64,000 nucleotides of DNA from Aliikangiella marina (GTDB lineage: Bacteria > Pseudomonadota > Gammaproteobacteria > Enterobacterales > Kangiellaceae). Location of the stretch: positions 310,001 to 374,000 of the forward strand of contig NZ_VIKR01000001.1 of the NCBI RefSeq assembly GCF_007004765.1, in the 5' to 3' direction. The notes below the pieces were generated by a model. It did no database searches. It was given only the letters and a program-made list of their open reading frames with translations, and was not told where the DNA came from. The first letter of the stretch is position 1; the number at the start of each line of letters is the position of its first letter. A program made the translations under genes and the position numbers. Shown one piece after another: positions 1 to 64,000 of the stretch.

Positions 1-628
1 AGATATTGAACATGCTTAAGAACAATGAAACGGTCATCAAAATGTAGTTCGCAGACTCAGGTCGGTGAATCATTTGGCTGGTATCATACAAGATGAAGCC
101 GCTCATGATCAGGATAATTACCGCTGAGATTGCTAGCGACAGACCTGAAATTTGCAAGAAGATGTTGGCCAACGAGGCAACGATTGCGATCATTAAGCCG
201 ACTAACAAGAATCCACCCATGAAGCTGAAGTCTTTTTTAGTCATCAACGCATAGCCTGAAAGTGCGAAGAAAATAATACCCGTGCCACCCAAAGCTGTAC
301 CAATGATTTGAGAGCCATTAGAGAGCGCTAGGTAAGCGTTTAAAAGCGGCCCAATCGCAAAGCCCATCAAGCCTGTGATGGCAAATACAGTGATAAGCCC
401 GCTACTTGAGTTAGCTGTTTTTGGTAAGACAAACCAGATCATCAAAAATGCGATACCAATACAAATGAGGTAAGTCATTGGTGGCATATACATCAGCGTT
501 GAAATGGTAGCCATTATTGCTGAGAAGATGAAAGTCGCAGAAAGAAGCAAGTAGGTATTCTTGAGAACTTTGTTGATCTCAACGGTACGTCCCGTGGTTC
601 TTTCAATAACCGGTTGGTTAGGTTGCAT
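1..628 (-). CDS. Bax inhibitor-1/YccA family membrane protein (C-terminus cut by window)
   Basis: Reverse-strand translation from the ATG at 626-628 stays open to the window edge and gives a protein starting MQPNQPVIERTTGRTVEIN with repeated hydrophobic helices (e.g. MTYLICIGIAFLMIWFVL, GGTGIIFFALSGYALM). The charged N-terminus, 6-7 predicted helices and the KKDFSFMGGFL segment are typical of the BI-1/YccA inner-membrane family. About 209 codons are present; the family is usually about 220, so only a short tail lies outside. An AGGAG ribosome-binding site lies 634-639. Members have been linked to proton/calcium leak and to FtsH-dependent membrane quality control; the role here is inferred. 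Confidence 0.85.
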   Translation of the reverse strand, partial: MQPNQPVIERTTGRTVEINKVLKNTYLLLSATFIFSAIMATISTLMYMPPMTYLICIGIAFLMIWFVLPKTANSSSGLITVFAITGLMGFAIGPLLNAYLALSNGSQIIGTALGGTGIIFFALSGYALMTKKDFSFMGGFLLVGLMIAIVASLANIFLQISGLSLAISAVIILIMSGFILYDTSQMIHRPESANYILMTVSLFLSMFNI

Positions 629-850
629 TTGTAAACTCCTAATTTACGAAGAATATATTCAGTAGACCTTGTATTATAATAAGGGTTCAAAATAAAGAAC
701 CCAACCATTTAGGTCAAGTATTTTAGACGTTTTTGTAACAAGATTTGGGCGAGATCTGGGCAAAGATCCACCAACCCAAAAAAAATTGCCTATTTTTGTC
801 ATTTTTGGCTTTTCTGCGAGGAAATATTCGGGTAGTATGCGCCCTCAGTT

Positions 851-941
851 GGAGAGATGGCAGAGCGGTTGAATGCACTGGTCTTGAAAACCAGCAAGGG
901 TTAATAGCCCTTCCAGGGTTCGAATCCCTGTCTCTCCGCCA
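851..941 (+). tRNA. tRNA-Ser (anticodon UGA)
   Basis: The 7-bp acceptor stem GGAGAGA (851-857) pairs with TCTCTCC (931-937), followed by G and an encoded CCA. The anticodon arm is CTGGT-CTTGAAA-ACCAG with anticodon TGA at 885-887. A long class II variable arm fits serine, and the T-arm is CAGGG-TTCGAAT-CCCTG. A possible -10 (TAGTAT, 833-838) followed by a GC-rich discriminator lies just upstream. The 3' end (916-941) belongs to the prophage attachment core, so integration recreated an intact tRNA. Confidence 0.97.
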
Positions 942-949
942 GATATAAA
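916..949 (+). repeat. attL core, 34-bp direct repeat with attR
   Basis: The 34 bases starting GGGTTCGAATCCCTG and ending AGATATAAA are identical to 42913-42946. They cover the T-arm and acceptor strand of tRNA-Ser plus 8 bases after the CCA, which is a standard tyrosine-integrase target. The integrase gene lies about 280 bp inside this end. Confidence 0.93.
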
Positions 950-955
950 CGAATA

Positions 956-982
956 AGCCTCTGTTTTCAGAGGCTTTTTTGT
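956..982 (+). terminator. Rho-independent terminator after tRNA-Ser (prophage-borne)
   Basis: The stem AGCCTCTG/CAGAGGCT with a TTTT loop is followed by a T run (975-980). It lies inside the prophage side of attL and so replaces the tRNA's original terminator, which is now at 42949-42972. Confidence 0.85.
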
Positions 983-991
983 TTCTAGTCT

Positions 992-1016
992 AAAATTGGT
1001 GGCCATTTGGTGGCCA
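992..1016 (+). repeat. Candidate integrase arm site, left copy
   Basis: This 25-bp stretch contains TGGTGGCCA twice (direct, 11-bp step) and is repeated identically at 42759-42783 near the other prophage end. Both copies lie inside the element in the same orientation, close to each att core. Arm-type binding sites of a tyrosine integrase are the simplest explanation. Confidence 0.55.
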
Positions 1017-1051
1017 TTTCTCCCGAAACTCAGTCCGAATTAGTCCGTCGT

Positions 1052-1261
1052 TCAAGTCTTCAAATTTGCGGATTGAAAATATTCATCGACTTTGTTCTTT
1101 ATTAATTCCCACTCGCCTTGCGCAAATATTTGTGAGCCTCCTTCGCTCGATATTTCTACCGTTTTACACTGGACGTCTAGTTTAATTTTTGTCTCATTGA
1201 AATCGTGATCTTGTGGGTATTCACATCTTATTATTGATTCTGTTTCAAAAACTTCAGACAT
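1052..1261 (-). CDS. Hypothetical protein downstream of integrase
   Basis: A 69-residue acidic protein (MSEVFETESIIRCEYPQDHD...) with no domain I recognise. It overlaps the integrase 3' end by 31 bp and has an AGGAG site about 8 bases before its ATG, so translational coupling is likely. It is the last gene before attL. Confidence 0.55.
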   Translation of the reverse strand: MSEVFETESIIRCEYPQDHDFNETKIKLDVQCKTVEISSEGGSQIFAQGEWELIKNKVDEYFQSANLKT

Positions 1262-2478
1262 TGCTCATTCTCCTGGGCTTGTTTTAATTGTTCGCTGACG
1301 AATGCCGCCATATTTGGCGAATCGTCTTTAATCCACTTCCCATAATGTTTTTTCAGCATCGCAGTGTCTTTGTGTCCCATTTGATGAGCAATCCATTCTT
1401 GCGGAATAAAAGCGCTCAGCAGTTGGCTAGCAAAAGTGTGTCGACATTGATTTGGCCCCCTGTGCCTAAGCTTCGCTGCTTTCATTACAAAAGTAAATCT
1501 TTTTTGCCAGGTAGGCTTAGTCCAATGACTATTGGTTTGCGGGTTTACGAAAACAAAAGAGACATCCTCTGACTTCTTCGTTAGATTGTCGCGTTGTCTC
1601 ACTAGTATGTTTTTTGGCTTGAGCATAAAGCTTATTGTTCGCTGAGCCTCTAGCCACGGTTTAGCGTTATCTACTAGGTCTATTGTGCGTTCTCTTGAGC
1701 GCTCCTTTGGAACTTTGAATTCAGGACAGACTCGCGCTCGGTTTACTTTAACTTTTCCAGCACCAAGATCGATGTCCTCCCACGCCAAGCCAAAAGCTTC
1801 TGAAAGCGATAAGCCAGTCCAGCAACTAAATAAGATCATGTTGATTTCATATGGATACTTTTTGGACAGTTTTTCCAGACGAAGAAGTTCGCTCACTTCA
1901 AATGGATCAGCTTCGGTATTTTCAGCAAGTTCAATGTTTTTTATGCGTTCTAACGGGTTGACTCGTATTACTTCATCGATGAAAGCATCGCCCCAAACTC
2001 CGCGAATGATGGTAAAGATATCATTGACAGTTTTTGGAGCTAACCTCTTATTGATTAACTCGATCTGAAATCGTTCTAATCGGCTCTTAGAAATGTTAGA
2101 TATTCTCTCATTTCCAAATTCGTTGATGACGTGCTTGGATTTAGAGACGTAGTTTGAATAAGTCGAAGGCGCTGTTTTTACTTCCTTAATGGCTAGCCAG
2201 TTCTTAACACCCTGGGCAACAGTCCGCTTCGAGTCCAAGCTGCTATCTACAAGGGACGCGTTTTTTGAGTTTGGAAAATGCGCCATAAAGTCGAATCGAT
2301 TTTCCTTTATCTCGACGAGTATCGAGTTTCTTTTGCGCTCAGCGTGGTTAATATTTGCCTGAGTTATCTTGTGGAGATTGTCAGGCTTTTCTCGATACCT
2401 TCTACCTTTAAAACGAAATTCAACATATATTTTGTCTCGATGGATGAAAACACCGGCTGGGATCTTTAATTTACTCAT
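1231..2478 (-). CDS. int: Prophage tyrosine-type integrase
   Basis: A 415-residue tyrosine recombinase for site-specific integration into tRNA-Ser. The N-terminal ~60 residues resemble an arm-binding domain (KIPAGVFIHRDKIYVEFRFK). A SAM-like core-binding domain spans about 85-170 and the catalytic domain about 190-390. Visible catalytic positions are the beta-hairpin Lys region (KVPKERSRERT), RHTFAS with Arg346, the QMGHK His at 369, and the nucleophile Tyr379 in HYGKW. The usual box I Arg (TGLR) reads TGLS here, Ser224. It overlaps the upstream small gene by 4 bp and shares the autoregulated promoter at 2891-2919. Confidence 0.93.
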   Translation of the reverse strand: MSKLKIPAGVFIHRDKIYVEFRFKGRRYREKPDNLHKITQANINHAERKRNSILVEIKENRFDFMAHFPNSKNASLVDSSLDSKRTVAQGVKNWLAIKEVKTAPSTYSNYVSKSKHVINEFGNERISNISKSRLERFQIELINKRLAPKTVNDIFTIIRGVWGDAFIDEVIRVNPLERIKNIELAENTEADPFEVSELLRLEKLSKKYPYEINMILFSCWTGLSLSEAFGLAWEDIDLGAGKVKVNRARVCPEFKVPKERSRERTIDLVDNAKPWLEAQRTISFMLKPKNILVRQRDNLTKKSEDVSFVFVNPQTNSHWTKPTWQKRFTFVMKAAKLRHRGPNQCRHTFASQLLSAFIPQEWIAHQMGHKDTAMLKKHYGKWIKDDSPNMAAFVSEQLKQAQENEQCLKFLKQNQ

Positions 2479-2666
2479 AGCGTTTTGTTCATCTTGATTG
2501 CGTGAATTTTAGCTTCTTCTTTTCGAAGAGAGTTGAAGACAGTGGTTTTCCAGATTGGTATCCAGAATAGATAGGTGACGCGTCTTACGTGCCAGGTGGG
2601 GGTGATTTCTTCTTCATACCAAAAGTCATTGCGACTAAAGGCCTCATACTTTTTTCCTAGTAGCAT
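2475..2666 (-). CDS. Hypothetical small protein between HTH gene and integrase
   Basis: A 63-residue product starting MLLGKKYEAFSRNDFW, with aromatic segments (VTYLFWIPIWKTTVFN). I chose the ATG at 2666 because AAGGA precedes it at good spacing; an in-frame TTG at 2687 is possible. It overlaps the HTH gene upstream by 23 bp and integrase downstream by 4 bp, so the three are probably one translationally coupled unit. Function unknown. Confidence 0.6.
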   Translation of the reverse strand: MLLGKKYEAFSRNDFWYEEEITPTWHVRRVTYLFWIPIWKTTVFNSLRKEEAKIHAIKMNKTL

Positions 2667-2859
2667 TGTGAACTTTCCTTTTTCCAATTTTTATCAAAAA
2701 CAGTTCCCAAGCTGCGCCACTGATTTGACGATCTCCAGACTCCCATCTTTGCCAAGATCGTAAATTCACGTGAACTAATTCAGCGCACTGGGATTGTGAA
2801 AAGCCCGCTTTAATACGGGTCTGTTTTATCATTTCGGAATCGGGTATATCTATTGTCAT
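2644..2859 (-). CDS. XRE-like helix-turn-helix regulator of the integrase operon
   Basis: A 71-residue protein with a helix-turn-helix pattern at about 10-45 (IKQTRIKAGFSQSQCAEL then LRSWQRWESGDRQISGAAW), typical of small Cro/XRE proteins. It is the first gene after the dyad-operator promoter at 2891-2919 and precedes the integrase in the same unit, so it probably autoregulates integrase expression. This is inferred from position and the operator, not shown. Confidence 0.75.
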   Translation of the reverse strand: MTIDIPDSEMIKQTRIKAGFSQSQCAELVHVNLRSWQRWESGDRQISGAAWELFLIKIGKRKVHNATRKKV

Positions 2860-2890
2860 GTCCCGATAAGTCTCACTTTGCTAACGAATA

Positions 2891-2919
2891 ACTATACGAC
2901 CATTGGTCGTTAGTGTCAA
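2891..2919 (-). promoter_or_regulatory. Sigma70-type integrase promoter with dyad operator in the spacer
   Basis: Reading the minus strand: TTGACA (2914-2919), exactly 17 bases, then TATAGT (2891-2896). The spacer holds a perfect inverted repeat, ACGACC/GGTCGT around a 3-base centre (2896-2910). The promoter overlaps the 3' end of the excisionase gene and fires towards the XRE gene and integrase. A repressor bound at the dyad would occlude RNA polymerase. Confidence 0.8.
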
Positions 2920-3119
2920 TAACCTTGCCGAATCCAGATTTCAATCTCTCTCCAATTATAGAAATAGTTGTTATCTGGTGCTTTTACCCAGTGTACACCT
3001 TCAAGCCATTCGCCGCGAGCGCGCTTTTTCCTGGCCGCTTCGGGAGAATAACCGTTTATTGAGGTTAGCAATTTTGCTTTTACCCAATCACCTGGGATTG
3101 CGTTGATTTGTTCTGTCAT
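2916..3119 (-). CDS. xis: Putative excisionase (DUF1233-like)
   Basis: A 67-residue basic protein. The pattern KAKLLTSINGYSPEAARKK...GEWLEGVHW...NWREIEIWI matches small phage excisionases of the DUF1233 type (winged-helix DNA-bending proteins directing excision). I chose ATG 3119 because GGAGG lies 7 bases upstream; the ATG at 3125 overlaps the previous stop (ATGA) but is too close to that site. It ends the leftward early operon, so it should be made on induction while integrase has a separate promoter. Confidence 0.75.
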   Translation of the reverse strand: MTEQINAIPGDWVKAKLLTSINGYSPEAARKKRARGEWLEGVHWVKAPDNNYFYNWREIEIWIRQGY

Positions 3120-3121
3120 GC

Positions 3122-3712
3122 TCATGCCTCCAATAGTTTGTTAACGGCCTTAACCTCATCCATGCTAATTAGCGATGTGTTATTAGTCATTTGCTCAGGA
3201 AGGTACTGCTTGAATCCAGGGAATTCGGTTAGTAATTTTTTAGTAGTACTTGTTCTGCGAAGAGCCATGAAAATTGTTTGAACTTCATTTTCGATTTTCG
3301 AACACTCTCGCTTAAACGCTTTTAAGGCTGCGAGTATTTTTTTGTTCTTGTTGTAGTCCATATAGGTATTCCATTCGTTGATCTCAACACAGAATGGAAC
3401 AGACGAGACTTTGATACTGTGAACATTCCTAAATACTTTTGAATAGGAGAAAGTCTGGCAAGAAAGGTCGAAGATAGATATATTCTCTGATCTTATGTGA
3501 ATTATAAATTGATTTCGTTTCCGCAAGTAACCTGTGTTAGCTAGTTCCTTGTTCTCGTTGTAAATATTGATAGACTTTTTAAACTGTTTTTCGAATTCTT
3601 GATTTAAGATTGCTTTCAATTTATCTAGGTGCTCTTCGTATTTTGCCTTTCGCTTCTCTTTATACCAGCTTTCTAGAATGTGAAGTTTTAAGTTATTGGT
3701 CATTCTACTCAT
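3122..3712 (-). CDS. Hypothetical early phage protein, 196 aa
   Basis: A basic, partly coiled-coil protein. The C-terminal part (AALKAFKRECSKIENEV then LLTEFPGFKQYLPEQ) loosely recalls the C-terminal pattern of phage Nmad5-type proteins associated with nucleotide modification, but I would not assign that without a profile search. AGGAG lies 8 bases before the start. Its stop overlaps the excisionase start region. Confidence 0.7.
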   Translation of the reverse strand: MSRMTNNLKLHILESWYKEKRKAKYEEHLDKLKAILNQEFEKQFKKSINIYNENKELANTGYLRKRNQFIIHIRSENISIFDLSCQTFSYSKVFRNVHSIKVSSVPFCVEINEWNTYMDYNKNKKILAALKAFKRECSKIENEVQTIFMALRRTSTTKKLLTEFPGFKQYLPEQMTNNTSLISMDEVKAVNKLLEA

Positions 3713-3724
3713 AATTTCATCTCC

Positions 3725-3889
3725 TTAGATGATTTCATAATCCAAATTGATGGGCAAGTCGCTTTCATCTTCGACAATTAGTACTGGCGTACCCTCGTCT
3801 AAAAAAATATCGATGTTTTCCTTGTCGCAATCAAAAGAAACAATCTCGGTTCCAATCCATTTTTGACTCATGTAAGTTAATCTAATCAT
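3725..3889 (-). CDS. Small acidic protein, 54 aa
   Basis: This short frame begins ATG at 3887-3889 (MIRLTYMSQKWIGTEIVSFD) and ends TAA at 3725. A GAGG element precedes the start, and the next gene's AGGAG site overlaps its stop. It is acidic in the second half (IVEDESDLPINLDYEII). No known family is recognised. The tight packing and coupling signals support a real gene. Confidence 0.6.
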   Translation of the reverse strand: MIRLTYMSQKWIGTEIVSFDCDKENIDIFLDEGTPVLIVEDESDLPINLDYEII

Positions 3890-3925
3890 TTATAAATACC
3901 TCGCTTTAGGAATGTTTGATTGATG

Positions 3926-4501
3926 TTATGAATAAGCTTTAATTAGCTCATTCCGATTTACAGATAGCAAAGTTGCACGGCCTTCTCGCGATAACGGTAT
4001 CGGTGCAAATTCATAGATAGCTGTGCCGCGGGCACCACCAGATACCGGTGTACCTGCTTTGACTAATCTGTCTGACTTACCTGGTTTGCCTTTGACCCAG
4101 TAATCAGCTGGAGCTAGGAAAGCAATTCGACCGATGATAAAAGTGATTGAGGACGCGCGACGCAATATTGGAGAGTTATAAATATCTCCGTTAAGTGTCG
4201 GCATAACTAACACCGTCGTAAAGCCGTGGTTTTGCTCTTTGATGATTTGCTTGATCCATGGTGTTGGCGCAGAGTAGGGCGGGTTTAAAAAGCCCACATC
4301 CCAGTACTTCGACCACTCAACAGATAATGAATCTTGCTCAGTGCTGAGAAAGTCTTTACAAAAAGAGTTCTCTTCATCCGCGGCTAGATCAACGTCAAAG
4401 TCATACATAGAGTTAAGCCAGTTAAACATCCATTTAGGTGTTCGCCAGCAATCTCTTTGCTCTTTTGTTAAGCCGTATCTTCTTATCGTTTTTGTTTGCA
4501 T
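3926..4501 (-). CDS. Phage N6-adenine DNA methyltransferase (Dam type)
   Basis: A 191-residue protein matching the phage DNA N6-adenine methyltransferase family: WRTPKWMFNWLN near the N-terminus, catalytic motif IV NPPY at 73-76, and a KSDR/GGARGTAIYEF C-terminal pattern. It would transfer a methyl group from SAM to adenine in DNA, often for restriction avoidance or transcription control. GAGG lies 8 bases before the start. It overlaps the upstream membrane-protein gene by 19 bp. Confidence 0.9.
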   Translation of the reverse strand: MQTKTIRRYGLTKEQRDCWRTPKWMFNWLNSMYDFDVDLAADEENSFCKDFLSTEQDSLSVEWSKYWDVGFLNPPYSAPTPWIKQIIKEQNHGFTTVLVMPTLNGDIYNSPILRRASSITFIIGRIAFLAPADYWVKGKPGKSDRLVKAGTPVSGGARGTAIYEFAPIPLSREGRATLLSVNRNELIKAYS

Positions 4502-4713
4502 TTTTTAGCCTCTTCCAACTGGTCTAACGATGTTGATAAGTTAGCGATTAGAATTAAGATATTGATTAAAGGTATAAAGCTCATAAAGAGAACGAGGAAC
4601 AGCGCAAGCCATTGGTCAATTGTATAGCCACCGTTTTTTGTGTAGGCGTAAATAGCATTTAGTAGGGTGCTTATTACGCTAAATAAAACTGTGGCTAAAT
4701 AAAAATCAAACAT
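4483..4713 (-). CDS. Small two-helix membrane protein
   Basis: A 76-residue protein with hydrophobic helices at about 3-24 and 34-60 and a basic Lys-rich tail (EEAKKCKQKR). An AGGAG site precedes it. Function unknown. A membrane protein inside the early operon could act in host takeover or exclusion, but nothing in the sequence shows this. Confidence 0.65.
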   Translation of the reverse strand: MFDFYLATVLFSVISTLLNAIYAYTKNGGYTIDQWLALFLVLFMSFIPLINILILIANLSTSLDQLEEAKKCKQKR

Positions 4714-4724
4714 CTCTATTTCTC

Positions 4725-4964
4725 CTATTGAATGTTGATCTTCACACCTTGATAGCTATCAAAATTTAATTGATTAATTCGTCTATCAATGGCGATTCTT
4801 GAGTAACCTTTGCTTTGCATTTCGCTGACTGCCCGCTTAATTATCGGCTTCATGTAAATGTCAGCTTGCTTCTTGGTTACTGTAATTCTCTCGGCTTTTC
4901 TTCCGTTTCTTATCGATGCTTTTATAAACTCATCGAAGTAGTGAATTAATTGCTTTCTGGTCAT
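4725..4964 (-). CDS. Hypothetical early phage protein, 79 aa
   Basis: A basic protein (MTRKQLIHYFDEFIKASIR...) with a helical middle region. GAGGAGG lies 4 bases before the ATG, which overlaps the stop of the preceding zinc-ribbon gene (ATGA). Family not recognised. Confidence 0.65.
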   Translation of the reverse strand: MTRKQLIHYFDEFIKASIRNGRKAERITVTKKQADIYMKPIIKRAVSEMQSKGYSRIAIDRRINQLNFDSYQGVKINIQ

Positions 4965-5251
4965 GAGTCCTCCTCAAAAAATTCAAGTAAGATTTGAATT
5001 AGTTCTTCTTCATCCATGTCATAGCGATGTGCAATTTCAAGCCAGTCTTTCCCGTTGGCATGATCTATCCATGCTCGATCTCTTTGTAACCTGGTTAACT
5101 TTTTGAGTCGCACATTTGCATAGTTTTTACGGTCTCTTTTGTTTCTACAGTTTCGGCAGACATTACCGCGTCCGCCGTTGCTTATTTCGCTCGGCTTTAC
5201 TCTTTTTGTACATATCGAGCAACGCGCTCGATTACGAGAGTTCAGCTTCAT
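4961..5251 (-). CDS. Zinc-ribbon protein with HTH-like C-terminus
   Basis: A 96-residue protein. The N-terminal CSICTKR...CRNCRNKRDRKNY gives a CxxC-x16-CxxC zinc ribbon, and the C-terminal half (DWLEIAHRYDMDEEELIQIL) looks like a short HTH or acidic helical segment. A DNA- or RNA-binding accessory role in early replication is plausible. Coupled to the next gene by ATGA overlap. Confidence 0.7.
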   Translation of the reverse strand: MKLNSRNRARCSICTKRVKPSEISNGGRGNVCRNCRNKRDRKNYANVRLKKLTRLQRDRAWIDHANGKDWLEIAHRYDMDEEELIQILLEFFEEDS

Positions 5252-5254
5252 TGA

Positions 5255-6508
5255 TTAACTTTTACCTCGACTACTGGTTAGTCTTGCCCCCATGTACCCG
5301 CGCAAACTCAAAAACTGTTCGTTCTCCAGAAGTTCGTCTGGATCTTTTTCAGATAAGGCGATTAATTCTTCGGAAGTGAATGCTTCGTCGTGCTCAAAGC
5401 CCTCGTCATTCGGAACGTTGTAAACTGGTTTGCCTTTAGGGGTTTTATATTCAACAACGTCGATAGAGTGCTCCTGGATAAAAGTGAGAGGTACGAGGTC
5501 AAATATCCAGCTATGCTGCTTGCAACCTTTCCATTGATCCGCAGTACTTTTTAAAGCTGACTCATGGCGTTTACAAAACCAGGTGGCGTCTTGACCTTCA
5601 AGTATCGGCTGAGAGTGTCGACAGTTTCTGCAGTGAGCGCGCTCGGGCAACATGTCGCCCCAATAGACAGCCTGGTAATCTTCAGATTTGTAGTTTTTGA
5701 TTTCAAAATAGTTGCGATTAGGGTAACTACTTTCTGGTGGAATAATGGCTTCGAGGATTCTTTCAGCCTTATCTTTCAGTCCAGCCCACGCGAACTTTTC
5801 AAACTTAATTACTTCGCAATAAAGTTCAGATGTATCTTTGTTGTAAACAATCTCTAAGGCTCGATCTAAATTCGTCTTAGCCATATAGCATTGAACTTGC
5901 CCCCAGTATTCTGGGCTAGTTGCTTTGATGCCATGGTCTTTGAAGTTTTTGAAACGATCGTCTTTAGCTGATTTAAGCTCTAACACAGCCCATTTATCTG
6001 TGTTTGGTAGTCCTTGGATAACACCGTCACAGCTACCTGCGAAATGTCCACCAAGCATCTTGAAATTGATTTGATGACCAGTATCCGGGTCTACTTCAAT
6101 AACATTAAAACGCTTTTCTTTGCGAGCCTCTTCATCTCCCCAAACATCTAGGCCAAGAGTCTTTGCATCTTCTTGTGTTACTTCTTTTAGAAGCCTTATG
6201 ATTTCATCTTCAAGCAAGTTTCCTAGACTAAAAATCCGAAGTGTGCGAGCAGGGTGATTCCGTGGCAAACACCAATGAAAATCTAACCATAGCGTACGCT
6301 CATCCTCTTTACCGATTTGACTCATTCCAAGGTGGCCGCGAGGAACTTCAGAGCGATTGATTCTCTCCATGCTAGCGTCAAGTAAATCGATTACACTGAC
6401 TGCAGAGATCTCAAAATCCTCGACTGGCATATCGCCAACGGGTGTTGATTCAGTGGTTGGCTTTTCTTGTTTCTCTTTAGCTAATTGCAGAACTGTTTTT
6501 GATAGCAT
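5255..6508 (-). CDS. PD-(D/E)XK superfamily nuclease (Cas4/RecB-like)
   Basis: A 417-residue protein. The core contains GSCDGVIQG (metal-binding Asp), then WAVLELKSAKDD (the ExK motif), then a Tyr/Gln segment (YWGQVQCYM), the order seen in RecB/YqaJ-like exonucleases. A C-terminal CRNCRHSQ...WFCKRH cluster suggests a zinc or Fe-S site as in Cas4-type enzymes. It lies next to the helicase, suggesting a helicase-nuclease pair for phage recombination or end processing. AGGAG lies 9 bases upstream. Confidence 0.8.
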   Translation of the reverse strand: MLSKTVLQLAKEKQEKPTTESTPVGDMPVEDFEISAVSVIDLLDASMERINRSEVPRGHLGMSQIGKEDERTLWLDFHWCLPRNHPARTLRIFSLGNLLEDEIIRLLKEVTQEDAKTLGLDVWGDEEARKEKRFNVIEVDPDTGHQINFKMLGGHFAGSCDGVIQGLPNTDKWAVLELKSAKDDRFKNFKDHGIKATSPEYWGQVQCYMAKTNLDRALEIVYNKDTSELYCEVIKFEKFAWAGLKDKAERILEAIIPPESSYPNRNYFEIKNYKSEDYQAVYWGDMLPERAHCRNCRHSQPILEGQDATWFCKRHESALKSTADQWKGCKQHSWIFDLVPLTFIQEHSIDVVEYKTPKGKPVYNVPNDEGFEHDEAFTSEELIALSEKDPDELLENEQFLSLRGYMGARLTSSRGKS

Positions 6509-6511
6509 TCG

Positions 6512-8221
6512 CTAAGCTCCTTTATGGAATAAAATTTCAGTCACTTCTTTTTGTTTATCGTTTTCGTTTACCTTCACTTTCCAAATGCGCCGAAAGAAAT
6601 TACCGCTTCTAAGAATTTGCTCAGCCTCGATCGCATTCCGTGGGATTGGTGCGCCGTTTTTCATAAGTTGTACCCAATCCATTTTTGCAGCTTCACCGGC
6701 TATGCCAGGAGCACCGATAAGGAGTGTTTTATAGGCGTAGTTCATTAAGCCGCCAGAGAAGGTGATTCGGATTACTGGTTGACCATTGCTGATATTTTTA
6801 TGAAGAGAGCCGCTAACTTTCTTAACCCGAATCTCAACAGGTTTGTAGCCAGCTTCACTCGATAGAATTGCGCCGGTTCCTGCTTTCCCTTTATGGCTAA
6901 CAAACACATGGTCGCAAGCGACACATTTCGCGGCGGTAGGGGCGTTCTCTTGGCCGCATTCAGGGCAAAGCTTAAAAGGTGGAGGTGTAAATTGTTCGCC
7001 GCATACGTTGCACTTACGGGCGTAGAAACCGATTATCGCGCTACACTTCGGACAATCCTTCGTGCGTTTATCTTTCGCTTTTTCTGCTGGGGGTTGAGCA
7101 ATATCAATTGGCCCGAATCGGTCGATACAGCCACCAAAATCGAGCATCAAACAATCTTGCTTGCCTGTCTCTGGAGAAGGGCGAAGACCTCGACCAACCA
7201 TCTGAACATATAAGCCCAGCGACTTAGTAGGGCGTAGCATAGCAATGCAATCGATTGGTGGGATATCTGTGCCTTCAGTTAAAACCCCTACATTAGCGAT
7301 ACCATGGATCCGCAGGTTTTCTGCGTCTTCAATAATCTTTTCCCGTTTAGTCTTGGGTGTTATCTTTTTATCGCCTGTAAGTACAGGAACTATATAGCCT
7401 CGCTCGGCGAGCATATCACTGACCATCATTGCATGATGAACAGATACGCAGAAAAATATAGTTAGCTTACGTCCTACGGAAAGGCGTTCCCATTCATCGA
7501 GAGCGGCATTTAGAACGCTTGTCTTTTCCGCCGCAATCTCTAGTTCCTTTTTTACGAAATCATTGTTGACAGTCCTTATCCCTGTGGTATCGATATTCGA
7601 AATTTCAGAGGTTCGTGGCGCTACAACTACACAGAGATATCCTCTATCGATTAGCAGCTTAATTTTGACTTCGTAAGCTACGCCATCGAAAAGCTTTGAT
7701 TTGTCAAAACGCCCTCCTGTTTTATAAATTAATCCGCCAGTAGTCCGATAAGGAGTAGCAGTAAAGCCAACCACCATAAGTCGAGGGTTTTCACCTCGAA
7801 GATGGTTAATAATTTTTTGATATCCGGACTCTTCTTTTGGGCTGATATTGTGAGCCTCATCAATAATAATGAGGTCAAAGATCCCACAGTAATCGAGCGC
7901 ATTCACTAATGAGTCTCGGCTAGCGACTGTTATTGAACGAATTTCTTTGCGACCAATCGAAGCAGCAAATACACCTATAGGTGCCTCGGCCCATATCTTT
8001 TTGGTCTTATCTTCAGCTTGAGTGATTAGCTCAGCTCGGTGAGCTAATACAAGAATTCGAATTGATTCAACCTCTCGCTTTAATCGTTTGATCAACGAGC
8101 CAAAAATAATTGTTTTACCACCACCGGTAGGGATGACGACTAAGGGAAATTCGCCTGGTCGTTCTTCCCAGAACTTGTAGAGGTTATCAATAGTTTTTTG
8201 TTGGTAATCGCGAAGTTGCAT
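6512..8221 (-). CDS. SF2 DEAD/DEAH-box helicase with zinc ribbons
   Basis: A 569-residue ATP-dependent helicase: Walker A PTGGGKT at 31-37, DEAH box in LIIIDEAHN, motif III GFTATPYRT, and motif VI QMVGRGLRPS. Two zinc ribbons follow (CPKCSAIIGFYARKCNVCG and CPECGQENAPTAAKCVAC), then a C-terminal domain. The arrangement matches phage type III-restriction-like helicases involved in replication and recombination. It is followed at 4 bp by the nuclease gene. Confidence 0.9.
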   Translation of the reverse strand: MQLRDYQQKTIDNLYKFWEERPGEFPLVVIPTGGGKTIIFGSLIKRLKREVESIRILVLAHRAELITQAEDKTKKIWAEAPIGVFAASIGRKEIRSITVASRDSLVNALDYCGIFDLIIIDEAHNISPKEESGYQKIINHLRGENPRLMVVGFTATPYRTTGGLIYKTGGRFDKSKLFDGVAYEVKIKLLIDRGYLCVVVAPRTSEISNIDTTGIRTVNNDFVKKELEIAAEKTSVLNAALDEWERLSVGRKLTIFFCVSVHHAMMVSDMLAERGYIVPVLTGDKKITPKTKREKIIEDAENLRIHGIANVGVLTEGTDIPPIDCIAMLRPTKSLGLYVQMVGRGLRPSPETGKQDCLMLDFGGCIDRFGPIDIAQPPAEKAKDKRTKDCPKCSAIIGFYARKCNVCGEQFTPPPFKLCPECGQENAPTAAKCVACDHVFVSHKGKAGTGAILSSEAGYKPVEIRVKKVSGSLHKNISNGQPVIRITFSGGLMNYAYKTLLIGAPGIAGEAAKMDWVQLMKNGAPIPRNAIEAEQILRSGNFFRRIWKVKVNENDKQKEVTEILFHKGA

Positions 8222-8233
8222 TCGAATTCCTGT

Positions 8234-8249
8234 GCGCCCCGAAGGGCGC
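8234..8249 (-). other. Intercistronic hairpin
   Basis: A perfect 6-bp stem GCGCCC/GGGCGC with a 4-base CGAA loop lies between the DUF669 gene and the helicase, with no T run. It could stabilise or process the early mRNA or attenuate the downstream genes. Confidence 0.45.
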
Positions 8250-8257
8250 TTAATTAA

Positions 8258-8788
8258 TTACTGAGCTTGTTTTTTTAGGAATGCCGGAACCTTATCTGGC
8301 TGCGATGTTTGGGCTTGCTGTGGGGTTTTCTGAAGGCCTTGGCTTTGTTGCGGCTCTGAAGGTGCTACATATCCATTAGCCGATTTAAAGGCTTTAATCG
8401 TATTTTTGTCGTCGTATCCTTCTTGCTTTTGTATTCCTACTTTGCCAACAAAAACCTGGCCTTCTAAAGCGGTCACGGACGAAAACAAAAGTTGACCACT
8501 GGGTTCGTACCCGCAAGCTTTTATCCAGCTTTTCAATTCACCTACACCGATCTGAACGGCTTTAGCAGATTTATTCTTTATGTTGAACATTTGGAATATC
8601 TTTCGGCCTGCTTGCTCACCGTCGACGATTTCAAATTGCACGTTGATGTACTTGCCAGTGCCATCGTTAGTCGTTTTCAGGGTGACGTCTACAGCTTGCA
8701 TTGGGTATTCATTTGGTGGAACTACGTCAAAGTCTGTTTCTGGTATTTCATCCAGGTCATTACAAATTATTAAATCTTCTTGTTGCAT
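8258..8788 (-). CDS. DUF669 protein, probable ssDNA-binding/recombination factor
   Basis: A 176-residue acidic protein. FDVVPPNEYPMQAVDVTLK...VQFEIVDGEQAGRKIFQMFN with a disordered Gln/Pro-rich tail ending PAFLKKQAQ matches phage DUF669 proteins. These are OB-fold-like single-strand binding factors usually found next to Sak4-type RecA ATPases, as here. AAGGA precedes the start. Confidence 0.8.
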   Translation of the reverse strand: MQQEDLIICNDLDEIPETDFDVVPPNEYPMQAVDVTLKTTNDGTGKYINVQFEIVDGEQAGRKIFQMFNIKNKSAKAVQIGVGELKSWIKACGYEPSGQLLFSSVTALEGQVFVGKVGIQKQEGYDDKNTIKAFKSANGYVAPSEPQQSQGLQKTPQQAQTSQPDKVPAFLKKQAQ

Positions 8789-8799
8789 GGTTAAATTCC

Positions 8800-9021
8800 T
8801 TATTCAGTTAAAAAATCGATTAATGCTTGCTGTGTGTAAACAACATTTTTTGGTGATACTTGCTTATGCTTTGGTGCTAACTCAGTACCTTGATGCTTTC
8901 TCAGGTTTTCAGCGCTGCAGCGAACGAGAACGGCAGCTTCTCTTCGGGTGTATGTTTTGTGTGGTGATGTATTTGGATCTTCGAAAACCTGAAAAAGCAA
9001 TTTGCGTTCTTGTTCAGTCAT
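8800..9021 (-). CDS. Small putative DNA-binding protein, 73 aa
   Basis: The sequence YTRREAAVLVRCSAENLRKH suggests a helix-turn-helix of the MerR/excisionase type, followed by a basic strand and a short C-terminal helix. AGGGG lies 8 bases upstream. It lies between the Sak4-like ATPase and the DUF669 gene. Function unknown. Confidence 0.6.
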   Translation of the reverse strand: MTEQERKLLFQVFEDPNTSPHKTYTRREAAVLVRCSAENLRKHQGTELAPKHKQVSPKNVVYTQQALIDFLTE

Positions 9022-9024
9022 GAT

Positions 9025-9792
9025 TTACCCCTTTTTGGTGTCAGCGAAAAAAGCGTCGTAATGCTCAAGGAATGCACTGAACTCAAGCGGAAGTTTTTTC
9101 GGTAGGTTGTAACGGTTCTTAGCGTCATGAGCTGCATTGTGTTGCGTATGTAATTCACGACGGCCATAGGACTTGGCGACTGTTCGTTTGTTGAGCCCTT
9201 CGCCAACTTCTTTTTTGGATTTATCAAAGTCGGCGAACAGCAGGGCATCAGGCCACTGTTTGAGAAGCGGTGTAACTTGCTTTTCGCTGGTCGCTAATGT
9301 GTAGTGGTCGTAGCTTTCACCGGTTGGATCGTTAAAAGCTTTTACAACAGAGTGAGCAATAATGATGACATTCATATCGCGCTCACTTCTTAAAAAAGAG
9401 AGACAATCCAAGACTTCTTTGAACTTCTCGCCAACCATCTTGTAGCCTTTGCCGTAGCCTGCATCTTCAATTGAGTCCCAGCCATGCTGTTGGCAAAGAG
9501 ATTTGCTAATGATTTGTTCAAGCCAATCTGCTGAATCTACAATCACTGTCTCAAAGTGATGCTCTTCTTCGGCGAGAGTGATGATTGCCGCTCGAATGTC
9601 TTCTAAGTTCTGAGGAGCAGGGAAGCGGGTTACATCTAAACCGTCTGAGCCGTCTTCAGCACCAATGAAAATTGGATTAGGAGCACCAGCGGCGAAAGTG
9701 GTCTTGCCGACGCCTTCTAGGCCGTACAGCGTGATACGAAAGGGCGTTTTTCGTTTACCAACGATTAAATTGTCTAATGACATTTGGTTCAT
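9025..9792 (-). CDS. Sak4-like RecA-fold ATPase
   Basis: A 255-residue protein with Walker A GLEGVGKTT at 24-32, a Walker B-like TVIVDSADW, and VIIIAHSVVKAF, as in phage AAA_24/Sak4 recombinases (single-strand annealing or strand exchange). The ATG at 9792 overlaps the preceding stop (ATGA) with GGAG 8 bases upstream, so an upstream in-frame start at 9867 is rejected. It sits with DUF669, nuclease and helicase in a recombination module. Confidence 0.82.
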   Translation of the reverse strand: MNQMSLDNLIVGKRKTPFRITLYGLEGVGKTTFAAGAPNPIFIGAEDGSDGLDVTRFPAPQNLEDIRAAIITLAEEEHHFETVIVDSADWLEQIISKSLCQQHGWDSIEDAGYGKGYKMVGEKFKEVLDCLSFLRSERDMNVIIIAHSVVKAFNDPTGESYDHYTLATSEKQVTPLLKQWPDALLFADFDKSKKEVGEGLNKRTVAKSYGRRELHTQHNAAHDAKNRYNLPKKLPLEFSAFLEHYDAFFADTKKG

Positions 9793-10187
9793 TGCTTTTT
9801 CTCCGGAGTGAGTGAAACAGATGGGTTGGCGGGTTTCTTTGTTAAGAACGGGAGTAACCTGGCCCAAACTTCTGGCTTACTCTCGGCGAGTGCCTTTGAG
9901 TCTTTGAGCTTTTCCTTAAAAACAATGTCGAATGGAAATTCGTCAATTGGGGGGCGCTCTTCATTAACGAAGTCAAGCAATGCGACTTGGTCCCAAATTC
10001 GATTTTCCTTTCGGTCGACCCTAAGGCGATCGAAATTTCGGACGCCAAATGTCTGTCTTTTTAGCGATTCGATTACCTGCAGGTTATCTAAAATCAATTT
10101 TTTGCATGCGCTTAACTCGCCATTTGCATCATCAGCAATCTTCTTAAGAGCCTCAAAATCGGCCTGTAATTGGGCTAACGTTTTCAT
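9789..10187 (-). CDS. First gene of the leftward early operon, hypothetical
   Basis: A 132-residue protein with a coiled-coil N-terminus (LAQLQADFEALKKIADDANG) and a less ordered C-terminus. Such proteins often precede Sak4-type ATPases in phages, but the function is unknown. AAAGG precedes its start. It is transcribed from the promoter at 10232-10260. Confidence 0.7.
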   Translation of the reverse strand: MKTLAQLQADFEALKKIADDANGELSACKKLILDNLQVIESLKRQTFGVRNFDRLRVDRKENRIWDQVALLDFVNEERPPIDEFPFDIVFKEKLKDSKALAESKPEVWARLLPFLTKKPANPSVSLTPEKKQ

Positions 10188-10221
10188 TTCATTTATTACC
10201 TTTGTTAATTAAAAAGCATTA

Positions 10222-10309
10222 ATGATAGCGAAACGTAACCAATTTATTTCAGTATGTCAATAAATAAATGATCGCGAAACGCAATCAAAAATGATAGCGT
10301 AAAGAGATC
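10222..10309 (-). promoter_or_regulatory. Leftward early promoter with three operator repeats
   Basis: On the minus strand TTGACA (10255-10260), 17 bases, TACGTT (10232-10237). Three plus-strand direct repeats of consensus ATGATmGCGwAACGyAATC lie at 10222-10239 (over the -10), 10268-10286 (above the -35) and 10291-10309. One site in the promoter and two upstream is a typical repressor layout. The XRE protein at 10421-10657 is the obvious candidate binder. Confidence 0.7.
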
Positions 10310-10363
10310 AAAATATTGCTTGACAGAAAACTATGGATAGGCGTAGGTTAAAAAAAGGACAAC

Positions 10364-10389
10364 AAAAAAGGCCGCAATTGAGCGGCCCT
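10364..10389 (-). terminator. Terminator of the XRE gene
   Basis: The hairpin GGCCGC/GCGGCC has T runs on the minus strand (TTTTTTG) just after the stop of the leftward XRE gene. It separates that gene from the early promoter. Confidence 0.75.
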
Positions 10390-10420
10390 TTTAAGGTAAG
10401 AAAATGATTAGATTATTGAT

Positions 10421-10657
10421 TTACTGCTTTCTGAATCCGCAAAGTATTGCAGGGCTAACCTTTAATATCTCTGCTAGTTGGATGATATCGAATATATCAG
10501 GTGTTCTGCGGCCTGCCTCCCAGTATGCAATTCGGGTCCTTGAGCAGTTCATATACTCTGCTAAGTCTGTTTGCGATCTAAACCCAGCTTTCTTTCTGTA
10601 TTCAGATAAGCGCTTACCAATATCTACTGCGATTTCTTTTCTTTGCATTTCATCCAT
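10421..10657 (-). CDS. XRE/Cro-family repressor
   Basis: A 78-residue single-domain HTH protein: IGKRLSEYRKKAGFRSQTDL, AEYMNCSRTRIAYWEAGRR, then the hydrophobic helix DIFDIIQLAEILKVSPAIL. GGAG lies 9 bases upstream. It lies between the three-repeat early promoter and the 10-bp tandem array at 10721-10770, so it probably controls the leftward early operon, itself and the divergent genes. The CI-like repressor at 38.8-39.6 kb is separate. Confidence 0.85.
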   Translation of the reverse strand: MDEMQRKEIAVDIGKRLSEYRKKAGFRSQTDLAEYMNCSRTRIAYWEAGRRTPDIFDIIQLAEILKVSPAILCGFRKQ

Positions 10658-10720
10658 GAAATTAGCTCCAGATTGACTTTAAATTCACTGAATTACCTCT
10701 GAGGAAATTCAAAACTCAAA

Positions 10721-10770
10721 TGACAAACTATCACAAAACGTGACGAAAAGCGACAAAAAGTGACGAAAAG
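10721..10770. repeat. Five 10-bp tandem repeats, probable operator array
   Basis: Successive decamers TGACAAACTA, TCACAAAACG, TGACGAAAAG, CGACAAAAAG and TGACGAAAAG follow consensus yGACrAAAaG. The 10-bp period places every copy on one DNA face. It lies in the intergenic space between the leftward XRE gene and the rightward zinc-finger operon. Confidence 0.7.
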
Positions 10771-10771
10771 T

Positions 10772-10811
10772 GATAACAATTTGTTTGCATTAAGGAAAAC
10801 GAATTGTTGTC
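10772..10811. promoter_or_regulatory. Interrupted inverted repeat upstream of rightward early genes
   Basis: GATAACAATT (10772-10781) and AATTGTTGTC (10802-10811) are inverted copies with one mismatch, 20 bases apart. The same half sequence occurs in the 20-bp palindrome at 42890-42909. It may bind a host or phage regulator of the operon starting at 10841. Confidence 0.4.
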
Positions 10812-10840
10812 AATATCGATAACCATACGGATACAGGACT

Positions 10841-11047
10841 ATGACGGACATATTTGACCATGCCTCTGAATTAGAGGAATTACACCGACAACGGGCGCTA
10901 GAGAGCCATAAGAGCAGGGAGTCATCACCTTCTGATGATTGCGTGTCTTGTGGCGCAATTATCCCTCAAGCAAGGAAAAAGGCACTTCCGGAATGCAATC
11001 TCTGTATCGGATGCGCAACGATCAAAGAGCTACGGAGAAAGCCATGA
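10841..11047 (+). CDS. TraR/DksA-type zinc-finger protein
   Basis: A 68-residue protein. DDCVSCGAIIPQARKKALPE followed by CNLCIGCATI is the C4 zinc finger of phage TraR/DksA proteins, which bind the RNA polymerase secondary channel. An acidic helical N-terminus precedes it (MTDIFDHASELEELH). AGGA lies before the ATG. First gene of the rightward early operon; its stop overlaps the next start. Confidence 0.85.
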   Translation: MTDIFDHASELEELHRQRALESHKSRESSPSDDCVSCGAIIPQARKKALPECNLCIGCATIKELRRKP

Positions 11048-11163
11048 AACACCGTTCAAACAAAGGCCAAAGCACTAAGCGCGGCTCATATTCTCGCAAA
11101 GTAAAGGCGAGAACCCATCCAAAAATCAAACACTCTGATTATCCACCGAGGACAACACGATGA
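11044..11163 (+). CDS. Small very basic protein, 39 aa
   Basis: This frame starts at ATG 11044 (MKHRSNKGQSTKRGSYSRK) with GGAG 7 bases upstream. It overlaps the previous stop and the next start by ATGA contacts at both ends. It is rich in Lys, Arg and Ser, so nucleic-acid binding is likely. A longer frame extending upstream overlaps the DksA-like gene and is not needed. Confidence 0.6.
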   Translation: MKHRSNKGQSTKRGSYSRKVKARTHPKIKHSDYPPRTTR

Positions 11164-11510
11164 TAACTGTATGCATATTAGGCCCATACGCCTCTGAATC
11201 AGTCTATGAGCGAGACCTCAATGTCGAAGCTGTTCGCTATATCGGACTCAAGGTGGCAAGGCTTGGCTTAGTGCCTGTCATGCCTACTGTTGAAACTCAT
11301 AGGTTTGACCATGCCCAAGATAAAGCTTTTTTCGTTGATGCAGCGAAAGAGAAGATCCGCCGAAGCTCAGCAGTGTATCTGGTTGATGGTTCTGAGTATT
11401 CGCTTAATACCATGCGTTTAGCTGAGTACGCCAAGGAAATGAATATCCCGATATTCCACAGTCTTGAGTGCTTGAGGATCAATTACAACCTGGATCCAAT
11501 AGGAGTCTAA
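11160..11510 (+). CDS. Nucleoside 2-deoxyribosyltransferase-like/DUF4406-type protein
   Basis: A 116-residue protein. MITVCILGPYASESVYERDL, VARLGLVPVMPTVETHRFD and a buried SAVYLVDGSEYSLNTMRLAEYA resemble the small Rossmann-like DUF4406/nucleoside deoxyribosyltransferase fold common in phages. Nucleotide metabolism is possible, but catalytic residues are not clear. Confidence 0.6.
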   Translation: MITVCILGPYASESVYERDLNVEAVRYIGLKVARLGLVPVMPTVETHRFDHAQDKAFFVDAAKEKIRRSSAVYLVDGSEYSLNTMRLAEYAKEMNIPIFHSLECLRINYNLDPIGV

Positions 11511-11513
11511 ACA

Positions 11514-11756
11514 ATGAAGTCATTTGTAAGCGCGGCAGCACCAGAGAAAGCCATTCCATTGGAAGAAATCGAATATCAAAAGCTCTACGAAGTGATTGGC
11601 GAGGGTCACATTGTCCTCAGAGTGAATCTGAAATTTGCGATAGCACTGAATAGTGGAGGTGCAGTAAGCGCCCTCTATAACTTCGAGCTTTGCTCAGGAG
11701 TGTTTCTAGCTCGACCACTTCAATCTGGTGAGCATATCACTATTGTTCAAGACTAA
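11514..11756 (+). CDS. Hypothetical phage protein, 80 aa
   Basis: An 80-residue protein of mixed alpha/beta composition (VIGEGHIVLRVNLKFAIAL) without a recognised domain. It starts 3 bases after the preceding stop with AGGAG nearby. Confidence 0.6.
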   Translation: MKSFVSAAAPEKAIPLEEIEYQKLYEVIGEGHIVLRVNLKFAIALNSGGAVSALYNFELCSGVFLARPLQSGEHITIVQD

Positions 11757-11768
11757 AGGGGATCCAAA

Positions 11769-11969
11769 GTGACTAACGAAAGAAAAGTTAAGTGTTCTGT
11801 ATCAAACGAAATGATTTCAATTAAAGACATGCAAATTTGTGAGTGCTGCAGCCAACCATATCACAGAGAAAAGTGCGGTCAGAAAATTCCCTTTAAAGAT
11901 GATTTTCTTGAGATCTGCAATAACTGTAAAGCTAATGGAGCGTTCTTTCAAACGGATGAAAATTCATGA
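11769..11969 (+). CDS. Zinc-binding small protein, GTG start
   Basis: A 66-residue protein with CSVSNEMISIKDMQICECC...YHREKCGQK...EICNNCKANG, a PHD/RING-like arrangement of Cys and His suggesting two zinc sites. It begins with GTG after a GGGGATCC leader, and its last codons overlap the next start (ATGA). Function unknown. Confidence 0.6.
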   Translation: MTNERKVKCSVSNEMISIKDMQICECCSQPYHREKCGQKIPFKDDFLEICNNCKANGAFFQTDENS

Positions 11970-12250
11970 TCTACGCGAAAAACAGAACCAACTCATATGA
12001 ATACCTTGTTCGTTTAGATGGCATCAAGAATAAGTTTCAGGGTTGGCGCAACCAAATCGAAAAGAATCGAAAGCGCTTTAGTCGACCTGAGCGTCGGCGC
12101 AAATATGCTGAAGTAATAGAGAAGGAAAAGGCTGAGATAGCTGAGCTTGATGAAAATTTCACATCACTGGTCTGTTACAAGTGCGGCGCTCGAACCAAGA
12201 TTCTTTTTGATGATCGAGCTTGTAAGACGTGTACAAGTTTGGATGAATAA
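11966..12250 (+). CDS. Coiled-coil zinc-ribbon protein
   Basis: A 94-residue protein with a basic helical N-terminus (RNQIEKNRKRFSRPERRRKY), then a C-terminal CYKCGARTK...CKTC zinc ribbon. Coupled to the previous gene by ATGA. Probably nucleic-acid binding; family not recognised. Confidence 0.6.
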   Translation: MIYAKNRTNSYEYLVRLDGIKNKFQGWRNQIEKNRKRFSRPERRRKYAEVIEKEKAEIAELDENFTSLVCYKCGARTKILFDDRACKTCTSLDE

Positions 12251-12267
12251 ATTTAAAGGAAAGTTTT

Positions 12268-12567
12268 ATGGGTATCTGTAACCACCAAGATATATCTCAT
12301 TTATGGGACCATGTAAAATGCAAGCATTGCGGCTCAGTTAGAACCGATAGTGGGTGGGGGTTAGCCAAAAATCAATGGTTTGACTCTCTGGAGCATGCAA
12401 AGTTTTATCAGGAGAATGGCAGACTACCGGAAAATCCTAAAAGCGATACTGAAATAATCCGCAGAATCATTGAGCGAGGCATGAAGCGAGCACAAGAAAG
12501 AAGTGATTCAGAATTCATCGATATTTTTCAACATCTTAAAGATGAATTAGAACGAGTTAAAAATTAA
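12268..12567 (+). CDS. Small zinc-containing hypothetical protein, 99 aa
   Basis: The N-terminus CNHQDISHLWDHVKCKHCGS gives Cys/His metal ligands; the rest is helical (RRIIERGMKRAQER). It has a strong ribosome-binding site, and its 18-base leader plus start is repeated exactly just upstream of the tRNA-like element at 12581. Confidence 0.6.
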   Translation: MGICNHQDISHLWDHVKCKHCGSVRTDSGWGLAKNQWFDSLEHAKFYQENGRLPENPKSDTEIIRRIIERGMKRAQERSDSEFIDIFQHLKDELERVKN

Positions 12568-12578
12568 AGGAAAGTTTT

Positions 12579-12620
12579 ATGCGAGAGAGCTGTTGTCATC
12601 TGCGCGTTTGCGGGTGTTAA
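12579..12620 (+). CDS. 13-residue Cys-rich micro-ORF, possible leader peptide
   Basis: ATG after an AAAGGAAAGTTTT leader, reading MRESCCHLRVCGC then TAA. Four of 13 residues are Cys. The leader is an exact copy of the one before 12268. The frame overlaps the first half of the tRNA-like element, so it may be a leftover start rather than a translated peptide. Confidence 0.3.
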   Translation: MRESCCHLRVCGC

Positions 12621-12686
12621 GTTGCAACCAATGGCAAGGTAAGCGCTGGTCAAGTGTAGTAGGTTCGAGTCCTACCTCTCGCGCCA
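12581..12686 (+). other. tRNA-like element with intact acceptor and T-arm
   Basis: GCGAGAG (12581-12587) pairs perfectly with CTCTCGC (12676-12682), followed by G and an encoded CCA (12684-12686). The T-arm GTAGG-TTCGAGT-CCTAC (12659-12675) is canonical. The 71 bases between do not fold into a recognisable D-arm plus anticodon arm, and the 106-nt length exceeds normal tRNAs. It may be a disrupted tRNA, an intron-bearing or unusual tRNA, or a tRNA mimic. Confidence 0.55.
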
Positions 12687-12710
12687 AATTTATAAAATGG
12701 GATCAGCAAA

Positions 12711-14813
12711 TTGATCGACAACGCATTAGAACTAATCAGCCAAGGTTTCGCAATCTTCCCGCTCCACAATATTGAGAGCGGGTTTTGTTCTTGCGGTAAA
12801 GAATGTCCTAGTCCAGGTAAACATCCTCGAACGATTAACGGGGTCAAAGCAGCATCGAAAGATGAAGAGCAGATCCGCGAGTGGTGGACTAAGTGGCCGA
12901 ATGCCAATATAGGTATTGCAACGGGTAGGGCGTCGGACTTAGTAGTCTTAGATTTCGATCCGAAAGCAGGCGGCTTAGAGTACCGAGAAGAATTGCTCGA
13001 AGAAATACCAGAACTTGCGGAAACTCTAATTGTCTCAACGGGCGGTGGCGGCTTTCATCATTACTTTAGGATGCTCAGTGACATTGGTTGCTCAACTAAA
13101 GTTAATGGCTTTGGTCTCGATATCCGTGGCAATGGCGGCTATGTTGTTGCTCCGCCATCAAATCATGTGTCAGGGAATCAATACCATTGGCTCGACTGTG
13201 ATGACGACGAGCTCAATGAATGTATTATTGATTGTCCTTCAGAAGTATTAGAGTTATCTCGCATCAATCTATCAAAGAACCTGGAGTATAAACCGCTGCA
13301 GGGGGCCACTGTTCCACCACTTGATGAAGCGGAAATAGATTATCTAGTTAGTGCACTCAAACACATCAGGCCTTTAGGTGATAACTGGCTGCATGTTGGA
13401 ATGGCATTACACGAGAAGACTGGCGGTACCATGCAAGGGTTTAACCTGTGGGACACCTGGGCTAAAACTGAAATTGCTTATATCAAAGCTGATCCAAGCG
13501 AACACTTAAAAAGGTGGCGGTCATTCAAAGATAACAAGATCGATGGTATTACCATTGCCACTTTATATGGCAAAGCAACTGCTAACGGTTGGATAGAGGA
13601 ACCTCTAGTTGAACCGATTGTGATGGATATTCCCGGGCTAGAAAAACAAGAAGCCGAAAGGAAGTTAAAACCGCTGCCACTTGTACCAGTTCAACCATTG
13701 TTTCAGCCAATATCTGCAAAAGATATTATGAATAAGCCAAAAAGCGAACGAACGGCTAAGCCAATTTGGGGTAATCATGTTTTGTTTCGTTCTGGTCTTA
13801 TGTTAATAGCTGGTGAACCAAAAATCGGTAAGTCAGCACTATGGCAATCATTCGCAGCGCATGCGTGTACTGGTCGACCATTCTTTGATCTAGAGTTTGA
13901 AAAGCCTTGTCGGGTGCTCTGGTTTCAAGATGAAATTCATGAAGACTTTCTTCAAGACCGCCTTAGGCCGATGCTGGATAACTTCGGACAGACTGAGACA
14001 GAAAACAATATCGCGCTTCGTGCAATGATTGAAAACAATTTCTTTTTCGTTAATAAGCCAAAGATACGATTATCCAGCAAAGTTAATACAGGTCATCTTG
14101 CATTAATGCGTCAGGCAGTTGAGCAGATTAATCCAGATATTATTTGTTTCGATCCAATGGTTAACTTTCTTAGCGGTAATGAGAATGATAATGCAGAGAT
14201 GAATGAATTTATCGATAGTCTTCAAACACTCACTGAAGCAACCGAGAATCGCTGTGCTTTAGTTTTGATTCATCATATGAATAAATCATCAAAGGTATTA
14301 GAAAACGCCTTTGACGGGATTAGAGGAGCGTCTGCTATCCGTGGTAGTTATGACACAGGAATAGTTTTACGTAGGAATAGTAACAATGAAATTGAATGTC
14401 ATTATGAAACGCGTAACGGACCTTCGCCGGAGCCTCATTTAGTCGAATGGAATACCGAGACTTGGGAGTGGAAAACAAATGCACTCGAATTTAACAAATT
14501 GAGCGATGGAACAACGTTGGGTATCAAATTTGATATGCCCGAAGAGTATCTCGATTGCCTCACTCTTTTAAGAGGTGGCGGGCAATTTTACAACAACTGG
14601 GCAACACTCATTGCGCGCAAATTTAAAGTAACTGAACGAACAGCGAGAACTAAAATAAAATACATTCGTTCAGAGGGATCTGCATTCATTGAAGAAACAT
14701 CAAAAAAAGGAAATGTAAACGGAATACTTTTTACGTTTTCAAAAGAAGGCAGAGAAGAGCTTGCGAGGCTAGGGAAAATAGATCCAATTGAGCAAAAACC
14801 GACCGCCGGATAG
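12711..14813 (+). CDS. Bifunctional DNA primase/polymerase with replicative-helicase-type ATPase
   Basis: A 700-residue replication protein. The N-terminal Prim-Pol domain (about 1-180) has CSCGKECPSPGKHPR, IATGRASDLVVLDFDPKAGG and STGGGGFHHYF, with a GGYVVAPPS signature. A linker and PriCT-like region follow, then a RepA/KaiC-type ATPase with Walker A GEPKIGKS at about 368-375. The C-terminus looks like a winged helix. The start is a TTG at 12711: an in-frame stop sits at 12693 and no ATG intervenes. Predicted phage replication initiator primase-helicase. Confidence 0.88.
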   Translation: MIDNALELISQGFAIFPLHNIESGFCSCGKECPSPGKHPRTINGVKAASKDEEQIREWWTKWPNANIGIATGRASDLVVLDFDPKAGGLEYREELLEEIPELAETLIVSTGGGGFHHYFRMLSDIGCSTKVNGFGLDIRGNGGYVVAPPSNHVSGNQYHWLDCDDDELNECIIDCPSEVLELSRINLSKNLEYKPLQGATVPPLDEAEIDYLVSALKHIRPLGDNWLHVGMALHEKTGGTMQGFNLWDTWAKTEIAYIKADPSEHLKRWRSFKDNKIDGITIATLYGKATANGWIEEPLVEPIVMDIPGLEKQEAERKLKPLPLVPVQPLFQPISAKDIMNKPKSERTAKPIWGNHVLFRSGLMLIAGEPKIGKSALWQSFAAHACTGRPFFDLEFEKPCRVLWFQDEIHEDFLQDRLRPMLDNFGQTETENNIALRAMIENNFFFVNKPKIRLSSKVNTGHLALMRQAVEQINPDIICFDPMVNFLSGNENDNAEMNEFIDSLQTLTEATENRCALVLIHHMNKSSKVLENAFDGIRGASAIRGSYDTGIVLRRNSNNEIECHYETRNGPSPEPHLVEWNTETWEWKTNALEFNKLSDGTTLGIKFDMPEEYLDCLTLLRGGGQFYNNWATLIARKFKVTERTARTKIKYIRSEGSAFIEETSKKGNVNGILFTFSKEGREELARLGKIDPIEQKPTAG

Positions 14814-14859
14814 GGAAGCGGACTACATAGGAATGATGCGGAATATTCTGTCCGGAAAT

Positions 14860-14892
14860 GAATTTGTTTCCGTAAGGAAATTCCGTTTTTTT
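14860..14892 (+). terminator. Probable terminator after the primase-helicase gene
   Basis: A stem built on TTTCC-GTAA-GGAAA, extended by GAA/TTC pairs, is followed by a 7-T run at 14886-14892. Confidence 0.5.
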
Positions 14893-14939
14893 ATGCGTGT
14901 AAGTTATTGTTTTTAATGAGGAAAAGCTTAGGAAAGTAA

Positions 14940-14998
14940 GGAAAAAATCAAGTGCTCGCGTCCGTTCGCGTGAGGCGAAGCACGCTGTTGATTTTTCC
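14940..14998. other. Long interrupted inverted repeat (possible origin or structured RNA)
   Basis: GGAAAAAATCAA (14940-14951) is inverted at TTGATTTTTCC (14988-14998). Nested inside are GTGCT/AGCAC arms (14952-14956 and 14979-14983) and paired CGCG tracts. It lies between primase-helicase and rusA, so it could be an origin element or structured RNA. Confidence 0.45.
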
Positions 14999-15039
14999 AT
15001 ATTTCCAGCAAAAATTCAATACAATTAGGAAGAAAAATT

Positions 15040-15414
15040 ATGAATAAAATTTATCACTACGTTTTACCTTTTCCGGTATCAGTAAATGCAATTTATCAGG
15101 TCGCTTATAAGCGAATAATTCTCACAACAAAAGCGAGAGAATATAAACAAAAATTAGAGCGTGCTATCGAGAATATACAGGTAGAAAATTTAGGTAAAGC
15201 AAGGCTATCAATTCAATATGTTTTGTTTGCCCCGGACAACAGAGATTATGACGTCGCTAATTATGAAAAACTCCTCACAGATTGCTTGCAAGGAGTTGTG
15301 TTTGATAATGACAGTCAGATAGATGATAACCGACAAACAAGAGGGCAAGTTGATCCTGCTAATCCTCGGGTTGAGGTTTTTGTTCAGCCTCTGGGTAAAG
15401 CTTGTCCGAAATAG
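15040..15414 (+). CDS. rusA: RusA-family Holliday junction resolvase
   Basis: A 124-residue endonuclease. DNRDYDVANYEKLLTDCLQG and FDNDSQIDD place the metal-binding acidic residues (D69, D71, D89/D91) and a Lys as in RusA. It would resolve Holliday junctions or branched DNA before packaging. AGGAAG precedes the ATG. Its 3' end overlaps the convergent membrane gene by 56 bp. Confidence 0.9.
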   Translation: MNKIYHYVLPFPVSVNAIYQVAYKRIILTTKAREYKQKLERAIENIQVENLGKARLSIQYVLFAPDNRDYDVANYEKLLTDCLQGVVFDNDSQIDDNRQTRGQVDPANPRVEVFVQPLGKACPK

Positions 15415-15937
15415 AGCGAATTTGCTCTTTAGTTTGCTCGTAGTGTCTTGTAAACATTTTCTTAGCTGGACCTTCTTGCAACACTTTAAGGCTTCTCTGA
15501 ACCTGAATATCTCTCGAATTAACCGCTAGTGATGCATAAGCAGCCACGAGTGGCAGAACCCATTCGGCTTGATAGGCTTCTATAAGTCTTTTTTGTGTCG
15601 CCAATTGCTTTTCATAATCTTGTTTACTTAGTTCCGCATCTTCAACAGCTTTAGTTAATTCACTAATTTTATCCGCGAATTCTAAAGCAAACTCTCTTTT
15701 TAAAATTTCTTCGAATTTACTAGGGTCGAACTTGTCTGCATAGATCATTGCACTATCAGCAACTGATGCTTGATCTTTTATCAATTGTGATTGTGTGTTA
15801 ATAGCGCTCTCTATGACTTCTGCCTTTTTCTTCATTGTCCATATAATGATTCCTTGAGCGATCAATACTCCTCCCATAAGAATTGAGTCTATCCAAAATT
15901 TTAACGATGAAGCGCTATTTGCAATCGTTTCTTCCAT
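15359..15937 (-). CDS. Membrane-anchored coiled-coil protein, antisense moron candidate
   Basis: A 192-residue protein with one membrane helix at about 16-35 (IDSILMGGVLIAQGIIIWTM), a long coiled coil (40-125) and a helical C-terminus. It lies opposite to the surrounding operon and overlaps rusA. An independently expressed lysogenic gene (moron), for example for superinfection exclusion, is an inference. No known family is recognised. Confidence 0.7.
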   Translation of the reverse strand: MEETIANSASSLKFWIDSILMGGVLIAQGIIIWTMKKKAEVIESAINTQSQLIKDQASVADSAMIYADKFDPSKFEEILKREFALEFADKISELTKAVEDAELSKQDYEKQLATQKRLIEAYQAEWVLPLVAAYASLAVNSRDIQVQRSLKVLQEGPAKKMFTRHYEQTKEQIRSISDKLYPEAEQKPQPED

Positions 15938-15998
15938 TTCACAATCTCCGTTCCCAAAAGCTCCATTCTGCCAATTGCGTCCGTTACATGCAATATAG

Positions 15999-16010
15999 CG
16001 ACTCGGATGT
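15999..16010 (+). promoter_or_regulatory. CGACTCGGATGT motif, copy 1
   Basis: The first of three identical 12-mers, each in a gap just before a late module. An AT-rich CAATATA lies immediately upstream, as also at copy 3. It precedes the holin-like/HNH/terminase genes. A late-promoter element or a processing site is plausible. Confidence 0.5.
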
Positions 16011-16077
16011 ATCTCAAAGCAATAAACAGTAAATTTTAAGCGTCCTCAATTGGACTTCAAATGCAGACTGGGATATT

Positions 16078-16105
16078 GCCCGCCTAATTGGGCGGGACTT
16101 TTTTA
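16078..16105 (+). terminator. Hairpin with T run before late genes
   Basis: CCCGCC/GGCGGG with a short loop is followed by TTTTTT (16099-16104). It lies between motif copy 1 and the first late gene, so it may be a terminator crossed by an antitermination mechanism. Confidence 0.65.
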
Positions 16106-16118
16106 TAAGGGTTTAATC

Positions 16119-16343
16119 ATGGCACCAAGTCAAGGTGAGAGATTAGCAAGTTTAGAAACGAGAGTTGATAGAACAGAGCAGGACATAGACTCGCTTCATG
16201 GAGCTATAAAGCGGCTAACTAATGAAATCCATAGCCTAGTAATCCTCTTGAGTAAAACCAAAGGCCTAGTAACAGGTGTGTTCTTTGCTACATCAGCATT
16301 ATGGACTGTATTACTGGCTGGCTGGAAATTGCTTGTTGGTTAA
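16119..16343 (+). CDS. Holin-like small protein (coiled coil plus one TM)
   Basis: A 74-residue protein: N-terminal amphipathic coiled coil (ERLASLETRVDRTEQDID), then one C-terminal membrane helix (GVFFATSALWTVLLAGW). This resembles XhlA/holin-associated proteins. The ATG at 16119 follows AAGGG; the upstream extension of the frame has no supporting start. It is the first gene of the late block. Lysis function is inferred. Confidence 0.55.
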   Translation: MAPSQGERLASLETRVDRTEQDIDSLHGAIKRLTNEIHSLVILLSKTKGLVTGVFFATSALWTVLLAGWKLLVG

Positions 16344-16352
16344 GAGGATGAG

Positions 16353-16727
16353 ATGCCTAAACGACTTCCTACTTATTGCCGTAAGCGTGGTTGTAACGTC
16401 ATTGTTGACAAGCCTGGTTACTGTAAAGCTCATCAAGGAGATGCAACTAACTGGGGCAAATATCAACGAAAGCAAGGAAACACAACTGACCGTGGTTATG
16501 GTGCTGCCTGGCGTAAGACCAGAGTTCGCATTAAGGCCAGGGCAAAAGGACTTTGTGAGCCATGTAAAGAACAAGGATTTATTCATCTCGGCTCCATATG
16601 TGACCACATCATACCAAAGGCCGAGGGAGGCACAGACGACGAGTCTAATCTGCAATGGGTATGCGATGCCTACCATAAAAAGAAGACCGCTCAGGAAGGA
16701 GCACGAGGGCGCAAACGAGGTGATTAG
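16353..16727 (+). CDS. HNH endonuclease next to terminase
   Basis: A 124-residue HNH nuclease: zinc pair CEPCKEQG, then CDHIIPKAEGGTDDESNLQW (the HNH core), then the C/H-KKKTAQE end. In HK97-type phages an HNH protein beside TerS/TerL is needed for cos cleavage, which suggests cohesive-end packaging. GAGG precedes the ATG. Confidence 0.9.
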   Translation: MPKRLPTYCRKRGCNVIVDKPGYCKAHQGDATNWGKYQRKQGNTTDRGYGAAWRKTRVRIKARAKGLCEPCKEQGFIHLGSICDHIIPKAEGGTDDESNLQWVCDAYHKKKTAQEGARGRKRGD

Positions 16728-16859
16728 AGCAAGTTATTCGTTTTAGAAAAAGAGGGGGGCGTCGAAAAGTTTAGAGCTTTTCATAGCGGTGAACGCTCGC
16801 CTAGTCAGAAACACACACCCGCGAAATAAGAATTTTCCTAATTGGTAGATTTTGGAGAG

Positions 16860-17384
16860 ATGAAGACACCAACAAAGAAAAGAGCGCGCGGCGGTGGGAG
16901 AAAGAAGAAACCTTCAGCGGTTAAAAAGCTGAATGGCAATCCTGGTAAGCGGAAGGTCAATCAGAAAGAACCGCAGTATGGTGAAATAACCCACGTCGAT
17001 CCGCCAACCTACATGAAGACGGACGGGAAAAAAGTCTGGCACTCGTTGATCGGTTTATTAATCTCCGAGGGTGTTCTGCAAGTTACCGATCTGCACGTCC
17101 TTGAAGTTTTTTGTAATTCCTATGCCGTGTATCGAGCAGCAAACAGAAAACTCAATCAGATGGGATTATTAATCACTACGCCTAAAGGTGATTTGAAAAA
17201 GAATCCTGCAGCTACGCTCATAAACGAAACTACTCGTCAAATGGCAACCTATGGCGCGATGCTTGGACTCGATCCAGCAAGTCGCCAAGCACTAACTGGA
17301 ACCGGTGGAGAGGAAGAGGATGCACTTGATGCACTCTTAAAAACGAAACTCAAAAAGCTTGAAGAACGGGGACAGGGTGGTTGA
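16860..17384 (+). CDS. terS: Terminase small subunit (P27 family)
   Basis: A 174-residue protein with a basic N-terminus (KKRARGGGRKKKPSAVKKLN), PKRK-like and HVDPPTYM elements, and LNQMGLLITTPKGDLKKNP, the signature of P27-type TerS. It binds the packaging site and recruits TerL. The ATG at 16860 is preferred over a TTG 18 bases upstream. It overlaps terL by a few bases. Confidence 0.88.
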   Translation: MKTPTKKRARGGGRKKKPSAVKKLNGNPGKRKVNQKEPQYGEITHVDPPTYMKTDGKKVWHSLIGLLISEGVLQVTDLHVLEVFCNSYAVYRAANRKLNQMGLLITTPKGDLKKNPAATLINETTRQMATYGAMLGLDPASRQALTGTGGEEEDALDALLKTKLKKLEERGQGG

Positions 17385-19110
17385 GCAATCGGCGGCGGTC
17401 GCGGTTGACTACGCAAACAAGATCGTTAGCGGTGAAAAAAAAGCTTGCCGATACGCGAAGCTTGCTTGTCAGCGACACTTAGCTGATTTAGACAAAGCAG
17501 CTAACGATCCAGATTGTCCTTATTACTTTGATGAAGAAGAAGCCCAAATGGTTATCGACTTTATCAATGTCCTGAAGCATTCTAAAGGTTCATTTGCTGG
17601 TAAACCTTTTTATCTAGCTGACTGGCAGATCTTCATAGTCTCAGTATTCTTTGGTTGGAAGAAAAAAGAAAACGGTTTTAGAAAGTACCGTACCCTCTAC
17701 ATTGAAGTGCCGAGAAAGAATGGTAAGTCGACTTTGCTTGCGGCTATTGGGCTTTATTTGTTGGTGATGGATGGTGAAGCAGGAGCAGAAGTCTATTCGG
17801 CTGCCACCAAGAAAGATCAGGCTATGGCAGTTTGGGAAGAAGCCAAGCGAATGGTCAAAGCGTGCAAGGCTCTTAGAAAGAGAATAAAAATTTATCGATC
17901 GAACCTTTCTTTTGAAGCGACTTACTCTAAGTTCGATCCACTCTCAGCTGATGCGGATACATTAGACGGATTAAACGTTTCCGGAGGAATAGTCGACGAG
18001 CTTCACGCTCATAAGACTTCAGCGGTTTGGGATGTCCTTGATTCTGGTACTGGATCGAGAGATCAACCTGCAATAATTGCGATTACAACAGCTGGAGGCA
18101 ATCAACACGGAATTTGTTATCAACTTCGATCAGATTTAATAAAGATTCTCGAAGGAATTTTTGAAGATGACTCAATATTCGGAATTATTTATACCATTGA
18201 TGGCGATGGAACTGGCTCAATAGATAAAAAGACCGGCCAAAAAAACGATGATGCATTCGATCCGGAGGTATGGGAGAAGGCAAACCCATGTTGGGGTGAG
18301 TCAGTAAAAACAGAAGATATCGAGCGGTTAGCTGCAAAAGCTAAGCGTCTTCCTTCTCAATACAATAATTTCCTTACCAAGCGATTAAATGTATGGGTCA
18401 ACGCGGTTGAGGCTTGGGTCAACGTACCCAAATGGCTTGAGTGTTTTGATGAAATCGACAAAGAAAAGCTCAAAGGTCGTGTCGCCTACGGCGGCCTCGA
18501 TCTAGCGAGTGTGTCTGATTTAGCGAGTTTCCGGCTTCTATTTCCTATGAGTGATGGAACTTACAAGACATTTGGTCGCGCTTATTGTCCGGAAGATGCG
18601 ATCGATGATCGATCAAAGCTTGATGGTGTGCCATATCAACAATGGGTTGATGATGGGTATTTGATAGCGACACCTGGCGCAACAATCGATTATGACTTTA
18701 TCAAGAAAGATATCATGGATTTTTGCGAGATCTACGATATAAGAATGATTGGCGTCGATCGATGGAATTCAACTCAGATAGTTAATGACCTTCTTGAAGA
18801 AGAGATCCCGATCGTTGGTTTTGGTCAGGGCTTTGCCTCGATGAATGCTCCTATGAAAGAGCTGGAACGGTTGTACCTTGATAAAGATATTGAGCATGAT
18901 GGCGATCCAATCATGAATTGGGCTATGTCTAACGTCGTTGCAAAGCTTGATGAAGCCGAGAATATTAAGCCAGATAAAAAGAAGAGTACGGAGAAGATAG
19001 ATCCAGTTGTAGCCTTAGTCATTGCTTTAGGTGTTTATCTGAATGACGACACTGAAGACGGTGACGATCCTGGAATCATCGATTTAGAGGCCATGTTCGG
19101 CGATTCATAA
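17377..19110 (+). CDS. terL: Terminase large subunit
   Basis: About 577 residues. The ATPase half has Walker A VPRKNGKST and GGIVDELHAHKT (motif II). The nuclease half has acidic residues in GGLDLASVSDLASF and GVDRWNST. It packages DNA and cleaves it. GTG at 17377 (after GGGGACAG) is the likely start; an in-frame TTG lies 18 bases earlier. It overlaps terS. Confidence 0.92.
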   Translation: MVEQSAAVAVDYANKIVSGEKKACRYAKLACQRHLADLDKAANDPDCPYYFDEEEAQMVIDFINVLKHSKGSFAGKPFYLADWQIFIVSVFFGWKKKENGFRKYRTLYIEVPRKNGKSTLLAAIGLYLLVMDGEAGAEVYSAATKKDQAMAVWEEAKRMVKACKALRKRIKIYRSNLSFEATYSKFDPLSADADTLDGLNVSGGIVDELHAHKTSAVWDVLDSGTGSRDQPAIIAITTAGGNQHGICYQLRSDLIKILEGIFEDDSIFGIIYTIDGDGTGSIDKKTGQKNDDAFDPEVWEKANPCWGESVKTEDIERLAAKAKRLPSQYNNFLTKRLNVWVNAVEAWVNVPKWLECFDEIDKEKLKGRVAYGGLDLASVSDLASFRLLFPMSDGTYKTFGRAYCPEDAIDDRSKLDGVPYQQWVDDGYLIATPGATIDYDFIKKDIMDFCEIYDIRMIGVDRWNSTQIVNDLLEEEIPIVGFGQGFASMNAPMKELERLYLDKDIEHDGDPIMNWAMSNVVAKLDEAENIKPDKKKSTEKIDPVVALVIALGVYLNDDTEDGDDPGIIDLEAMFGDS

Positions 19111-19113
19111 AAT

Positions 19114-19125
19114 CGACTCGGATGT
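19114..19125 (+). promoter_or_regulatory. CGACTCGGATGT motif, copy 2
   Basis: Identical to 15999-16010 and 32813-32824. It starts 4 bases after the terL stop, with CATAAAAT directly before it, and precedes the portal/capsid module by 56 bases. Confidence 0.5.
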
Positions 19126-19180
19126 CAATTTCCACAGATTATTTAGCATAAGCCTATCATTGTTAACTTAGGCTTTTAGC

Positions 19181-20509
19181 GTGTTTGATTTTTTTAAAAA
19201 CAAACAACTTGAAGAAACTGTCGAAAAGCTACAAAACCAACTTGATTCGATTAAGAACGAGTCAATCAGTTTATCTGATATAGCACCTGGGACAGATCTA
19301 TGGGACATCTTTGCGGGTGGTCCTTCGACCGCTGGTGTATCGGTCACGCCTAATACTTCAATGAAAGTATCAGCGGTATTTGCTTGTGTTCGTCTCATAG
19401 CAAACTCTATCGCAAGTCTCCCGATTCCGGTTTTTAAAGCCGGTTCAGACAAAAGAGAAAAGACTCAACCTTCAATCACTAAGTTACTCAACAAAGAGGC
19501 TTGCCCTGCGTTCACTGCTTTTACGTTCTGGCAATACATCGTTATGAGTGTGTTGCTTAGAGGTGATGGCTTAGCCTGGGTCTATCGAGGTTCAAACTAT
19601 AATCCAACACCTATAGAACTGCGCCCGTTAAAACGTGATCACGTAACGATTAAATCGAAAGATGGGCGGCTTCGCTATGAATTCTACGATGAAAACCAAG
19701 ATCTCATCGTTCTCGATCAAGATGACGTTCTCCACTTTACCGGCTTTGGTTTCGATGGCGTTTCTTCGATGTCCGTTATTTCATGGGCGGCAATCCAATC
19801 AATCGGAACCGCAATAGCAGCTGAAGAATATTCCGGAGAGTTTTTCGCTAATGGCGCGAGACCTGACATTGTTTTAGAGCAGCCGGAAGGTGCGAAAAAA
19901 CTAACAAGTGAACAAGCTGAGTTAATTCAAAAAACCTGGATGAAAAAATATTCAGGTAAAGCCAAGCGACATTTACCTGCGGTTATGGTTGGCGGGCTCA
20001 AAGCGAACCCCATCACTATGAATGCGCATGATTCCCAGCTTATCGAGACCAGAAAGTTCCAGGTTGTCGATATCGCTCGGGCTTTCGGTGTGCCACCTCA
20101 CATGATTGGCGAGGTGGAAAAGACTTCAAGCTGGGGAACGGGTGTTGAACAGCAAACAATCGGGTTTATTAAATTTTCACTCACTGGTTATTACATGCCT
20201 TGGGAACAAGAAATCAATAGAAAGCTATTTCGCAGTGGCAGAGCTGAAGCTGAGTTCAATCTTGAAGGTTTGCTCCGCGGCGATTCAAAAACTCGTGCTG
20301 ATTTCTATAAATCTGCATTGGGTGGTTCTGCTTCGCCAGGTTGGATGACTCCTAACGAGGTGAGAAGAAAAGAAAACCTTGAGCCACTCAATGACCCAGA
20401 AGCAGACAAATTAACAACTTGGACGAAAGGAAACAAAGATGAATCTACAGATGAAGAATCAGAAACTGATGATGATTCAGGCGTTGTACAACCGCCAGAA
20501 CCCGAGTAA
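19181..20509 (+). CDS. Portal protein (HK97 family)
   Basis: A 442-residue protein. FACVRLIANSIASLPIPVF, LLRGDGLAWVYRG and FGVPPHMIGEVEKTSSWGTG...EQQTIGF are hallmarks of HK97-type portals, the dodecameric DNA gate of the head. It uses a GTG start and has an acidic Asp/Glu-rich tail. Its last 71 bases overlap the protease gene. Confidence 0.92.
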   Translation: MFDFFKNKQLEETVEKLQNQLDSIKNESISLSDIAPGTDLWDIFAGGPSTAGVSVTPNTSMKVSAVFACVRLIANSIASLPIPVFKAGSDKREKTQPSITKLLNKEACPAFTAFTFWQYIVMSVLLRGDGLAWVYRGSNYNPTPIELRPLKRDHVTIKSKDGRLRYEFYDENQDLIVLDQDDVLHFTGFGFDGVSSMSVISWAAIQSIGTAIAAEEYSGEFFANGARPDIVLEQPEGAKKLTSEQAELIQKTWMKKYSGKAKRHLPAVMVGGLKANPITMNAHDSQLIETRKFQVVDIARAFGVPPHMIGEVEKTSSWGTGVEQQTIGFIKFSLTGYYMPWEQEINRKLFRSGRAEAEFNLEGLLRGDSKTRADFYKSALGGSASPGWMTPNEVRRKENLEPLNDPEADKLTTWTKGNKDESTDEESETDDDSGVVQPPEPE

Positions 20510-21332
20510 TCCACTCGCATCACAAAAGACCGCTTTGAAGGTTCGCAATGAAGGCGAAACAGCAACGGTTTACTTATACGACGTTATCGATCCGTTCTGG
20601 GGGATTGGGGCGCAGGAATTTGCAAACACTCTTTCTGAAATCGACGGTGTTAAACAAGTCAATTTACGAATCAATAGCCCTGGCGGTGATGTGTTCGATG
20701 CAAGAACAATGACTTCTGCTATTCACGACTTAAAAGGACGCGGTATTAAAGTCGTTGCTCAAATCGATGGTCTCGCCGCTTCAGCTGCAACTTATGTGGC
20801 GCTCGCTGCAGATGAAGTTAGAGCGAATAAAGGTTCGTTTTTCATGATTCATAACGCTTGGACCATTGCAATGGGTAACGCTAATGACTTAATGGAAACT
20901 GCAGCACTTCTCGAGCAAATCGACTCGACCATTGTTCATGACTACATGAAGAAAACGGATATCGATGAAAGTGAGATCCGCGATTACATGAATGCAGAAA
21001 CTTGGTTTGAAGCGAGCGACGCGATGGAGCTTGGTTTTATCGATGCAGTTGATAACGAGGATTCTTCTGCGCCATCAGACTTAATTAAAGCGATGGGGTA
21101 CAAAAATATTCCCAAAAAGGTCTTTAAGCAAACCGTCTCGATCAACTTCGGAGCTGGGGATGAAGACGATACATCTGATTTAGTCAAGAGGCTAAAAAAT
21201 GCCATTGAATCTGGTGAAATCAAACTTCCTCAGTCTCGCGCAATAGATGACTTAGAGAATGAAAATGACAATCAAAAAGAACCTAATTCAAAGTGGTTAG
21301 CTGCTAAACGAAAGTTAGCCACTATTGAGTGA
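20439..21332 (+). CDS. Head maturation protease, ClpP/S14-type
   Basis: A 297-residue protein. RINSPGGDVFDARTM, IDGLAASAATYVALAADEV (nucleophile Ser around 114) and FFMIHNAW (His around 137) form the ClpP-like active site of phage prohead proteases. It cuts the scaffold/capsid delta domain. The C-terminal tail beyond about 225 is acidic and could act as scaffold. It overlaps the portal gene out of frame. Confidence 0.9.
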   Translation: MNLQMKNQKLMMIQALYNRQNPSNPLASQKTALKVRNEGETATVYLYDVIDPFWGIGAQEFANTLSEIDGVKQVNLRINSPGGDVFDARTMTSAIHDLKGRGIKVVAQIDGLAASAATYVALAADEVRANKGSFFMIHNAWTIAMGNANDLMETAALLEQIDSTIVHDYMKKTDIDESEIRDYMNAETWFEASDAMELGFIDAVDNEDSSAPSDLIKAMGYKNIPKKVFKQTVSINFGAGDEDDTSDLVKRLKNAIESGEIKLPQSRAIDDLENENDNQKEPNSKWLAAKRKLATIE

Positions 21333-21389
21333 AGTTGATAGCGGCTCCCGTTATCAAAAATTTAAACGTTAACAAAAGGAAACAAAGCA

Positions 21390-22637
21390 ATGAGCAAAAC
21401 AATTCAAGAATTGCGGGAGCAACGCCAGGCACTCGCTAAAGAGGTTCGACAGCTAGTCGACAACAACGAAGGTTCTCGTTGGGAAGAAAATAACTGTCAA
21501 GCGTCTTATGACGATAAAGTCACACAAATTGACCGAATTGAAGCTGAAATCGATCGCAAGCAAAAGGCACTCGATATTGATGCAAAAGCACAAGAGCGAG
21601 TTCGTCAGTTTGCAGACCAAAACAATCTTAGTGAAGACGAAGCGGCAGCAATTAAAGCTAAAAATGCCGAGAGCTTTGTTGCATTCGCTAAACATGGTTG
21701 GGATGGCTTGGACGAAGACCAAGTCAGAGCCGCTAAGGAGAGAAACGAAAGCATTAAAAATACGATGTCGACTGGCACCGGGTCAGAAGGTGGTTTCACT
21801 GTCGCTCCAGAGTTTGCCGCAACTTTATTGGAGACTCTCAAAGAATACGGTGGAATGCGCCAAGCTGCTACGGTGATTAGCACTTCAACCGGAACAGATT
21901 TGCCTTGGCCAACTACTAATGCAACCGCGGAAGAAGGTGAAATCGTTGGAGAAAATGCGGACGTGTCAGACGAAGATGCAGACTTCTCAACCATTAGCAT
22001 TGGTTCGCAGAAGTACAGCTCTAAAGTAATAACTGTTCCTTTTGAGTTGCTCCAGGATACCGCAATCAATATCGAAGCTCACATTGCCCAGCGCTTGCAG
22101 ACTCGCTTAGGTCGAATCACCAATCGTATGTATACAACCGGTACTGGTATAGGCCAGCCTAATGGTTTGTTTACTGCTGCTGGTGTGGGAAGAATTGGCC
22201 AAGCAGGCCAAACCACAAGCCTAACTTATGATGACCTTATCGACTTAGAGCACTCTGTCGATCCAGCTTACCGTCGAATGGGGGCTTCTTGGATGTTTCA
22301 TGACACTACGCTCCGCGATATGAAAAAAATCAAAGATAACGATGGTCGTCCGATCTGGCTCCCTGGTTATGATGTGGGCGAAGGAAATTCAATTCTTGGC
22401 TATCAATACACTATCAATCAAGACGCGCCACAAATGGCAGCTTCTGCGAAATCAGTCGCGTTTGGTGATTTAAATAAGTACGTCATTCGAGATGTAATGC
22501 AGTTCTTATTCTTCAGAATGGCTGATTCTGCATTTACTCGCAAAGGTCAAGTTGGTTTCTTAGCGTTCATGCGCTCTGGCGGTAACTTAATCGATGTTGG
22601 TGGCGCGGTTAAGTGCTACCAGAACTCTGCGACTTAA
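21390..22637 (+). CDS. Major capsid protein (HK97 fold)
   Basis: A 415-residue protein. The first ~115 residues are a charged coiled coil (delta/scaffold domain, IQELREQRQALAKEVRQL). The HK97 core begins near GTGSEGGFTVAPEFAATLLE and includes WMFHDTTLRDMKKIKD and a DVMQFLFFRMADSAF end. AGGA precedes the ATG. It forms the icosahedral head after protease cleavage. Confidence 0.93.
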   Translation: MSKTIQELREQRQALAKEVRQLVDNNEGSRWEENNCQASYDDKVTQIDRIEAEIDRKQKALDIDAKAQERVRQFADQNNLSEDEAAAIKAKNAESFVAFAKHGWDGLDEDQVRAAKERNESIKNTMSTGTGSEGGFTVAPEFAATLLETLKEYGGMRQAATVISTSTGTDLPWPTTNATAEEGEIVGENADVSDEDADFSTISIGSQKYSSKVITVPFELLQDTAINIEAHIAQRLQTRLGRITNRMYTTGTGIGQPNGLFTAAGVGRIGQAGQTTSLTYDDLIDLEHSVDPAYRRMGASWMFHDTTLRDMKKIKDNDGRPIWLPGYDVGEGNSILGYQYTINQDAPQMAASAKSVAFGDLNKYVIRDVMQFLFFRMADSAFTRKGQVGFLAFMRSGGNLIDVGGAVKCYQNSAT

Positions 22638-22702
22638 TATTCGCTTAATGAGCGATTTCGGTCGCTCATATCTTTTCATTCAATTTACCTGGAGATATGA
22701 AG

Positions 22703-22912
22703 ATGTCTGATAAAAAACTTAAAAAGGTTCTTATTCTTCGCGATTTCGAAGATTACAAATGTGGCGAAGTTGCAGAGCTTCCCGCTGACGAAGTTGAGCA
22801 GCTTAAAAAAGATGGAATTGGTGACCCTTCTGAGAAAGCTGTTGAAGGTCGTCCATTGTATGCCGACCGCAAGAAAGCTGAAGCGGAAGCTGAAAAAGAA
22901 GCTAAAAAGTAA
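22703..22912 (+). CDS. Small charged protein after capsid
   Basis: About 69 residues (MSDKKLKKVLILRDFEDYKC...) ending in an Ala/Glu/Lys tract. ATG 22703 has GGAG at good spacing; ATG 22697 is too close to it. It sits where other phages encode head decoration or FI-like proteins, but the function is unknown. Confidence 0.6.
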   Translation: MSDKKLKKVLILRDFEDYKCGEVAELPADEVEQLKKDGIGDPSEKAVEGRPLYADRKKAEAEAEKEAKK

Positions 22913-22939
22913 TCCTGTTTTCAAGGTAGGGGTTTGATC

Positions 22940-23512
22940 ATGCACTTAGTAAAGATTAAAGATCCGCAAAGCACTAAAGCTATCGCGGCTAGACTGGAGA
23001 CAATCAAAGAGCAATTGAAGATCGATCATGATGATGAAGATCTTTTAATTCAGCGTTTGATTAAAACCGCAGCGGAAAAGGTTTCGAATATCATTCAGAA
23101 GCCGTTAATCAATACTGAATATGATCTCGTTTTGGACTGTTTTCCAACGGGTGAATTAACTCTCCAGGTTTGCCCGTTGGTGTCCATTGCTTCTATTTCC
23201 TACTACGACGTTAATGGTGTCTTGCAGACTTTTGATTCAGCGAACTATGAGCTTCAGGGGCATGGTTTAGATCCATGTATCTATTTAGTTGAAGGAGCGA
23301 GTTGGCCTTCAACCAAAAGCGGCCGCAATCGGGTAATCATTCGTTTAACTGCAGGTCACGGAGATAAGCCTGAAGATCTACCAGAAGAGATCCAACACGC
23401 TATCAGTCTATTGGTTGGCCACTGGTATGAAAACCGCGAGGCTTCAAACGACGTTGATATCGATGACGCTCTTAATGCTTTACTCGATGTTCATCAAAGA
23501 ATTGTTCTATGA
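22940..23512 (+). CDS. Head-tail connector (gp6-like)
   Basis: About 190 residues: helical N-terminus (KEQLKIDHDDEDLLIQRLIK), VCPLVSIASISYYDVNGVL and a C-terminal LPEEIQHAISLLVGHWYENRE, matching the gp6/YqbG connector family that caps the portal. Start at ATG 22940 after AGGGG. Its stop overlaps the next start (ATGA). Confidence 0.85.
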   Translation: MHLVKIKDPQSTKAIAARLETIKEQLKIDHDDEDLLIQRLIKTAAEKVSNIIQKPLINTEYDLVLDCFPTGELTLQVCPLVSIASISYYDVNGVLQTFDSANYELQGHGLDPCIYLVEGASWPSTKSGRNRVIIRLTAGHGDKPEDLPEEIQHAISLLVGHWYENREASNDVDIDDALNALLDVHQRIVL

Positions 23513-23838
23513 AAGCCGGGAGCCTTAATAAGCGCATAAGAATTCAGAAGCCAGTGAGCTCCCTAGATGAGTATGGCGATCAAACTGGTTCCTATGAGTT
23601 CTTTGCAAAAGTTTGGGCGAGCATTATGCCGAAGAGCGGTAGAAATACTTTCATCGCTGGCAAGCATACAACCGATACAACCCATGAAATTGAAATCAGA
23701 TATTCAGAAAAGACTAAACAAATCAAAAGTAATTTTCGCATTACTTATGGAACACGCGTTTTCGAGATCGAGAATCCGCCACTTAACCCCATGGAAGCTA
23801 ATGAAAGATTAATTTTGATTTGTAAGGAGCTTGAGTGA
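23509..23838 (+). CDS. Head-tail adaptor / head closure protein
   Basis: A 109-residue beta-rich protein. GSLNKRIRIQKPVSSLDEYG, FFAKVWASIMPKSGR and FRITYGTRVFEI follow the SPP1 gp16-like head-closure pattern. It lies in the conserved order connector, closure, gp10. Coupled at both ends by overlapping start/stop. Confidence 0.85.
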   Translation: MKAGSLNKRIRIQKPVSSLDEYGDQTGSYEFFAKVWASIMPKSGRNTFIAGKHTTDTTHEIEIRYSEKTKQIKSNFRITYGTRVFEIENPPLNPMEANERLILICKELE

Positions 23839-24272
23839 TGACTGAGTTAGTTGAAGGTCTAGCCGAGTTAGATAAGGCACTGAATAAACTTGATGACGCC
23901 ATAGGTTTTAAAACCCTAAGAGAATCACTAAGGGATGAAGCAAAACCGATAGCTAACGACATTAAGCAACGAATGACTGTCGATACTGGGGCTGGTAGGG
24001 ACTCTGTTCGCGTCACATCGAATAAAGCTAGCAAGAAGGGCAAGGGATATGTTGCGCAATCGCGGATTCTAGTTGGTGGTGCTGCGACGAAGCGTCGTAG
24101 GAAAGCTACTCATATTCCTGTTCAAGAGTTAGGCGGAAAGAAGAGACCAGCTAAGCCCACGATGGTTCCAGCATTCAACGCCGGAGCTGATGGGTTTATT
24201 GAACGATTCAAAAAAACACTTGGTAGAAAAATCCTAAAGGCGTCTCAAAGTGGAAAAAGAACTAAGAGATAG
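23838..24272 (+). CDS. HK97 gp10-family tail terminator/joining protein
   Basis: About 144 residues. GLAELDKALNKLDDAIGFKT with a basic middle (VGGAATKRRRKATHIPVQEL) and GADGFIERFKKTLGRKI fits HK97 gp10-type minor tail components. TGATG overlap with the previous gene. Confidence 0.8.
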   Translation: MTELVEGLAELDKALNKLDDAIGFKTLRESLRDEAKPIANDIKQRMTVDTGAGRDSVRVTSNKASKKGKGYVAQSRILVGGAATKRRRKATHIPVQELGGKKRPAKPTMVPAFNAGADGFIERFKKTLGRKILKASQSGKRTKR

Positions 24273-24639
24273 ATTAGAAAATGATCCAGTCTTGTCGGGA
24301 ATGATCGACGAAAGGCTTTATCCAATGGCTGCACCAGAAACAGCTCGAGGATCTGTAATAGTCTATGAGGTTTATTCTTCCGAAGTAGATCGACTTTACG
24401 ATGGACGGGACGGAGAAGAACGAGTTTCGGTCCGCTTTACCGCTTGGGATGCACGTTACAACAAAGCAAAAGCGATAGCGAAAGAGATCAATCGATTGCT
24501 CGATGAATTTCAAGGGACAATAGGAAATATTGAATTCCTAGAGATTTATCGAACTGCAAAGTTTTCAAATTATGACTCGGGTGAGAAGAGTTACGGACAA
24601 GTTTTAGAATATCAACTGACTTATAAAGAGGTGATCTAA
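24250..24639 (+). CDS. Tail completion protein (DUF3168-like)
   Basis: A 129-residue protein. LRDRLENDPVLSGMIDERLY, GSVIVYEVYSSEVDRLYDG and the final YGQVLEYQLTYKEVI fit the DUF3168 tail-terminator family. It begins at GTG 24250 and overlaps gp10 by 23 bp. Confidence 0.8.
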   Translation: MEKELRDRLENDPVLSGMIDERLYPMAAPETARGSVIVYEVYSSEVDRLYDGRDGEERVSVRFTAWDARYNKAKAIAKEINRLLDEFQGTIGNIEFLEIYRTAKFSNYDSGEKSYGQVLEYQLTYKEVI

Positions 24640-24641
24640 TC

Positions 24642-25064
24642 ATGAAAGGTATCGGAACAGAGTTTCGGATCGGGGACGGCGGCACTCCAACTGAAGCTTT
24701 CACTGCTGTCGCAAAAGTTTTGGAAATCGGTGAACGCACAACTTCACGTGATTCGACTGAAGACACCACTTTTGATTCAACTGGTGGATACAAAGAGTTC
24801 ACTCCTTCAGGATTGAAGGATGCTGGTGAGCTATCTCTTGTTTTGAAATATCAACCAGGTGACACCGAGCACGAGCAATTAATCTCATTGATTGACGATG
24901 ACGCAGTCAGAAATTTTCAGCTGCATTGGCCGAACCCTGGCAGCACACCTATTACTGAAACTTTCGCTGGATTTGTTACTAGTGTCGGTACTGCAACACC
25001 TCTTGATGGTGATGTTACTGTGCCGGTAACAATTAAGTTAAGCGGAAAACCACAACGGAGCTAA
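24642..25064 (+). CDS. Major tail tube protein
   Basis: A 140-residue beta-rich protein. GTEFRIGDGGTPTEAFTAVA, FDSTGGYKEFTPSGLKDAGE and VTVPVTIKLSG are typical of siphophage tail-tube subunits (hexameric tube). GAGGTG site upstream. Conserved position just before the tail assembly chaperones. Confidence 0.88.
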   Translation: MKGIGTEFRIGDGGTPTEAFTAVAKVLEIGERTTSRDSTEDTTFDSTGGYKEFTPSGLKDAGELSLVLKYQPGDTEHEQLISLIDDDAVRNFQLHWPNPGSTPITETFAGFVTSVGTATPLDGDVTVPVTIKLSGKPQRS

Positions 25065-25070
25065 CAAAAC

Positions 25071-25418
25071 ATGAACAGTATAGCGGAGAGAATACTGAGC
25101 ACCGACGACTTTAAGTCTGAGGAAATTGAAATTGAAGAGTGGGGCGGAAAGTTTTTACTGAAAGAACTTTCAGCCCGTGATCGAGAGCACTTCGAAGATC
25201 TTTTTATAAAGGTTTCGAATGGCAAAGGCACAGTTAGAGATGTCAGAGCTAGGTTTATTATTAAAGCTCTTCATGACTTAGATGGAAATCGAATCTTTAA
25301 GAGCACCGATGCTCAGAAGCTTTCTGAGAAGTCAGGTTCGGTTATCAATGAAGTCTTTGAGAAAGCTCAAAAGATTTGTGGAATCAACGTTGATATCGAC
25401 GAAATCGAGGGAAACTAG
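25071..25418 (+). CDS. Tail assembly chaperone, short form (gpG analogue)
   Basis: A 115-residue protein. EEIEIEEWGGKFLLKELSAR and a C-terminal KICGINVDIDEIEGN match tail chaperone N-terminal products that hold the tape measure before tail assembly. It ends at TAG 25416-25418, directly after the slippery heptamer. Confidence 0.85.
   Translation: MNSIAERILSTDDFKSEEIEIEEWGGKFLLKELSARDREHFEDLFIKVSNGKGTVRDVRARFIIKALHDLDGNRIFKSTDAQKLSEKSGSVINEVFEKAQKICGINVDIDEIEGN
25409..25415 (+). promoter_or_regulatory. Programmed -1 frameshift slippery site GGGAAAC
   Basis: The heptamer G GGA AAC is in the exact X XXY YYZ register of the short chaperone frame, one codon before its stop. A GAAAG(G)CG/CGCTTTC stem-loop follows from 25418. 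Slippage joins the short form to the 106-codon extension. Confidence 0.85.
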
Positions 25419-25735
25419 AAAGGCGGCCCCTGCGTCGCTTTCTTTTCTTCCTTGCAAGAACTGTTTTTCATTGTCCGGTTTCTGACTTTGAACATCGCTT
25501 AAGTAGTTCTGAACTTAATGAATGGATCGCTTACTACAATCTTGAGCGTTGGGGATTAGATCGAGAAGATTACCGTTCTGAACAATTATGCGCTGTTATT
25601 GCGAATACTGTTCGAACTAGAGAGATGAAACCTTTTCGACCACAAGACTTTGCTATTCGACGTGGAAAGAAGCAAACCCAAGAAGAGCAGCTTGCAATAT
25701 TTGATAACTTAAGGGCGAAGCATGGCAAAGGGTAA
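25415..25735 (+). CDS. Frameshift extension of the tail chaperone (gpT analogue)
   Basis: Read in the -1 frame after GGGAAAC, this gives 106 residues containing FEHRLSSSELNEWIAYYNLE, then DREDYRSEQLC and KPFRPQDFAI, the pattern of DUF4035/gpT tail proteins. No good independent start exists in this frame. The predicted fusion is about 221 residues. Its 3' end overlaps the tape-measure start by 14 bp. Confidence 0.85.
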   Translation, partial: LERRPLRRFLFFLARTVFHCPVSDFEHRLSSSELNEWIAYYNLERWGLDREDYRSEQLCAVIANTVRTREMKPFRPQDFAIRRGKKQTQEEQLAIFDNLRAKHGKG

Positions 25736-27665
25736 GACGGGCGTACTAGCAACATTAGCGCTCAATCTGACAGCGAACTCTAAAGGTCTCTATAAAGGTC
25801 TTAGAAACTCGCGTCGTCGGACTGACACTTGGGCGAATCAAATGCGCCGCCAAATCAAGACCGTTTCAAAAGCATTCGCGGGAATTGCTCTCGCGGTTGC
25901 AGTCGCATTTTCTGCAATGTATGCAGAGCAGGCAAAGGCGATCGATCAACTTGGCAAAACTTCTGACAAGTTAGGTATAGCTACGCAAGAGCTGGCGGGG
26001 TTGAGGCTCGCCGCCGAATTAACCGGTGTGTCACAAAACAATCTCGATATGGGCTTGCAGCGAATGACGCGCAGGCTATCTGAAGCTGCAGCAGGAACAG
26101 GCGAAGCTAAAAACGCCATTAAAGAACTTGGTCTTGATGCTCAAACACTAGCCAAGCTTTCACCTGATAAAGCTTTCCGAGAAATATCCGTCGCAATGAA
26201 CCAGATCCCGAATCAAGCGGATCGAGTTCGTCTTGCATTTAAACTATTTGATACTGAAGGTGTTAACTTGGTTAATACACTTCGGCTTGGTAAGAACGGT
26301 TTAGCCGGTGCTGCAGATGAAGCAGAAATCTTTGGTCTAGCTCTAACAAGAATCGATGTTGCTAAGGTAGAGCAGGCTAACGACCAGTTCACAAGGATTA
26401 GAGCAATCGGGCGCGGCCTTGCGCAGCAATTAACCGTTCAAGCCGCTCCAGCTGTTGGGTTGCTCGCTGAAAAGTTTGTCGGTGTAGCCAAAGAAGCTGG
26501 CGGCATGGGCAATATTGCTCAGATGGTAATCACTAAGATTGCTGGTGGAGTCGGAATGATCGGCGACTTCTTTAATGGTCTTAATGCCGTTTGGCAAGGT
26601 TTGAAAGTTGGCTTCGTTGGTTTCGGTACATTGGTTGTGACCGTCATCGAAGGAATGTTCGACGGGCTATCAGCATTTACTCAGTCATTTGCAGAGAGAA
26701 TGTTGAGCCCGATTAGATTTGCTCTAGAGTTTGCTGCACAGTACAGCGATACGGCGAAAGAACAGTTAGCGTTAATCGATGGATTCGTCGATAAGATAGG
26801 TTTCGAAGCTCCAGAAGCAGTTAGAAACGCAGCTGCATTCATGAGAGATCAATTAGACTCTGTTAAAGGTTCTTTTAACGAAGTAGCTATGGGGCCTTAC
26901 CCATCAGATACGATTGCCCAATTTTTCGACGAAGTGAAACTTATCAGTTCTGAAAGTGCTGAAGAGCTAATCAAGAATTCGCCTGTTTCGATATTAAATA
27001 TCGATGAAGCTAAGCAAGAAGTTATTCTCGAAAACCAGAAGACGCTAAACGATAAGCTTAGAGCCGAACAGCAAAAGCATTTCAATAAGTATGGAAATGT
27101 CGTCAAACTTTTCAACGACTGGGAAGTTAAAACCACTGCACAAAAAGCCGGTGCAATCATTCAAATAACTAAAGGGCTCGCTGGTCCTTTAGTTAACGAA
27201 TCGAAGAAAATGTTTAACCTGATGAAGATTGCACGCATTGGTGAAGCAATCATGAATACCTATGCGGGTATTAATCAGGCAATGGCTAGTCTCCCTTATC
27301 CTTTCAACATTGCAGCTGCGACCGTAGTCGGTGCGATGGGCTTTGCAAACGTCGCAGCCATTAAGAAACAAAAGTTTCGCTCGGCGGGCTCGGCTGTATC
27401 CGTAGTACCAATCGGTAGCGGTATAGGTGGGGGAAGCGCTTTCGGCGGAGGCGGTGCGTCGATACCAACAATTGAAGATCAACGTGAAGCAATCGGCGAG
27501 GAAGAAAAGTCGGCAACCGTAGTTAACAACATCAATATTGGTGAAGTCCATGGCAATGATGGACGTCGCGTATTTGAAGAAATACGAGAGTATGTAAGGC
27601 AAGGGCAAACGTTGATTGAATCAGGAACCCGTCAAGCTGAAGTGTTAGCAGAGGATGCCGCTTAA
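25722..27665 (+). CDS. Tape measure protein
   Basis: A 647-residue protein. N-terminal NLTANSKGLYKGLRNSRRRT and a hydrophobic segment (AFAGIALAVAVAFSAMYAEQ), the conserved tape-measure repeat QLGKTSDKLGIATQELAGLR, central hydrophobic helices (530-580) and a Gly-rich linker. It sets tail length; 647 residues is short for the class and predicts a tail of roughly 100 nm or less. Its stop overlaps the next ATG. Confidence 0.9.
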   Translation: MAKGKTGVLATLALNLTANSKGLYKGLRNSRRRTDTWANQMRRQIKTVSKAFAGIALAVAVAFSAMYAEQAKAIDQLGKTSDKLGIATQELAGLRLAAELTGVSQNNLDMGLQRMTRRLSEAAAGTGEAKNAIKELGLDAQTLAKLSPDKAFREISVAMNQIPNQADRVRLAFKLFDTEGVNLVNTLRLGKNGLAGAADEAEIFGLALTRIDVAKVEQANDQFTRIRAIGRGLAQQLTVQAAPAVGLLAEKFVGVAKEAGGMGNIAQMVITKIAGGVGMIGDFFNGLNAVWQGLKVGFVGFGTLVVTVIEGMFDGLSAFTQSFAERMLSPIRFALEFAAQYSDTAKEQLALIDGFVDKIGFEAPEAVRNAAAFMRDQLDSVKGSFNEVAMGPYPSDTIAQFFDEVKLISSESAEELIKNSPVSILNIDEAKQEVILENQKTLNDKLRAEQQKHFNKYGNVVKLFNDWEVKTTAQKAGAIIQITKGLAGPLVNESKKMFNLMKIARIGEAIMNTYAGINQAMASLPYPFNIAAATVVGAMGFANVAAIKKQKFRSAGSAVSVVPIGSGIGGGSAFGGGGASIPTIEDQREAIGEEEKSATVVNNINIGEVHGNDGRRVFEEIREYVRQGQTLIESGTRQAEVLAEDAA

Positions 27666-28063
27666 TGTCTGTCTTCACTTACACTGCTAAAAGGCGAATT
27701 GCACCAGGTCATACTGCTGGCGTTCAGTACTCTATTGATATGGGTATTCGCAGTCACAACCCAACCGATATTTATGAAGGTAACCAAGCCTTTTCTGCTT
27801 CGCAGAGTAGTACTTCAATTTCAAAGGAAATGATTTACCACAAGATTACTACTAAGCGTTTGAACTATCAGCAAATGCAAGAGTTTAGAGAGTTTCTAAA
27901 TTCAACTAATGGTAGCGAACCAATTACATTTGATTTGTTTGGCAGCGTAGCGAGTCCAGATAATCCAATTCAAGTTGAAAAGCTATTTGATAAGAAGATA
28001 GAGCCTCGTTACATCGAGAATGGTGCTTATCGGTTTACTTTTACTTTGATCGAGTACTTGTAA
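27665..28063 (+). CDS. Minor tail protein, 132 aa
   Basis: A 132-residue beta-rich protein (FTYTAKRRIAPGHTAGVQYS... YRFTFTLIEYL) just after the tape measure, a position used by lambda M/L-like distal tail proteins. The ATG overlaps the previous stop by one base. Confidence 0.7.
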   Translation: MSVFTYTAKRRIAPGHTAGVQYSIDMGIRSHNPTDIYEGNQAFSASQSSTSISKEMIYHKITTKRLNYQQMQEFREFLNSTNGSEPITFDLFGSVASPDNPIQVEKLFDKKIEPRYIENGAYRFTFTLIEYL

Positions 28064-28065
28064 AT

Positions 28066-31000
28066 ATGCGGATCTTTAATGAACGGTTTGAAGCCGCTAA
28101 TCAGAAAAACTCAAGAGGGCAGCGCGTAGTCATTGAAATTGATTTTAGTGACGATGAAACCGATCTTCATTACTTCCCAAGTCATCCGGATATCTTATTT
28201 GAAAATGGTGAGACTGTTACTCAAGGCGTTTTAAGCGATTGGAGTGGGAGCACTCAAAGACTGAACTATGAATCTTCTAATAGCTCAACGGGTACGCTTG
28301 ATTTCTCGTTGTTAGATTCAGATCAATTAATAACCAACTTATTTCATAGTAAGCGGATTAGCAATAAAGTTCTTTATGATAAGCGTGTTCGATATTGGAG
28401 GGGGTATGAAGGCCTAAGCTTCAATGACTTCGAGCCGATCATGACTCAGTATATATCTGAGAATGTTAAGTTTAGAAAGCCAAGCTATTTGCTCAGCTGT
28501 AAGGATGCAAATGATAGACTCAATCGAGAAATATTCCTTCCGCTTGAAACGCGTTTAGCTTCGAATCTTCCAATAGGTGCTACCAGCGCACAAGTTTATA
28601 ACAATGACGATTGGCAGATGATTGCTCGGGATGCTGATTTTAAAGACGCTCCGAACACGACTTGCACTTATATGAGAATCTATGACGACAAACAATTCGA
28701 AGTTTGTCGGATAACTGCTATCGATACAAATCTTAAAACGTTCGCAATCGATCGAGGTGTTTTAGGCACGACTGAAATTGATTGGACTTTGCCTAACGAT
28801 CCAAATGAAGACAAAGGACCAAAAGTTCAGGAGTTCATTTTCTATGAAATGAATTCATTGAAGTTCGCCTATGCAATCATGACCGGAAAACTTATTGGTC
28901 AAGGTGCTGCTACTATTCCTAGCCATCATCAGCTCGGAATACCCGAATCAGTTTTTGATGTAAATCAGTTTATTGATGCTGATGCCTTTATTGCTGAAGG
29001 CAAAGGGCTCACCAAAACTAATGCCAAGAAATTCATTGAGTCTGAAATCTTCTTCTACTTAGGTCGTCTTTTTAAAGTTGATGGCTTTGGCAATGTGAAC
29101 GTAAAAAAAGTGGAATCGATTCACAGAGAAGTTGATTCGGTTCGGGTAATTAGAAAAGAAGATATCGTCAAAACTGGTGACCTGGTGTTTGATAGCTCAG
29201 CTATGTATAACGCTTTTTCATTGTTCTGGAGTTTCGATTCACTTTTGAAAAAGCCGATTCACAGAAGACAAACCAACTTTAAATATTCAGATTCAATTAA
29301 TTTCTATAAGAGAGAAAACCTAAAGTCGGTTAAGTCTCGATTGATTAATGGTAGTAGTTCAACGACAAATACCCTGCTAAATGCAGTGAACCTTTTTGCT
29401 GATAGATACGCCGGTGATGCAGCAAGATTACCGGTTACGCTTCAACCTTGGCTTAGCGGATTGGAAGTCGGCGACGTCATCACCCTTGAAGACGATCGGA
29501 TCTTTGACTTGGATACAGGTCAATCGCTTAATCGTTCTATGCAGATCCAAAGCATTCGAGTAAGTAAAAATGAAGGCTTATCAGTTGAGCTATTCGGCTC
29601 GACATTTAAGCCGAATCCGATTTCCGATTCAGATGTACGTTCTTTAGCTGACAGCTTTTACCCTAGCGAGGGTACGCTTCTTCCCAACGTAACTGATGGT
29701 GTTCTGACAGTACCAACAACTTTAGTTGGTACAACTGACATGAACGCTCCAGCGAGTATCTATTATTACTTAGGTGATTTGACGCTCAATGCACCGCTCA
29801 CGATTCAGGGCAACGTCCAGCTTCGAATAAGAGGCTTTTTGACCAAGGCAGAATTAATTTCATGCGAAGGCAATGGCTCGGTCATTCAAAACGGATTCCT
29901 TGGGACCACTCAGGGTAATCCAGGAACGAATTATTTTGAAGAGACTGGCGGCTATGTCGAGCAAGTCGCACCCGCGCCAATTTGGGAAGGTGAGTTTTCT
30001 AGTGCGCCACTTTTAAATTTAATCAACGAAGATGGCACATCGCTTCAAGGCATTCCGTCGAGTCTTCTTGGCACTGGCGGCGGACCTGGTGGAGATATTC
30101 AAGTGTTTCCGCAAGTAGGCACACCAGAGTTTGTTCCAGGCGCTAGCGCTGTAGCAGGGGGGGCTGGTTTGCTAGTTATCTGTCGAGGAGCTTCACTAAC
30201 TGGTAACGGTGCGATAAATATGAGTGGTGCCGCTCCTACTCTCGGCCAGCAAGAATTTTTACCTGAAGTCGGCTTGATAGTTCAGTCGGCTGACAGTGCT
30301 CATGGCGCACCAGGTGCATGCATATTTTTGCTTGACGGTGGAACTTCATCTATCCCCAATTTCTCAGGTCGTGTGACTGCGATCGGTGACGGCGGAGATA
30401 TTAGAGAGAATGCTTGTCGCGCTCAGTTTATTCCACCGCCAAGAGTTCCGATTGCTGATGAATATATCGATGAATCAACGGGTGGAAGTGCACCGCCAAA
30501 TTATACTTGGATAAAGTATGCGGATGACGCTGCAGGGGCAGGGATTAGCGATAGCCCAGCTGGAAAGACGCATATTGGTTTATCGTTTAATAATTCAACT
30601 CAAACCGAAAGTAACAACCCAGTAGATTATCAATGGTCCCAAATCCAAGGCGATCAAGGTGTACCAGGAACACCTGGCGCTAATGGTGAAACACTTTATA
30701 CCTGGATTAAATACGCTGATGATGTGGCGGGAACAGGTATCACCGACAATCCTTCTGGTAAAGCTTACATCGGTATTTCATACAACAACACGACGCAGAC
30801 TGAAAGTAATAATCCAGGTGATTACGCTTGGTCAAAAGTTGAAGGCGATCAAGGCGTGCCAGGTCCACAAGGCGATCAAGGTCCGCCTGGACCACAAGGT
30901 ATCCAGGGTCCACCTGGTGCCAATGGAGATCCAACTTATATTTGGATGAAGTATGCTGACGATGCATCCGGAACGGGAATTTCAGACAGCCCAGTGGGGA

Positions 31001-31656
31001 AAGCTTATATTGGATTGGCAGTTAACCAAACGTCACCAACTGAAAGTAACAACCCTAATGATTACAACTGGCAAAAAGTAGAAGGTGAACAAGGTATTCA
31101 AGGACCTCCAGGAGCGAATGGCGATCCAACTTATATGTGGGTTAAGTACGCAGATAGCATTACTGGTGCTGGACTCACTGATGACCCGACAGGCAAAAGT
31201 TACATTGGCCTAGCATTCAATAAAACAACTGCAGTCGAGAGCACTCTGCCAGCGGATTACACCTGGTTTAAAATTGTTGGCGATGACGGCTTAGGCGCAA
31301 ATCCAATTTTAAACAATACTAGCGATCCAATTGGCGGCGTGACTCATGTTTCTGTTGGTAACGCGATAATAATTAAAGTTTCATATACACGGATTAGAAA
31401 TGGATCTGTTTCCGGAGCGCCGGTTGCTCCCGTGTTGAATTTGCGAAGAGGTACAACGATTATAGCAAGCTGGCCAATGGAGCGAACGATCGACCCTGAA
31501 GTTGGTAGTCAGTTCTGGCAAATTTCGGCGACTGGTGAAGTTTCCGATACTCCTGGCGCTGGCTCAACAAATTACAATGTGACCGTGACTCAAAGTAGCG
31601 GCGGTACAGGTTGGAATGATGACTTCGGTTACATCAATACTCGCGAGGAACAATAG
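28066..31656 (+). CDS. Large tail-tip/central fibre protein with collagen-like repeats
   Basis: A 1196-residue structural protein. The first ~520 residues are hub-like (FNERFEAANQKNSRGQRVVI...). A Gly-rich beta region follows at about 530-800. From about 812 to 1075 there are four repeats of 65-80 residues, each with a Y-T/I/M-W-x-KYAD start, a SxxGKxYIGL core and a collagen-like GxY linker (GPQGDQGPPGPQGIQGPPG). These probably form a trimeric fibre at the tail end for host contact. Confidence 0.8.
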   Translation: MRIFNERFEAANQKNSRGQRVVIEIDFSDDETDLHYFPSHPDILFENGETVTQGVLSDWSGSTQRLNYESSNSSTGTLDFSLLDSDQLITNLFHSKRISNKVLYDKRVRYWRGYEGLSFNDFEPIMTQYISENVKFRKPSYLLSCKDANDRLNREIFLPLETRLASNLPIGATSAQVYNNDDWQMIARDADFKDAPNTTCTYMRIYDDKQFEVCRITAIDTNLKTFAIDRGVLGTTEIDWTLPNDPNEDKGPKVQEFIFYEMNSLKFAYAIMTGKLIGQGAATIPSHHQLGIPESVFDVNQFIDADAFIAEGKGLTKTNAKKFIESEIFFYLGRLFKVDGFGNVNVKKVESIHREVDSVRVIRKEDIVKTGDLVFDSSAMYNAFSLFWSFDSLLKKPIHRRQTNFKYSDSINFYKRENLKSVKSRLINGSSSTTNTLLNAVNLFADRYAGDAARLPVTLQPWLSGLEVGDVITLEDDRIFDLDTGQSLNRSMQIQSIRVSKNEGLSVELFGSTFKPNPISDSDVRSLADSFYPSEGTLLPNVTDGVLTVPTTLVGTTDMNAPASIYYYLGDLTLNAPLTIQGNVQLRIRGFLTKAELISCEGNGSVIQNGFLGTTQGNPGTNYFEETGGYVEQVAPAPIWEGEFSSAPLLNLINEDGTSLQGIPSSLLGTGGGPGGDIQVFPQVGTPEFVPGASAVAGGAGLLVICRGASLTGNGAINMSGAAPTLGQQEFLPEVGLIVQSADSAHGAPGACIFLLDGGTSSIPNFSGRVTAIGDGGDIRENACRAQFIPPPRVPIADEYIDESTGGSAPPNYTWIKYADDAAGAGISDSPAGKTHIGLSFNNSTQTESNNPVDYQWSQIQGDQGVPGTPGANGETLYTWIKYADDVAGTGITDNPSGKAYIGISYNNTTQTESNNPGDYAWSKVEGDQGVPGPQGDQGPPGPQGIQGPPGANGDPTYIWMKYADDASGTGISDSPVGKAYIGLAVNQTSPTESNNPNDYNWQKVEGEQGIQGPPGANGDPTYMWVKYADSITGAGLTDDPTGKSYIGLAFNKTTAVESTLPADYTWFKIVGDDGLGANPILNNTSDPIGGVTHVSVGNAIIIKVSYTRIRNGSVSGAPVAPVLNLRRGTTIIASWPMERTIDPEVGSQFWQISATGEVSDTPGAGSTNYNVTVTQSSGGTGWNDDFGYINTREEQ

Positions 31657-31658
31657 CC

Positions 31659-31838
31659 ATGTATTTTATAATCATTGATTCAACAACAAAGAAAATAAAA
31701 AGCAATGGTGTACTTCACGATCAAGAAACATTCGACGCACAACCAATCCCCGATGGTTGTGAAATAATAGAATTCCAAGGCGGTATCCGTGGCAAGTATT
31801 TTGTCAATGGACAAATGCAGGACGCTCCGCCGAGTTAA
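31659..31838 (+). CDS. Small protein after the tail tip, 59 aa
   Basis: The frame MYFIIIDSTTKKIKSNGVLH ... MQDAPPS runs from ATG 31659 to TAA 31838. It starts directly after the tip-protein stop. A short beta-rich tail accessory or fibre chaperone is possible; family not recognised. Confidence 0.55.
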   Translation: MYFIIIDSTTKKIKSNGVLHDQETFDAQPIPDGCEIIEFQGGIRGKYFVNGQMQDAPPS

Positions 31839-31841
31839 CTT

Positions 31842-32087
31842 TTAAATTATAACCTTTAGCGCTTCTATAAATATTTCCCAATACTCCATAAGCTCAGCTG
31901 GTGGTTGAACAGCCTGGAGTTCTTCTAAAGTATTCCAGGTTTTTTCGAACAAATCCTGTATCAAGTCCTTAATAGCTTTTTTCGCATCAACGGGAATTGT
32001 CTCTATTTTTTCCACAACTTCAGAGGCTTGTTTAACTGGATCTGCTCCTATAGGTACCGAACCAATTGTATGTCTTCCAATAACCAC
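31842..32087 (-). CDS. Hypothetical moron protein, 81 aa
   Basis: A leftward 81-residue protein with a GTG start (AGGAG 6 bases upstream). Its middle is helical (IPVDAKKAIKDLIQDLFEKT) and rich in Glu. It ends 3 bases from the convergent tail gene. Last gene of a three-gene antisense cassette. Function unknown. Confidence 0.6.
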   Translation of the reverse strand: MVIGRHTIGSVPIGADPVKQASEVVEKIETIPVDAKKAIKDLIQDLFEKTWNTLEELQAVQPPAELMEYWEIFIEALKVII

Positions 32088-32099
32088 TGTTTTCTCCTA

Positions 32100-32363
32100 T
32101 TACTTGTTGTTGTGCAAACTAATCGAATCGCTCGATCTTTCAAACCGCAACGAATCAGCGAGCATAAAATCTCGATCTTTGTATTCGATAATTGGATACA
32201 CTTTAGTCAAATAAACTTCGCGCTTGCAGTGAGAGCAAGCGTGCAGCCATTGCTTCGGGTTTGTGTCTTCAACAGCAAGATCTAAGGCGAGCCGAAACAC
32301 GCCTTTCTCGCAAGCTGAGCACTCCATTTCTTTGAGTGTTGCTTGGATTTGTTTTTCAATCAT
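32100..32363 (-). CDS. Zinc-ribbon moron protein
   Basis: An 87-residue protein with CSACEKGVF ... CSHCKREVY (two CxxC knuckles). It is transcribed leftward with the 81-aa gene and overlaps the small membrane gene upstream by 8 bp. Confidence 0.6.
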   Translation of the reverse strand: MIEKQIQATLKEMECSACEKGVFRLALDLAVEDTNPKQWLHACSHCKREVYLTKVYPIIEYKDRDFMLADSLRFERSSDSISLHNNK

Positions 32364-32475
32364 CGGTATCCAGAAAAATGTAGATTATAAAAACAACATT
32401 TCTAATATTTTTACCGATAAACTTGAAAAAACGTTTCACGTTTTCTAATATTGGATCAAAGTCTTTCATGCACAA
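32356..32475 (-). CDS. Small hydrophobic protein, 37-39 aa
   Basis: AGGAG precedes TTG 32475/ATG 32469. The product, MKDFDPILENVKRFFKFIG then NVVFIIYIFLDTDD, has one short membrane helix. The longer frame extending upstream crosses a terminator-like hairpin and is not used. Possibly the first gene of the antisense cassette. Confidence 0.5.
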   Translation of the reverse strand: MCMKDFDPILENVKRFFKFIGKNIRNVVFIIYIFLDTDD

Positions 32476-32500
32476 TTTTTCTCCTGTATGTTTGATTTTT

Positions 32501-32536
32501 AAAAGGGGCAGCCGGGCAAGGTTTCGCCCCTTTTTT
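32501..32536 (+). terminator. Strong hairpin downstream of tail-tip module
   Basis: AAAAGGGGC/GCCCCTTTT (9-bp stem) with a 16-base loop and a T run to 32536. Probably stops rightward late transcripts, or separates them from the leftward cassette. Confidence 0.7.
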
Positions 32537-32883
32537 ATTGAATCTATAACCATGTTATTGGTTCCAAACTCGCGGATCAAGTTTCTTTGTAACTATAATC
32601 CGATATCACGCAGATATCATAAGTTACAGTGTGGTTGATCTAACGTTCTGATTATAAAGGTTTTTTAGCGAATTCAGAAAAGCATCCAAAAATAGTATAT
32701 TTTTTCAAAAAATTATTTTTAGATTTATTTTTTCTCTATTCGAGAAAAAACAGCGTTCAAAATTAAATAATATTTTTAAAGAAACTCTGACAAATTAGCG
32801 CAATATAATTCTCGACTCGGATGTAAGCTTTTTTACCAGCCAATATCATTTAGATAGTTTTAGTTATGTCTGAATGATGAATC
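32537..32883. other. AT-rich intergenic region before the tail-spike module
   Basis: About 350 bases without a convincing gene. It is very AT-rich, and near the right end holds TATAAT (32805-32810) followed by motif copy 3. A promoter for the adhesin genes is likely here. Confidence 0.5.
32813..32824 (+). promoter_or_regulatory. CGACTCGGATGT motif, copy 3
   Basis: Third exact copy. It follows CAATATAATTCT, a good -10-like element, and lies 60 bases before the tail-spike gene. Confidence 0.5.
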
Positions 32884-34860
32884 ATGGCGAATCCAACAAC
32901 CCAAGATTTTCGATCGGGTATTAGAAAGATACTTCCTAATTTTGATGGGACTTTTAATAACGCCTATTCAGGCGGTGATAAGCCTAACGCTAGTGCGGCT
33001 ATCACGGCGGTATTGGCGACCTTAATCACTGCAGGTCCAGCGCCGCTCGGCGTCATGTTTGATGCAAGCGAAACAACGCAAGTTGGTAACCCTAATCCAA
33101 AAGAATTTTTGTCTTATCAGATTGACTATGGCGATCCTGGCTCTGTATTAGAAAACCGACCGGGCGTCGACGCTAATCAATCAAACGGGTTCATTGGTCG
33201 GCATGTATACAATACGCCAGGTCTGTACACCGCAACGGTGACAGTTACCGATCGATTTGGAAATACGGATTCAGCTACCGTTGATATTACGGTCGAAGAT
33301 CCAGACGTTTATTACACCGATACCTACATCATGGCCGAGGACGGTAACTTTACTGGTGCTCCATCTCCTAGCGGCGCGGGGGTCGGGAATAACCTTACCA
33401 CTACAGCTGAACTTGATTCTTTGTTTGCTGCAATGAGCGCAACCAGCCCGCCAACTAGAATATTAATGAAGGGCGGCGTCAGTTCAGTCGTGTTAGATGG
33501 GCAGCAACTCGATCCAAGAAATCGCGATAACTATCTGATGCTCGGCTCCTGGGGTACGGGTAAAGCCAGCCTAGTTATGGATTCGATCAAGGATGATTAT
33601 CTTTTCTTTGGCGACATGCAAAAATTCGTCGTAGACAATGTAACTATCGTCGGTAATTACAACCCAACGGACGGGACCGGAAACTGGGTCGGAGCGTTCT
33701 TTGCGCTAGCGAACTCGAATCTAAATTTAACTCATCGATGTAATTTATCGGGCCTCGGTCTCAATCAGTATTACGCTGGAACCGATCCGCTTACTGACTA
33801 CCACAACATGACTTACGATTGCTCGATCTCTGATTGGGCTGATTATGGCCGACTTGATGCTGGTGGTGAATTCGGTTGCGTCGCTGGTTGCAGTATCAAG
33901 CAAAACCCTGCGACTGTTACCTTAGATGGTACAAAAGGAATTGGTAGTCCCGACCATGGGCCAATGAGAATTGCGCGTCCTGCTAGATTTAATATTCAAG
34001 ATAATGATTTATTCAATAATGCGGGATGGTCAAGCGGTGGCCTAGCTCATCAACCTTGTATTCGCATTGGTACGAGTGCAACGCCTGTTAATACAGTTGT
34101 ATCAGATAATATTTGCGAGGGTGGTTACAACAATATGGAGCTTGTTGTCGCCAATAGTGGTGTCACTGCCAATGGTGCGACGTCATTAATTATTGAGCGA
34201 AACAAGTTCAAAGCTACCGCTAACACAGAAACAGCTTTCACGACGTGCTATGGCGGCTATGTCTTCAGAAATAATCTGATGATTAAATCAGATAACGGTG
34301 GACCGCCTTTAGGAACTGGAAGTTATTCAGCGGGAATTATGGCTTACTCTGTGGCCATTAACGATCCGTCGAATCTTTCCGCTGTATCGAAGATCTATAA
34401 CAACACTTTAATCTCTACGGCGACGACGGTGAACGTAGTCGATCAACTTTCTTTTGTTCGAGTGAACACCGTCTTCACTCAATTCGATTTGAAAAACAAT
34501 ATTGTTTATATCGCTAGCACTGACCCAGCCCAGAGCGGGGGCTTATTCAAAATGCGACACGCTGGCGGAATGGCAAACGTCAGTGAAGATAACAATATTC
34601 TTTACGCGCCAGACATAACAACTTTTGTTGATGACAATGGAAGTTTCCAAACACTTGCAGCCTGGAGAACAGCATCTTCTCAAGGTGCTAGTTCCAGCAC
34701 CGCCGATCCTTTGTTTGTTGATCCAGCGAATGAAGACGGCGCACTTCAAACGACAAGTCCGGCGAGAAATTCAGGCTTAGTTCTAGACGGACTAATCAAA
34801 GATTTAAATCAGGTTAACCGGGACAGTCAGCCAGACGTCGGCGCGGTTGAGTATGTTTAA
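32884..34860 (+). CDS. Tail spike with PKD-like domain and beta-helix
   Basis: A 658-residue adhesin. A head-binding N-terminus (about 1-40) is followed by a PKD-like domain (GVMFDASETT ... YTATVTVTDRFGNTDSATVD). From about 145 to 640 a right-handed parallel beta-helix/pectate-lyase-like fold is suggested (VIGN/NNIV turns, DNNILYAPD). Such proteins bind or depolymerise surface polysaccharide. Ends with an SPARNSG ... DVGAVEY beta-helix cap common in right-handed helices. Confidence 0.75.
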   Translation: MANPTTQDFRSGIRKILPNFDGTFNNAYSGGDKPNASAAITAVLATLITAGPAPLGVMFDASETTQVGNPNPKEFLSYQIDYGDPGSVLENRPGVDANQSNGFIGRHVYNTPGLYTATVTVTDRFGNTDSATVDITVEDPDVYYTDTYIMAEDGNFTGAPSPSGAGVGNNLTTTAELDSLFAAMSATSPPTRILMKGGVSSVVLDGQQLDPRNRDNYLMLGSWGTGKASLVMDSIKDDYLFFGDMQKFVVDNVTIVGNYNPTDGTGNWVGAFFALANSNLNLTHRCNLSGLGLNQYYAGTDPLTDYHNMTYDCSISDWADYGRLDAGGEFGCVAGCSIKQNPATVTLDGTKGIGSPDHGPMRIARPARFNIQDNDLFNNAGWSSGGLAHQPCIRIGTSATPVNTVVSDNICEGGYNNMELVVANSGVTANGATSLIIERNKFKATANTETAFTTCYGGYVFRNNLMIKSDNGGPPLGTGSYSAGIMAYSVAINDPSNLSAVSKIYNNTLISTATTVNVVDQLSFVRVNTVFTQFDLKNNIVYIASTDPAQSGGLFKMRHAGGMANVSEDNNILYAPDITTFVDDNGSFQTLAAWRTASSQGASSSTADPLFVDPANEDGALQTTSPARNSGLVLDGLIKDLNQVNRDSQPDVGAVEYV

Positions 34861-34877
34861 TTTTAGAGGGTAGGAAA

Positions 34878-35756
34878 ATGTTTAAACCTTGGATTGCAGA
34901 AACTTTTACCGGTGATGGCGCGACTATAACTTTAACCGGTGCGCTGAGCGCTCGGCATATTACATTAGCTCAAGCAGGCTTTGGCCAGGATGATATTTTT
35001 GCTTATTCGATAGTGGACAATAATGAGGTCATTAAAGCCGAAGGTATTGGGTCATTTGATCTAGCGAATAGCCGAGCTGTTCGTAATGACATGATAACTT
35101 GGGACGGCACCGTCTATGACGAAACACCAGATGGTCCAGTTCCTTTAAGTAGTCCGACTAATCCTCACACGATTTATGTGACGCCAATCAGTCAGTCTAT
35201 TTATCAGACTCATGGGTTGGCGCTCGATAAATATATCTTAACCTCATCAATCGGTGCTCATAACGCTGCTTATGGCTCATGGGTCGCAAACACAGTTTTC
35301 TTTACTCCGTTTTTTCCCAAATGTCATGAGCGTTTTACGACTCTCGGAACTCGACTACGTGCGGTAACGGCTGGTGCAAACATCAAGCTAGGTGTGTGGA
35401 GAGAAAAGAACGGCTTACCTTTTGGCTTACCCATTGTGACAACAGGCGATTTGTCTGGCGCCACGTTAGGAGATGTTGAAGGAATCATTTCTGGAGGTTT
35501 TCACTTTACTCCGAGAAATCACTTTTGGGGTGTCATTGTTGATAACGCTGGTTGCCAAGTTGAATTTGGGACTTCGATTTCAGAACAGCTCATTGGCAGT
35601 GAGGACACATATAGCAACGGAACTACACCGGTTGCGTTCTTAACTTGGGCGCCAACTTCATATGCAAATGCATTTACTGAAGCACCGCCAACAACCAAAG
35701 CAGGATTCGGAGTCGGCGGAGTTGTTCGAGTTCCATTCGGTTACGCGAAGAAATAA
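34878..35756 (+). CDS. Putative tail fibre/receptor-binding protein, 292 aa
   Basis: A 292-residue beta-rich protein (MFKPWIAETFTGDGATITLT) with repeated Gly, Thr and Asn and a distal NHFWGVIVDNAGC-like jelly-roll segment. It follows the spike by 17 bp with an AGGG site. Family not recognised; an adhesin role is inferred from position. Confidence 0.55.
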   Translation: MFKPWIAETFTGDGATITLTGALSARHITLAQAGFGQDDIFAYSIVDNNEVIKAEGIGSFDLANSRAVRNDMITWDGTVYDETPDGPVPLSSPTNPHTIYVTPISQSIYQTHGLALDKYILTSSIGAHNAAYGSWVANTVFFTPFFPKCHERFTTLGTRLRAVTAGANIKLGVWREKNGLPFGLPIVTTGDLSGATLGDVEGIISGGFHFTPRNHFWGVIVDNAGCQVEFGTSISEQLIGSEDTYSNGTTPVAFLTWAPTSYANAFTEAPPTTKAGFGVGGVVRVPFGYAKK

Positions 35757-35759
35757 AAA

Positions 35760-36851
35760 ATGAGTATAGGATTATTTTCAATTGGATTAACTGCTATCGG
35801 TTTAGGTGTCGCTCCGGCACCACAAACACCAACAGTTAATGGCGTTATCGACGTAGCACTAGATGAAGTGCAAGCTTCATTCAGTGGCACTGTTACGCAA
35901 TCGACACCTGCTATCAACTCATCATCTTCAATCGGATTGAGTTCAATTGGTATGCAGGCAATTGGTGTACCTGGCCAACAAGCGGCACAACCTGGTAGTC
36001 ATACAATTGATACTTATCCAACCGATATCGAATTCAATGGCGTTAACTACAACTATTCGACATCCGGACTCGGTGCTATCACTTCATTGACGCTTGATGA
36101 TAGTGGCGGTAATGGACCGATCGCATTAACAACTTTTACTGACACGACTTTCAACGGACCAAGCCTAGCGGATGCAATCAGGCCGTTGGTTGGTTCGGTA
36201 ACTTTGACGGCTTCTGATGGTACGAACTCAGCGAGCCAATCAATCAATTTGAATCCAGCTTCATCTTATACGCTTGTGACTATTCAAGCGGGATTCTCAA
36301 CAGATCCATTGTCTTGGATATATGACTGGCAAGGTACGCCACAAGTCGGCATGCAAGCCCAATTTGTGACAGCGGATTTTAATTCGATTGATGGTCTTGG
36401 CAACTTTGAAAAAGTTGGACCTGGTGCATCAACTGGTTACTTGACCGATCCCGCTGATAACCAAATGTATTCGTTCGACATCATCACCGGTCCGTCTGTT
36501 GAAGGTGTTATTGATGTCAATCTCGAAGAAATCCAATCTTCTTTTACTGGCAATGTTAGCGGCATCACCCCAACGGTATCTGGTGCCATCAGTGTGGCGT
36601 TAGAGGAAATACAGGCGTCATTCGCCGGTTCGGTTTCAGGCGTCTCTCCGACTGTGGAAGGTGGCATCTCTGTGACACTCGATCAAGTTCAAGCGAGCTT
36701 TACTGGACAGGCGAGAGGGCCAGCTACAACAGTCTCCGGAAGCTTCAATATCACCTTGGAAGAAGTAACCGCCAGCTGGTCAGCAGAATTCGAATTCCAA
36801 GACCTAGAGATTGTTGGCTGTGTCAATTTTAGCGAGGACATGAATTCATGA
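35760..36851 (+). CDS. Repeat-containing adhesin-like tail protein
   Basis: A 363-residue protein. The N-terminus has two IGLxSIGxxAIG-type repeats (about 2-15 and 60-75). A V-x-G-x-I-x-V-x-LEEIQASF-x-G unit occurs once near 24-45 and four times at about 246-345 with a 26-residue period. Tandem beta units imply an elongated fibre, and the repeat tract could vary in number. Ends overlapping the next gene (ATGA). Confidence 0.55.
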   Translation: MSIGLFSIGLTAIGLGVAPAPQTPTVNGVIDVALDEVQASFSGTVTQSTPAINSSSSIGLSSIGMQAIGVPGQQAAQPGSHTIDTYPTDIEFNGVNYNYSTSGLGAITSLTLDDSGGNGPIALTTFTDTTFNGPSLADAIRPLVGSVTLTASDGTNSASQSINLNPASSYTLVTIQAGFSTDPLSWIYDWQGTPQVGMQAQFVTADFNSIDGLGNFEKVGPGASTGYLTDPADNQMYSFDIITGPSVEGVIDVNLEEIQSSFTGNVSGITPTVSGAISVALEEIQASFAGSVSGVSPTVEGGISVTLDQVQASFTGQARGPATTVSGSFNITLEEVTASWSAEFEFQDLEIVGCVNFSEDMNS

Positions 36852-37144
36852 TCATTATGGATGAAAACAATCAACGTTTTGTCGTTCTCTCTAAAAAGCG
36901 ATTAGGTGGAACAGTAGAACTCGAGTTCTTTACACCAAACAGCTGGCAGTTTACTCGACCGGCTAGCAAGTTGAGTCAGTCAATCGAGCAAGATGGCGTC
37001 ACTTATGAAGGTGACCAGGTTATCTATTTCGATCGAGGACCAACCGATTTTGAAATCGCGGGGGTCTGGCGAGTTCGAATTATTCATACGCAGGGTTCCA
37101 AAAGAACCAAATCCGAATTTATTAACTTTGTTGTAGGGGAATAA
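36848..37144 (+). CDS. Small tail-associated protein, 98 aa
   Basis: A 98-residue beta-rich protein (NNQRFVVLSKKRLGGTVELE...). It could be a single Ig-like or fibre domain. Overlaps the preceding gene by ATGA. No family recognised. Confidence 0.6.
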   Translation: MIIMDENNQRFVVLSKKRLGGTVELEFFTPNSWQFTRPASKLSQSIEQDGVTYEGDQVIYFDRGPTDFEIAGVWRVRIIHTQGSKRTKSEFINFVVGE

Positions 37145-37145
37145 C

Positions 37146-37547
37146 ATGAGACTTTCAACAGCATGCAGAAACGACGGAATCGCTGCAATAGGCGCGCGAT
37201 TCAACAACGGTACTTTACAGTTCAGAGTAGGGGCTGCACCAGCTAATGTTGGCGACCCATTATCAGGTGTTTTATTGGGCACTTGTGGCTTTCAAGCAAC
37301 GGCTTTTCAAGCGGCTGCGAATGGTGGTATTACGGCCAATACAATTTCAAGCGATGTCGACGTTGACGCTACGGGCACATGCGGCTATGCAGCAGTGCTT
37401 GAATCTGATGGAACAACCGTTGCAGCACTCTTAAGTGTCGGTTTGACGGGCTCTGGCGCGGACATTGAGCTAGATAGTTTAAGCTTTGAAGCAGGTGGAG
37501 TAGTCAACATCACGGGCGGTAATTTGACGCTTCCTATTGGCTCTTGA
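37146..37547 (+). CDS. Small tail-associated protein, 133 aa
   Basis: A 133-residue Gly/Ala/Ser-rich beta protein (CRNDGIAAIGARFNNGTLQF ... INITGGNLTLP-like end). Last gene of the structural block. Function unknown, probably a fibre component. Confidence 0.6.
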   Translation: MRLSTACRNDGIAAIGARFNNGTLQFRVGAAPANVGDPLSGVLLGTCGFQATAFQAAANGGITANTISSDVDVDATGTCGYAAVLESDGTTVAALLSVGLTGSGADIELDSLSFEAGGVVNITGGNLTLPIGS

Positions 37548-37571
37548 GATTATCCATTAGTTTTATGAGCT

Positions 37572-37595
37572 AAGCCCCTAATATAACTGGGGTTT
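37572..37595 (+). terminator. Weak terminator at end of tail module
   Basis: AAGCCCC/GGGGTTT stem around an AT-rich loop, with only a short T stretch. Confidence 0.35.
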
Positions 37596-37674
37596 GGTGA
37601 TAAACTCAAAAGAGCTGCTAGTTAAAGCGGTGTATAAAATACAATCAATTTATTATTGCAAAGTGAGATTAAAA

Positions 37675-37827
37675 ATGACTACAATTCTATTATATATAAC
37701 ATTATTATTTGGCTATAACGCGGATGTTCAAGCAGAAGTTAAAAAAGAAGATCCTGTCATTAGCACATTAGGGAGCGCTGGAGGCGGTTGCCCCGGTGGT
37801 CGTACTTGCGACAAAGACGACGGGTAG
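37675..37827 (+). CDS. Small exported peptide precursor, 50 aa
   Basis: ATG 37675 gives a signal-peptide-like start (TTILLYITLLFGYNADVQA, cleavage likely after AQA-like VQA), then a 30-residue mature part with GGGCPGGRTC and an acidic tail. An upstream in-frame extension lacks a ribosome-binding site. The two Cys residues could form a disulfide. Role unknown; it lies where lysis or lysogenic-conversion genes are often found. Confidence 0.5.
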   Translation: MTTILLYITLLFGYNADVQAEVKKEDPVISTLGSAGGGCPGGRTCDKDDG

Positions 37828-37842
37828 CAACATGGGGATTGA

Positions 37843-38448
37843 ATGGAATCATATATTAATTTAGGACTATGTTTCTTGCTCGGCTTAATAGCCGGGCTTT
37901 TTGTTTGCCGCGGCTTCGGTCGTCGGCAGCTTATCATTTCTTTTATTCTCCTTCTCTGGACACCCTCATTCATAATCTATGAAGACTTTTACAATGCTCC
38001 TAAGAGCTGGTGGTCTTGGTGGCCTTACTGGATCGTCTATTCTGGCGCTATCATGGTATTTATCTGGAAGTTAGAGCAGATATCTAAGGCATTTGAGAAT
38101 TTTGTAAATAAAAAACTTATAAAGTCAGGGAAAAAGTGGAGGCTCAATAAGTACAAAGTCAACCGTCATCAAATCATGCAAGAGCGAGTTTTGGTTGCAT
38201 TATGCATGGTTAGTATCAGCACTGTTTTTATTCAGATGGTTTTGGCTACTGGGTTCGAGTTCTATGGCTACTCAGTGATTCATGACTTTGTCGAAGGTGC
38301 TGTTCTGATAATGATGGTTTTCTTACTAGCGAAACCTGGTGTTGATTTGTGGGCCTCTAAAATAGAAAGTAAAGGAAAAAATAATGAAGAAGGTCGGGAT
38401 TTGGGCAGTACTCACGCTCACCGTTCTATCTCTGGCAATAATCGCTGA
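37843..38448 (+). CDS. Multi-pass membrane protein, 201 aa
   Basis: A 201-residue protein with about five hydrophobic helices (LGLCFLLGLIAGLFVCRGFG, LIISFILLLWTPSFIIYED, WIVYSGAIMVFIW, then two more near 120-165) and a basic loop. GGGG lies before the ATG. It overlaps the next gene by 65 bp. Could be a holin-type, exclusion or conversion protein; no family recognised. Confidence 0.6.
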   Translation: MESYINLGLCFLLGLIAGLFVCRGFGRRQLIISFILLLWTPSFIIYEDFYNAPKSWWSWWPYWIVYSGAIMVFIWKLEQISKAFENFVNKKLIKSGKKWRLNKYKVNRHQIMQERVLVALCMVSISTVFIQMVLATGFEFYGYSVIHDFVEGAVLIMMVFLLAKPGVDLWASKIESKGKNNEEGRDLGSTHAHRSISGNNR

Positions 38449-38878
38449 GCTAACTATTTTAAATATCATTGCGACAGGTTTTGGCCTGGTGATGCCTATA
38501 TTCTATTTAGGCTACATCCTGGTTAAGTACCATGGCGCGCAGTATGAATTTGAAACGGTTACCGAAAATGACAAGAATTTCGAACTCATTGTTAATGAGG
38601 ATTTCGAAGATCGACGGGTCGAAAAGTTACCACCAAAAGAGCTTTTAATGGAGTTACTTAAACTTGATCAAGAAGCCTCAGAAATTAACGCTACAGATCA
38701 AAACGACTTTGTGAAAGCAGGTAAGATACTCGATCTAAAAGTTAAGCGCAGAGAACTCCGGAGCCAGTTTCCAGAGTTCTATCAAAATGAAATTGAATTT
38801 AAAAAGAAAGAAGTTGAAGAGAAGATCACGAAACAACGCGAAGTATTTTCTTGGCGAGATCATGAACGCGGCGAGTGA
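38384..38878 (+). CDS. Membrane protein with coiled-coil cytosolic domain, 164 aa
   Basis: Two N-terminal membrane helices (VLTLTVLSLAIIAELTILNI, then GFGLVMPIFYLGYILV), then a charged helical domain. AAAGGA precedes the ATG, and it is fully read inside the 3' end of the upstream gene. The 3' end overlaps the repressor gene by 53 bp (convergent). Function unknown. Confidence 0.6.
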   Translation: MKKVGIWAVLTLTVLSLAIIAELTILNIIATGFGLVMPIFYLGYILVKYHGAQYEFETVTENDKNFELIVNEDFEDRRVEKLPPKELLMELLKLDQEASEINATDQNDFVKAGKILDLKVKRRELRSQFPEFYQNEIEFKKKEVEEKITKQREVFSWRDHERGE

Positions 38879-39635
38879 TTACGTAACCTTCATTCACAAC
38901 ACCTCTATATAATTCAACTGTTAGTTTTCGTCTTTGCTCTGGTGTGATATCGGTTAATCCTTCCTCAAGTATCGCATCATCGACCATCTTGATTACTTCG
39001 TTAACCATTAGCTCATCACGGCTACCGGTGTATTGCTCGAAAATGTTCTCGAGTTCTTCTTGGGTTGCTTCATGAGAATTTTCTAGCTTGCCCCCGTGGC
39101 CAAGGTTTTTGATATCTAGAATGTCTGCAGAGCCGAACAGCTCAAACGTTCCCATGTGGCCAAGCGATAGTTTTTCAGCGTCTTCATAGCCCAATTGGCA
39201 ATGGTAAACTTTATAATCGCGCAGTAGGTTAAGAGCTGATTGGCCAACCGGTCCGCTAACAACTTCACAGCTTATATATTTAAGAATAACGCCGTTGCTG
39301 TTTTCTCTTTCCATATCAATGGCAAATATAAAGGTAATGACATCATAGCCAGAAACTAGAAATATTTCGTAGCCGCCGTCTTCTAAATGTGTATTGAGTT
39401 CTTCGTAGGTATCTTTGGGGGAGGTTGTTCTGAGGACGTTATAAGGAGAGCCGTAGCCACCATGTAACCAAGTTAAGCTGCAATTTTCTTTATGCATTAT
39501 CCTGGTGAGGATGTCATTGTTAATCGGTTTGCCCGAAAAAATTCTGGACGTAGTTCCTCTATTCAACCCCAAAGAGTCGCCAAATTCGGTTTGAGTTCTA
39601 CCTTGCAATAGCTCAGTTAGACGCGATTTTGTCAT
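38826..39635 (-). CDS. CI-like prophage repressor
   Basis: About 269 residues. The N-terminal HTH (SRLTELLQGRTQTEFGDSLG, LNRGTTSRIFSGKPINNDIL) is followed by ENCSLTWLHGGYGSP, as in phage CI N-terminal domains. The C-terminal domain does not show a LexA-type Ser-Lys dyad I can recognise, so induction may not be by self-cleavage. Start at ATG 39635 is preferred over ATG 39677, which lies inside an operator. It is transcribed leftward, towards the late genes, from the operator region. Confidence 0.8.
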   Translation of the reverse strand: MTKSRLTELLQGRTQTEFGDSLGLNRGTTSRIFSGKPINNDILTRIMHKENCSLTWLHGGYGSPYNVLRTTSPKDTYEELNTHLEDGGYEIFLVSGYDVITFIFAIDMERENSNGVILKYISCEVVSGPVGQSALNLLRDYKVYHCQLGYEDAEKLSLGHMGTFELFGSADILDIKNLGHGGKLENSHEATQEELENIFEQYTGSRDELMVNEVIKMVDDAILEEGLTDITPEQRRKLTVELYRGVVNEGYVITRRVHDLAKKILRVVS

Positions 39636-39676
39636 GTTTGAGTCTTTTTCGTCGTTTTTTATCAAATTATGTTGCA

Positions 39677-39796
39677 TATATTAACATGTTAATATAGGAT
39701 GCTCAACAAGACCTTAAAATATTAACATATTAATATGATTATTAAGATGTTAATAAAAATGACCTCGAATCGTTATCGTTTATTAATAAGTTAATA
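39677..39796. promoter_or_regulatory. Four-site repressor operator array
   Basis: Sites of consensus TATTAA-N4-TTAATA at 39679-39694 (inside the perfect 20-bp palindrome 39677-39696), 39720-39735, 39740-39755 and 39781-39796. Centre-to-centre spacing is 41, 20 and 41 bp. They lie between the leftward repressor and the rightward early genes, the normal place for a lysogeny switch. Confidence 0.8.
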
Positions 39797-39914
39797 TGAT
39801 GGTCCGCTATCTGAAGGTAACTGAAAAGCTATCACAGGTGGTTAAAAGATGAAAATAAATTGTTTTCATGGCTGTTAAAAAGGATTTTGTGGCCAGAGCT
39901 TCATAGAGGAATGT

Positions 39915-40139
39915 ATGGAACAAGATCTAATCAAGGATTATCCAGTCGATATCGGATATCAGCTGGACTCACGGTTGGGAAAGTTAGGCCAGGGACGGCG
40001 CTTTAATGAGCATGCTGAGTTGTTAGACATCATAGAAGATGTCGCAGTTTTTGAAATCGATGTGCTTGGAAGTAACGATGAAGGCTTAAAAACAATTAGA
40101 GAGATACTAAAACTTAGGAGCAAGGACCATGGAAATTAG
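39915..40139 (+). CDS. First rightward immunity-region gene, hypothetical
   Basis: A 74-residue acidic protein (MEQDLIKDYPVDIGYQLDSR...) with no clear HTH, in the position of Cro in lambdoid phages. GAGGAA precedes it. It overlaps the next start by 11 bp. Confidence 0.65.
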   Translation: MEQDLIKDYPVDIGYQLDSRLGKLGQGRRFNEHAELLDIIEDVAVFEIDVLGSNDEGLKTIREILKLRSKDHGN

Positions 40140-40422
40140 TCAACCAGTCACAACCGCATTAACCGAGCTTGAGCGTTTAAAACATGTATGCCTCAACAAA
40201 GGATATACGAATAGATTAGACGATATAGCGTTCTTAAGAGGCTTCTTACTTGGTTTGAATAAAGGGGCAGAGCATAAGGTGTTAAATGCTCTTAAGAATG
40301 TATTGATGATCGAAGCAGAGAAAGCGATCAAACCAGAAAGTCACACAGCATTAATGATGACCGCGATTTCAAATGCATTATTTATCGACGGTTATTTAGA
40401 GCCATTGCAGGAAGCAAGCTAA
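40129..40422 (+). CDS. Hypothetical early protein, 97 aa
   Basis: A 97-residue helical protein (VTTALTELERLKHVCLNKGY ... AISNALFIDGYLEPL). Coupled to the preceding gene and followed by a terminator. Function unknown. Confidence 0.65.
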   Translation: MEISQPVTTALTELERLKHVCLNKGYTNRLDDIAFLRGFLLGLNKGAEHKVLNALKNVLMIEAEKAIKPESHTALMMTAISNALFIDGYLEPLQEAS

Positions 40423-40438
40423 CCAGTTCTCACTTTGT

Positions 40439-40462
40439 GCCGTCGAAAGGCGGCTTTTTTTT
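40439..40462 (+). terminator. Terminator after the two switch genes
   Basis: GCCGTC-GAAA-GGCGGC stem-loop followed by eight T. Confidence 0.8.
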
Positions 40463-40560
40463 GAGATTGACAATTCGCAGGGAAAGCGTTACTTTAAAAG
40501 TGCACTGGCAAAATCCAGTGCCGTGATTAGCCTCATGAAACGAAACTACAGAGCGCACAA

Positions 40561-40758
40561 GTGCTCAATCGAAGCGCTTTTTTTGTGCCCGCAATTTATG
40601 GCGGGCTGTGCGGGAGCATCTTCGGATGCGCCGGGTGCTCTGTGACCGGTAAGGCTAATCCTGTACAGTTCGCCACCCAATTTTTTAGCCTAAATTGGTT
40701 GGTGATTCCTGAAAACCAAACGCAGAGGGATCCGCCATGGATGCACAACTTCTTTTAG
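40561..40758 (+). CDS. Ash-family-like short reading frame / structured leader
   Basis: The frame from GTG 40561 contains GGLCGSIFGCAGCSVTGKAN then PVQFATQFFSLNWLVIPENQ, resembling short Ash-type ORFs (P4 ash region) found in many prophages. The DNA has nested GC-rich inverted repeats (GCGCACAAGTGC, GCATC/GATGC), so conservation might reflect an RNA leader as much as a protein. It ends overlapping the next gene's start. Confidence 0.4.
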   Translation: MLNRSAFFVPAIYGGLCGSIFGCAGCSVTGKANPVQFATQFFSLNWLVIPENQTQRDPPWMHNFF

Positions 40759-40922
40759 ATATGGCAAAAGCACGCGCCAACGCACTTTCTTTCCTTACCG
40801 CTGAAATCAAAGAAAACGAGACCGTCTCAATAACTGGCTTTGAGTTATTCGCTTTAGTCGAAGCAATCAGAGAGCCTTTAGAACAGGGGATTGATCAACT
40901 CAAGCAGGAGGATAAGTCATGA
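40737..40922 (+). CDS. Small acidic protein before Rha
   Basis: A 61-residue helical protein (MDAQLLLDMAKARANALSFL ... QGIDQLKQEDKS). AGAGGGATC precedes the ATG; its stop overlaps the Rha start by ATGA. Unknown. Confidence 0.6.
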   Translation: MDAQLLLDMAKARANALSFLTAEIKENETVSITGFELFALVEAIREPLEQGIDQLKQEDKS

Positions 40923-41503
40923 ACGAATTGACTTTAAACTCTGAACTTAAGATGAGTAGTAGAGAAATTTCTAAGCTTACCAATAAGCGCCACGCTAATG
41001 TGAAGCGAGACATCTTACACATTCTAGATGAGCTAGGTTTTAATGTGCTCAATTTTGAGCACATTTATTTTGATGCTAGGAATCGCAAGCAAACCGAGTA
41101 TCTTCTAGATCAAGAACTCACAATGACCCTGGTGTCTGGCTACTCTATTAAACTCCGCAATAAGGTAATCAAGCGCTGGATGGAACTAGAGCAGAATCAC
41201 CGCAACAATAATGTGGTGTCTGATTTCCTGATATCGATAGATAACCGCATGAAGTCACTCGAGAAGATGCAGGTTCAAATTAACGATCGAATGTCTCAAG
41301 TAAACCTTTTGAGTGACTATCAATCGATTAGAGCTTTTACTTCCAAGCGGGGGATTAAGCTCGATTGGAAAGGCTCAGTCGCTATGGCCAGAAAGGCAAT
41401 GCAACTGTGTAAAGAGAAGGGCAGGGATGTTGTTAAAATACCGGACGAGCGATTTGGGCAGATCAATAGCTATCCGGTTGAGGTGCTCTATCAATTAATA
41501 TGA
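40919..41503 (+). CDS. rha: Rha-family phage regulatory protein
   Basis: A 194-residue protein. SSREISKLTNKRHANVKRDI, the TEYLLDQELTMTLVSGYS core and IKLRNKVIKRWMELE are the Rha domain signature. The C-terminal domain (SIRAFTSKRGIKLDWKGSVA) is an antirepressor-type DNA-binding module. Rha proteins control lytic growth in some phages. AGGAGG lies before the ATG. Confidence 0.88.
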   Translation: MNELTLNSELKMSSREISKLTNKRHANVKRDILHILDELGFNVLNFEHIYFDARNRKQTEYLLDQELTMTLVSGYSIKLRNKVIKRWMELEQNHRNNNVVSDFLISIDNRMKSLEKMQVQINDRMSQVNLLSDYQSIRAFTSKRGIKLDWKGSVAMARKAMQLCKEKGRDVVKIPDERFGQINSYPVEVLYQLI

Positions 41504-41504
41504 G

Positions 41505-41525
41505 AAAAGCCCTTCGGGGCTTTTA
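41505..41525. terminator. Bidirectional terminator between rha and the cargo cassette
   Basis: AAAAGCCC-TTCG-GGGCTTTT, a stable UUCG tetraloop with A/T tails on both sides. It serves rha from the left and the leftward gene from the right. Confidence 0.85.
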
Positions 41526-41762
41526 CTTAGTATCGTAATTTTTACTCCGACAAGAGTGTTTGAGAGAGCGCAGTTCCTTGAGTTTTTTCTTAAGTCGCTC
41601 ACCTTCGCTCGTAGTGTATCCAGCTCGAAGGTCTTCTCGAACCTCAGATATCCGTTTGTCGAGGCCTTTACACTTTTTAGGTGTTACATCCGAATCATCA
41701 GCTGCGATTACTATTTGTGCAAACAGTAGGCTTGATAATATTGCAGAAGTTGTGGTTCTCAT
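41523..41762 (-). CDS. Exported small protein (DUF1090-like)
   Basis: About 79 residues with a signal peptide (MRTTTSAILSSLLFAQIVIA), then a charged helical domain holding KCKGLDKRISEVREDLRAGY and ending HSC. Two Cys spaced like DUF1090 periplasmic proteins. ATG at 41762 chosen for its signal peptide; the upstream extension has no support. Near attR, so probably lysogenic conversion cargo. Confidence 0.55.
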   Translation of the reverse strand: MRTTTSAILSSLLFAQIVIAADDSDVTPKKCKGLDKRISEVREDLRAGYTTSEGERLKKKLKELRSLKHSCRSKNYDTK

Positions 41763-41778
41763 GGTTATCCGTTCCAAT

Positions 41779-41803
41779 AAAAAACCCGCCAATCGGCGGG
41801 TTT
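41779..41803 (-). terminator. Terminator of the cargo pair
   Basis: Minus-strand AACCCGCC-GATT-GGCGGGTT followed by TTTT, just after the stop of the 55-aa gene. Confidence 0.8.
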
Positions 41804-41817
41804 AGAGAAATTTAGTT

Positions 41818-41985
41818 CTATGCAGCTTTTTTCTTTTTCATTCCGCTGCTACTTCCGTCTGGGCCATCCCAGTTAAACCAATGACACTCTGACAGTTCTT
41901 TGGTGGATTTTTCTGAGAATACCCTATTTAAAGTTTTAGTTAGATGTTCTTTTAACATCTTTTCTGTCTTATTTAGTTTTGTCAT
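41818..41985 (-). CDS. Small Lys-rich protein, 55 aa
   Basis: ATG 41985 after GAGACGGAT; product MTKLNKTEKMLKEHLTKTLN then a WFNWDGPDGSSSG segment and a Lys-rich end. It lies 11 bases downstream of the 172-aa gene. Possible antitoxin or accessory peptide, but nothing confirms this. Confidence 0.5.
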   Translation of the reverse strand: MTKLNKTEKMLKEHLTKTLNRVFSEKSTKELSECHWFNWDGPDGSSSGMKKKKAA

Positions 41986-41996
41986 ATCCGTCTCTT

Positions 41997-42515
41997 TTAT
42001 GCTCTGTCTATTATTAACCAACCCGCTTGCCTCTTGAGAGTCATTCCTGTCTTTTTTGGGTCATTAGCCAGTATTAATGCAGGAAACAAACCTTGATTTA
42101 GTAATTCAGTGCTACCGAAAACTTTCAATTTACAGTCTTTACTATTTTGTGCCTCTCCGAAGGACTTTACTATTGCATAATTAATAGTTTCTACTATGTC
42201 TTCGAGTATATCTCGGCTTATATCATCTTTTTCTCGAATAATTAGTGGAGGTTCAAGATGAAGAGTTAAAAATTTGTATGAAGGATCTCGCCCTCTAGAA
42301 GCGTCTGATAACTCAACTAGAGCAGTAGGAGCTCCATTCTTCTTTAGAACCCACAAACTAGCTGGGTCATCACGCTCTACGATTCTTTCACATGTCATAA
42401 AGATTCGATGTTCAAGATACTCTAGAAAATCCGAATCATCAATCTCATTTAGCCAAGTATCCTTAATTTGTGATAATTCATCACCAGTGCTAATTTTAGT
42501 TAGTTCCCAATCCAT
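41997..42515 (-). CDS. Hypothetical cargo protein, 172 aa
   Basis: A 172-residue acidic protein with alternating strands and helices (ASLWVLKKNGAPTALVELSD, KFLTLHLEPPLI). The middle weakly recalls a GNAT-like or single-domain enzyme, not enough to name. It is the last gene before attR and forms a pair with the 55-aa gene; host-benefit cargo such as defence is possible. Confidence 0.6.
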   Translation of the reverse strand: MDWELTKISTGDELSQIKDTWLNEIDDSDFLEYLEHRIFMTCERIVERDDPASLWVLKKNGAPTALVELSDASRGRDPSYKFLTLHLEPPLIIREKDDISRDILEDIVETINYAIVKSFGEAQNSKDCKLKVFGSTELLNQGLFPALILANDPKKTGMTLKRQAGWLIIDRA

Positions 42516-42758
42516 GTTAACTCGTACATGTGTTCAAAAGTTTCGCTACGCTAACTTAAGAACATATATAAGTCAACAACTATGGTTATAGAATAAAAGA
42601 ACACAAAAATCAATCCGTGTTATGGTTAACAAAAACCGATATCCGTTCTAAAACACCCATGTTATATAGACGTACGAGGGCGATAAAGTTTCCAGTTATA
42701 AGCGCTAAATTAAGTTAGAAAATGTTTCAAATTTCTTAATTGACAACGAATCGTAATC
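42516..42758. other. AT-rich gap before the right arm
   Basis: About 240 bases of AT-rich sequence with no supported gene. It probably holds the promoter of the leftward cargo genes. Confidence 0.5.
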
Positions 42759-42783
42759 AAAATTGGTGGCCATTTGGTGGCCA
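42759..42783 (+). repeat. Candidate integrase arm site, right copy
   Basis: A 25-base exact copy of 992-1016 with two TGGTGGCCA units. Further similarity around it (AGTCCGA..AGT near 42790 and 1030) suggests a longer ancestral repeat. Confidence 0.55.
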
Positions 42784-42889
42784 AATCCAGTCCGACCAGT
42801 TCCTTTTGGGTCCGTTTGTAAAGTTTTCTAAATTGCCCTGAAGGCCACGGAATACGGCGGATTGAGCGGCTAAACCGGCTCTATCCGGT

Positions 42890-42909
42890 TGATAACAATT
42901 TGTTATCAA
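42890..42909. repeat. Perfect 20-bp palindrome next to attR core
   Basis: TTGATAACAATTGTTATCAA is fully self-complementary and ends 3 bases before the 34-bp att core. Its half site GATAACAATT also occurs at 10772-10781. Confidence 0.75.
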
Positions 42910-42912
42910 GTT

Positions 42913-42946
42913 GGGTTCGAATCCCTGTCTCTCCGCCAGATATAAA
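42913..42946 (+). repeat. attR core
   Basis: The 34-bp copy of 916-949; a fragment of the tRNA-Ser 3' end without the rest of the tRNA. Confidence 0.93.
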
Positions 42947-42972
42947 AACCCGCCTTATTGGCGGGTTTTTTG
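42944..42972 (+). terminator. Original tRNA-Ser terminator, displaced by the prophage
   Basis: CCCGCC/GGCGGG with an AT loop and T run, right after the attR core. It ends with TTTGTTTCT, like the attL terminator. Confidence 0.85.
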
Positions 42973-43083
42973 TTTCTCGAGTTCGACCATACGATCAGCC
43001 ATCCCACTTCTCGCGCGCTAGTATTACACCGTCAATTAGTCTATATAAATAAGACCTATCACCCATAACCAAATGAGAAGTAG

Positions 43084-43851
43084 ATGGAGTTTCCCGCGGA
43101 TTTTAAAGGCCTAGGTTGTAATCAGTGTTTGAATGCTAATCCCTTGAGCTTCGTTATCACAATGGCATACCAGCCGATTGTTGATGTGTCGACTCAATCG
43201 ATATTTGCTTATTAGGCCCTTGTCAGAGGCCGGGATGGGGCTGGTGCTGGTGAGGTCTTATCGTGGGTAGATGATAACAATCGTTATAGTTTTGACCAGA
43301 CTTGCCGTGTAAAAGCCATACAAATTGCCTCGGAGCTGGGTATTCAGAGTAAGTTGAGTATCAACTTTTTACCCAATGCTGTATACAAACCTGAAACTTG
43401 TATTCGCGCTACCATTGAGGCCGCAGACAAGTTCGACTTTCCAATCGATAAGATTATATTTGAGGTGACTGAGGCCGAACCAGTCAGGGATCCGCAGCAT
43501 TTACAAGGAATATTCGATGCCTATCAATCAAGAGGCTTTATTACGGCGATAGACGATTTTGGAGCTGGATTCGCAGGTCTCAACCTGCTTAGTCGATTTA
43601 AACCAAACATTATTAAAATCGATATGGATCTCTGTCGCGGCATTGCGGAAGATGAGACAAAAAAAGCAATTACAGCTGGCATAGTCAATACGGCCAGAGC
43701 CCTCAAGGTTGATGTAATCGCAGAAGGGATAGAGGAGCTCGACGACTACAAGGTACTTGCAGATTTGGGCATAAAGCTATTCCAAGGCTATTTATTCGCA
43801 CGCCCCGAAATCGAGAAACTCCCGGTACCCGATTTTTCGTTATTTGAGTGA
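43084..43851 (+). pseudogene. EAL-domain c-di-GMP phosphodiesterase, stop at the catalytic Glu
   Basis: From ATG 43084 the frame gives ITMAYQPIVDVSTQSIFAY, then TAG (43213-43215) where YEALVRG is expected, then continues ALVRGRDGAGAG..., FEVTEAEPV, ITAIDDFGAGFAGLNLL, IIKIDMDLCRG, VIAEGIEELDDYKVL and FQGYLFARP. Everything except codon 44 looks like an intact ~255-residue EAL protein that hydrolyses c-di-GMP. GAG to TAG is a single base change hitting the EAL Glu itself. Reinitiation downstream would lack that metal-binding Glu. Confidence 0.9.
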
Positions 43852-43931
43852 CTTATTAATAATAAAATTAATTAAGAATACTTATAAATAAAATTAATGA
43901 CAGGCAACATTAAGCTAATCACTCACGACCC
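43773..43931 (+). repeat. EAL 3'-end duplication, copy A
   Basis: The last ~27 codons of the EAL pseudogene plus 80 bases downstream are about 95% identical to 47966-48140. Copy B has a 16-base internal duplication. Copy A ends inside the hairpin that is complete only at copy B. Confidence 0.85.
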
Positions 43932-44028
43932 GTTGAATAAATCTTTCATTAAACTTAATTGAATGTAGGATATTCGCTACTTGCGTTGTAGGTTAATTGT
44001 TGTATTACGCCATTACGCCTGTCTGGAT

Positions 44029-44454
44029 TCATTTAGTTTCTAAATAATAATCTGTGGTCAGCATTAGCTGGAAAAGTCTTTGGAGGGCAGACTCTGGAGA
44101 AACTCCACGACCGTGCTTAGTATTTGCCAGACATGAGTACTCAAGGGCTTTAAGTTTATCTAGCACCCCTAGCGACGCTACTTCAATCTCATACTCAGAG
44201 TACTCTAGAGGCTCATTGTTTTTAATGTGTTGTTTATAAGCTTCAAACCTATGAAATCCATCTAATATCTTAAGACCCTCAGGGGACTCTAAGACGGTTA
44301 TACGCTCCAGGGACTGTCCTTGATCCAATAAGTCGGTTAGCCGTTTTATAGAATCTAAAGATTCAGGTGAGCCAATATCAAACCGCTTTTGGAACTCTGA
44401 GTCAGCTTGAAGCTCTTGGAACTTGATTGTTAAGGTCTTTGAAGGTAACTGCAT
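44029..44454 (-). CDS. ParB/Srx-fold protein, standalone
   Basis: A 141-residue protein. LTDLLDQGQSLERITVLESP and ILDGFHRFEAYKQH (63-76) form the ParB N-terminal nuclease-like core, in which DGFHR binds or hydrolyses nucleotide. There is no HTH or ParA partner here. Such single-domain ParB-like proteins occur on islands; the role is unknown. Confidence 0.75.
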   Translation of the reverse strand: MQLPSKTLTIKFQELQADSEFQKRFDIGSPESLDSIKRLTDLLDQGQSLERITVLESPEGLKILDGFHRFEAYKQHIKNNEPLEYSEYEIEVASLGVLDKLKALEYSCLANTKHGRGVSPESALQRLFQLMLTTDYYLETK

Positions 44455-44906
44455 ATTAAATATCCCTTGAAATCAACCTGGTGGGCTCTGAGTCAACCTT
44501 GTAATGTTATTGTTAGCAATCATGCGGCTTAGCGAGGAGAATTAGTCGGGGTTCTTGACTGATTGAGTACGACTTTTCATCTTAGCTGGGCGCTGAATTG
44601 AAGTTGATTATAGAGGGACAATGCGTCTAGTGGAATCGTCTGTGTTAATTCAATGCATTGGTTCTCATCTCATAGGTTCTTAAGTTTGCAACGGGCCTTG
44701 CATATAGAAATCTAACTATTTTGTTAAATAACGTGATCAATATGAGCGTTTTTGCTTCTAAGTGAACATAATTAAGTTATTGGATCAAATTAAACTAGGT
44801 TTAACTTACACGAATAATTAGGCTTTATGGCAGGCTTTGACTCATGAAAAGTAACCGGGTTGTAAATGTATCCAGTTTTAGCTGGTACGGCAAAAGATGA
44901 TGTAAA
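44455..44906. other. Intergenic, nothing recognised
   Basis: About 450 bases with many stops in all frames. I see no RNA gene or repeat here. Confidence 0.6.
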
Positions 44907-45053
44907 GTGAAATGCAAACATGCTGTAAAGGTCGATAAAAAGCAGCTTGATCCGAAAAGCCTTGAGAAATATATTGAAGATATTAGGGGGACTGAACAGG
45001 TTAGGACTTTGGCGAGCACAACCTGTCAGCCACATTGTTCAAAGCAATTTTGA
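44907..45053 (+). CDS. Possible small protein or gene remnant, 48 aa
   Basis: A GTG-started frame (KCKHAVKVDKKQLDPKSLEK then a Cys/His tail, TCQPHCSKQF). It has no clear ribosome-binding site. The region reads like a decayed gene. Confidence 0.3.
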   Translation: MKCKHAVKVDKKQLDPKSLEKYIEDIRGTEQVRTLASTTCQPHCSKQF

Positions 45054-45062
45054 GTATTTACT

Positions 45063-45230
45063 ATGAACGAAGATTTTAAAATAGAGCAAACCAACAAATT
45101 AATCAAGACCGCCCACAAATATCCAAATGGGATGAAGTGGATAATCGGCGTGATTGTATCTTTATCAATTCCAATAATGGCCTGGAAGTTTGAAAATATA
45201 GTGGCTCTAATCGAGGTTTTTAAAACATAA
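45063..45230 (+). CDS. Single-helix membrane peptide, 55 aa
   Basis: ATG 45063 gives MNEDFKIEQTNKLIKTAHKY then a helix (WIIGVIVSLSIPIMAW) and a short tail. It lacks a strong ribosome-binding site. It might be a toxin-like or accessory membrane peptide; unproven. Confidence 0.4.
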   Translation: MNEDFKIEQTNKLIKTAHKYPNGMKWIIGVIVSLSIPIMAWKFENIVALIEVFKT

Positions 45231-45272
45231 CAATAAGTAGAACAAGAGTTTGTCCTAGTACCAGATAAAAGG

Positions 45273-45902
45273 TTATTCGACTTCTTTTGTTGGTATAGCT
45301 TTGTCCATTAATTCTTCAAGCAAGGTTCTAACCGACTGCTCTAGTGAGATTAAACCTTCAGGGGTTAATTTGATTCTATCAGATTTATTTTTGTAGTAGT
45401 TTGGTCGCTTCTCAATAAGTTTTAATAACTTTTTAGATTTTGACTCTTGCATTAGGGAGATTCTTCCGGCTGCATGAAGCAAAGAATTTCTGACGAGTTG
45501 AGCTTCGCTAATCTTTTGGTAAGCGTTATGACTTCCAACATCGATTCCTAATACAGATTTCATAAACGTTTTGTATTTAGATATCCCGTAGCCTTGTTCA
45601 GTACTTATATTGTTAGGATTATAAGTTTTCCAGATTAAATGAAGCATTTCTTCGAGATAACTAAATATGACTAAAAATGTTGTCTTAACTGTATGAGAAG
45701 AAAATTGGACCTTATACTCGTGATTCCAATAGTTTTTATCCGCGGCACTTAAATCGTCAAAGCTCAAGATTTCTTCCGCTCTGCCTTTGATAGCCCAGTT
45801 AATGTGGCTATGAGCGCGAACGATAAAGTTTAAGTTGGTATTAACCATCCATCTGAACGCATTATCTCTATTCGATAAATCCATCACTTCTTCTTTTTTC
45901 AT
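45273..45902 (-). CDS. HEPN-motif protein, possible RNase/defence factor
   Basis: About 209 residues from ATG 45902; ATG 45884 has the better GAAG site. An all-helical protein with VRNSLLHAAGR at about 137-146: R-N-x3-H is the catalytic motif of HEPN ribonucleases. N-terminal helices (NTNLNFIVRAHSHINW) and a C-terminal EGLISLEQSVRTLLEE complete the bundle. HEPN proteins often act in toxin-antitoxin or abortive-infection systems. It is divergent from the secreted-protein gene. An upstream extension to 46061 is not supported. Confidence 0.6.
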   Translation of the reverse strand: MKKEEVMDLSNRDNAFRWMVNTNLNFIVRAHSHINWAIKGRAEEILSFDDLSAADKNYWNHEYKVQFSSHTVKTTFLVIFSYLEEMLHLIWKTYNPNNISTEQGYGISKYKTFMKSVLGIDVGSHNAYQKISEAQLVRNSLLHAAGRISLMQESKSKKLLKLIEKRPNYYKNKSDRIKLTPEGLISLEQSVRTLLEELMDKAIPTKEVE

Positions 45903-45969
45903 ATTTGGTAGCCGAGCTTTAGTTATGTAGAATGATTTGATAGTTTCCCAAAGTATAAAGCTAAGAGCC

Positions 45970-46545
45970 ATGACTAATCTAATAAAAATAATAGCTTTAA
46001 TTGTGTATGTAGGTAGCTTAAATACAGCCACTGCCGAAGAGTTAATACTTAAAACATACAAGGCTGAATGGACCTTATTTGAAGTTCATGATGAATGTAA
46101 AGGGGGAGGCTGTTTTGGTCGGTATAGACATTACCACGATATGACTGGTGGACGCTTTATAGATTTATTCCCAGACTATAAATTTATAGTAATAGATTTT
46201 TGTGATATTTGTGAAAACGAAGCGGTCGGTCATGGGACTTACGAAATCAAAGGCTCCAAGATAATCTTTAATTATAAAGTTGAACCGGAAAATAAATTAC
46301 CAGACATGCATGTGCGATGGGGGTGGCAAGATAAAGGTAGCTACGTTACAGGGCATATTAAAGTTCTATTGTCCGACGAGCAATTAAGCGAACTCATTAA
46401 AGAACCTGAATCAAGCGATTATATTTATCAACTTAGACGATATTATGAATGGCGAAAGGTTCAAGGCGAATTGATGCAAAAACTTAAAAAAACGAAGTTA
46501 AGTAAAGATATACTCCCAGAGCTTGAGGAAGGTGAGAAGTTTTAG
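45970..46545 (+). CDS. Exported protein of unknown function, 191 aa
   Basis: Starts MTNLIKIIALIVYVGSLNTA (signal peptide). The mature part has CKGGGCFGRYRHYHDMTGG and DFCDICENEAVGHG, Cys-rich and probably disulfide-bonded or metal-binding, with a helical C-terminus. It is divergent from the HEPN gene across about 70 bp, so the two may be co-regulated. Family not recognised. Confidence 0.65.
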   Translation: MTNLIKIIALIVYVGSLNTATAEELILKTYKAEWTLFEVHDECKGGGCFGRYRHYHDMTGGRFIDLFPDYKFIVIDFCDICENEAVGHGTYEIKGSKIIFNYKVEPENKLPDMHVRWGWQDKGSYVTGHIKVLLSDEQLSELIKEPESSDYIYQLRRYYEWRKVQGELMQKLKKTKLSKDILPELEEGEKF

Positions 46546-46634
46546 TTGTTTGTACCATTTTCTTGTACCATTAGCTGTGTTATGAAGCCCTATATGTTCG
46601 CGCTTTGTGGGGTTTGGATTAGGTTTGTTGAGAG

Positions 46635-46659
46635 TCCCTGTCTCTCCGCCAGATATAAA
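46635..46659 (+). repeat. Third, partial att core copy
   Basis: 25 bases (TCCCTGTCTCTCCGCC then AGATATAAA) match the tRNA 3' end and att core, but the T-loop side is diverged. It marks the right edge of an older integration. Confidence 0.85.
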
Positions 46660-46660
46660 A

Positions 46661-46850
46661 AGTTAATAAGGGGTCAAGTTGCTCACTTAACATTTGACCG
46701 GTGATGGCGAGGTTATTCATTGTCTCGCCGGTTTTTAACTTCGTTAAATTCCCAAATAACTAATAAGTTAATAAGGGGGGAAGTTACTCCTTTAACATTT
46801 AACCAATAATGGCGAGCCGAGCATTTGACTCGTCGATTTTTTTACTTGGT
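46661..46850 (+). repeat. Two direct REP-like units (105-bp period)
   Basis: AGTTAATAAGGGG-type units begin at 46661 and 46766, each followed by TTAACATTT and an ATGGCGAG hairpin with a T run (GGCGAG/CTCGCC in unit 1, decayed in unit 2). They lie just upstream of a RAYT-type transposase and are probably its substrate-type palindromes. Confidence 0.65.
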
Positions 46851-47962
46851 CAATCTCCCACAAAAACTTCAAATATGGCTTAGTCACTAAACATTAAATC
46901 TCTGATAGTTCAACAATTCAATTTCACTCATCATAGGCATAAGTTTAATAGTTTTATGAAAGTCAATGCCAAGACCTGAGCGTATAGAATACGAGAATGC
47001 TTATTACCATGTGATGAATCGTGGTCGAGATAGAGGGCGTATCAATCTTTTTCATTCGACATTATATTTTCAAACATTCTTACAAACACTCGAAGAAGCG
47101 GTTCATCGGTTTGGTATCATTATCCATGCCTATTGCTTAATGACCAATCATTACCATTTACTCATACAAACTCCACAAGCTAATATTAGTCGGGCTATGC
47201 GTCATATCAACGGAGTTTATACTCAACGACATAATCGGCTCGCAAAGTCTGATGGTTCTATATTTCGAGGAAGGTTTAAATCGATATTGGTTGATAGTGA
47301 CGCCTATTTGCTTCAACTGACACGGTATATCCATCTTAACCCACTTGAGACCAGCAGACCGATGGTTAAAGAACTATTGGATTATAGTTGGTCTAGCTAT
47401 CCTGCTAATGTGAACGGAGTAAAAAAGCCCGATTGGTTAGAGTGTGAGCAAACCTATCAAATGCTTGGTAGAAAGAAACGCTATGAAGCCTATGCAAGGT
47501 TTGTAGCAAAAGGTAACAAAGAGTCGCTTACTTGTTTTTATAACCGAGGTAATATTGCATCGGTTATTGGTGATAAAGACTTTATAGAGTGGTTAAAAAG
47601 CGTCAAGATACCAGAGCTGAAATTAAGTGAGCAGATCCGCGCATCAGTTCCACAGGGAGCAACGATAGGTAAGATTGTCGATGGTACTTATGCGTATTTA
47701 AATAAGTCGTATGATTTATTCAGACTTTTAAGTAGAGAACAAGATAAGGCAATAAGTAAAAGAAACATTGCAATCTTTATTTGTCAGGATTATGGCGGGT
47801 ATTCGTTAAGGAAGATAGCAGATTACTTTGGATTAGGCCATGTTGGCTCAGTCAGTCGATTGACTAGTATTATTAGAAGTGAATTAAAGCAAAATAAAAA
47901 GCTGAAATGCAAAATTAATGAAATTTGTCAGTATATTGTTAAAAGAGTGACTTGACCCCTTA
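46667..47962 (+). mobile_element. RAYT/IS200-like transposase element
   Basis: TAAGGGGTCAAGT (46667-46679) is inverted exactly at ACTTGACCCCTTA (47950-47962), bracketing the 329-codon Y1 transposase gene. The right end falls 3 bases before a truncated EAL 3' end, showing where it landed or deleted DNA. Confidence 0.7.
46966..47955 (+). CDS. REP-associated-type tyrosine (Y1) transposase
   Basis: A 329-residue protein. N-terminal Y1_Tnp domain: MPRPERIEYENAYYHVMNRG, CLMTNHYHLLIQTP (HUH-type His pair) and LLQLTRYIHLNPLE with the catalytic Tyr. The C-terminal half ends in a DnaA C-terminal-like HTH (CQDYGGYSLRKIADYFGLGH), a common fusion in this family. It nicks and joins single-stranded DNA at hairpins. 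Appears intact. Confidence 0.9.
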   Translation: MPRPERIEYENAYYHVMNRGRDRGRINLFHSTLYFQTFLQTLEEAVHRFGIIIHAYCLMTNHYHLLIQTPQANISRAMRHINGVYTQRHNRLAKSDGSIFRGRFKSILVDSDAYLLQLTRYIHLNPLETSRPMVKELLDYSWSSYPANVNGVKKPDWLECEQTYQMLGRKKRYEAYARFVAKGNKESLTCFYNRGNIASVIGDKDFIEWLKSVKIPELKLSEQIRASVPQGATIGKIVDGTYAYLNKSYDLFRLLSREQDKAISKRNIAIFICQDYGGYSLRKIADYFGLGHVGSVSRLTSIIRSELKQNKKLKCKINEICQYIVKRVT

Positions 47963-47965
47963 CTT

Positions 47966-48140
47966 AAAGCTATTCCAAGGCTATTTATTCGCACGCCCCG
48001 AAATCGAAAAACTCCCAGTACCCGATTTTTCGTTATTAGAGTGACGTATTAATAATAAAATTAATTAAGAATATTTATAAATAAAATTAATTACAGGCGA
48101 AATTAATTACAGGCAACATTACGCTAATCACTCACGACCC
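47966..48140 (+). repeat. EAL 3'-end remnant, copy B
   Basis: Repeats 43773-43931 with few differences and a 16-base insertion. It encodes only the last ~27 EAL codons (FQGYLFARPEIEKLPVPDFS). It is joined directly to the transposase element on its left and to chromosomal DNA on its right. Confidence 0.85.
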
Positions 48141-48160
48141 TCATTTACTTTGAGGGTCGT
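48134..48160 (+). terminator. Hairpin after EAL copy B
   Basis: ACGACCCTCA/TGAGGGTCGT, a 10-bp perfect stem with a 7-base loop and no good T run. Likely the original EAL gene terminator. Confidence 0.55.
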
Positions 48161-48241
48161 TGGAGGAAGTTTGAGTCAATCGCCGCTTATGTTAATCGGT
48201 CGAATTAAATCCACAAAAGACAATTCGATTGGCTGAAACAT

Positions 48242-49897
48242 TTAGGTTTCATTGAGTAATAATTTCCATTGTTTCCCTCGGTTGTCTTTTACTAATAGCC
48301 AGTTTCGAATCGAATCTTGGGCCAGACAATGTTTTTCTTTGGCCTCTCTCACAAGCGGAATATTTCTTACTCTATTGTGAAAAAAGACAGAACGTAAAGT
48401 TCCATCGCTTGACTCTGAGATCAGTTGCCATTGCACGATACATCGCTGGTTTTTGCAGTAATTGTTTGGATTGTCTTTTAAAAACGCCTTCACATTAAAA
48501 TGAGATTCGTTAGACTTGTCCAAGTTAAAATCTATAACAAGCTCTGAGGCTTCTTGAGTCGGATAGGCTTCGAAACTCGCCGTTGAAACTCGCGGCAGTT
48601 GTTGCTGCGGAACTTTGCAGTGAGTATCTTGCGGAATATCTAGATTCGACCAGTTGGTATTAACGACCTTTGCAGTATTGAGTGCTTGGCTCGAATTCGC
48701 GCTAGTACGCCATGGCTTGATAGGGTCATAGTAGCAAGCACGGTAGCCGTTTTGGCAACTTCGACCGGTACTTGAGTCTTGAAAATAACCGGATGTTCGC
48801 CGCTCAAAATGTAAATGTGCTCCACTACCGCATCCTGAACGCGGGTATTGTGAAATCGTTGCAAGTTGCTGTGATTGAGCGACTCTTGAGCCGGAACTCA
48901 CGGAAGGTTGGTTCAAGTGGACGTATCGCCAGCGGGTGCCAAAATCATCTTCCAATATCGAAATATAACCGCAAGAAGCGCTAAACGTTGTGCTCACTAG
49001 CCGTCCGCTTTGAACGGCAACGGCTCGCATGCCACTGCTTCGAGCAATATCTTGTCCGATGTGAGGGCTGGTGCCGATGTTTCGACAGACACACCAACCA
49101 CTGGTGTAATAACCGTTTGGCAAAGGAAACGTCCAAGTCGGCTCCGGTGGCGCAACATAGGGCTTTGCCCAGCCAGTATGATCATAGTAAACGTAACCGG
49201 AATTGAATGAGCAGTTATTGGGTTTTTCCGCTAAGGTCACTTGATAGTGAGTTGCGCCTGAACTGCTGGCGCCCGAAGCGAGCGGGTAAAGTCCTTTGGG
49301 AACTTCACAATAGTCGTTAGGCGGAAGTTGACTCGAATCGGTAGCCGATTTTTTCAATAATGTGTCATAGGTTAGTTGAATGGCAAGTGCGCCTTTGTAA
49401 CTGTGACCTTCCCAAATGTATCCTTCGGTGAAACTACAACCATTAACTGGTTCTCTGAGATTGACGAAATAGTGACCATCGCTGGTTGATGGGACGTTCG
49501 ATTGGGTGGCATATACGCCAGGGAAGAGATCGCATTTTTCATTTGCCGGTAATTGCGTAGAGCTTATGGCTCTCTTTTTGAAGACGCTGTTCGCATTCAC
49601 AGTGATGAGACGATTTTCTCGTGTGGTATGGGGCTCATAGAAATAGCCTTCCGTAAATGCGCAATTAGTTAAATTATTTTGCAGGGACGCACTCAAATGT
49701 ACGCCACTTGAGTTGATTGAAGTTGTACTCACTAGCGTATTTTTGTCGACTAAACACTTTGAAGAAGCTGGCAAAGTCGAGGCCTGTTGAGTGGTTTTTT
49801 TAAAGTAGGTCTCATGATTGATCAATAAGTCCTCGGCAAGACATGCGTCGCCCAAGGTGACTGTCAGTGCCGTCAGTATTAAATAGAGTTTTTTCAT
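48242..49897 (-). CDS. M23 (LytM-type) endopeptidase with SH3-like repeats
   Basis: A 551-residue exported protein: signal peptide (MKKLYLILTALTVTLGDACLA), then three Cys-containing SH3-like repeats of ~70 residues (about 22-95, 98-168, 170-240, each ending CxFTEGY/CSFNSGY). The M23 metallopeptidase domain follows, with HIGQDI (about 276-281) and HLHFE (about 357-361) binding zinc. The C-terminal ~160 residues are unassigned. Probably cleaves peptide crosslinks of cell walls. Last gene of the operon; start overlaps the previous stop by one base (TAATG). Confidence 0.85.
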   Translation of the reverse strand: MKKLYLILTALTVTLGDACLAEDLLINHETYFKKTTQQASTLPASSKCLVDKNTLVSTTSINSSGVHLSASLQNNLTNCAFTEGYFYEPHTTRENRLITVNANSVFKKRAISSTQLPANEKCDLFPGVYATQSNVPSTSDGHYFVNLREPVNGCSFTEGYIWEGHSYKGALAIQLTYDTLLKKSATDSSQLPPNDYCEVPKGLYPLASGASSSGATHYQVTLAEKPNNCSFNSGYVYYDHTGWAKPYVAPPEPTWTFPLPNGYYTSGWCVCRNIGTSPHIGQDIARSSGMRAVAVQSGRLVSTTFSASCGYISILEDDFGTRWRYVHLNQPSVSSGSRVAQSQQLATISQYPRSGCGSGAHLHFERRTSGYFQDSSTGRSCQNGYRACYYDPIKPWRTSANSSQALNTAKVVNTNWSNLDIPQDTHCKVPQQQLPRVSTASFEAYPTQEASELVIDFNLDKSNESHFNVKAFLKDNPNNYCKNQRCIVQWQLISESSDGTLRSVFFHNRVRNIPLVREAKEKHCLAQDSIRNWLLVKDNRGKQWKLLLNET

Positions 49898-50781
49898 TAA
49901 TGCTCTCCGAAATGTCTGTTTGCGTCACAGTTGCAATAACTACTATTGTTGTTGTCTAAGTCACAGCTAAATTGTTTGGTATGCCACCGAGTGAGTTGCG
50001 AATTCACCAGTGTGATTTGTTGGTCACCCTCTACGCCGTTAATCGATGATTCTAAAATTCTTGCTCCAGTATTAGCGCCGGCTTCATTGAAATATCGAAT
50101 CAGTTGTCGAACAAAGTGGTTGGTATTCAAAACATCTTTGATGGCAGGTAATTCAACGGGCAAATCAATCGGCTCAACGCTATTCTCGAATTTAGGATCG
50201 CGTGAGCGATAAAATTCGTACCGATAAAGCGCCGGCATGTCTCTATCCCAAATAGCGACAAACTGAAAGTGTTCATCCCGAAGCTGCCAAAATTGAGTTA
50301 GCGTAAAATAAAAAAGATCTTCGGGTAATCTAGTTGTTAGATCGAGGTTGTGATGATCATAAAAATTTTGTTCAATTGAAGTACTTGCATCTAAAGCACT
50401 TCCGGAACTACATCCACTATCGAGAGTAATGTCGGTATAGCTTTCGACAAATTTGTCCTCGGTTGCTAAAACCGGTTGGCGATACCACCAGTTTCCTCGG
50501 TTCTTTTTAATCGGTAATGATGTATAGAGTTCTTTTTCTGCAAGATTGTCTTTGCTCGATTGTGGAAGATTTTTTTTGTGCTCATTGGACGGAATATTGG
50601 AAAAATGTCTAACTACTTTTTCACTGCGGCTAGCTGCAGATAAGGAAGTCTGTTCGGAACTTTGATCAGTGCCACTAGCGGGTTCATCTAAGAACAAGAA
50701 AGTCACCCAACCGCCAGTCACTATGGCGATTAACACGGAAAAAATAATCATCTTCTTTTGTGATAAAAAATGTTTTAACAC
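49897..50781 (-). CDS. Membrane-anchored periplasmic protein of unknown function
   Basis: A 294-residue protein with an N-terminal anchor helix (MIIFSVLIAIVTGGWVTFLF) and a Ser/Lys-rich linker. The soluble domain includes RGNWWYRQPVL and a C-terminal CDLDNNNSSYCNCD. Sits between genes of the same operon (2-bp and 1-bp spacing), so it may support the M23 enzyme. Family not recognised. Confidence 0.65.
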   Translation of the reverse strand: MLKHFLSQKKMIIFSVLIAIVTGGWVTFLFLDEPASGTDQSSEQTSLSAASRSEKVVRHFSNIPSNEHKKNLPQSSKDNLAEKELYTSLPIKKNRGNWWYRQPVLATEDKFVESYTDITLDSGCSSGSALDASTSIEQNFYDHHNLDLTTRLPEDLFYFTLTQFWQLRDEHFQFVAIWDRDMPALYRYEFYRSRDPKFENSVEPIDLPVELPAIKDVLNTNHFVRQLIRYFNEAGANTGARILESSINGVEGDQQITLVNSQLTRWHTKQFSCDLDNNNSSYCNCDANRHFGEH

Positions 50782-50783
50782 GT

Positions 50784-51548
50784 TTATCCTCCTTGTTGTA
50801 TCAATTCATACTCATTTAAAGTCGACATGAGCTGACGAAATTCGAGCGTACTATTGTTCATTTGACTGGCGGAATGGCGATAGCTCTCAATGTTCGAGTT
50901 ATTGATAAAAGGAAGTAAGTTGGCACTGATAAATTGGCGAACAAAGTGCCCTCCGTTGATCATTAGGGATTGAAAAAGTGCATCAAGCTCCTGGTCAAAA
51001 CCTTGCTGATGATATCGATGGAGTAGGGTCAGTGATTTCTCAAGAAGTATCGAGTCAAAGTTGTCGCTAAATACTGACTTTAGGGCGCTGAAAGACTCAT
51101 CAGTAACCGGCAGACTTTCTAGTAAAGCAATCGCTTCGGATTGCACGTGACCATTGGGAATGCGTAGCATATCAAGGGCTATTATTTGCGCTTCATTATC
51201 ACTAATATTGCCACTTGCAAAATTAGCTGAGGTGACTTTTAGCAAGTGCTTCATGTCGTCGCCAACAGCAAAAAAATACGACTTGGGATCCGACTGCGGG
51301 TAGTCGCAATTTACATCGTTGAAACAGTCTATCAGCCTTATTGATTCCAACTCGATTGATTGAAATGAGCGCGTCGCTGGGTTAATGGGCTGTACTATGG
51401 GCGTTAAGGATTTCGCCGCTTGCTGCTGCTGGTGAGTTGGCGTTTTTATCTTCGGTGATTCTTGGAGTTCGGCGCTTTCGTATTGACTCGACAAGATAAT
51501 TACAAGCAAAACAAATAATACGCCAAGCAGGGAATATAAATATTTCAT
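50784..51548 (-). CDS. Exported or anchored helical-repeat protein, 254 aa
   Basis: A 254-residue protein: N-terminal hydrophobic segment (YLYSLLGVLFVLLVIILSSQ), a linker with a Gln/Ala tract, then helical repeats (IIALDMLRIPNGHVQSEAIA, LLEKSLTLLHRYHQQGFD) recalling HEAT-type scaffolds. AGGAGG-like sites link it to the next gene. Function unknown. Confidence 0.65.
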   Translation of the reverse strand: MKYLYSLLGVLFVLLVIILSSQYESAELQESPKIKTPTHQQQQAAKSLTPIVQPINPATRSFQSIELESIRLIDCFNDVNCDYPQSDPKSYFFAVGDDMKHLLKVTSANFASGNISDNEAQIIALDMLRIPNGHVQSEAIALLESLPVTDESFSALKSVFSDNFDSILLEKSLTLLHRYHQQGFDQELDALFQSLMINGGHFVRQFISANLLPFINNSNIESYRHSASQMNNSTLEFRQLMSTLNEYELIQQGG

Positions 51549-51676
51549 AGTAGATATTTTCTAGGTTGTTGATTCGTTGTCGAGAATTTGAATGGGGTAC
51601 TCTCGTTTCATGACGCTATGTGAACCTTCGATACCAGTGACTTAATCATTTTGTATCGAAGGCCCGAAGTAGCGGA

Positions 51677-53677
51677 TTAAGGTTGAGACCAATAGAGATA
51701 TCCGGATGCAGACCAACGATTGAAATAGCACGCAGTGCCGCCGCCTTTCGCTAAACAACGGTTAACTAGTGTTGTTCCGAAAGGTCCGTAGACGTCACTA
51801 ATTTCGTTTTGAGTGTTAGTCTCGACACAATGCCAGCCGTATTCAGCCTGTCGAAATGTGCCGAATGGACATTGCTTGTTTTCACGAATTTTCATAAACC
51901 ACGCCGTAGACCAACGAGAAAGAGTTGTATCGCGACCGTCCAGTGTTACGTCAAATTCTGCGCTACATGCGCTACCACCACCCCATTGTTGGCAGCGATC
52001 AATCATAGTGCGTGAAAAAGGACCATAGGTGTCTTGTTGATTTTGACAGACCATAAACTGACTATTGTAATACGAGCCTTCGGGACAATAAGCGGCTTGA
52101 TTAGAGTTTGGCGCAGCCGTGTTGTTCACCCAATAACTTGTGGTTGAATTGGGGATGGTGTATCCCGCATAGATGTAACCTTCATTTTGGTCGGTCTCGA
52201 TATGCAGAAAACTTTTGTTGGTGGATCCTTGCGTGATCAGCCCTTTAACAATGACTGCTGTATTTTTGTCGAGAACATCAATAATTGCACCACCAGGAGT
52301 GGCTCTCAGGTTGAGCTTGTCAACATTAATTAAGACCCAATCACCGTTAACGGGTAAAGGATAGTCAGTGATTTTTTGAAAGCTCAGTTCGTACCAATTC
52401 GAAAACTCGTCTTTGTTACCGCCCCAAATGTAGCCTTCGGCATTATTATGGTTTACGCGATAAAACCGATTTAGTTTTTCGCTATCGAAAACGGCGAAAT
52501 CGGTAACCTGCAAAACGCTATCCTTTGGTATTGTATGAATTAATTCTCCGTTTGGTGTTGCTCTGAGGTTAATGGCTGTTTTCAGTTTGATGAAACTGCC
52601 GACAGGCGCTAAATGAGCGACATTATCTAGACACGTCTTATGCGGATCATAAGTGATTTTATTGATACCTGTAATTTCGCTATTTGATAAGCGAGTCGTT
52701 GTACTCGTATCATAATTTCCTAAGCTCGTTAAACAAGCGGAGTGCCTCATATCACTCATGCAGTGCAACGACTCGCCATCAAAAACGCAAGCCTCATTGG
52801 TTGGCGTTTGTAATAATTTGTTATACCAGCCGCTGGTGTCGGTGCCGCCGCCCGGTGGACAGTTTGTACCACCATTCGCGAGGCAATTCACATTAATTTT
52901 CGAAGGCGCGGAGCGGTTTGCAACATAGTTTTCCCATCCACGTCCGTCATACTTTTGCTCAAAACCGCGGTCATTTCTTGCCCATCGGTGATTCGGATTC
53001 GTCCATCGGCATGATGCGCTAGGGCCGCCGTTATATTGTGAGTATGCTTCGCGAGACCGGTTTCTCCAGCTACCACCATATTGTTTAATACACCACTTCG
53101 AATCGGCCGATCGCCATGCCGTATAATATTCATCAAGCGAGTATAAAATATTCGTGATCAGCTCCCATCCTTTGCCTTGAGTTGTCGCGGTATAGTGCGC
53201 TCTGTCATCAACTTGCATTAATCCATGACCGTGGCCAAAGTCGCCACGCATCATTTTGTAACGACCGTCTTGACTGGCTTTTCGATAGTGTGACCAAAAA
53301 CTTTCTTGGTGTGCTACTGCAAGCGCGGCATGTTGAAATGCGGATAGTTCGCTTTCACTCACATTGGGCTTTCTCGACTGAATATAATAAGTTGCGGCCT
53401 CCTTAATCATTGAGTAGGTTTCTTGCATGTAACGGTTACGTTCAGATGAATAGTTTTGACTTTGCTCAAAAATAACCGGTATGTAATTGTTCGTTAGGTG
53501 TTGGTCACTGCCGAATGCGCTTGCATTGCAACCATAAGGGGCGATACCGAATGTCCAACTTCCTGACACCCGGTTATAACATTTCCAGTAATCGGGGGTT
53601 TCATTCCATTCTGCTTGAATCATTGGACTTTGAATCGCAATTAATAAAATCGCGAGAGACAATGCAAAAGATTTCAT
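51677..53677 (-). CDS. Secreted lytic-transglycosylase-like protein with SH3 domains
   Basis: A 666-residue protein with a signal peptide (MKSFALSLAILLIAIQSPMI). The lysozyme-like domain (about 85-250) has AVAHQESFWSHYRK (candidate catalytic Glu near 124), DFGHGHGLMQVDDR and YSQYNGGPSASC. Two bacterial SH3 domains follow (NLRATPNGEL near 360, NLRATPGGAI near 445). Two C-terminal YGPFxxTxxxRCxxxGGGxAC repeats (about 550 and 640) resemble a wall-binding unit. Probably a peptidoglycan hydrolase acting on self or other cells. Lies 129 bp upstream of the three-gene group on the same strand. Confidence 0.8.
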   Translation of the reverse strand: MKSFALSLAILLIAIQSPMIQAEWNETPDYWKCYNRVSGSWTFGIAPYGCNASAFGSDQHLTNNYIPVIFEQSQNYSSERNRYMQETYSMIKEAATYYIQSRKPNVSESELSAFQHAALAVAHQESFWSHYRKASQDGRYKMMRGDFGHGHGLMQVDDRAHYTATTQGKGWELITNILYSLDEYYTAWRSADSKWCIKQYGGSWRNRSREAYSQYNGGPSASCRWTNPNHRWARNDRGFEQKYDGRGWENYVANRSAPSKINVNCLANGGTNCPPGGGTDTSGWYNKLLQTPTNEACVFDGESLHCMSDMRHSACLTSLGNYDTSTTTRLSNSEITGINKITYDPHKTCLDNVAHLAPVGSFIKLKTAINLRATPNGELIHTIPKDSVLQVTDFAVFDSEKLNRFYRVNHNNAEGYIWGGNKDEFSNWYELSFQKITDYPLPVNGDWVLINVDKLNLRATPGGAIIDVLDKNTAVIVKGLITQGSTNKSFLHIETDQNEGYIYAGYTIPNSTTSYWVNNTAAPNSNQAAYCPEGSYYNSQFMVCQNQQDTYGPFSRTMIDRCQQWGGGSACSAEFDVTLDGRDTTLSRWSTAWFMKIRENKQCPFGTFRQAEYGWHCVETNTQNEISDVYGPFGTTLVNRCLAKGGGTACYFNRWSASGYLYWSQP

Positions 53678-54080
53678 GTTTTCTCCAGGTGGTGCATGGG
53701 TATAAATTAGCGTGCTGAATATTTAAGTATTTTTGCAAACCAAACTATTGGTTCATCGAGCATATTTGTTATTAATAATTGCGCTGAGCTCGTTTAAGGG
53801 AAGCGTATTATTTCGTGACTTTAAAGAGATAATCTATGTCGAAAAGCGTCTCTTCTCAGTCAACAACGGACATATGGGGTTGACTGTGTTTTAGATCACA
53901 TTTGTTTATCTCATAAAGTTGATAGATTAATTTTTTAGACGTGTTTAAAAAAAATAAAAGGAGTATTAAGGCTCAAAAAAATAATTAGAGAGTTGTTATA
54001 TTTTTATAAAGTGGTAGTTTATTTTTTCAGTAGAAATGAAGTGACAGCGAATTTTTAAAATTTAAACTGTGAGCCTAAAA
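53678..54080. other. Divergent regulatory gap
   Basis: About 400 AT-rich bases between the leftward hydrolase gene and the rightward AraC gene. It contains a CRP-like site but no gene. Confidence 0.5.
53885..53900. promoter_or_regulatory. CRP-like binding site
   Basis: TGTGT-TTTAGA-TCACA matches the TGTGA-N6-TCACA consensus at 9 of 10 positions. It lies about 210 bp upstream of the hydrolase start and 180 bp upstream of the AraC gene. Confidence 0.45.
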
Positions 54081-55061
54081 ATGAATTGGGATTTGCTCTC
54101 TTTATTGATCCAACTGGTCAACACGGATAAGCTCAATGTTTCACGACAACAAATTGAAGCTGGCTTCGTCCCCGGTAAACAAGGGACCGTCGAGAAAAAT
54201 GCAATATTTAACGTTATCGGGAGTATTATTAAGCAGAAAGGACACCCTTCGATAGGCTTAAATGTTGGAAAATTGATCAATCCGAATTCATTTCATGGAC
54301 TGGGGTACTTGTTCATGACCGCGAGAGATTTAATGCAAGCGTGCGAAAGAATTTGTGAATTCCCGCTGTTTTTTCACAATATTGTCGACATCCGCACCAA
54401 AACGACCAATGACAAGTTCCTATTTTATGTTGATAATCAGGCGAAAAACTCGCTTGTTCAAGCGGTTATCAATGAAGCGACATTAGGCATTATTTATCAA
54501 TATACCAACTGGTTGAATCAACACAAAATACATGTAAATCGAGTAAACTTGAAAAGTGCGCCCTTAAGTGGCGATGAAAAGTATTTAAAGCATTTTGATC
54601 AGCGCCCCAATTTTAATTCAACCGAAAATGCCATTGAATTTAGTCATGTTGATGCGAAAGCGCCGTTAATTTCGAGTGAACCAGAATATCATCACGCGCT
54701 ATATTCTAAATTAAAAGAAAAACATGATTCAATGTCTCATGGATTAATTGCAAGAGCGAGACAATTTATTCGAGAATCATTAAGTAATGGTTTTATTTCT
54801 CGTCATGTTTTAGCTAAAAAATTGAGTATTAGTGAGAAGACACTCGAAAGACGACTGGGGCAGCACAATTGCTCCTACCGTGAATTGATTGATACGATAA
54901 GATTGGAACTCGCGCAGAAATATCTCTTGAATTCCAACTATTCCATTGAAGACATCGCACGAAAACTAGGATACTCCGACCGAAATACGTTTTCTAAGGC
55001 TTATAAAAAGTGGACCGGAACGACACCAAGATCCGGGTTGCACTTGAAAAATTTGGCCTAG
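54081..55061 (+). CDS. AraC-family transcriptional regulator
   Basis: About 326 residues. The N-terminal ligand-binding domain belongs to the Arabinose_bd/OruR-like type (HGLGYLFMTARDLMQACERI, then FSHVDAKAPLI). The C-terminal double HTH has HVLAKKLSISEKTLERRLGQ and IEDIARKLGYSDRNTFSKAY. Start at ATG 54081; a GTG lies 12 bases upstream. Divergent from the cell-wall hydrolase genes, so it may regulate them. Confidence 0.9.
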   Translation: MNWDLLSLLIQLVNTDKLNVSRQQIEAGFVPGKQGTVEKNAIFNVIGSIIKQKGHPSIGLNVGKLINPNSFHGLGYLFMTARDLMQACERICEFPLFFHNIVDIRTKTTNDKFLFYVDNQAKNSLVQAVINEATLGIIYQYTNWLNQHKIHVNRVNLKSAPLSGDEKYLKHFDQRPNFNSTENAIEFSHVDAKAPLISSEPEYHHALYSKLKEKHDSMSHGLIARARQFIRESLSNGFISRHVLAKKLSISEKTLERRLGQHNCSYRELIDTIRLELAQKYLLNSNYSIEDIARKLGYSDRNTFSKAYKKWTGTTPRSGLHLKNLA

Positions 55062-55761
55062 AATGACATCCCTTGAGGAACTCGCCAGCGAGTTTATAAT
55101 CACCCGACAATTAAATTAGGCGTTCATTAAAATAACCAACAACACAATGAACATTTCGTTTTAATCGTGTTGAGGCTTTTGTCGCGCTTAGCTATATTGC
55201 CGCGTGTGGTGGTGGAGGTTCCGACAAACCAACAAGCAAATAACTAACAAGCAAAAAAACAATAATAATTAGAAATCATTTAACTTTGCGCGACCAATAT
55301 TTTACGCCACAAACTGAGGAGTTTAGGCTGTTGGAGGAGAGCATGCGAGAGAATTTTTAAAAAGAAACCTCATTAATTAGAGAAATGACAATCAAGAACG
55401 TTTGGCAAAATAATAGCGACTTCAGCACAAAAAACAGAGAAAAAAGCGCTAAAAACGTCAAGTGTCGCACAAAACCCATAAAAAAATTTAGGCTGACCGT
55501 GTCGATTTATTGGTTTGCGAGATATTTCGAGGCGTATTCTTGGTACTTTTTAACATCTTACACGCGAATGACCCAAATGGATCAAACAAATCGATTAGTC
55601 TGTTTGGGTGCGTCTCGCTTCTATTAGCATTGAAAAGCTGATGAACGATAAAGCCAACCATTATTTTAAAACTAACCACTCATCCGCCAAGTATTTAAGG
55701 ATTTGATAGCGACTTAAACTGGACAACGCTGTACTTGATCATTCAAGGGGTATCTAGGGTT
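55062..55761. other. Intergenic, no supported gene
   Basis: 700 bases with only short reading frames that lack ribosome-binding sites and look like noise. No clear RNA gene, though 55300-55460 is unusually A-rich. Confidence 0.55.
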
Positions 55762-57474
55762 ATGCAGTATCAATCATCCTTACAGTCGTTGGATCTTATT
55801 CTTGACGATATCGAAAAAGAAACTGAACAAGTCATCAATCAACTCAATTTATTTTTAGAGTCAAATTCAAAAGATGACGAGGCCCAGTCAGCTATTATTC
55901 AAGCTGAAAGTCACTTACACCGTTTAAAAGGCGTTTTTATATTGTTAGAGCTGCCTGGTTGCTTAACATTGACTAATGATTTGCTCGCCGTTGTTAAAAA
56001 ATTGCCAAGTGTTAAGCCGCGCAATCAATCAAAACTGACCGAAGCGATTTACACAGCAACGGTTCGAATCGTTAAATATGTAAGACATATTAAACATAAA
56101 CGACATGATTTGCCTGAACTCATTTTACCATTTATTAATGAGTTGCGAACGACTATTAATGCCAAGCAATTACCCGAGTCATTCTTCTTTGAAGCGACCC
56201 AAAAAAAGAAAAGAAAGGCTTTCCAATCAGCGGTAATTATCACTGAGCAAAGTGCCTCTAAATCGAGATACTTGAGACAAATGTATCAAATTGGATTGAT
56301 TGAAGTCTTGCGACGAACGAATGTGAGTGGTGGGCTAAAGATGATGCAAAATGCATTGGCAAAGCTTGATAATGAATGTCGGCCCCCGTTATATCCTGAT
56401 ATTTGGTGGATTGCATCAGCGCTAGTTGATAGCTTGGCGAGTAAAAACTTAAAGCTCACCTTAAAAAGACTCAAGTTGTTTTCGCTCATTGATCGGCAGA
56501 TAAAGTTTCTTGAGCATAACTCGCAGCAAAATCGCCAAGAAAATAAGGAGTCTATCTCAAGTTTAGCTAACGAACTAATATACTTGATTTCAATATCCAA
56601 TCAAAAAAGCGAACTATCATGCGAGGTCCTAAGCTACTTTGAGTTAAATAATCAATTAGAAATAACGGATGAGCTGATTCGAAAGGAATTAGTCTTTTTA
56701 AGAGGTCCGGGAGAGGATGACTTCGCTTCTTTATCTGAAGCATTGTTAACTGAAATCAAAGAAATTTCTGCTGAGTTACAATTATTAAATGTTGGCAAGG
56801 TTAGCCAATCAGATATCGCTCATTTTAAGCAAAAACTCATCAATTTAAATAGTCTGTTGAGCGTGATTCAAGTTGAAGAGCATACATTGCGAATGTCAGT
56901 GGCAATCGACTTGCTCGATAAAATTGAAAATCAACAACAAAGCCTCGGCCACTCAGATATGAATATCATTAAAAGAGTTCTTGCCGCCATCGAATCGAGT
57001 ATTAGCGACCAAGACACTCTTTCCCATGTCAATGACCTGTTTGACTGTAGCTTAAGTCTTTCCGATGAAAAAGAAGCGATAAGAAGTAATACTCATAAAA
57101 CCATTAAAAGTTTGATTATTAATTTTAGTCGATTTGTTGACAGTGGTAGGCGAGCGCTTTTACTCAAAAATATTCCCGAGTTACTCAAAGAAACTAAAGA
57201 GGGTTTTTTACTGTTGGACCTTGGGGAAACAAGCCGGATTTTTGATGATTGTGTTAAGTATGTGACCATTCACCTGATGAATGCCCCCACAAGAACCAGC
57301 CAAGAGTCAATGGACTTATTTGCGGATATTGTCGGCAGTTTAGATTTTTACCTAGAGACATTGAAGTATACCAATGCGCCTAGTGCTAAAATTCTCAAGT
57401 TTGCTGAAAATAGCTGCTTTGAGTTGCGTAAGCTGATGAAAAATCCCGTTAATAAACGGATTAGTAATTTTTAA
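55762..57474 (+). CDS. fimL: FimL-like Hpt-fold scaffold protein
   Basis: About 570 residues. N-terminal Hpt-like bundle with SHLHRLKGVFILLELPGC (HPt signature HxLKG-like, His may not be phosphorylated), then HDLPELILPFINELR and LPESFFFEA, which match FimL and the N-terminus of ChpA of Pseudomonas. The rest is helical. FimL connects the Chp chemosensory system to type IV pili, twitching and cAMP. Start at ATG 55762; a TTG lies 27 bases upstream. Monocistronic. Confidence 0.65.
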   Translation: MQYQSSLQSLDLILDDIEKETEQVINQLNLFLESNSKDDEAQSAIIQAESHLHRLKGVFILLELPGCLTLTNDLLAVVKKLPSVKPRNQSKLTEAIYTATVRIVKYVRHIKHKRHDLPELILPFINELRTTINAKQLPESFFFEATQKKKRKAFQSAVIITEQSASKSRYLRQMYQIGLIEVLRRTNVSGGLKMMQNALAKLDNECRPPLYPDIWWIASALVDSLASKNLKLTLKRLKLFSLIDRQIKFLEHNSQQNRQENKESISSLANELIYLISISNQKSELSCEVLSYFELNNQLEITDELIRKELVFLRGPGEDDFASLSEALLTEIKEISAELQLLNVGKVSQSDIAHFKQKLINLNSLLSVIQVEEHTLRMSVAIDLLDKIENQQQSLGHSDMNIIKRVLAAIESSISDQDTLSHVNDLFDCSLSLSDEKEAIRSNTHKTIKSLIINFSRFVDSGRRALLLKNIPELLKETKEGFLLLDLGETSRIFDDCVKYVTIHLMNAPTRTSQESMDLFADIVGSLDFYLETLKYTNAPSAKILKFAENSCFELRKLMKNPVNKRISNF

Positions 57475-57767
57475 CTCACGGAGTTTAACGATTGTTTTAG
57501 TCGGCCGAGTAACTTCACATCGAATGAATCATGAGCGATAAAGACGAGTGAGCTATCGATAGGGGATTGCTGTGTTTACTTGGCTAATGGAGGCTAATCT
57601 TAATTAAGTTTATCGTTCGACGGTATAGGGAGTTAGTTAGGGGGTTAGATAGTGAGTTAGATTGGAAGTTAGATTGGAAATTAGAGAAACAGAGAGTTCA
57701 ATAGAGAGTCAGATTATGTTGATGACTGTGATTTTAGCGGTTAAGATGCTTCGCAATAGACATCAAT

Positions 57768-58577
57768 TTGGTGAATTCAACTTTGAAAAATATACTCGTC
57801 GTAATCTTTTGTCTCGTTTTTGCTAACGTTTCTATCGCTGGTGATGAAAAAACGGTTTTGCCGGAGTTCCAATATCTAGCTAACGACAATGCGCTAGAAT
57901 CAATCAAAGCGAAACAGTTGAGAGCCAAGACTTCAGGTAAATTATTATTGGTCGCGCTTGGCGGAGAGTGGTGTCACGATAGTCGCGGCTTGGGTCAGCG
58001 CTTTTCAGACCCAGAATTGACGACAGCTTTAAAAACTCAATATGAAATTGAATTTGTTGACGTGGGTTACCTAGACAAAGCCTTTGAGGTAGCCAATTAC
58101 TTTGGTCAAGATGCTTACTGGGGAACACCCAGTGTTTTGATTATTAATCCAGAGTCAGGGAAAGTGATTAATCGTGATTCTGTTTGGCATTGGACCAACG
58201 CCGACTCGCTCGATATTTCTGAATATAAAACTTACTTCCTTGAGCAAAGCTTTATCAAAAAAACGGATTCACCATCGACTGAATTGGCTAATGCGCTCTA
58301 TCAAGGTTATCTAAAACAAATTAAACAATTTGAATCGCAACAGACGGCTAAACTAAAATCAGCCTATCAAGTTGTTGGCCCATTGCTCAAAGATTATAAG
58401 GAAAGCGGTCAAAAAGCCTCACAACAGTTCATCAAGACTTGGGATGAAGTGAGGGAGTTTCGAGTGGCTTACAGCAAAGACATAAACGAGTTATACCAAA
58501 TCGCCAAGAGCAACTCGCAAAAAGGTATAAAAGAACGACTGACTTTCCCGTCCTACGACAGTTTTAGTTGGGAATAA
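57768..58577 (+). CDS. Thioredoxin-like periplasmic protein
   Basis: A 269-residue protein with a GTG start and signal peptide (ILVVIFCLVFANVSIAGDEK). The thioredoxin-like fold has GGEWCHDSRGLGQRF in place of WCxxC: only one Cys (about 69) with Ser at the second position. DAYWGTPSVLIINPESG supplies the cis-Pro loop. It is more likely a monothiol or peroxidase/chaperone-like member than a dithiol reductase. Confidence 0.7.
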   Translation: MVNSTLKNILVVIFCLVFANVSIAGDEKTVLPEFQYLANDNALESIKAKQLRAKTSGKLLLVALGGEWCHDSRGLGQRFSDPELTTALKTQYEIEFVDVGYLDKAFEVANYFGQDAYWGTPSVLIINPESGKVINRDSVWHWTNADSLDISEYKTYFLEQSFIKKTDSPSTELANALYQGYLKQIKQFESQQTAKLKSAYQVVGPLLKDYKESGQKASQQFIKTWDEVREFRVAYSKDINELYQIAKSNSQKGIKERLTFPSYDSFSWE

Positions 58578-58626
58578 ACATTGGGTGGTTGGGAACAAGT
58601 ACCGGATAGTTAGGAATAAGCATCGG

Positions 58627-58652
58627 GCTTTCCCTTGATTAAGTGGGAAAGC
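58627..58652. terminator. Hairpin after the thioredoxin-like gene
   Basis: GCTTTCCC/GGGAAAGC stem with a 10-base loop. No T run, so termination is uncertain. Confidence 0.4.
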
Positions 58653-58661
58653 GATAATGTT

Positions 58662-58702
58662 TAAGCCCTAAGCCCTAAGCCCTAAGCCCTAAGCCCTAAG
58701 CC
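58662..58702. repeat. Heptamer tandem repeat (TAAGCCC), 5.9 copies
   Basis: Five perfect TAAGCCC units plus TAAGCC between the thioredoxin-like gene and cysJ. A slipped-strand simple repeat, likely variable in copy number between strains. Confidence 0.9.
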
Positions 58703-58925
58703 TCAAATCCATTGCTCTCAATGAGCAGTCTGAGGCTCCTCGTTTAGTAACCAGTGTTGAATACCCATCCCAAAAATGCGGGTTACAAAACCAGTTTGGT
58801 TAAATTGTGTCAGGCTTTTTTGACTCGTATTACCAACAGTTATTCCCCAATAGCTGTTAATTAGTGGCTCTAATTTCCTCCTCGGCTCAAAATTTCGACT
58901 AATTCTCATAAAGTGAAATAGTCTC

Positions 58926-60839
58926 GTGAATAGAAAAGTCGATTTCCCGCAATCAGCTTTGCCCCTCGGTGGTGAGCTGTTATCGCAATTACAACAGTTT
59001 GAAGCCAAGGAGCTTTATTGGCTGAGTGGTTATGCATCAGGCCTTGCCGATGCAAAAGGCGAGTCAGCGGCTCAGCAGGCTGAAAACAATGTATCAAGCC
59101 CTGTAACAGCGCAACCAATGCCTGCTCAGCGGCGCGTGATAAAAAAGAAAGTCGTAAAGCCGGTTGCGTTGAGCACACAAGTTCTCTATGCCTCACAGTC
59201 GGGAAACTCACAAAAAGTTGCTGAGTCCCTTCATCAATCATTAGGACAGAAAGGCTTAAAGGCTAATTTAGCGTCGGTGGCTGACTTTAAACCCGCGAAA
59301 CTAAAAGACCAGCAGGTTATTCTCATGGTCGCCGCTACCCACGGTGAGGGCGAGCCCCCCGATGACGCAATCGACTTTCATGAAGTGGTCCTTGGCAAAA
59401 GAGCGCCTAAATTAACCGGCTCAAAACATGCCGTTTTAAGCCTCGGCGATTCAAGCTATGAGTTTTTCTGCCAGACCGGTAAAGATTTTGATAAAGCCTT
59501 CAGTCAAGCGGGCTCTCAAGCTTTATTAGCTCGTGAAGATCTCGATGTGGATTTTGAAGCTCAAGCAGATGCTTGGATTCTTAAGGTTGTTGAAAAAGTC
59601 TCAGCGCTTGCGAGTCAGGGTGAGACCGTCGAAGTCGAAGAGTTGGTTGATGTTGAAGTTAATGATACTTATGTTGACGGCGATGTGCAGGTGACTGACG
59701 AATCTACTCAAGCCAATTCAGTACCTGAAGTTGTTTACGATAAGGATAATCCCTTTACAGCTACTATTCTCGGTAATCAAAAAATCACCGGTCGAGGCTC
59801 GTCCAAGCATATTAATCATATTGAAATATCACTCGAAGGATCCGGCATCACTTATCAACCCGGTGACTCCTTGGGAATCTGGCCAAAAAATAATGCTGCT
59901 AGCGTTGAGATGATACTCAAGCTAGCAGAATTAACGGGTGAAGAAGAGCTCGAGTACAAAGGAAAAACAGCGTCTATTCGCAAGCTTCTCTCCGAACGCT
60001 TAGAGATAACATTGTTGAATAAAGGATTTATTCAATCTTATGCTGAAATCGTCGCTAACCATTCATTAAAAACGATTGCCGAAGAGAACTTTGCTGAGTT
60101 TGCAGCAAATAACCAAGTCATTGATGTGTTGAATATCGCACCGACTAAGCTAACTGCAGAACAGCTTGTCAACTTATTGAAGCCGATCAAGCCGCGGATG
60201 TATTCCATTGCATCAAGTTTGTCGGCAACACCTGATGAAGTGCACCTAACTGTCGGCTTAAAGGTTGCGGAGAATCAAAATGGTGAGCGTTTTGGCGCAG
60301 CCAGTCATTTCTTGATCGACTCGCTTAAAGAAGACGATCAAGTGTTAGTTTTCGTTGAAGCGAACCGCCATTTTAAATTACCCGATGACCAACGGCCAGT
60401 AATTATGATTGGCCCTGGCACAGGTATTGCGCCATTTCGTTCATTTTTGCAAGAAAGACAAGAATCTGAGGCGGACAGTGATAGCTGGCTGTTTTTTGGA
60501 AATCCACATTTTAATACCGATTTTCTTTATCAAACCGAGCTTCAAGATTTTTTAAAGGATAAGACATTATCTAAATTAGATGTTGCGTTCTCCCGAGATC
60601 AACACGAGAAAATCTATGTACAGGATAGGCTACGAGAAAATGCCGAAGAGCTGTGGAAATGGATTGACCAAGACGGTGCTGCGATTTATGTGTGTGGCGA
60701 TATGAGTCGAATGGCCAAAGATGTTGAGGCTGAATTATTAAAAACCTTTATTGAGCAAGGTTCGCTCAATCAGGACCAAGCGAAAGATTATTTGAAGTCG
60801 TTGAAAAAAACGAATCGTTACCAAAGAGATGTGTATTAA
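58926..60839 (+). CDS. cysJ: Assimilatory sulfite reductase flavoprotein subunit
   Basis: A 637-residue diflavin reductase. Flavodoxin domain from about 88 (SQSGNSQKVAES, FMN), FAD-binding RMYSIASS near 424, NADPH-binding GPGTGIAPFRSF near 496, and C-terminal YQRDVY. It passes electrons from NADPH via FAD and FMN to CysI for sulfite reduction to sulfide. Longer than E. coli CysJ (599) because of an N-terminal extension and an acidic linker after the flavodoxin. GTG start. cysI follows 2 bp downstream. Confidence 0.95.
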   Translation: MNRKVDFPQSALPLGGELLSQLQQFEAKELYWLSGYASGLADAKGESAAQQAENNVSSPVTAQPMPAQRRVIKKKVVKPVALSTQVLYASQSGNSQKVAESLHQSLGQKGLKANLASVADFKPAKLKDQQVILMVAATHGEGEPPDDAIDFHEVVLGKRAPKLTGSKHAVLSLGDSSYEFFCQTGKDFDKAFSQAGSQALLAREDLDVDFEAQADAWILKVVEKVSALASQGETVEVEELVDVEVNDTYVDGDVQVTDESTQANSVPEVVYDKDNPFTATILGNQKITGRGSSKHINHIEISLEGSGITYQPGDSLGIWPKNNAASVEMILKLAELTGEEELEYKGKTASIRKLLSERLEITLLNKGFIQSYAEIVANHSLKTIAEENFAEFAANNQVIDVLNIAPTKLTAEQLVNLLKPIKPRMYSIASSLSATPDEVHLTVGLKVAENQNGERFGAASHFLIDSLKEDDQVLVFVEANRHFKLPDDQRPVIMIGPGTGIAPFRSFLQERQESEADSDSWLFFGNPHFNTDFLYQTELQDFLKDKTLSKLDVAFSRDQHEKIYVQDRLRENAEELWKWIDQDGAAIYVCGDMSRMAKDVEAELLKTFIEQGSLNQDQAKDYLKSLKKTNRYQRDVY

Positions 60840-60841
60840 TC

Positions 60842-62689
60842 ATGGCAAGTGAAGAAACCTTATTAGATGTTGTCGAAAGCAGTGTAGACATGGAAATTAT
60901 TGAGCCGAACAGCGTCACCGTGGCTGAGCAAAGTCATCAAGATTCGTTTATTCAACCAACAGTTTATGATCCAAGTACGCACACGGATGTTGAACGGATT
61001 AAAGTTGAGAGTGAGTATTTACGGGGCACCATTACGCCCAGTTTAAAAAATCCATTGACTGGTGCGGTGGCTGACGACGACTTGATGCTGATTAAGTTTC
61101 ATGGCATCTACCAGCAAGATGATCGCGATATCCGAAATGAGCGACGTAAGCAAAAATTAGAACCTTTGTATTCGTTTATGATTAGAGCTCGGGTACCAGG
61201 TGGCGTCGCTACCGCTGCGCAGTATCTACAAATGGCAGAACTTGCAACTCAGTATTCTTCAGGCTCGTTACGTTTGACGACTCGACAAGCTTTTCAATGG
61301 CACGGCGTGTTTAAGCGAAATTTAAAAACGACCATCGCAGGGATCAATAAAAGCATGCTTGATACCATTGCTGCTTGCGGTGACGTCAATCGAAATGTTA
61401 TGAGCAATCCATTGCCTGAGACGTCTGCGATTCACGCTGAAGTTTATGAATGGGCTCAGAAAATTTCTGAGCATCTTTTACCGCAGACCAAGGCGTATCA
61501 CGAGATCTGGCTTGATGGCGAAAAAGTTGAGTCGAGTGAAGTTGAACCGGCGAAAGAAGGACCTCAAGGGCAAGGTTTCAAAGAGCCTATTTATGGAAAG
61601 ACTTACTTACCGAGGAAGTTTAAAACCGCACTTGCGATACCGCCCTACAATGATGTTGATGTGTTTGCCAATGATTTAGGGTTTATTGCGATCGTCGAAA
61701 ATGAGCAATTAGTGGGTTTTAATGTCACCGTCGGTGGCGGGATGGGATCAAGTCATGGCGATGAATCAACTTACCCGCGAGTCGCCGATGTTATCGGTTT
61801 TTGCTCATTGGACCAAGTGCTGACCGTCGCGGAAAATGTTGTCAAAGTACAACGTGATTTTGGTAACCGCGAAGTACGTAAATTAGCTCGTTTAAAATAT
61901 ACGATTGATCGTTTAGGTTTAGCGGGTTTTAAAGAGAAGCTGTTCGCCTATCAAGGGTTTGAATTAGCAGAAGCGAGAGCCTTCGAATTTAAGCACAACG
62001 GCGACCGTTATGGTTGGTACCAAGATGAAGTCGGTAATTGGCATTTGACTCTATATATTCACAGTGGTCGAATCGCGGACTTTGATGATAAACTGTTGTT
62101 CACCGGTTTAAAGGAAATTGCTAAAGTCCACCAAGGTGAGTTCAGAATTTCGCCCAATCAGAACTTGATCATCAGCAACGTCACTCGCCAAACTAAGCCA
62201 GTGATTGAAGCATTAATTAACCGCTATGGCATTAGTATCGGAGAAGTTGAATCTCCGGTGAGAAAAAACTCATTGGCTTGTGTGGCTTTTCCAACTTGCT
62301 CGCTAGCGATGGCCGAAGCAGAAAGATACTTGCCGAGTTTTATTGATAAGTTTGAAGAGCTTTTAGCAAAGTATGATTTGAGTGAACAGGCCATCAATAT
62401 TCGAATGACAGGCTGTCCAAATGGTTGCGCACGACCCTTCTTAGGCGAAATTGGTTTAGTGGGCAAGGCACCAGGAAAATATAACCTTTATCTTGGTGCG
62501 AGTCACATTGGCAGTCGACTGAATAAACTTTATCGGGAAAATATTAATGAGGCACAGATTTTGTCTGAGCTGGAACCGATAATTCAAGATTATGCGAACG
62601 CTAAAAATGAAGATGAATATTTTGGCGATTTTGTGATCCGTAAAGGCTATATCAAAGCGGTTCAAAATGGTTTGGACTTTCATTCCTGA
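60842..62689 (+). CDS. cysI: Assimilatory sulfite reductase hemoprotein subunit
   Basis: A 615-residue siroheme/4Fe-4S enzyme catalysing six-electron reduction of sulfite. Cluster cysteines are in CVAFPTC (480 and 486) and CPNGC (525 and 529). SGSLRLTTRQAFQWHGVFK and YLRGTI are typical of the family. An extra ~45-residue N-terminal region precedes the usual start of homology. Forms one operon with cysJ and cysH. Confidence 0.95.
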   Translation: MASEETLLDVVESSVDMEIIEPNSVTVAEQSHQDSFIQPTVYDPSTHTDVERIKVESEYLRGTITPSLKNPLTGAVADDDLMLIKFHGIYQQDDRDIRNERRKQKLEPLYSFMIRARVPGGVATAAQYLQMAELATQYSSGSLRLTTRQAFQWHGVFKRNLKTTIAGINKSMLDTIAACGDVNRNVMSNPLPETSAIHAEVYEWAQKISEHLLPQTKAYHEIWLDGEKVESSEVEPAKEGPQGQGFKEPIYGKTYLPRKFKTALAIPPYNDVDVFANDLGFIAIVENEQLVGFNVTVGGGMGSSHGDESTYPRVADVIGFCSLDQVLTVAENVVKVQRDFGNREVRKLARLKYTIDRLGLAGFKEKLFAYQGFELAEARAFEFKHNGDRYGWYQDEVGNWHLTLYIHSGRIADFDDKLLFTGLKEIAKVHQGEFRISPNQNLIISNVTRQTKPVIEALINRYGISIGEVESPVRKNSLACVAFPTCSLAMAEAERYLPSFIDKFEELLAKYDLSEQAINIRMTGCPNGCARPFLGEIGLVGKAPGKYNLYLGASHIGSRLNKLYRENINEAQILSELEPIIQDYANAKNEDEYFGDFVIRKGYIKAVQNGLDFHS

Positions 62690-62710
62690 TTGTTGTTGAT
62701 GAGGTAGGCG

Positions 62711-63442
62711 ATGTTAAATCTAGAAAAACTTAATTTGCAAGTCGCAGATGACTTTGACGCAGTTAATCGCTTTTTAGAAAACCAAACTGCGCAACAGCGA
62801 GTGGCTTGGGCGATTGAGAATCTTCCGGGAGAGTTTGCGTTGTCGTCAAGCTTTGGCGTTCAGTCAGCGGTGAGTTTACATCTGTTAACCCAGATAAAGC
62901 CTGATATTCCTGTTTTATTAGTTGATACGGGATACCTGTTTCCTGAAACTTACCAGTTTGTGGAACAGCTTACAGAGCGTCTTGATTTAAACTTGCATGT
63001 ATTGCGACCCAAAGTTTCCAGTGCATGGCAAGAGGCGAGGTTTGGTCGATTGTGGGAAAAGGGGCTCGATGGACTGAATCAATATAACCAAATGAATAAA
63101 GTTCAGCCTATGGAGGATGGATTGAGCGAGCGAAATGTGTCTACTTGGTTTGCAGGTATAATGCGAAGCCAATCCGATACGCGCAAACGCATTAATGTGG
63201 TTCAAAAAATTCGCGGGCGATATAAGGTGCACCCGCTAATTGACTGGAACAACAGGAAGGTCCATCAATACTTGAAAGCTCATGACTTACCTTATCATCC
63301 GCTTTGGGAAAAAGGGTATGTGTCAATTGGAGATACTCATAGCACGGTACCGCTGAGCTTGGGCATGAGCGAGTCGGACACGCGTTTTGGCGGTCTTAAG
63401 CGAGAATGTGGTCTTCATGAGGAAACATCGTCGAGCTTATGA
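62711..63442 (+). CDS. cysH: PAPS reductase
   Basis: A 243-residue protein. [16 protein letters not shown] (PP-loop-like), [35 protein letters not shown] and the C-terminal ECGLHEE with the active Cys. It reduces PAPS (or APS) to sulfite using thioredoxin. The lack of the extra Cys-Cys cluster pairs suggests the PAPS-type enzyme. AGGTAG lies before the ATG. Confidence 0.95.
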
Positions 63443-63527
63443 AAAGGAACTGTTGAGCGGCTAGAATCAGAGTTTGACAATCTATGCTTAAGTCATCAAG
63501 ATTGGCAAAACTCAAACTTAAAATCTA

Positions 63528-63968
63528 GTGTCAATGACCAACCTTTTGTTAATAACGCTCATTAACATCGCCGTAATGGCTCTGGCGGTGCTTATTCACT
63601 ATGAGTTCCTTTATAAGCTCACTTCACTAATTCCAAAATTAAAAATTGTTCACCGTTTTAGGATCGTTATCGGTGTAATGGGAGCGCTCGTTGCTCACGT
63701 GATCGAGGTTTGGCTGTTTGCATTTGTTTATTACCTACTGATTAAGAGCGGCAACTTTGGGTATTTACAAGGTAATTTCGATGGCTCGTTGCTCGACTGC
63801 GTTTATTTTTCCTTCACTAATTACACAACCTTAGGCTATGGGGATATTGAACCAATGGGGCCGATCCGATTCTTAACCGGCATAGAGTCGCTTACGGGTC
63901 TAGTGATGATTACTTGGACCGCTTCGTTTCTTTATTATGAAATGCAGCGTCATTGGCAAGGGCGTTAA
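63528..63968 (+). CDS. Two-TM potassium channel family protein
   Basis: A 146-residue protein: an N-terminal helix (LLLITLINIAVMALAVLIHY), a second at about 45-72, a pore region with selectivity filter TLGYGD (101-106) and an inner helix (FLTGIESLTGLVMITWTASF). It lacks a cytosolic RCK domain. Start GTG 63528 or ATG 63534. Probably a small ion channel. Confidence 0.8.
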   Translation: MSMTNLLLITLINIAVMALAVLIHYEFLYKLTSLIPKLKIVHRFRIVIGVMGALVAHVIEVWLFAFVYYLLIKSGNFGYLQGNFDGSLLDCVYFSFTNYTTLGYGDIEPMGPIRFLTGIESLTGLVMITWTASFLYYEMQRHWQGR

Positions 63969-64000
63969 AAATTAACCAAGTGGACGACTGTAAGTTATTC

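Follow-up and report, generated by a model that had tools for sequence, protein, structure and literature searches.

The tRNA-ended RNA closest in layout to the element described here is RNA C of phage T4 (species 1 RNA; NC_000866, 70908-71046), a phage RNA which one account reports as seen on Northern blots and calls an RNA of unknown function (PMC9697503). Its ends pair as an acceptor-like stem, a long arm occupies the D position, and this is followed by a hairpin and a 5-bp T-arm carrying TTCGAAT, with no predicted anticodon arm. The T4 sequence is matched by 718 INPHARED records, 698 of them over at least 80%, and at E values up to 1 it has no Rfam match. In the six relatives that we aligned, 29 of the 30 T-stem cells are paired, one pair showing compensatory types, and the T-loop is altered in ZX14. 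The end stem carries two U-U mismatches in 6/6 relatives and one G-C for A-U change, and its 3' strand could instead pair 7/7 with an internal CGGAACG in T4. We also observed that, in RNA C (contig L266, 1409-1547, minus strand), a TTGACG of the long arm and a CGTCAA of the hairpin are complementary and invariant in 6/6 relatives, a possible pseudoknot.

Other RNAs share parts of the tRNA fold. YrlA (RF02553) is described as a non-coding RNA that mimics tRNA, its arms including D, T and acceptor-like ones, and tmRNA (RF00023) as having a tRNA-like domain with a typical T-loop (PMC8394870). Phage C4 RNA and phage M3 RNA are reported as RNase P substrates (PMC11143913). Concerning the enzyme, bacterial RNase P reads the stack formed by the acceptor stem and the T-arm, and is said to cleave any RNA presenting it (PMC4919913).

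Here we analysed a stretch of 64,000 nt from Aliikangiella marina (hereafter the window), in which a first-pass annotation, made on the sequence alone, had pointed out a tRNA-like element with normal ends and an abnormal interior. The element is 106 nt long and both of its ends read as those of a tRNA: the acceptor stem, the T-arm and an NCCA end are all present, the 12 pairs of acceptor and T-stem are all Watson-Crick, and the T-arm abuts the acceptor 3' strand, forming a 12-bp stack (Table 1). We scanned the window for an acceptor stem of 7/7 pairs, a T-stem of 5/5 pairs and GTTCRANNC, and found two places, the real tRNA-Ser and the element. The same scan on 60 dinucleotide shuffles of the window gave on average 0.03 places with any tail and none with CCA; the ends are far beyond chance, and the observation of a tRNA-like element with perfect acceptor stem, discriminator G, encoded CCA and canonical T-arm is confirmed. 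We also ran the scan on 97 loci (532 kb) that had been selected by protein rather than by any tRNA pattern; it returned three copies of the element and one true tRNA. It had also been claimed that the 71 bases in between fit no normal D-arm and anticodon arm. Our search agrees: no arm of at least 4 pairs with U33 and a purine at 37 is present in the element, and none preceded by a D-arm is present in its interior. However, about 44% of shuffled interiors do contain a D-arm followed by such an arm, so the missing anticodon arm, by itself, is weak evidence.

Table 1. Coordinates of the element, of its proposed parts and of its surroundings, in positions of the window
Feature	Position	Strand	Basis
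tRNA-like element, 106 nt	12581..12686	+	sequence
Acceptor stem, 5' strand GCGAGAG	12581..12587	+	sequence; paired in MFE and centroid
Interior, 71 bases, without canonical anticodon arm	12588..12658	+	sequence
Proposed stem P2, 5' strand GCU-g-UUGUCA, D-arm position	12589..12598	+	constrained fold; L034 equivalent
Alternative hairpin CAUCUGC/GCGGGUG of the MFE, competing with P2	12597..12616	+	free folding
ACCAATGGC, identical in L034	12627..12635	+	sequence comparison
Proposed stem P2, 3' strand UGGCAA-GGU	12632..12640	+	constrained fold; L034 comparison
Short hairpin GCGCU-GGUCA-AGUGU between P2 and T-arm	12643..12657	+	free and constrained folding
T-arm GTAGG-TTCGAGT-CCTAC	12659..12675	+	sequence, folding; one pair changed on both sides relative to L034
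Acceptor stem, 3' strand CTCTCGC	12676..12682	+	sequence; paired in MFE and centroid
Discriminator G and encoded CCA	12683..12686	+	sequence
Predicted RNase P cut, after U(-1) and before G+1	12580..12581	+	acceptor 5' end; RNase P rule as stated in PMC4919913
13-codon frame ATG..TAA (MRESCCHLRVCGC)	12579..12620	+	sequence, by eye
22-nt direct repeat, first copy, extending to the ATG of the upstream ORF	12249..12270	+	repeat search
22-nt direct repeat, second copy, 95% identical; its last base is base 1 of the element	12560..12581	+	repeat search
Upstream ORF, 99 aa	12268..12567	+	no family found in PHROGs, Pfam, PADLOC
Prim-Pol / PriCT-2 / AAA_25 primase-helicase, TTG start	12711..14813	+	domain matches
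Prophage	about 1052..45230		offset from match to own IMG/VR record (L004)

The element belongs to a prophage adjoining a tRNA-Ser. On the minus strand of this prophage, at 1231-2478, is an integrase-like ORF (identity assigned by eye), and rightward small ORFs start at 10841 with a DksA-like one. In the rightward early operon, 143 bp separate a small ORF from the primase gene, and the element takes up most of this space, so that the early-operon setting proposed earlier is borne out, in an intergenic position and outside any tRNA array. The TTG start of the primase lies 24 nt past the end of the element, and the primase cannot start upstream of it, because the open frame has only 705 codons against the 700 of the gene. 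Consensus scans gave no promoter or terminator match at the element, and defence-gene models gave no match in the six ORFs tested. The 22-nt repeat, which covers a ribosome-binding region and a start codon, flanks the upstream ORF on both sides, and the ATG of a Cys-rich frame of 13 codons, running over the element, ends on the element's first base. Elsewhere in the prophage, overlapping 20-nt repeats of the ACAAAACGTGACGAAAAGCG type, with 10-nt spacing, are found at 10733-10772, just upstream of the early operon, and are possibly operator or origin iterons; an isrK-like RNA and a C4 antisense RNA (40502-40680) are followed by an antirepressor-like ORF (40919-41503, by eye).

No call was made at the element by ARAGORN at default settings, even allowing introns up to 200 nt, the sole tRNA of the window being tRNA-Ser(TGA) at 851-941. 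At half threshold a tRNA fit was obtained over the whole element, with TGC as the anticodon and an intron of 10 nt, while its probable homologue in another phage (L034, see below) was fitted as a tRNA-Pyl(CTA) with a 33-nt intron; the same setting added at least three spurious calls to a control with four tRNAs. The idea of a tRNA with an intron, offered in the first-pass annotation, is thus poorly supported, with nothing at default and fits that are inconsistent between the two elements. At gathering thresholds Rfam has no match at the element, its calls elsewhere in the window being the tRNA-Ser, the C4 antisense RNA and the isrK RNA; when a segment of 301 bases was searched with E up to 10, the top match was tRNA-Sec with 19 bits, under the cut-off of 47 and with 44 bases unaligned, and this identity was rejected. 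A tRNA finder at default and Rfam would therefore overlook elements of this kind.

The window element resembles the described RNAs only in part. It has no RF00023 match and its discriminator is G. The discriminator of tmRNA is A. It differs from YrlA in that its genome has no TROVE match, in the lack of an Rfam match and in its different closing stem, while the C4 RNA is a separate feature of the same prophage (40594-40680, Rfam). The comparison with T4 RNA C concerns layout, and it holds only if the stem that we call P2 forms, which in our constrained fold lies 2.2 kcal/mol above the minimum free energy. No sequence similarity was detected between the two (p about 0.8), and unlike the window element RNA C has no encoded CCA, lies within a tRNA cluster and is 139 nt long. 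By this analogy, the element would be like T4 RNA C in its layout, but it is not a member of its family by sequence.

Free folding, which the first-pass annotation had suggested as a check, keeps the acceptor stem and the T-arm of the element, and the fold energy is only modestly unusual (z -1.87; 8 of 200 shuffles equally or more stable). The corresponding z values are -2.18 for L034, -1.99 for a further odd phage element, L029, and -1.08 and -0.39 for the two elements of a third contig, L267; as modelled, none of the odd elements has more than a modestly low energy. P2, with 9 pairs and a bulge in the window element, is absent from its minimum free energy structure; in L034, that structure contains an 8-bp stem starting from the ninth base, the equivalent of P2. 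A two-row alignment with L034, fitted by covariance model (CM), pairs in 57/57 cells, against 37-54% in slid controls, and four pairs are changed on both sides between the two elements (one in P2, two in the hairpin, one in the T-stem); it should be noted that the alignment, of two sequences, was fitted to the structure and that the pair counts were equalled by 32 of 500 shuffles. The interior fold is accordingly presented as a proposal.

Relatives of the element were searched for in IMG/VR with a pattern fixing its ends. The 20 stretches obtained were sorted by inspection: 12 have an 85-nt tRNA-Leu form (the three of them run in ARAGORN were all tRNA-Leu), one is the window's own prophage, four share a 97-98 nt tRNA-Leu-like form, and the rest are L029, L034 and L039, the last being a tRNA by Rfam. 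The four tRNA-Leu-like elements, on four phage contigs (L033, L038, L040, L041), have an abnormal anticodon region; ARAGORN called L038 and L040 as tRNA-??? with anticodon 'gccc' and left L033 and L041 uncalled.

L034 (IMGVR_UViG_3300005086_000162, element at 732-843) shares with the window element, beyond the pattern, the TTTAT before the element, the AG after the acceptor strand and ACCAATGGC; the CCAATGGC within this segment is also common in ordinary tRNA D-arms. The two elements are alike in their ends, in GCGAGAGAG, in ACCAATGGC and in a P2-type arm, and differ in that L034 has discriminator U, a longer stretch from P2 to the T-arm, and a position upstream of terminase genes (by tblastn) rather than of a primase. 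In addition, L034 has one arm of 4 pairs with U33 and a purine at 37, with no D-arm before it. The similarity between the two interiors exceeds that of about 99.6% of shuffles; the p value of about 0.004 is modest and is the smallest in ten comparisons among five odd elements, the next being L034 against L267 at 0.06-0.07. Taken separately, the part of the interior to the left of ACCAATGGC gives p 0.015 and that to its right p 0.71. For the 60 nt preceding the elements the alignment likewise gives p 0.016 (p 0.55 for the 60 nt following them), so such p values may be lenient. From the sequences, the L034 element is probably homologous to that of the window. Conservation of the acceptor and T-arm pairing in homologues had been named as a check, and L034, the single probable homologue, does keep it, but the search pattern demanded that pairing. 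Through the L034 terminase we reached 79 phage relatives (79 of the 80 kept from 110), and no such element was seen in the DNA examined (at most 3 kb to either side and frequently less), so the L034 element is accessory in its own phage group.

With a covariance model of the element, L034 scored 40.7 bits, ordinary tRNAs up to 31.7 and L039 33.6. In 369 genomes of the class and 40 of the family this model found no further member above the tRNA background, the best match having 37.9 bits; ARAGORN found an ordinary tRNA at each of the six loci checked, two longer matches (135 and 163 nt) being outside those six. Among 198 genomes (its own included) two match, the own genome with the full element and another (G061) with only 24 nt of a tRNA-Arg, and a gapped pattern of the ends occurs in 1 of 394 genomes of the order, again its own. 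The L034 element gave no DNA match in the 369 genomes of the class, in a search run without a positive control. Around relatives of the primase (13 loci, the prophage itself included, 2 loci, and a second place in the same genome, several with little or no upstream DNA), no tRNA-like element was found by ARAGORN (18 loci) or by the end scan. For the upstream ORF only the own prophage matched among viral contigs, in a search that reaches close relatives only.

Further patterns were scanned in viral sequences, each requiring an exact match to the fixed letters. The pattern CCAATGGC..AGGTTCGANTCCT gave 106 stretches, none of them with GCGAGAGAG apart from the own prophage and L034; by eye, ordinary tRNAs make up most of the remainder, alongside a few matches that are odd or due to chance, such as L099 and L118. 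ATCTG..ACCAATGGC..GGTTCGA gave nine stretches, the seven others being two tRNA clusters (L147, L150) and five without full ends, and TGCGAGAGAG..GGTTCGA gave three, of which the third (L146) builds its end stem, by eye, from other sequence. A pattern with longer gaps found one stretch, L267. The first 80 nt of the element had no match in plasmids and matched nine INPHARED records, the best (E 0.05) in coding sequence and one in unannotated DNA of Aeromonas phage MF (E 0.2). A query of the 501 bases surrounding the element returned short partial matches to 566 records, mostly to tRNA genes among those listed. We found no description of the element in the literature covered, that is, titles and opening lines, with most subscription journals outside the coverage.

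L029 (IMGVR_UViG_3300045391_004178) is a phage contig encoding a TROVE/Ro60 protein (E 8e-45; 1-1320), with a YrlA match below threshold (37 bits against a cut-off of 69; 2100-2185) and another tRNA-like element, whose acceptor stem is complete (2351-2444), all on the minus strand; the L029 element is plausibly a phage Y RNA, and the contig a candidate phage Ro60/Y RNA locus with two RNAs. L267 (IMGVR_UViG_3300015076_000002) carries tandem tRNA-like elements on the plus strand, at about 1945-1996 and 1999-2119, upstream of an HNH-like ORF and recombination genes (identities by eye). The first is a minimal acceptor/T-arm of about 51 nt with a 4-bp T-stem, the second is 121 nt long with a branched predicted interior; neither is called by ARAGORN or Rfam, and the 48-kb record has no TROVE match. 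Overall, in 278 loci (1.8 Mb), many of them chosen by tRNA patterns, we counted 32 distinct odd tRNA-like elements outside ARAGORN calls against 980 T-arms inside calls, the latter not de-duplicated. These 32 include the window element, L034, L029, L267 and an internal pairing within T4 RNA C. Phage tRNA arrays thus contain, as a recurring minority, odd elements whose ends are good; the element of the window lies outside any array.

The explanation that we prefer, with a probability of roughly 0.5, is that the element encodes a phage-borne small RNA with tRNA ends and without anticodon, excised from the early transcript and acting in trans. The early transcript would fold at the element into the 12-bp stack, host RNase P would cut before the first base, and the tRNA 3' maturation of the host would trim the other side to CCA. 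A stable RNA of about 106 nt would be released, in which a non-tRNA domain, made of the P2 arm and the short hairpin, is mounted on a tRNA scaffold; as a by-product, the primase message would now begin 24 nt upstream of its start codon, at a new 5' end. The most economical guess for a partner would be a host protein handling tRNAs that reads the acceptor/T half and not the anticodon. The features of an RNase P substrate are present (the 12-bp stack, a U at -1 and an RCCA end), and from them the element is probably cut out by the tRNA-processing enzymes of the host. If the region is transcribed and folded as drawn, excision is a strong inference, because RNase P is said to cleave any RNA bearing such a stack, and M3 and C4 RNA are reported substrates. 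The first-pass annotation was therefore partly right in its interpretation: of its four proposals, a tRNA mimic is favoured, in the sense of a tRNA-ended RNA, processing punctuation is compatible with our data and the intron is poorly supported; the broken tRNA is considered next.

A phage tRNA whose middle was replaced or rearranged in a recent event, leaving intact ends and no present function, would produce a similar object, and we regard this origin as rather unlikely although several observations fit it. The last 34 nt of the element are 85% like a host tRNA-Arg(TCT) gene, 24 of them being 96% like a tRNA-Arg of G061, and its acceptor strands are those of the host tRNA-Leu(TAG), as a chimera would have; besides, the distribution of the element is very narrow and odd elements are not rare in tRNA-rich phage loci (the 32 in 278 loci counted above). 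Against it stand the perfection of all 12 end pairs and of the CCA, the position outside any tRNA array and the interior, part of which seems to recur in L034. Slow decay is unlikely, because the ends are perfect while the interior has no recognisable tRNA remnant. As for a tRNA broken by insertion, the interior resembles none of three tRNA interiors (tRNA-Leu, tRNA-Arg and phage tRNA-Leu; p 0.30, 0.89 and 0.40). It is also conceivable, though we judge it improbable, that the tRNA ends serve only in cis, as a site for RNase P and 3' processing that splits off the primase message from the small genes preceding it, with no role for the RNA thereby released. The preserved part is just the module that RNase P measures, and this enzyme is said to cleave any RNA presenting it (PMC4919913); moreover, a start codon lies close downstream in three cases (24 nt in the window, 17 nt in L034, 31 nt in L267), although the downstream frames of L034 and L267 are candidate genes only. 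However, a bare minihelix would suffice for this purpose, and a 71-nt interior partly similar to that of L034 would be superfluous.

Two further readings appear far less probable. The frame of 13 codons, together with the duplicated ribosome-binding region, might act as a leader peptide or translation switch, with the tRNA-like fold as alternative structure and an RNase P cut between the U and the G of AUG silencing the frame. It is true that the stretch leading into the upstream ORF recurs, 95% identical, up to an ATG whose last base is also base 1 of the element, and that four of the 13 codons are Cys (by eye); but in L034 the reading frame opened by the corresponding ATG encodes only MRES (by eye), so the frame is not conserved, and we find this switch very improbable. 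Least probable of all is a Y RNA-like partner of a Ro60 (TROVE) protein. It was suggested by L029, a contig found by the same end pattern, which has a TROVE gene, a sub-threshold YrlA match and a tRNA-like element with the same acceptor sequence, and bacterial Y RNAs are described as mimicking tRNA (PMC8394870). Neither the host genome nor the prophage record has a TROVE match, while a Deinobacterium control and the L029 record do; the element itself has no RF02553 match, and its ends form an acceptor stem, unlike the large basal stem described for YrlA in that source.

Returning to the excised, trans-acting RNA, a broader and more tentative idea, which we hold as a possibility on the doubtful side, is that the outer half of tRNA (acceptor, T-arm and often CCA) is a cassette with which phages have unrelated cargo RNAs excised and stabilised by the tRNA enzymes of the host; the window element with L034, the pair of L267 and T4 RNA C would then each independently exemplify a single, undescribed class of natural tRNA-scaffold RNAs. 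An RNA from the early operon of a temperate phage, laid out like RNA C, would offer a second and simpler system in which to study the role of such RNAs, and would let one ask whether tRNA ends are tags for the processing and stability of phage RNAs.
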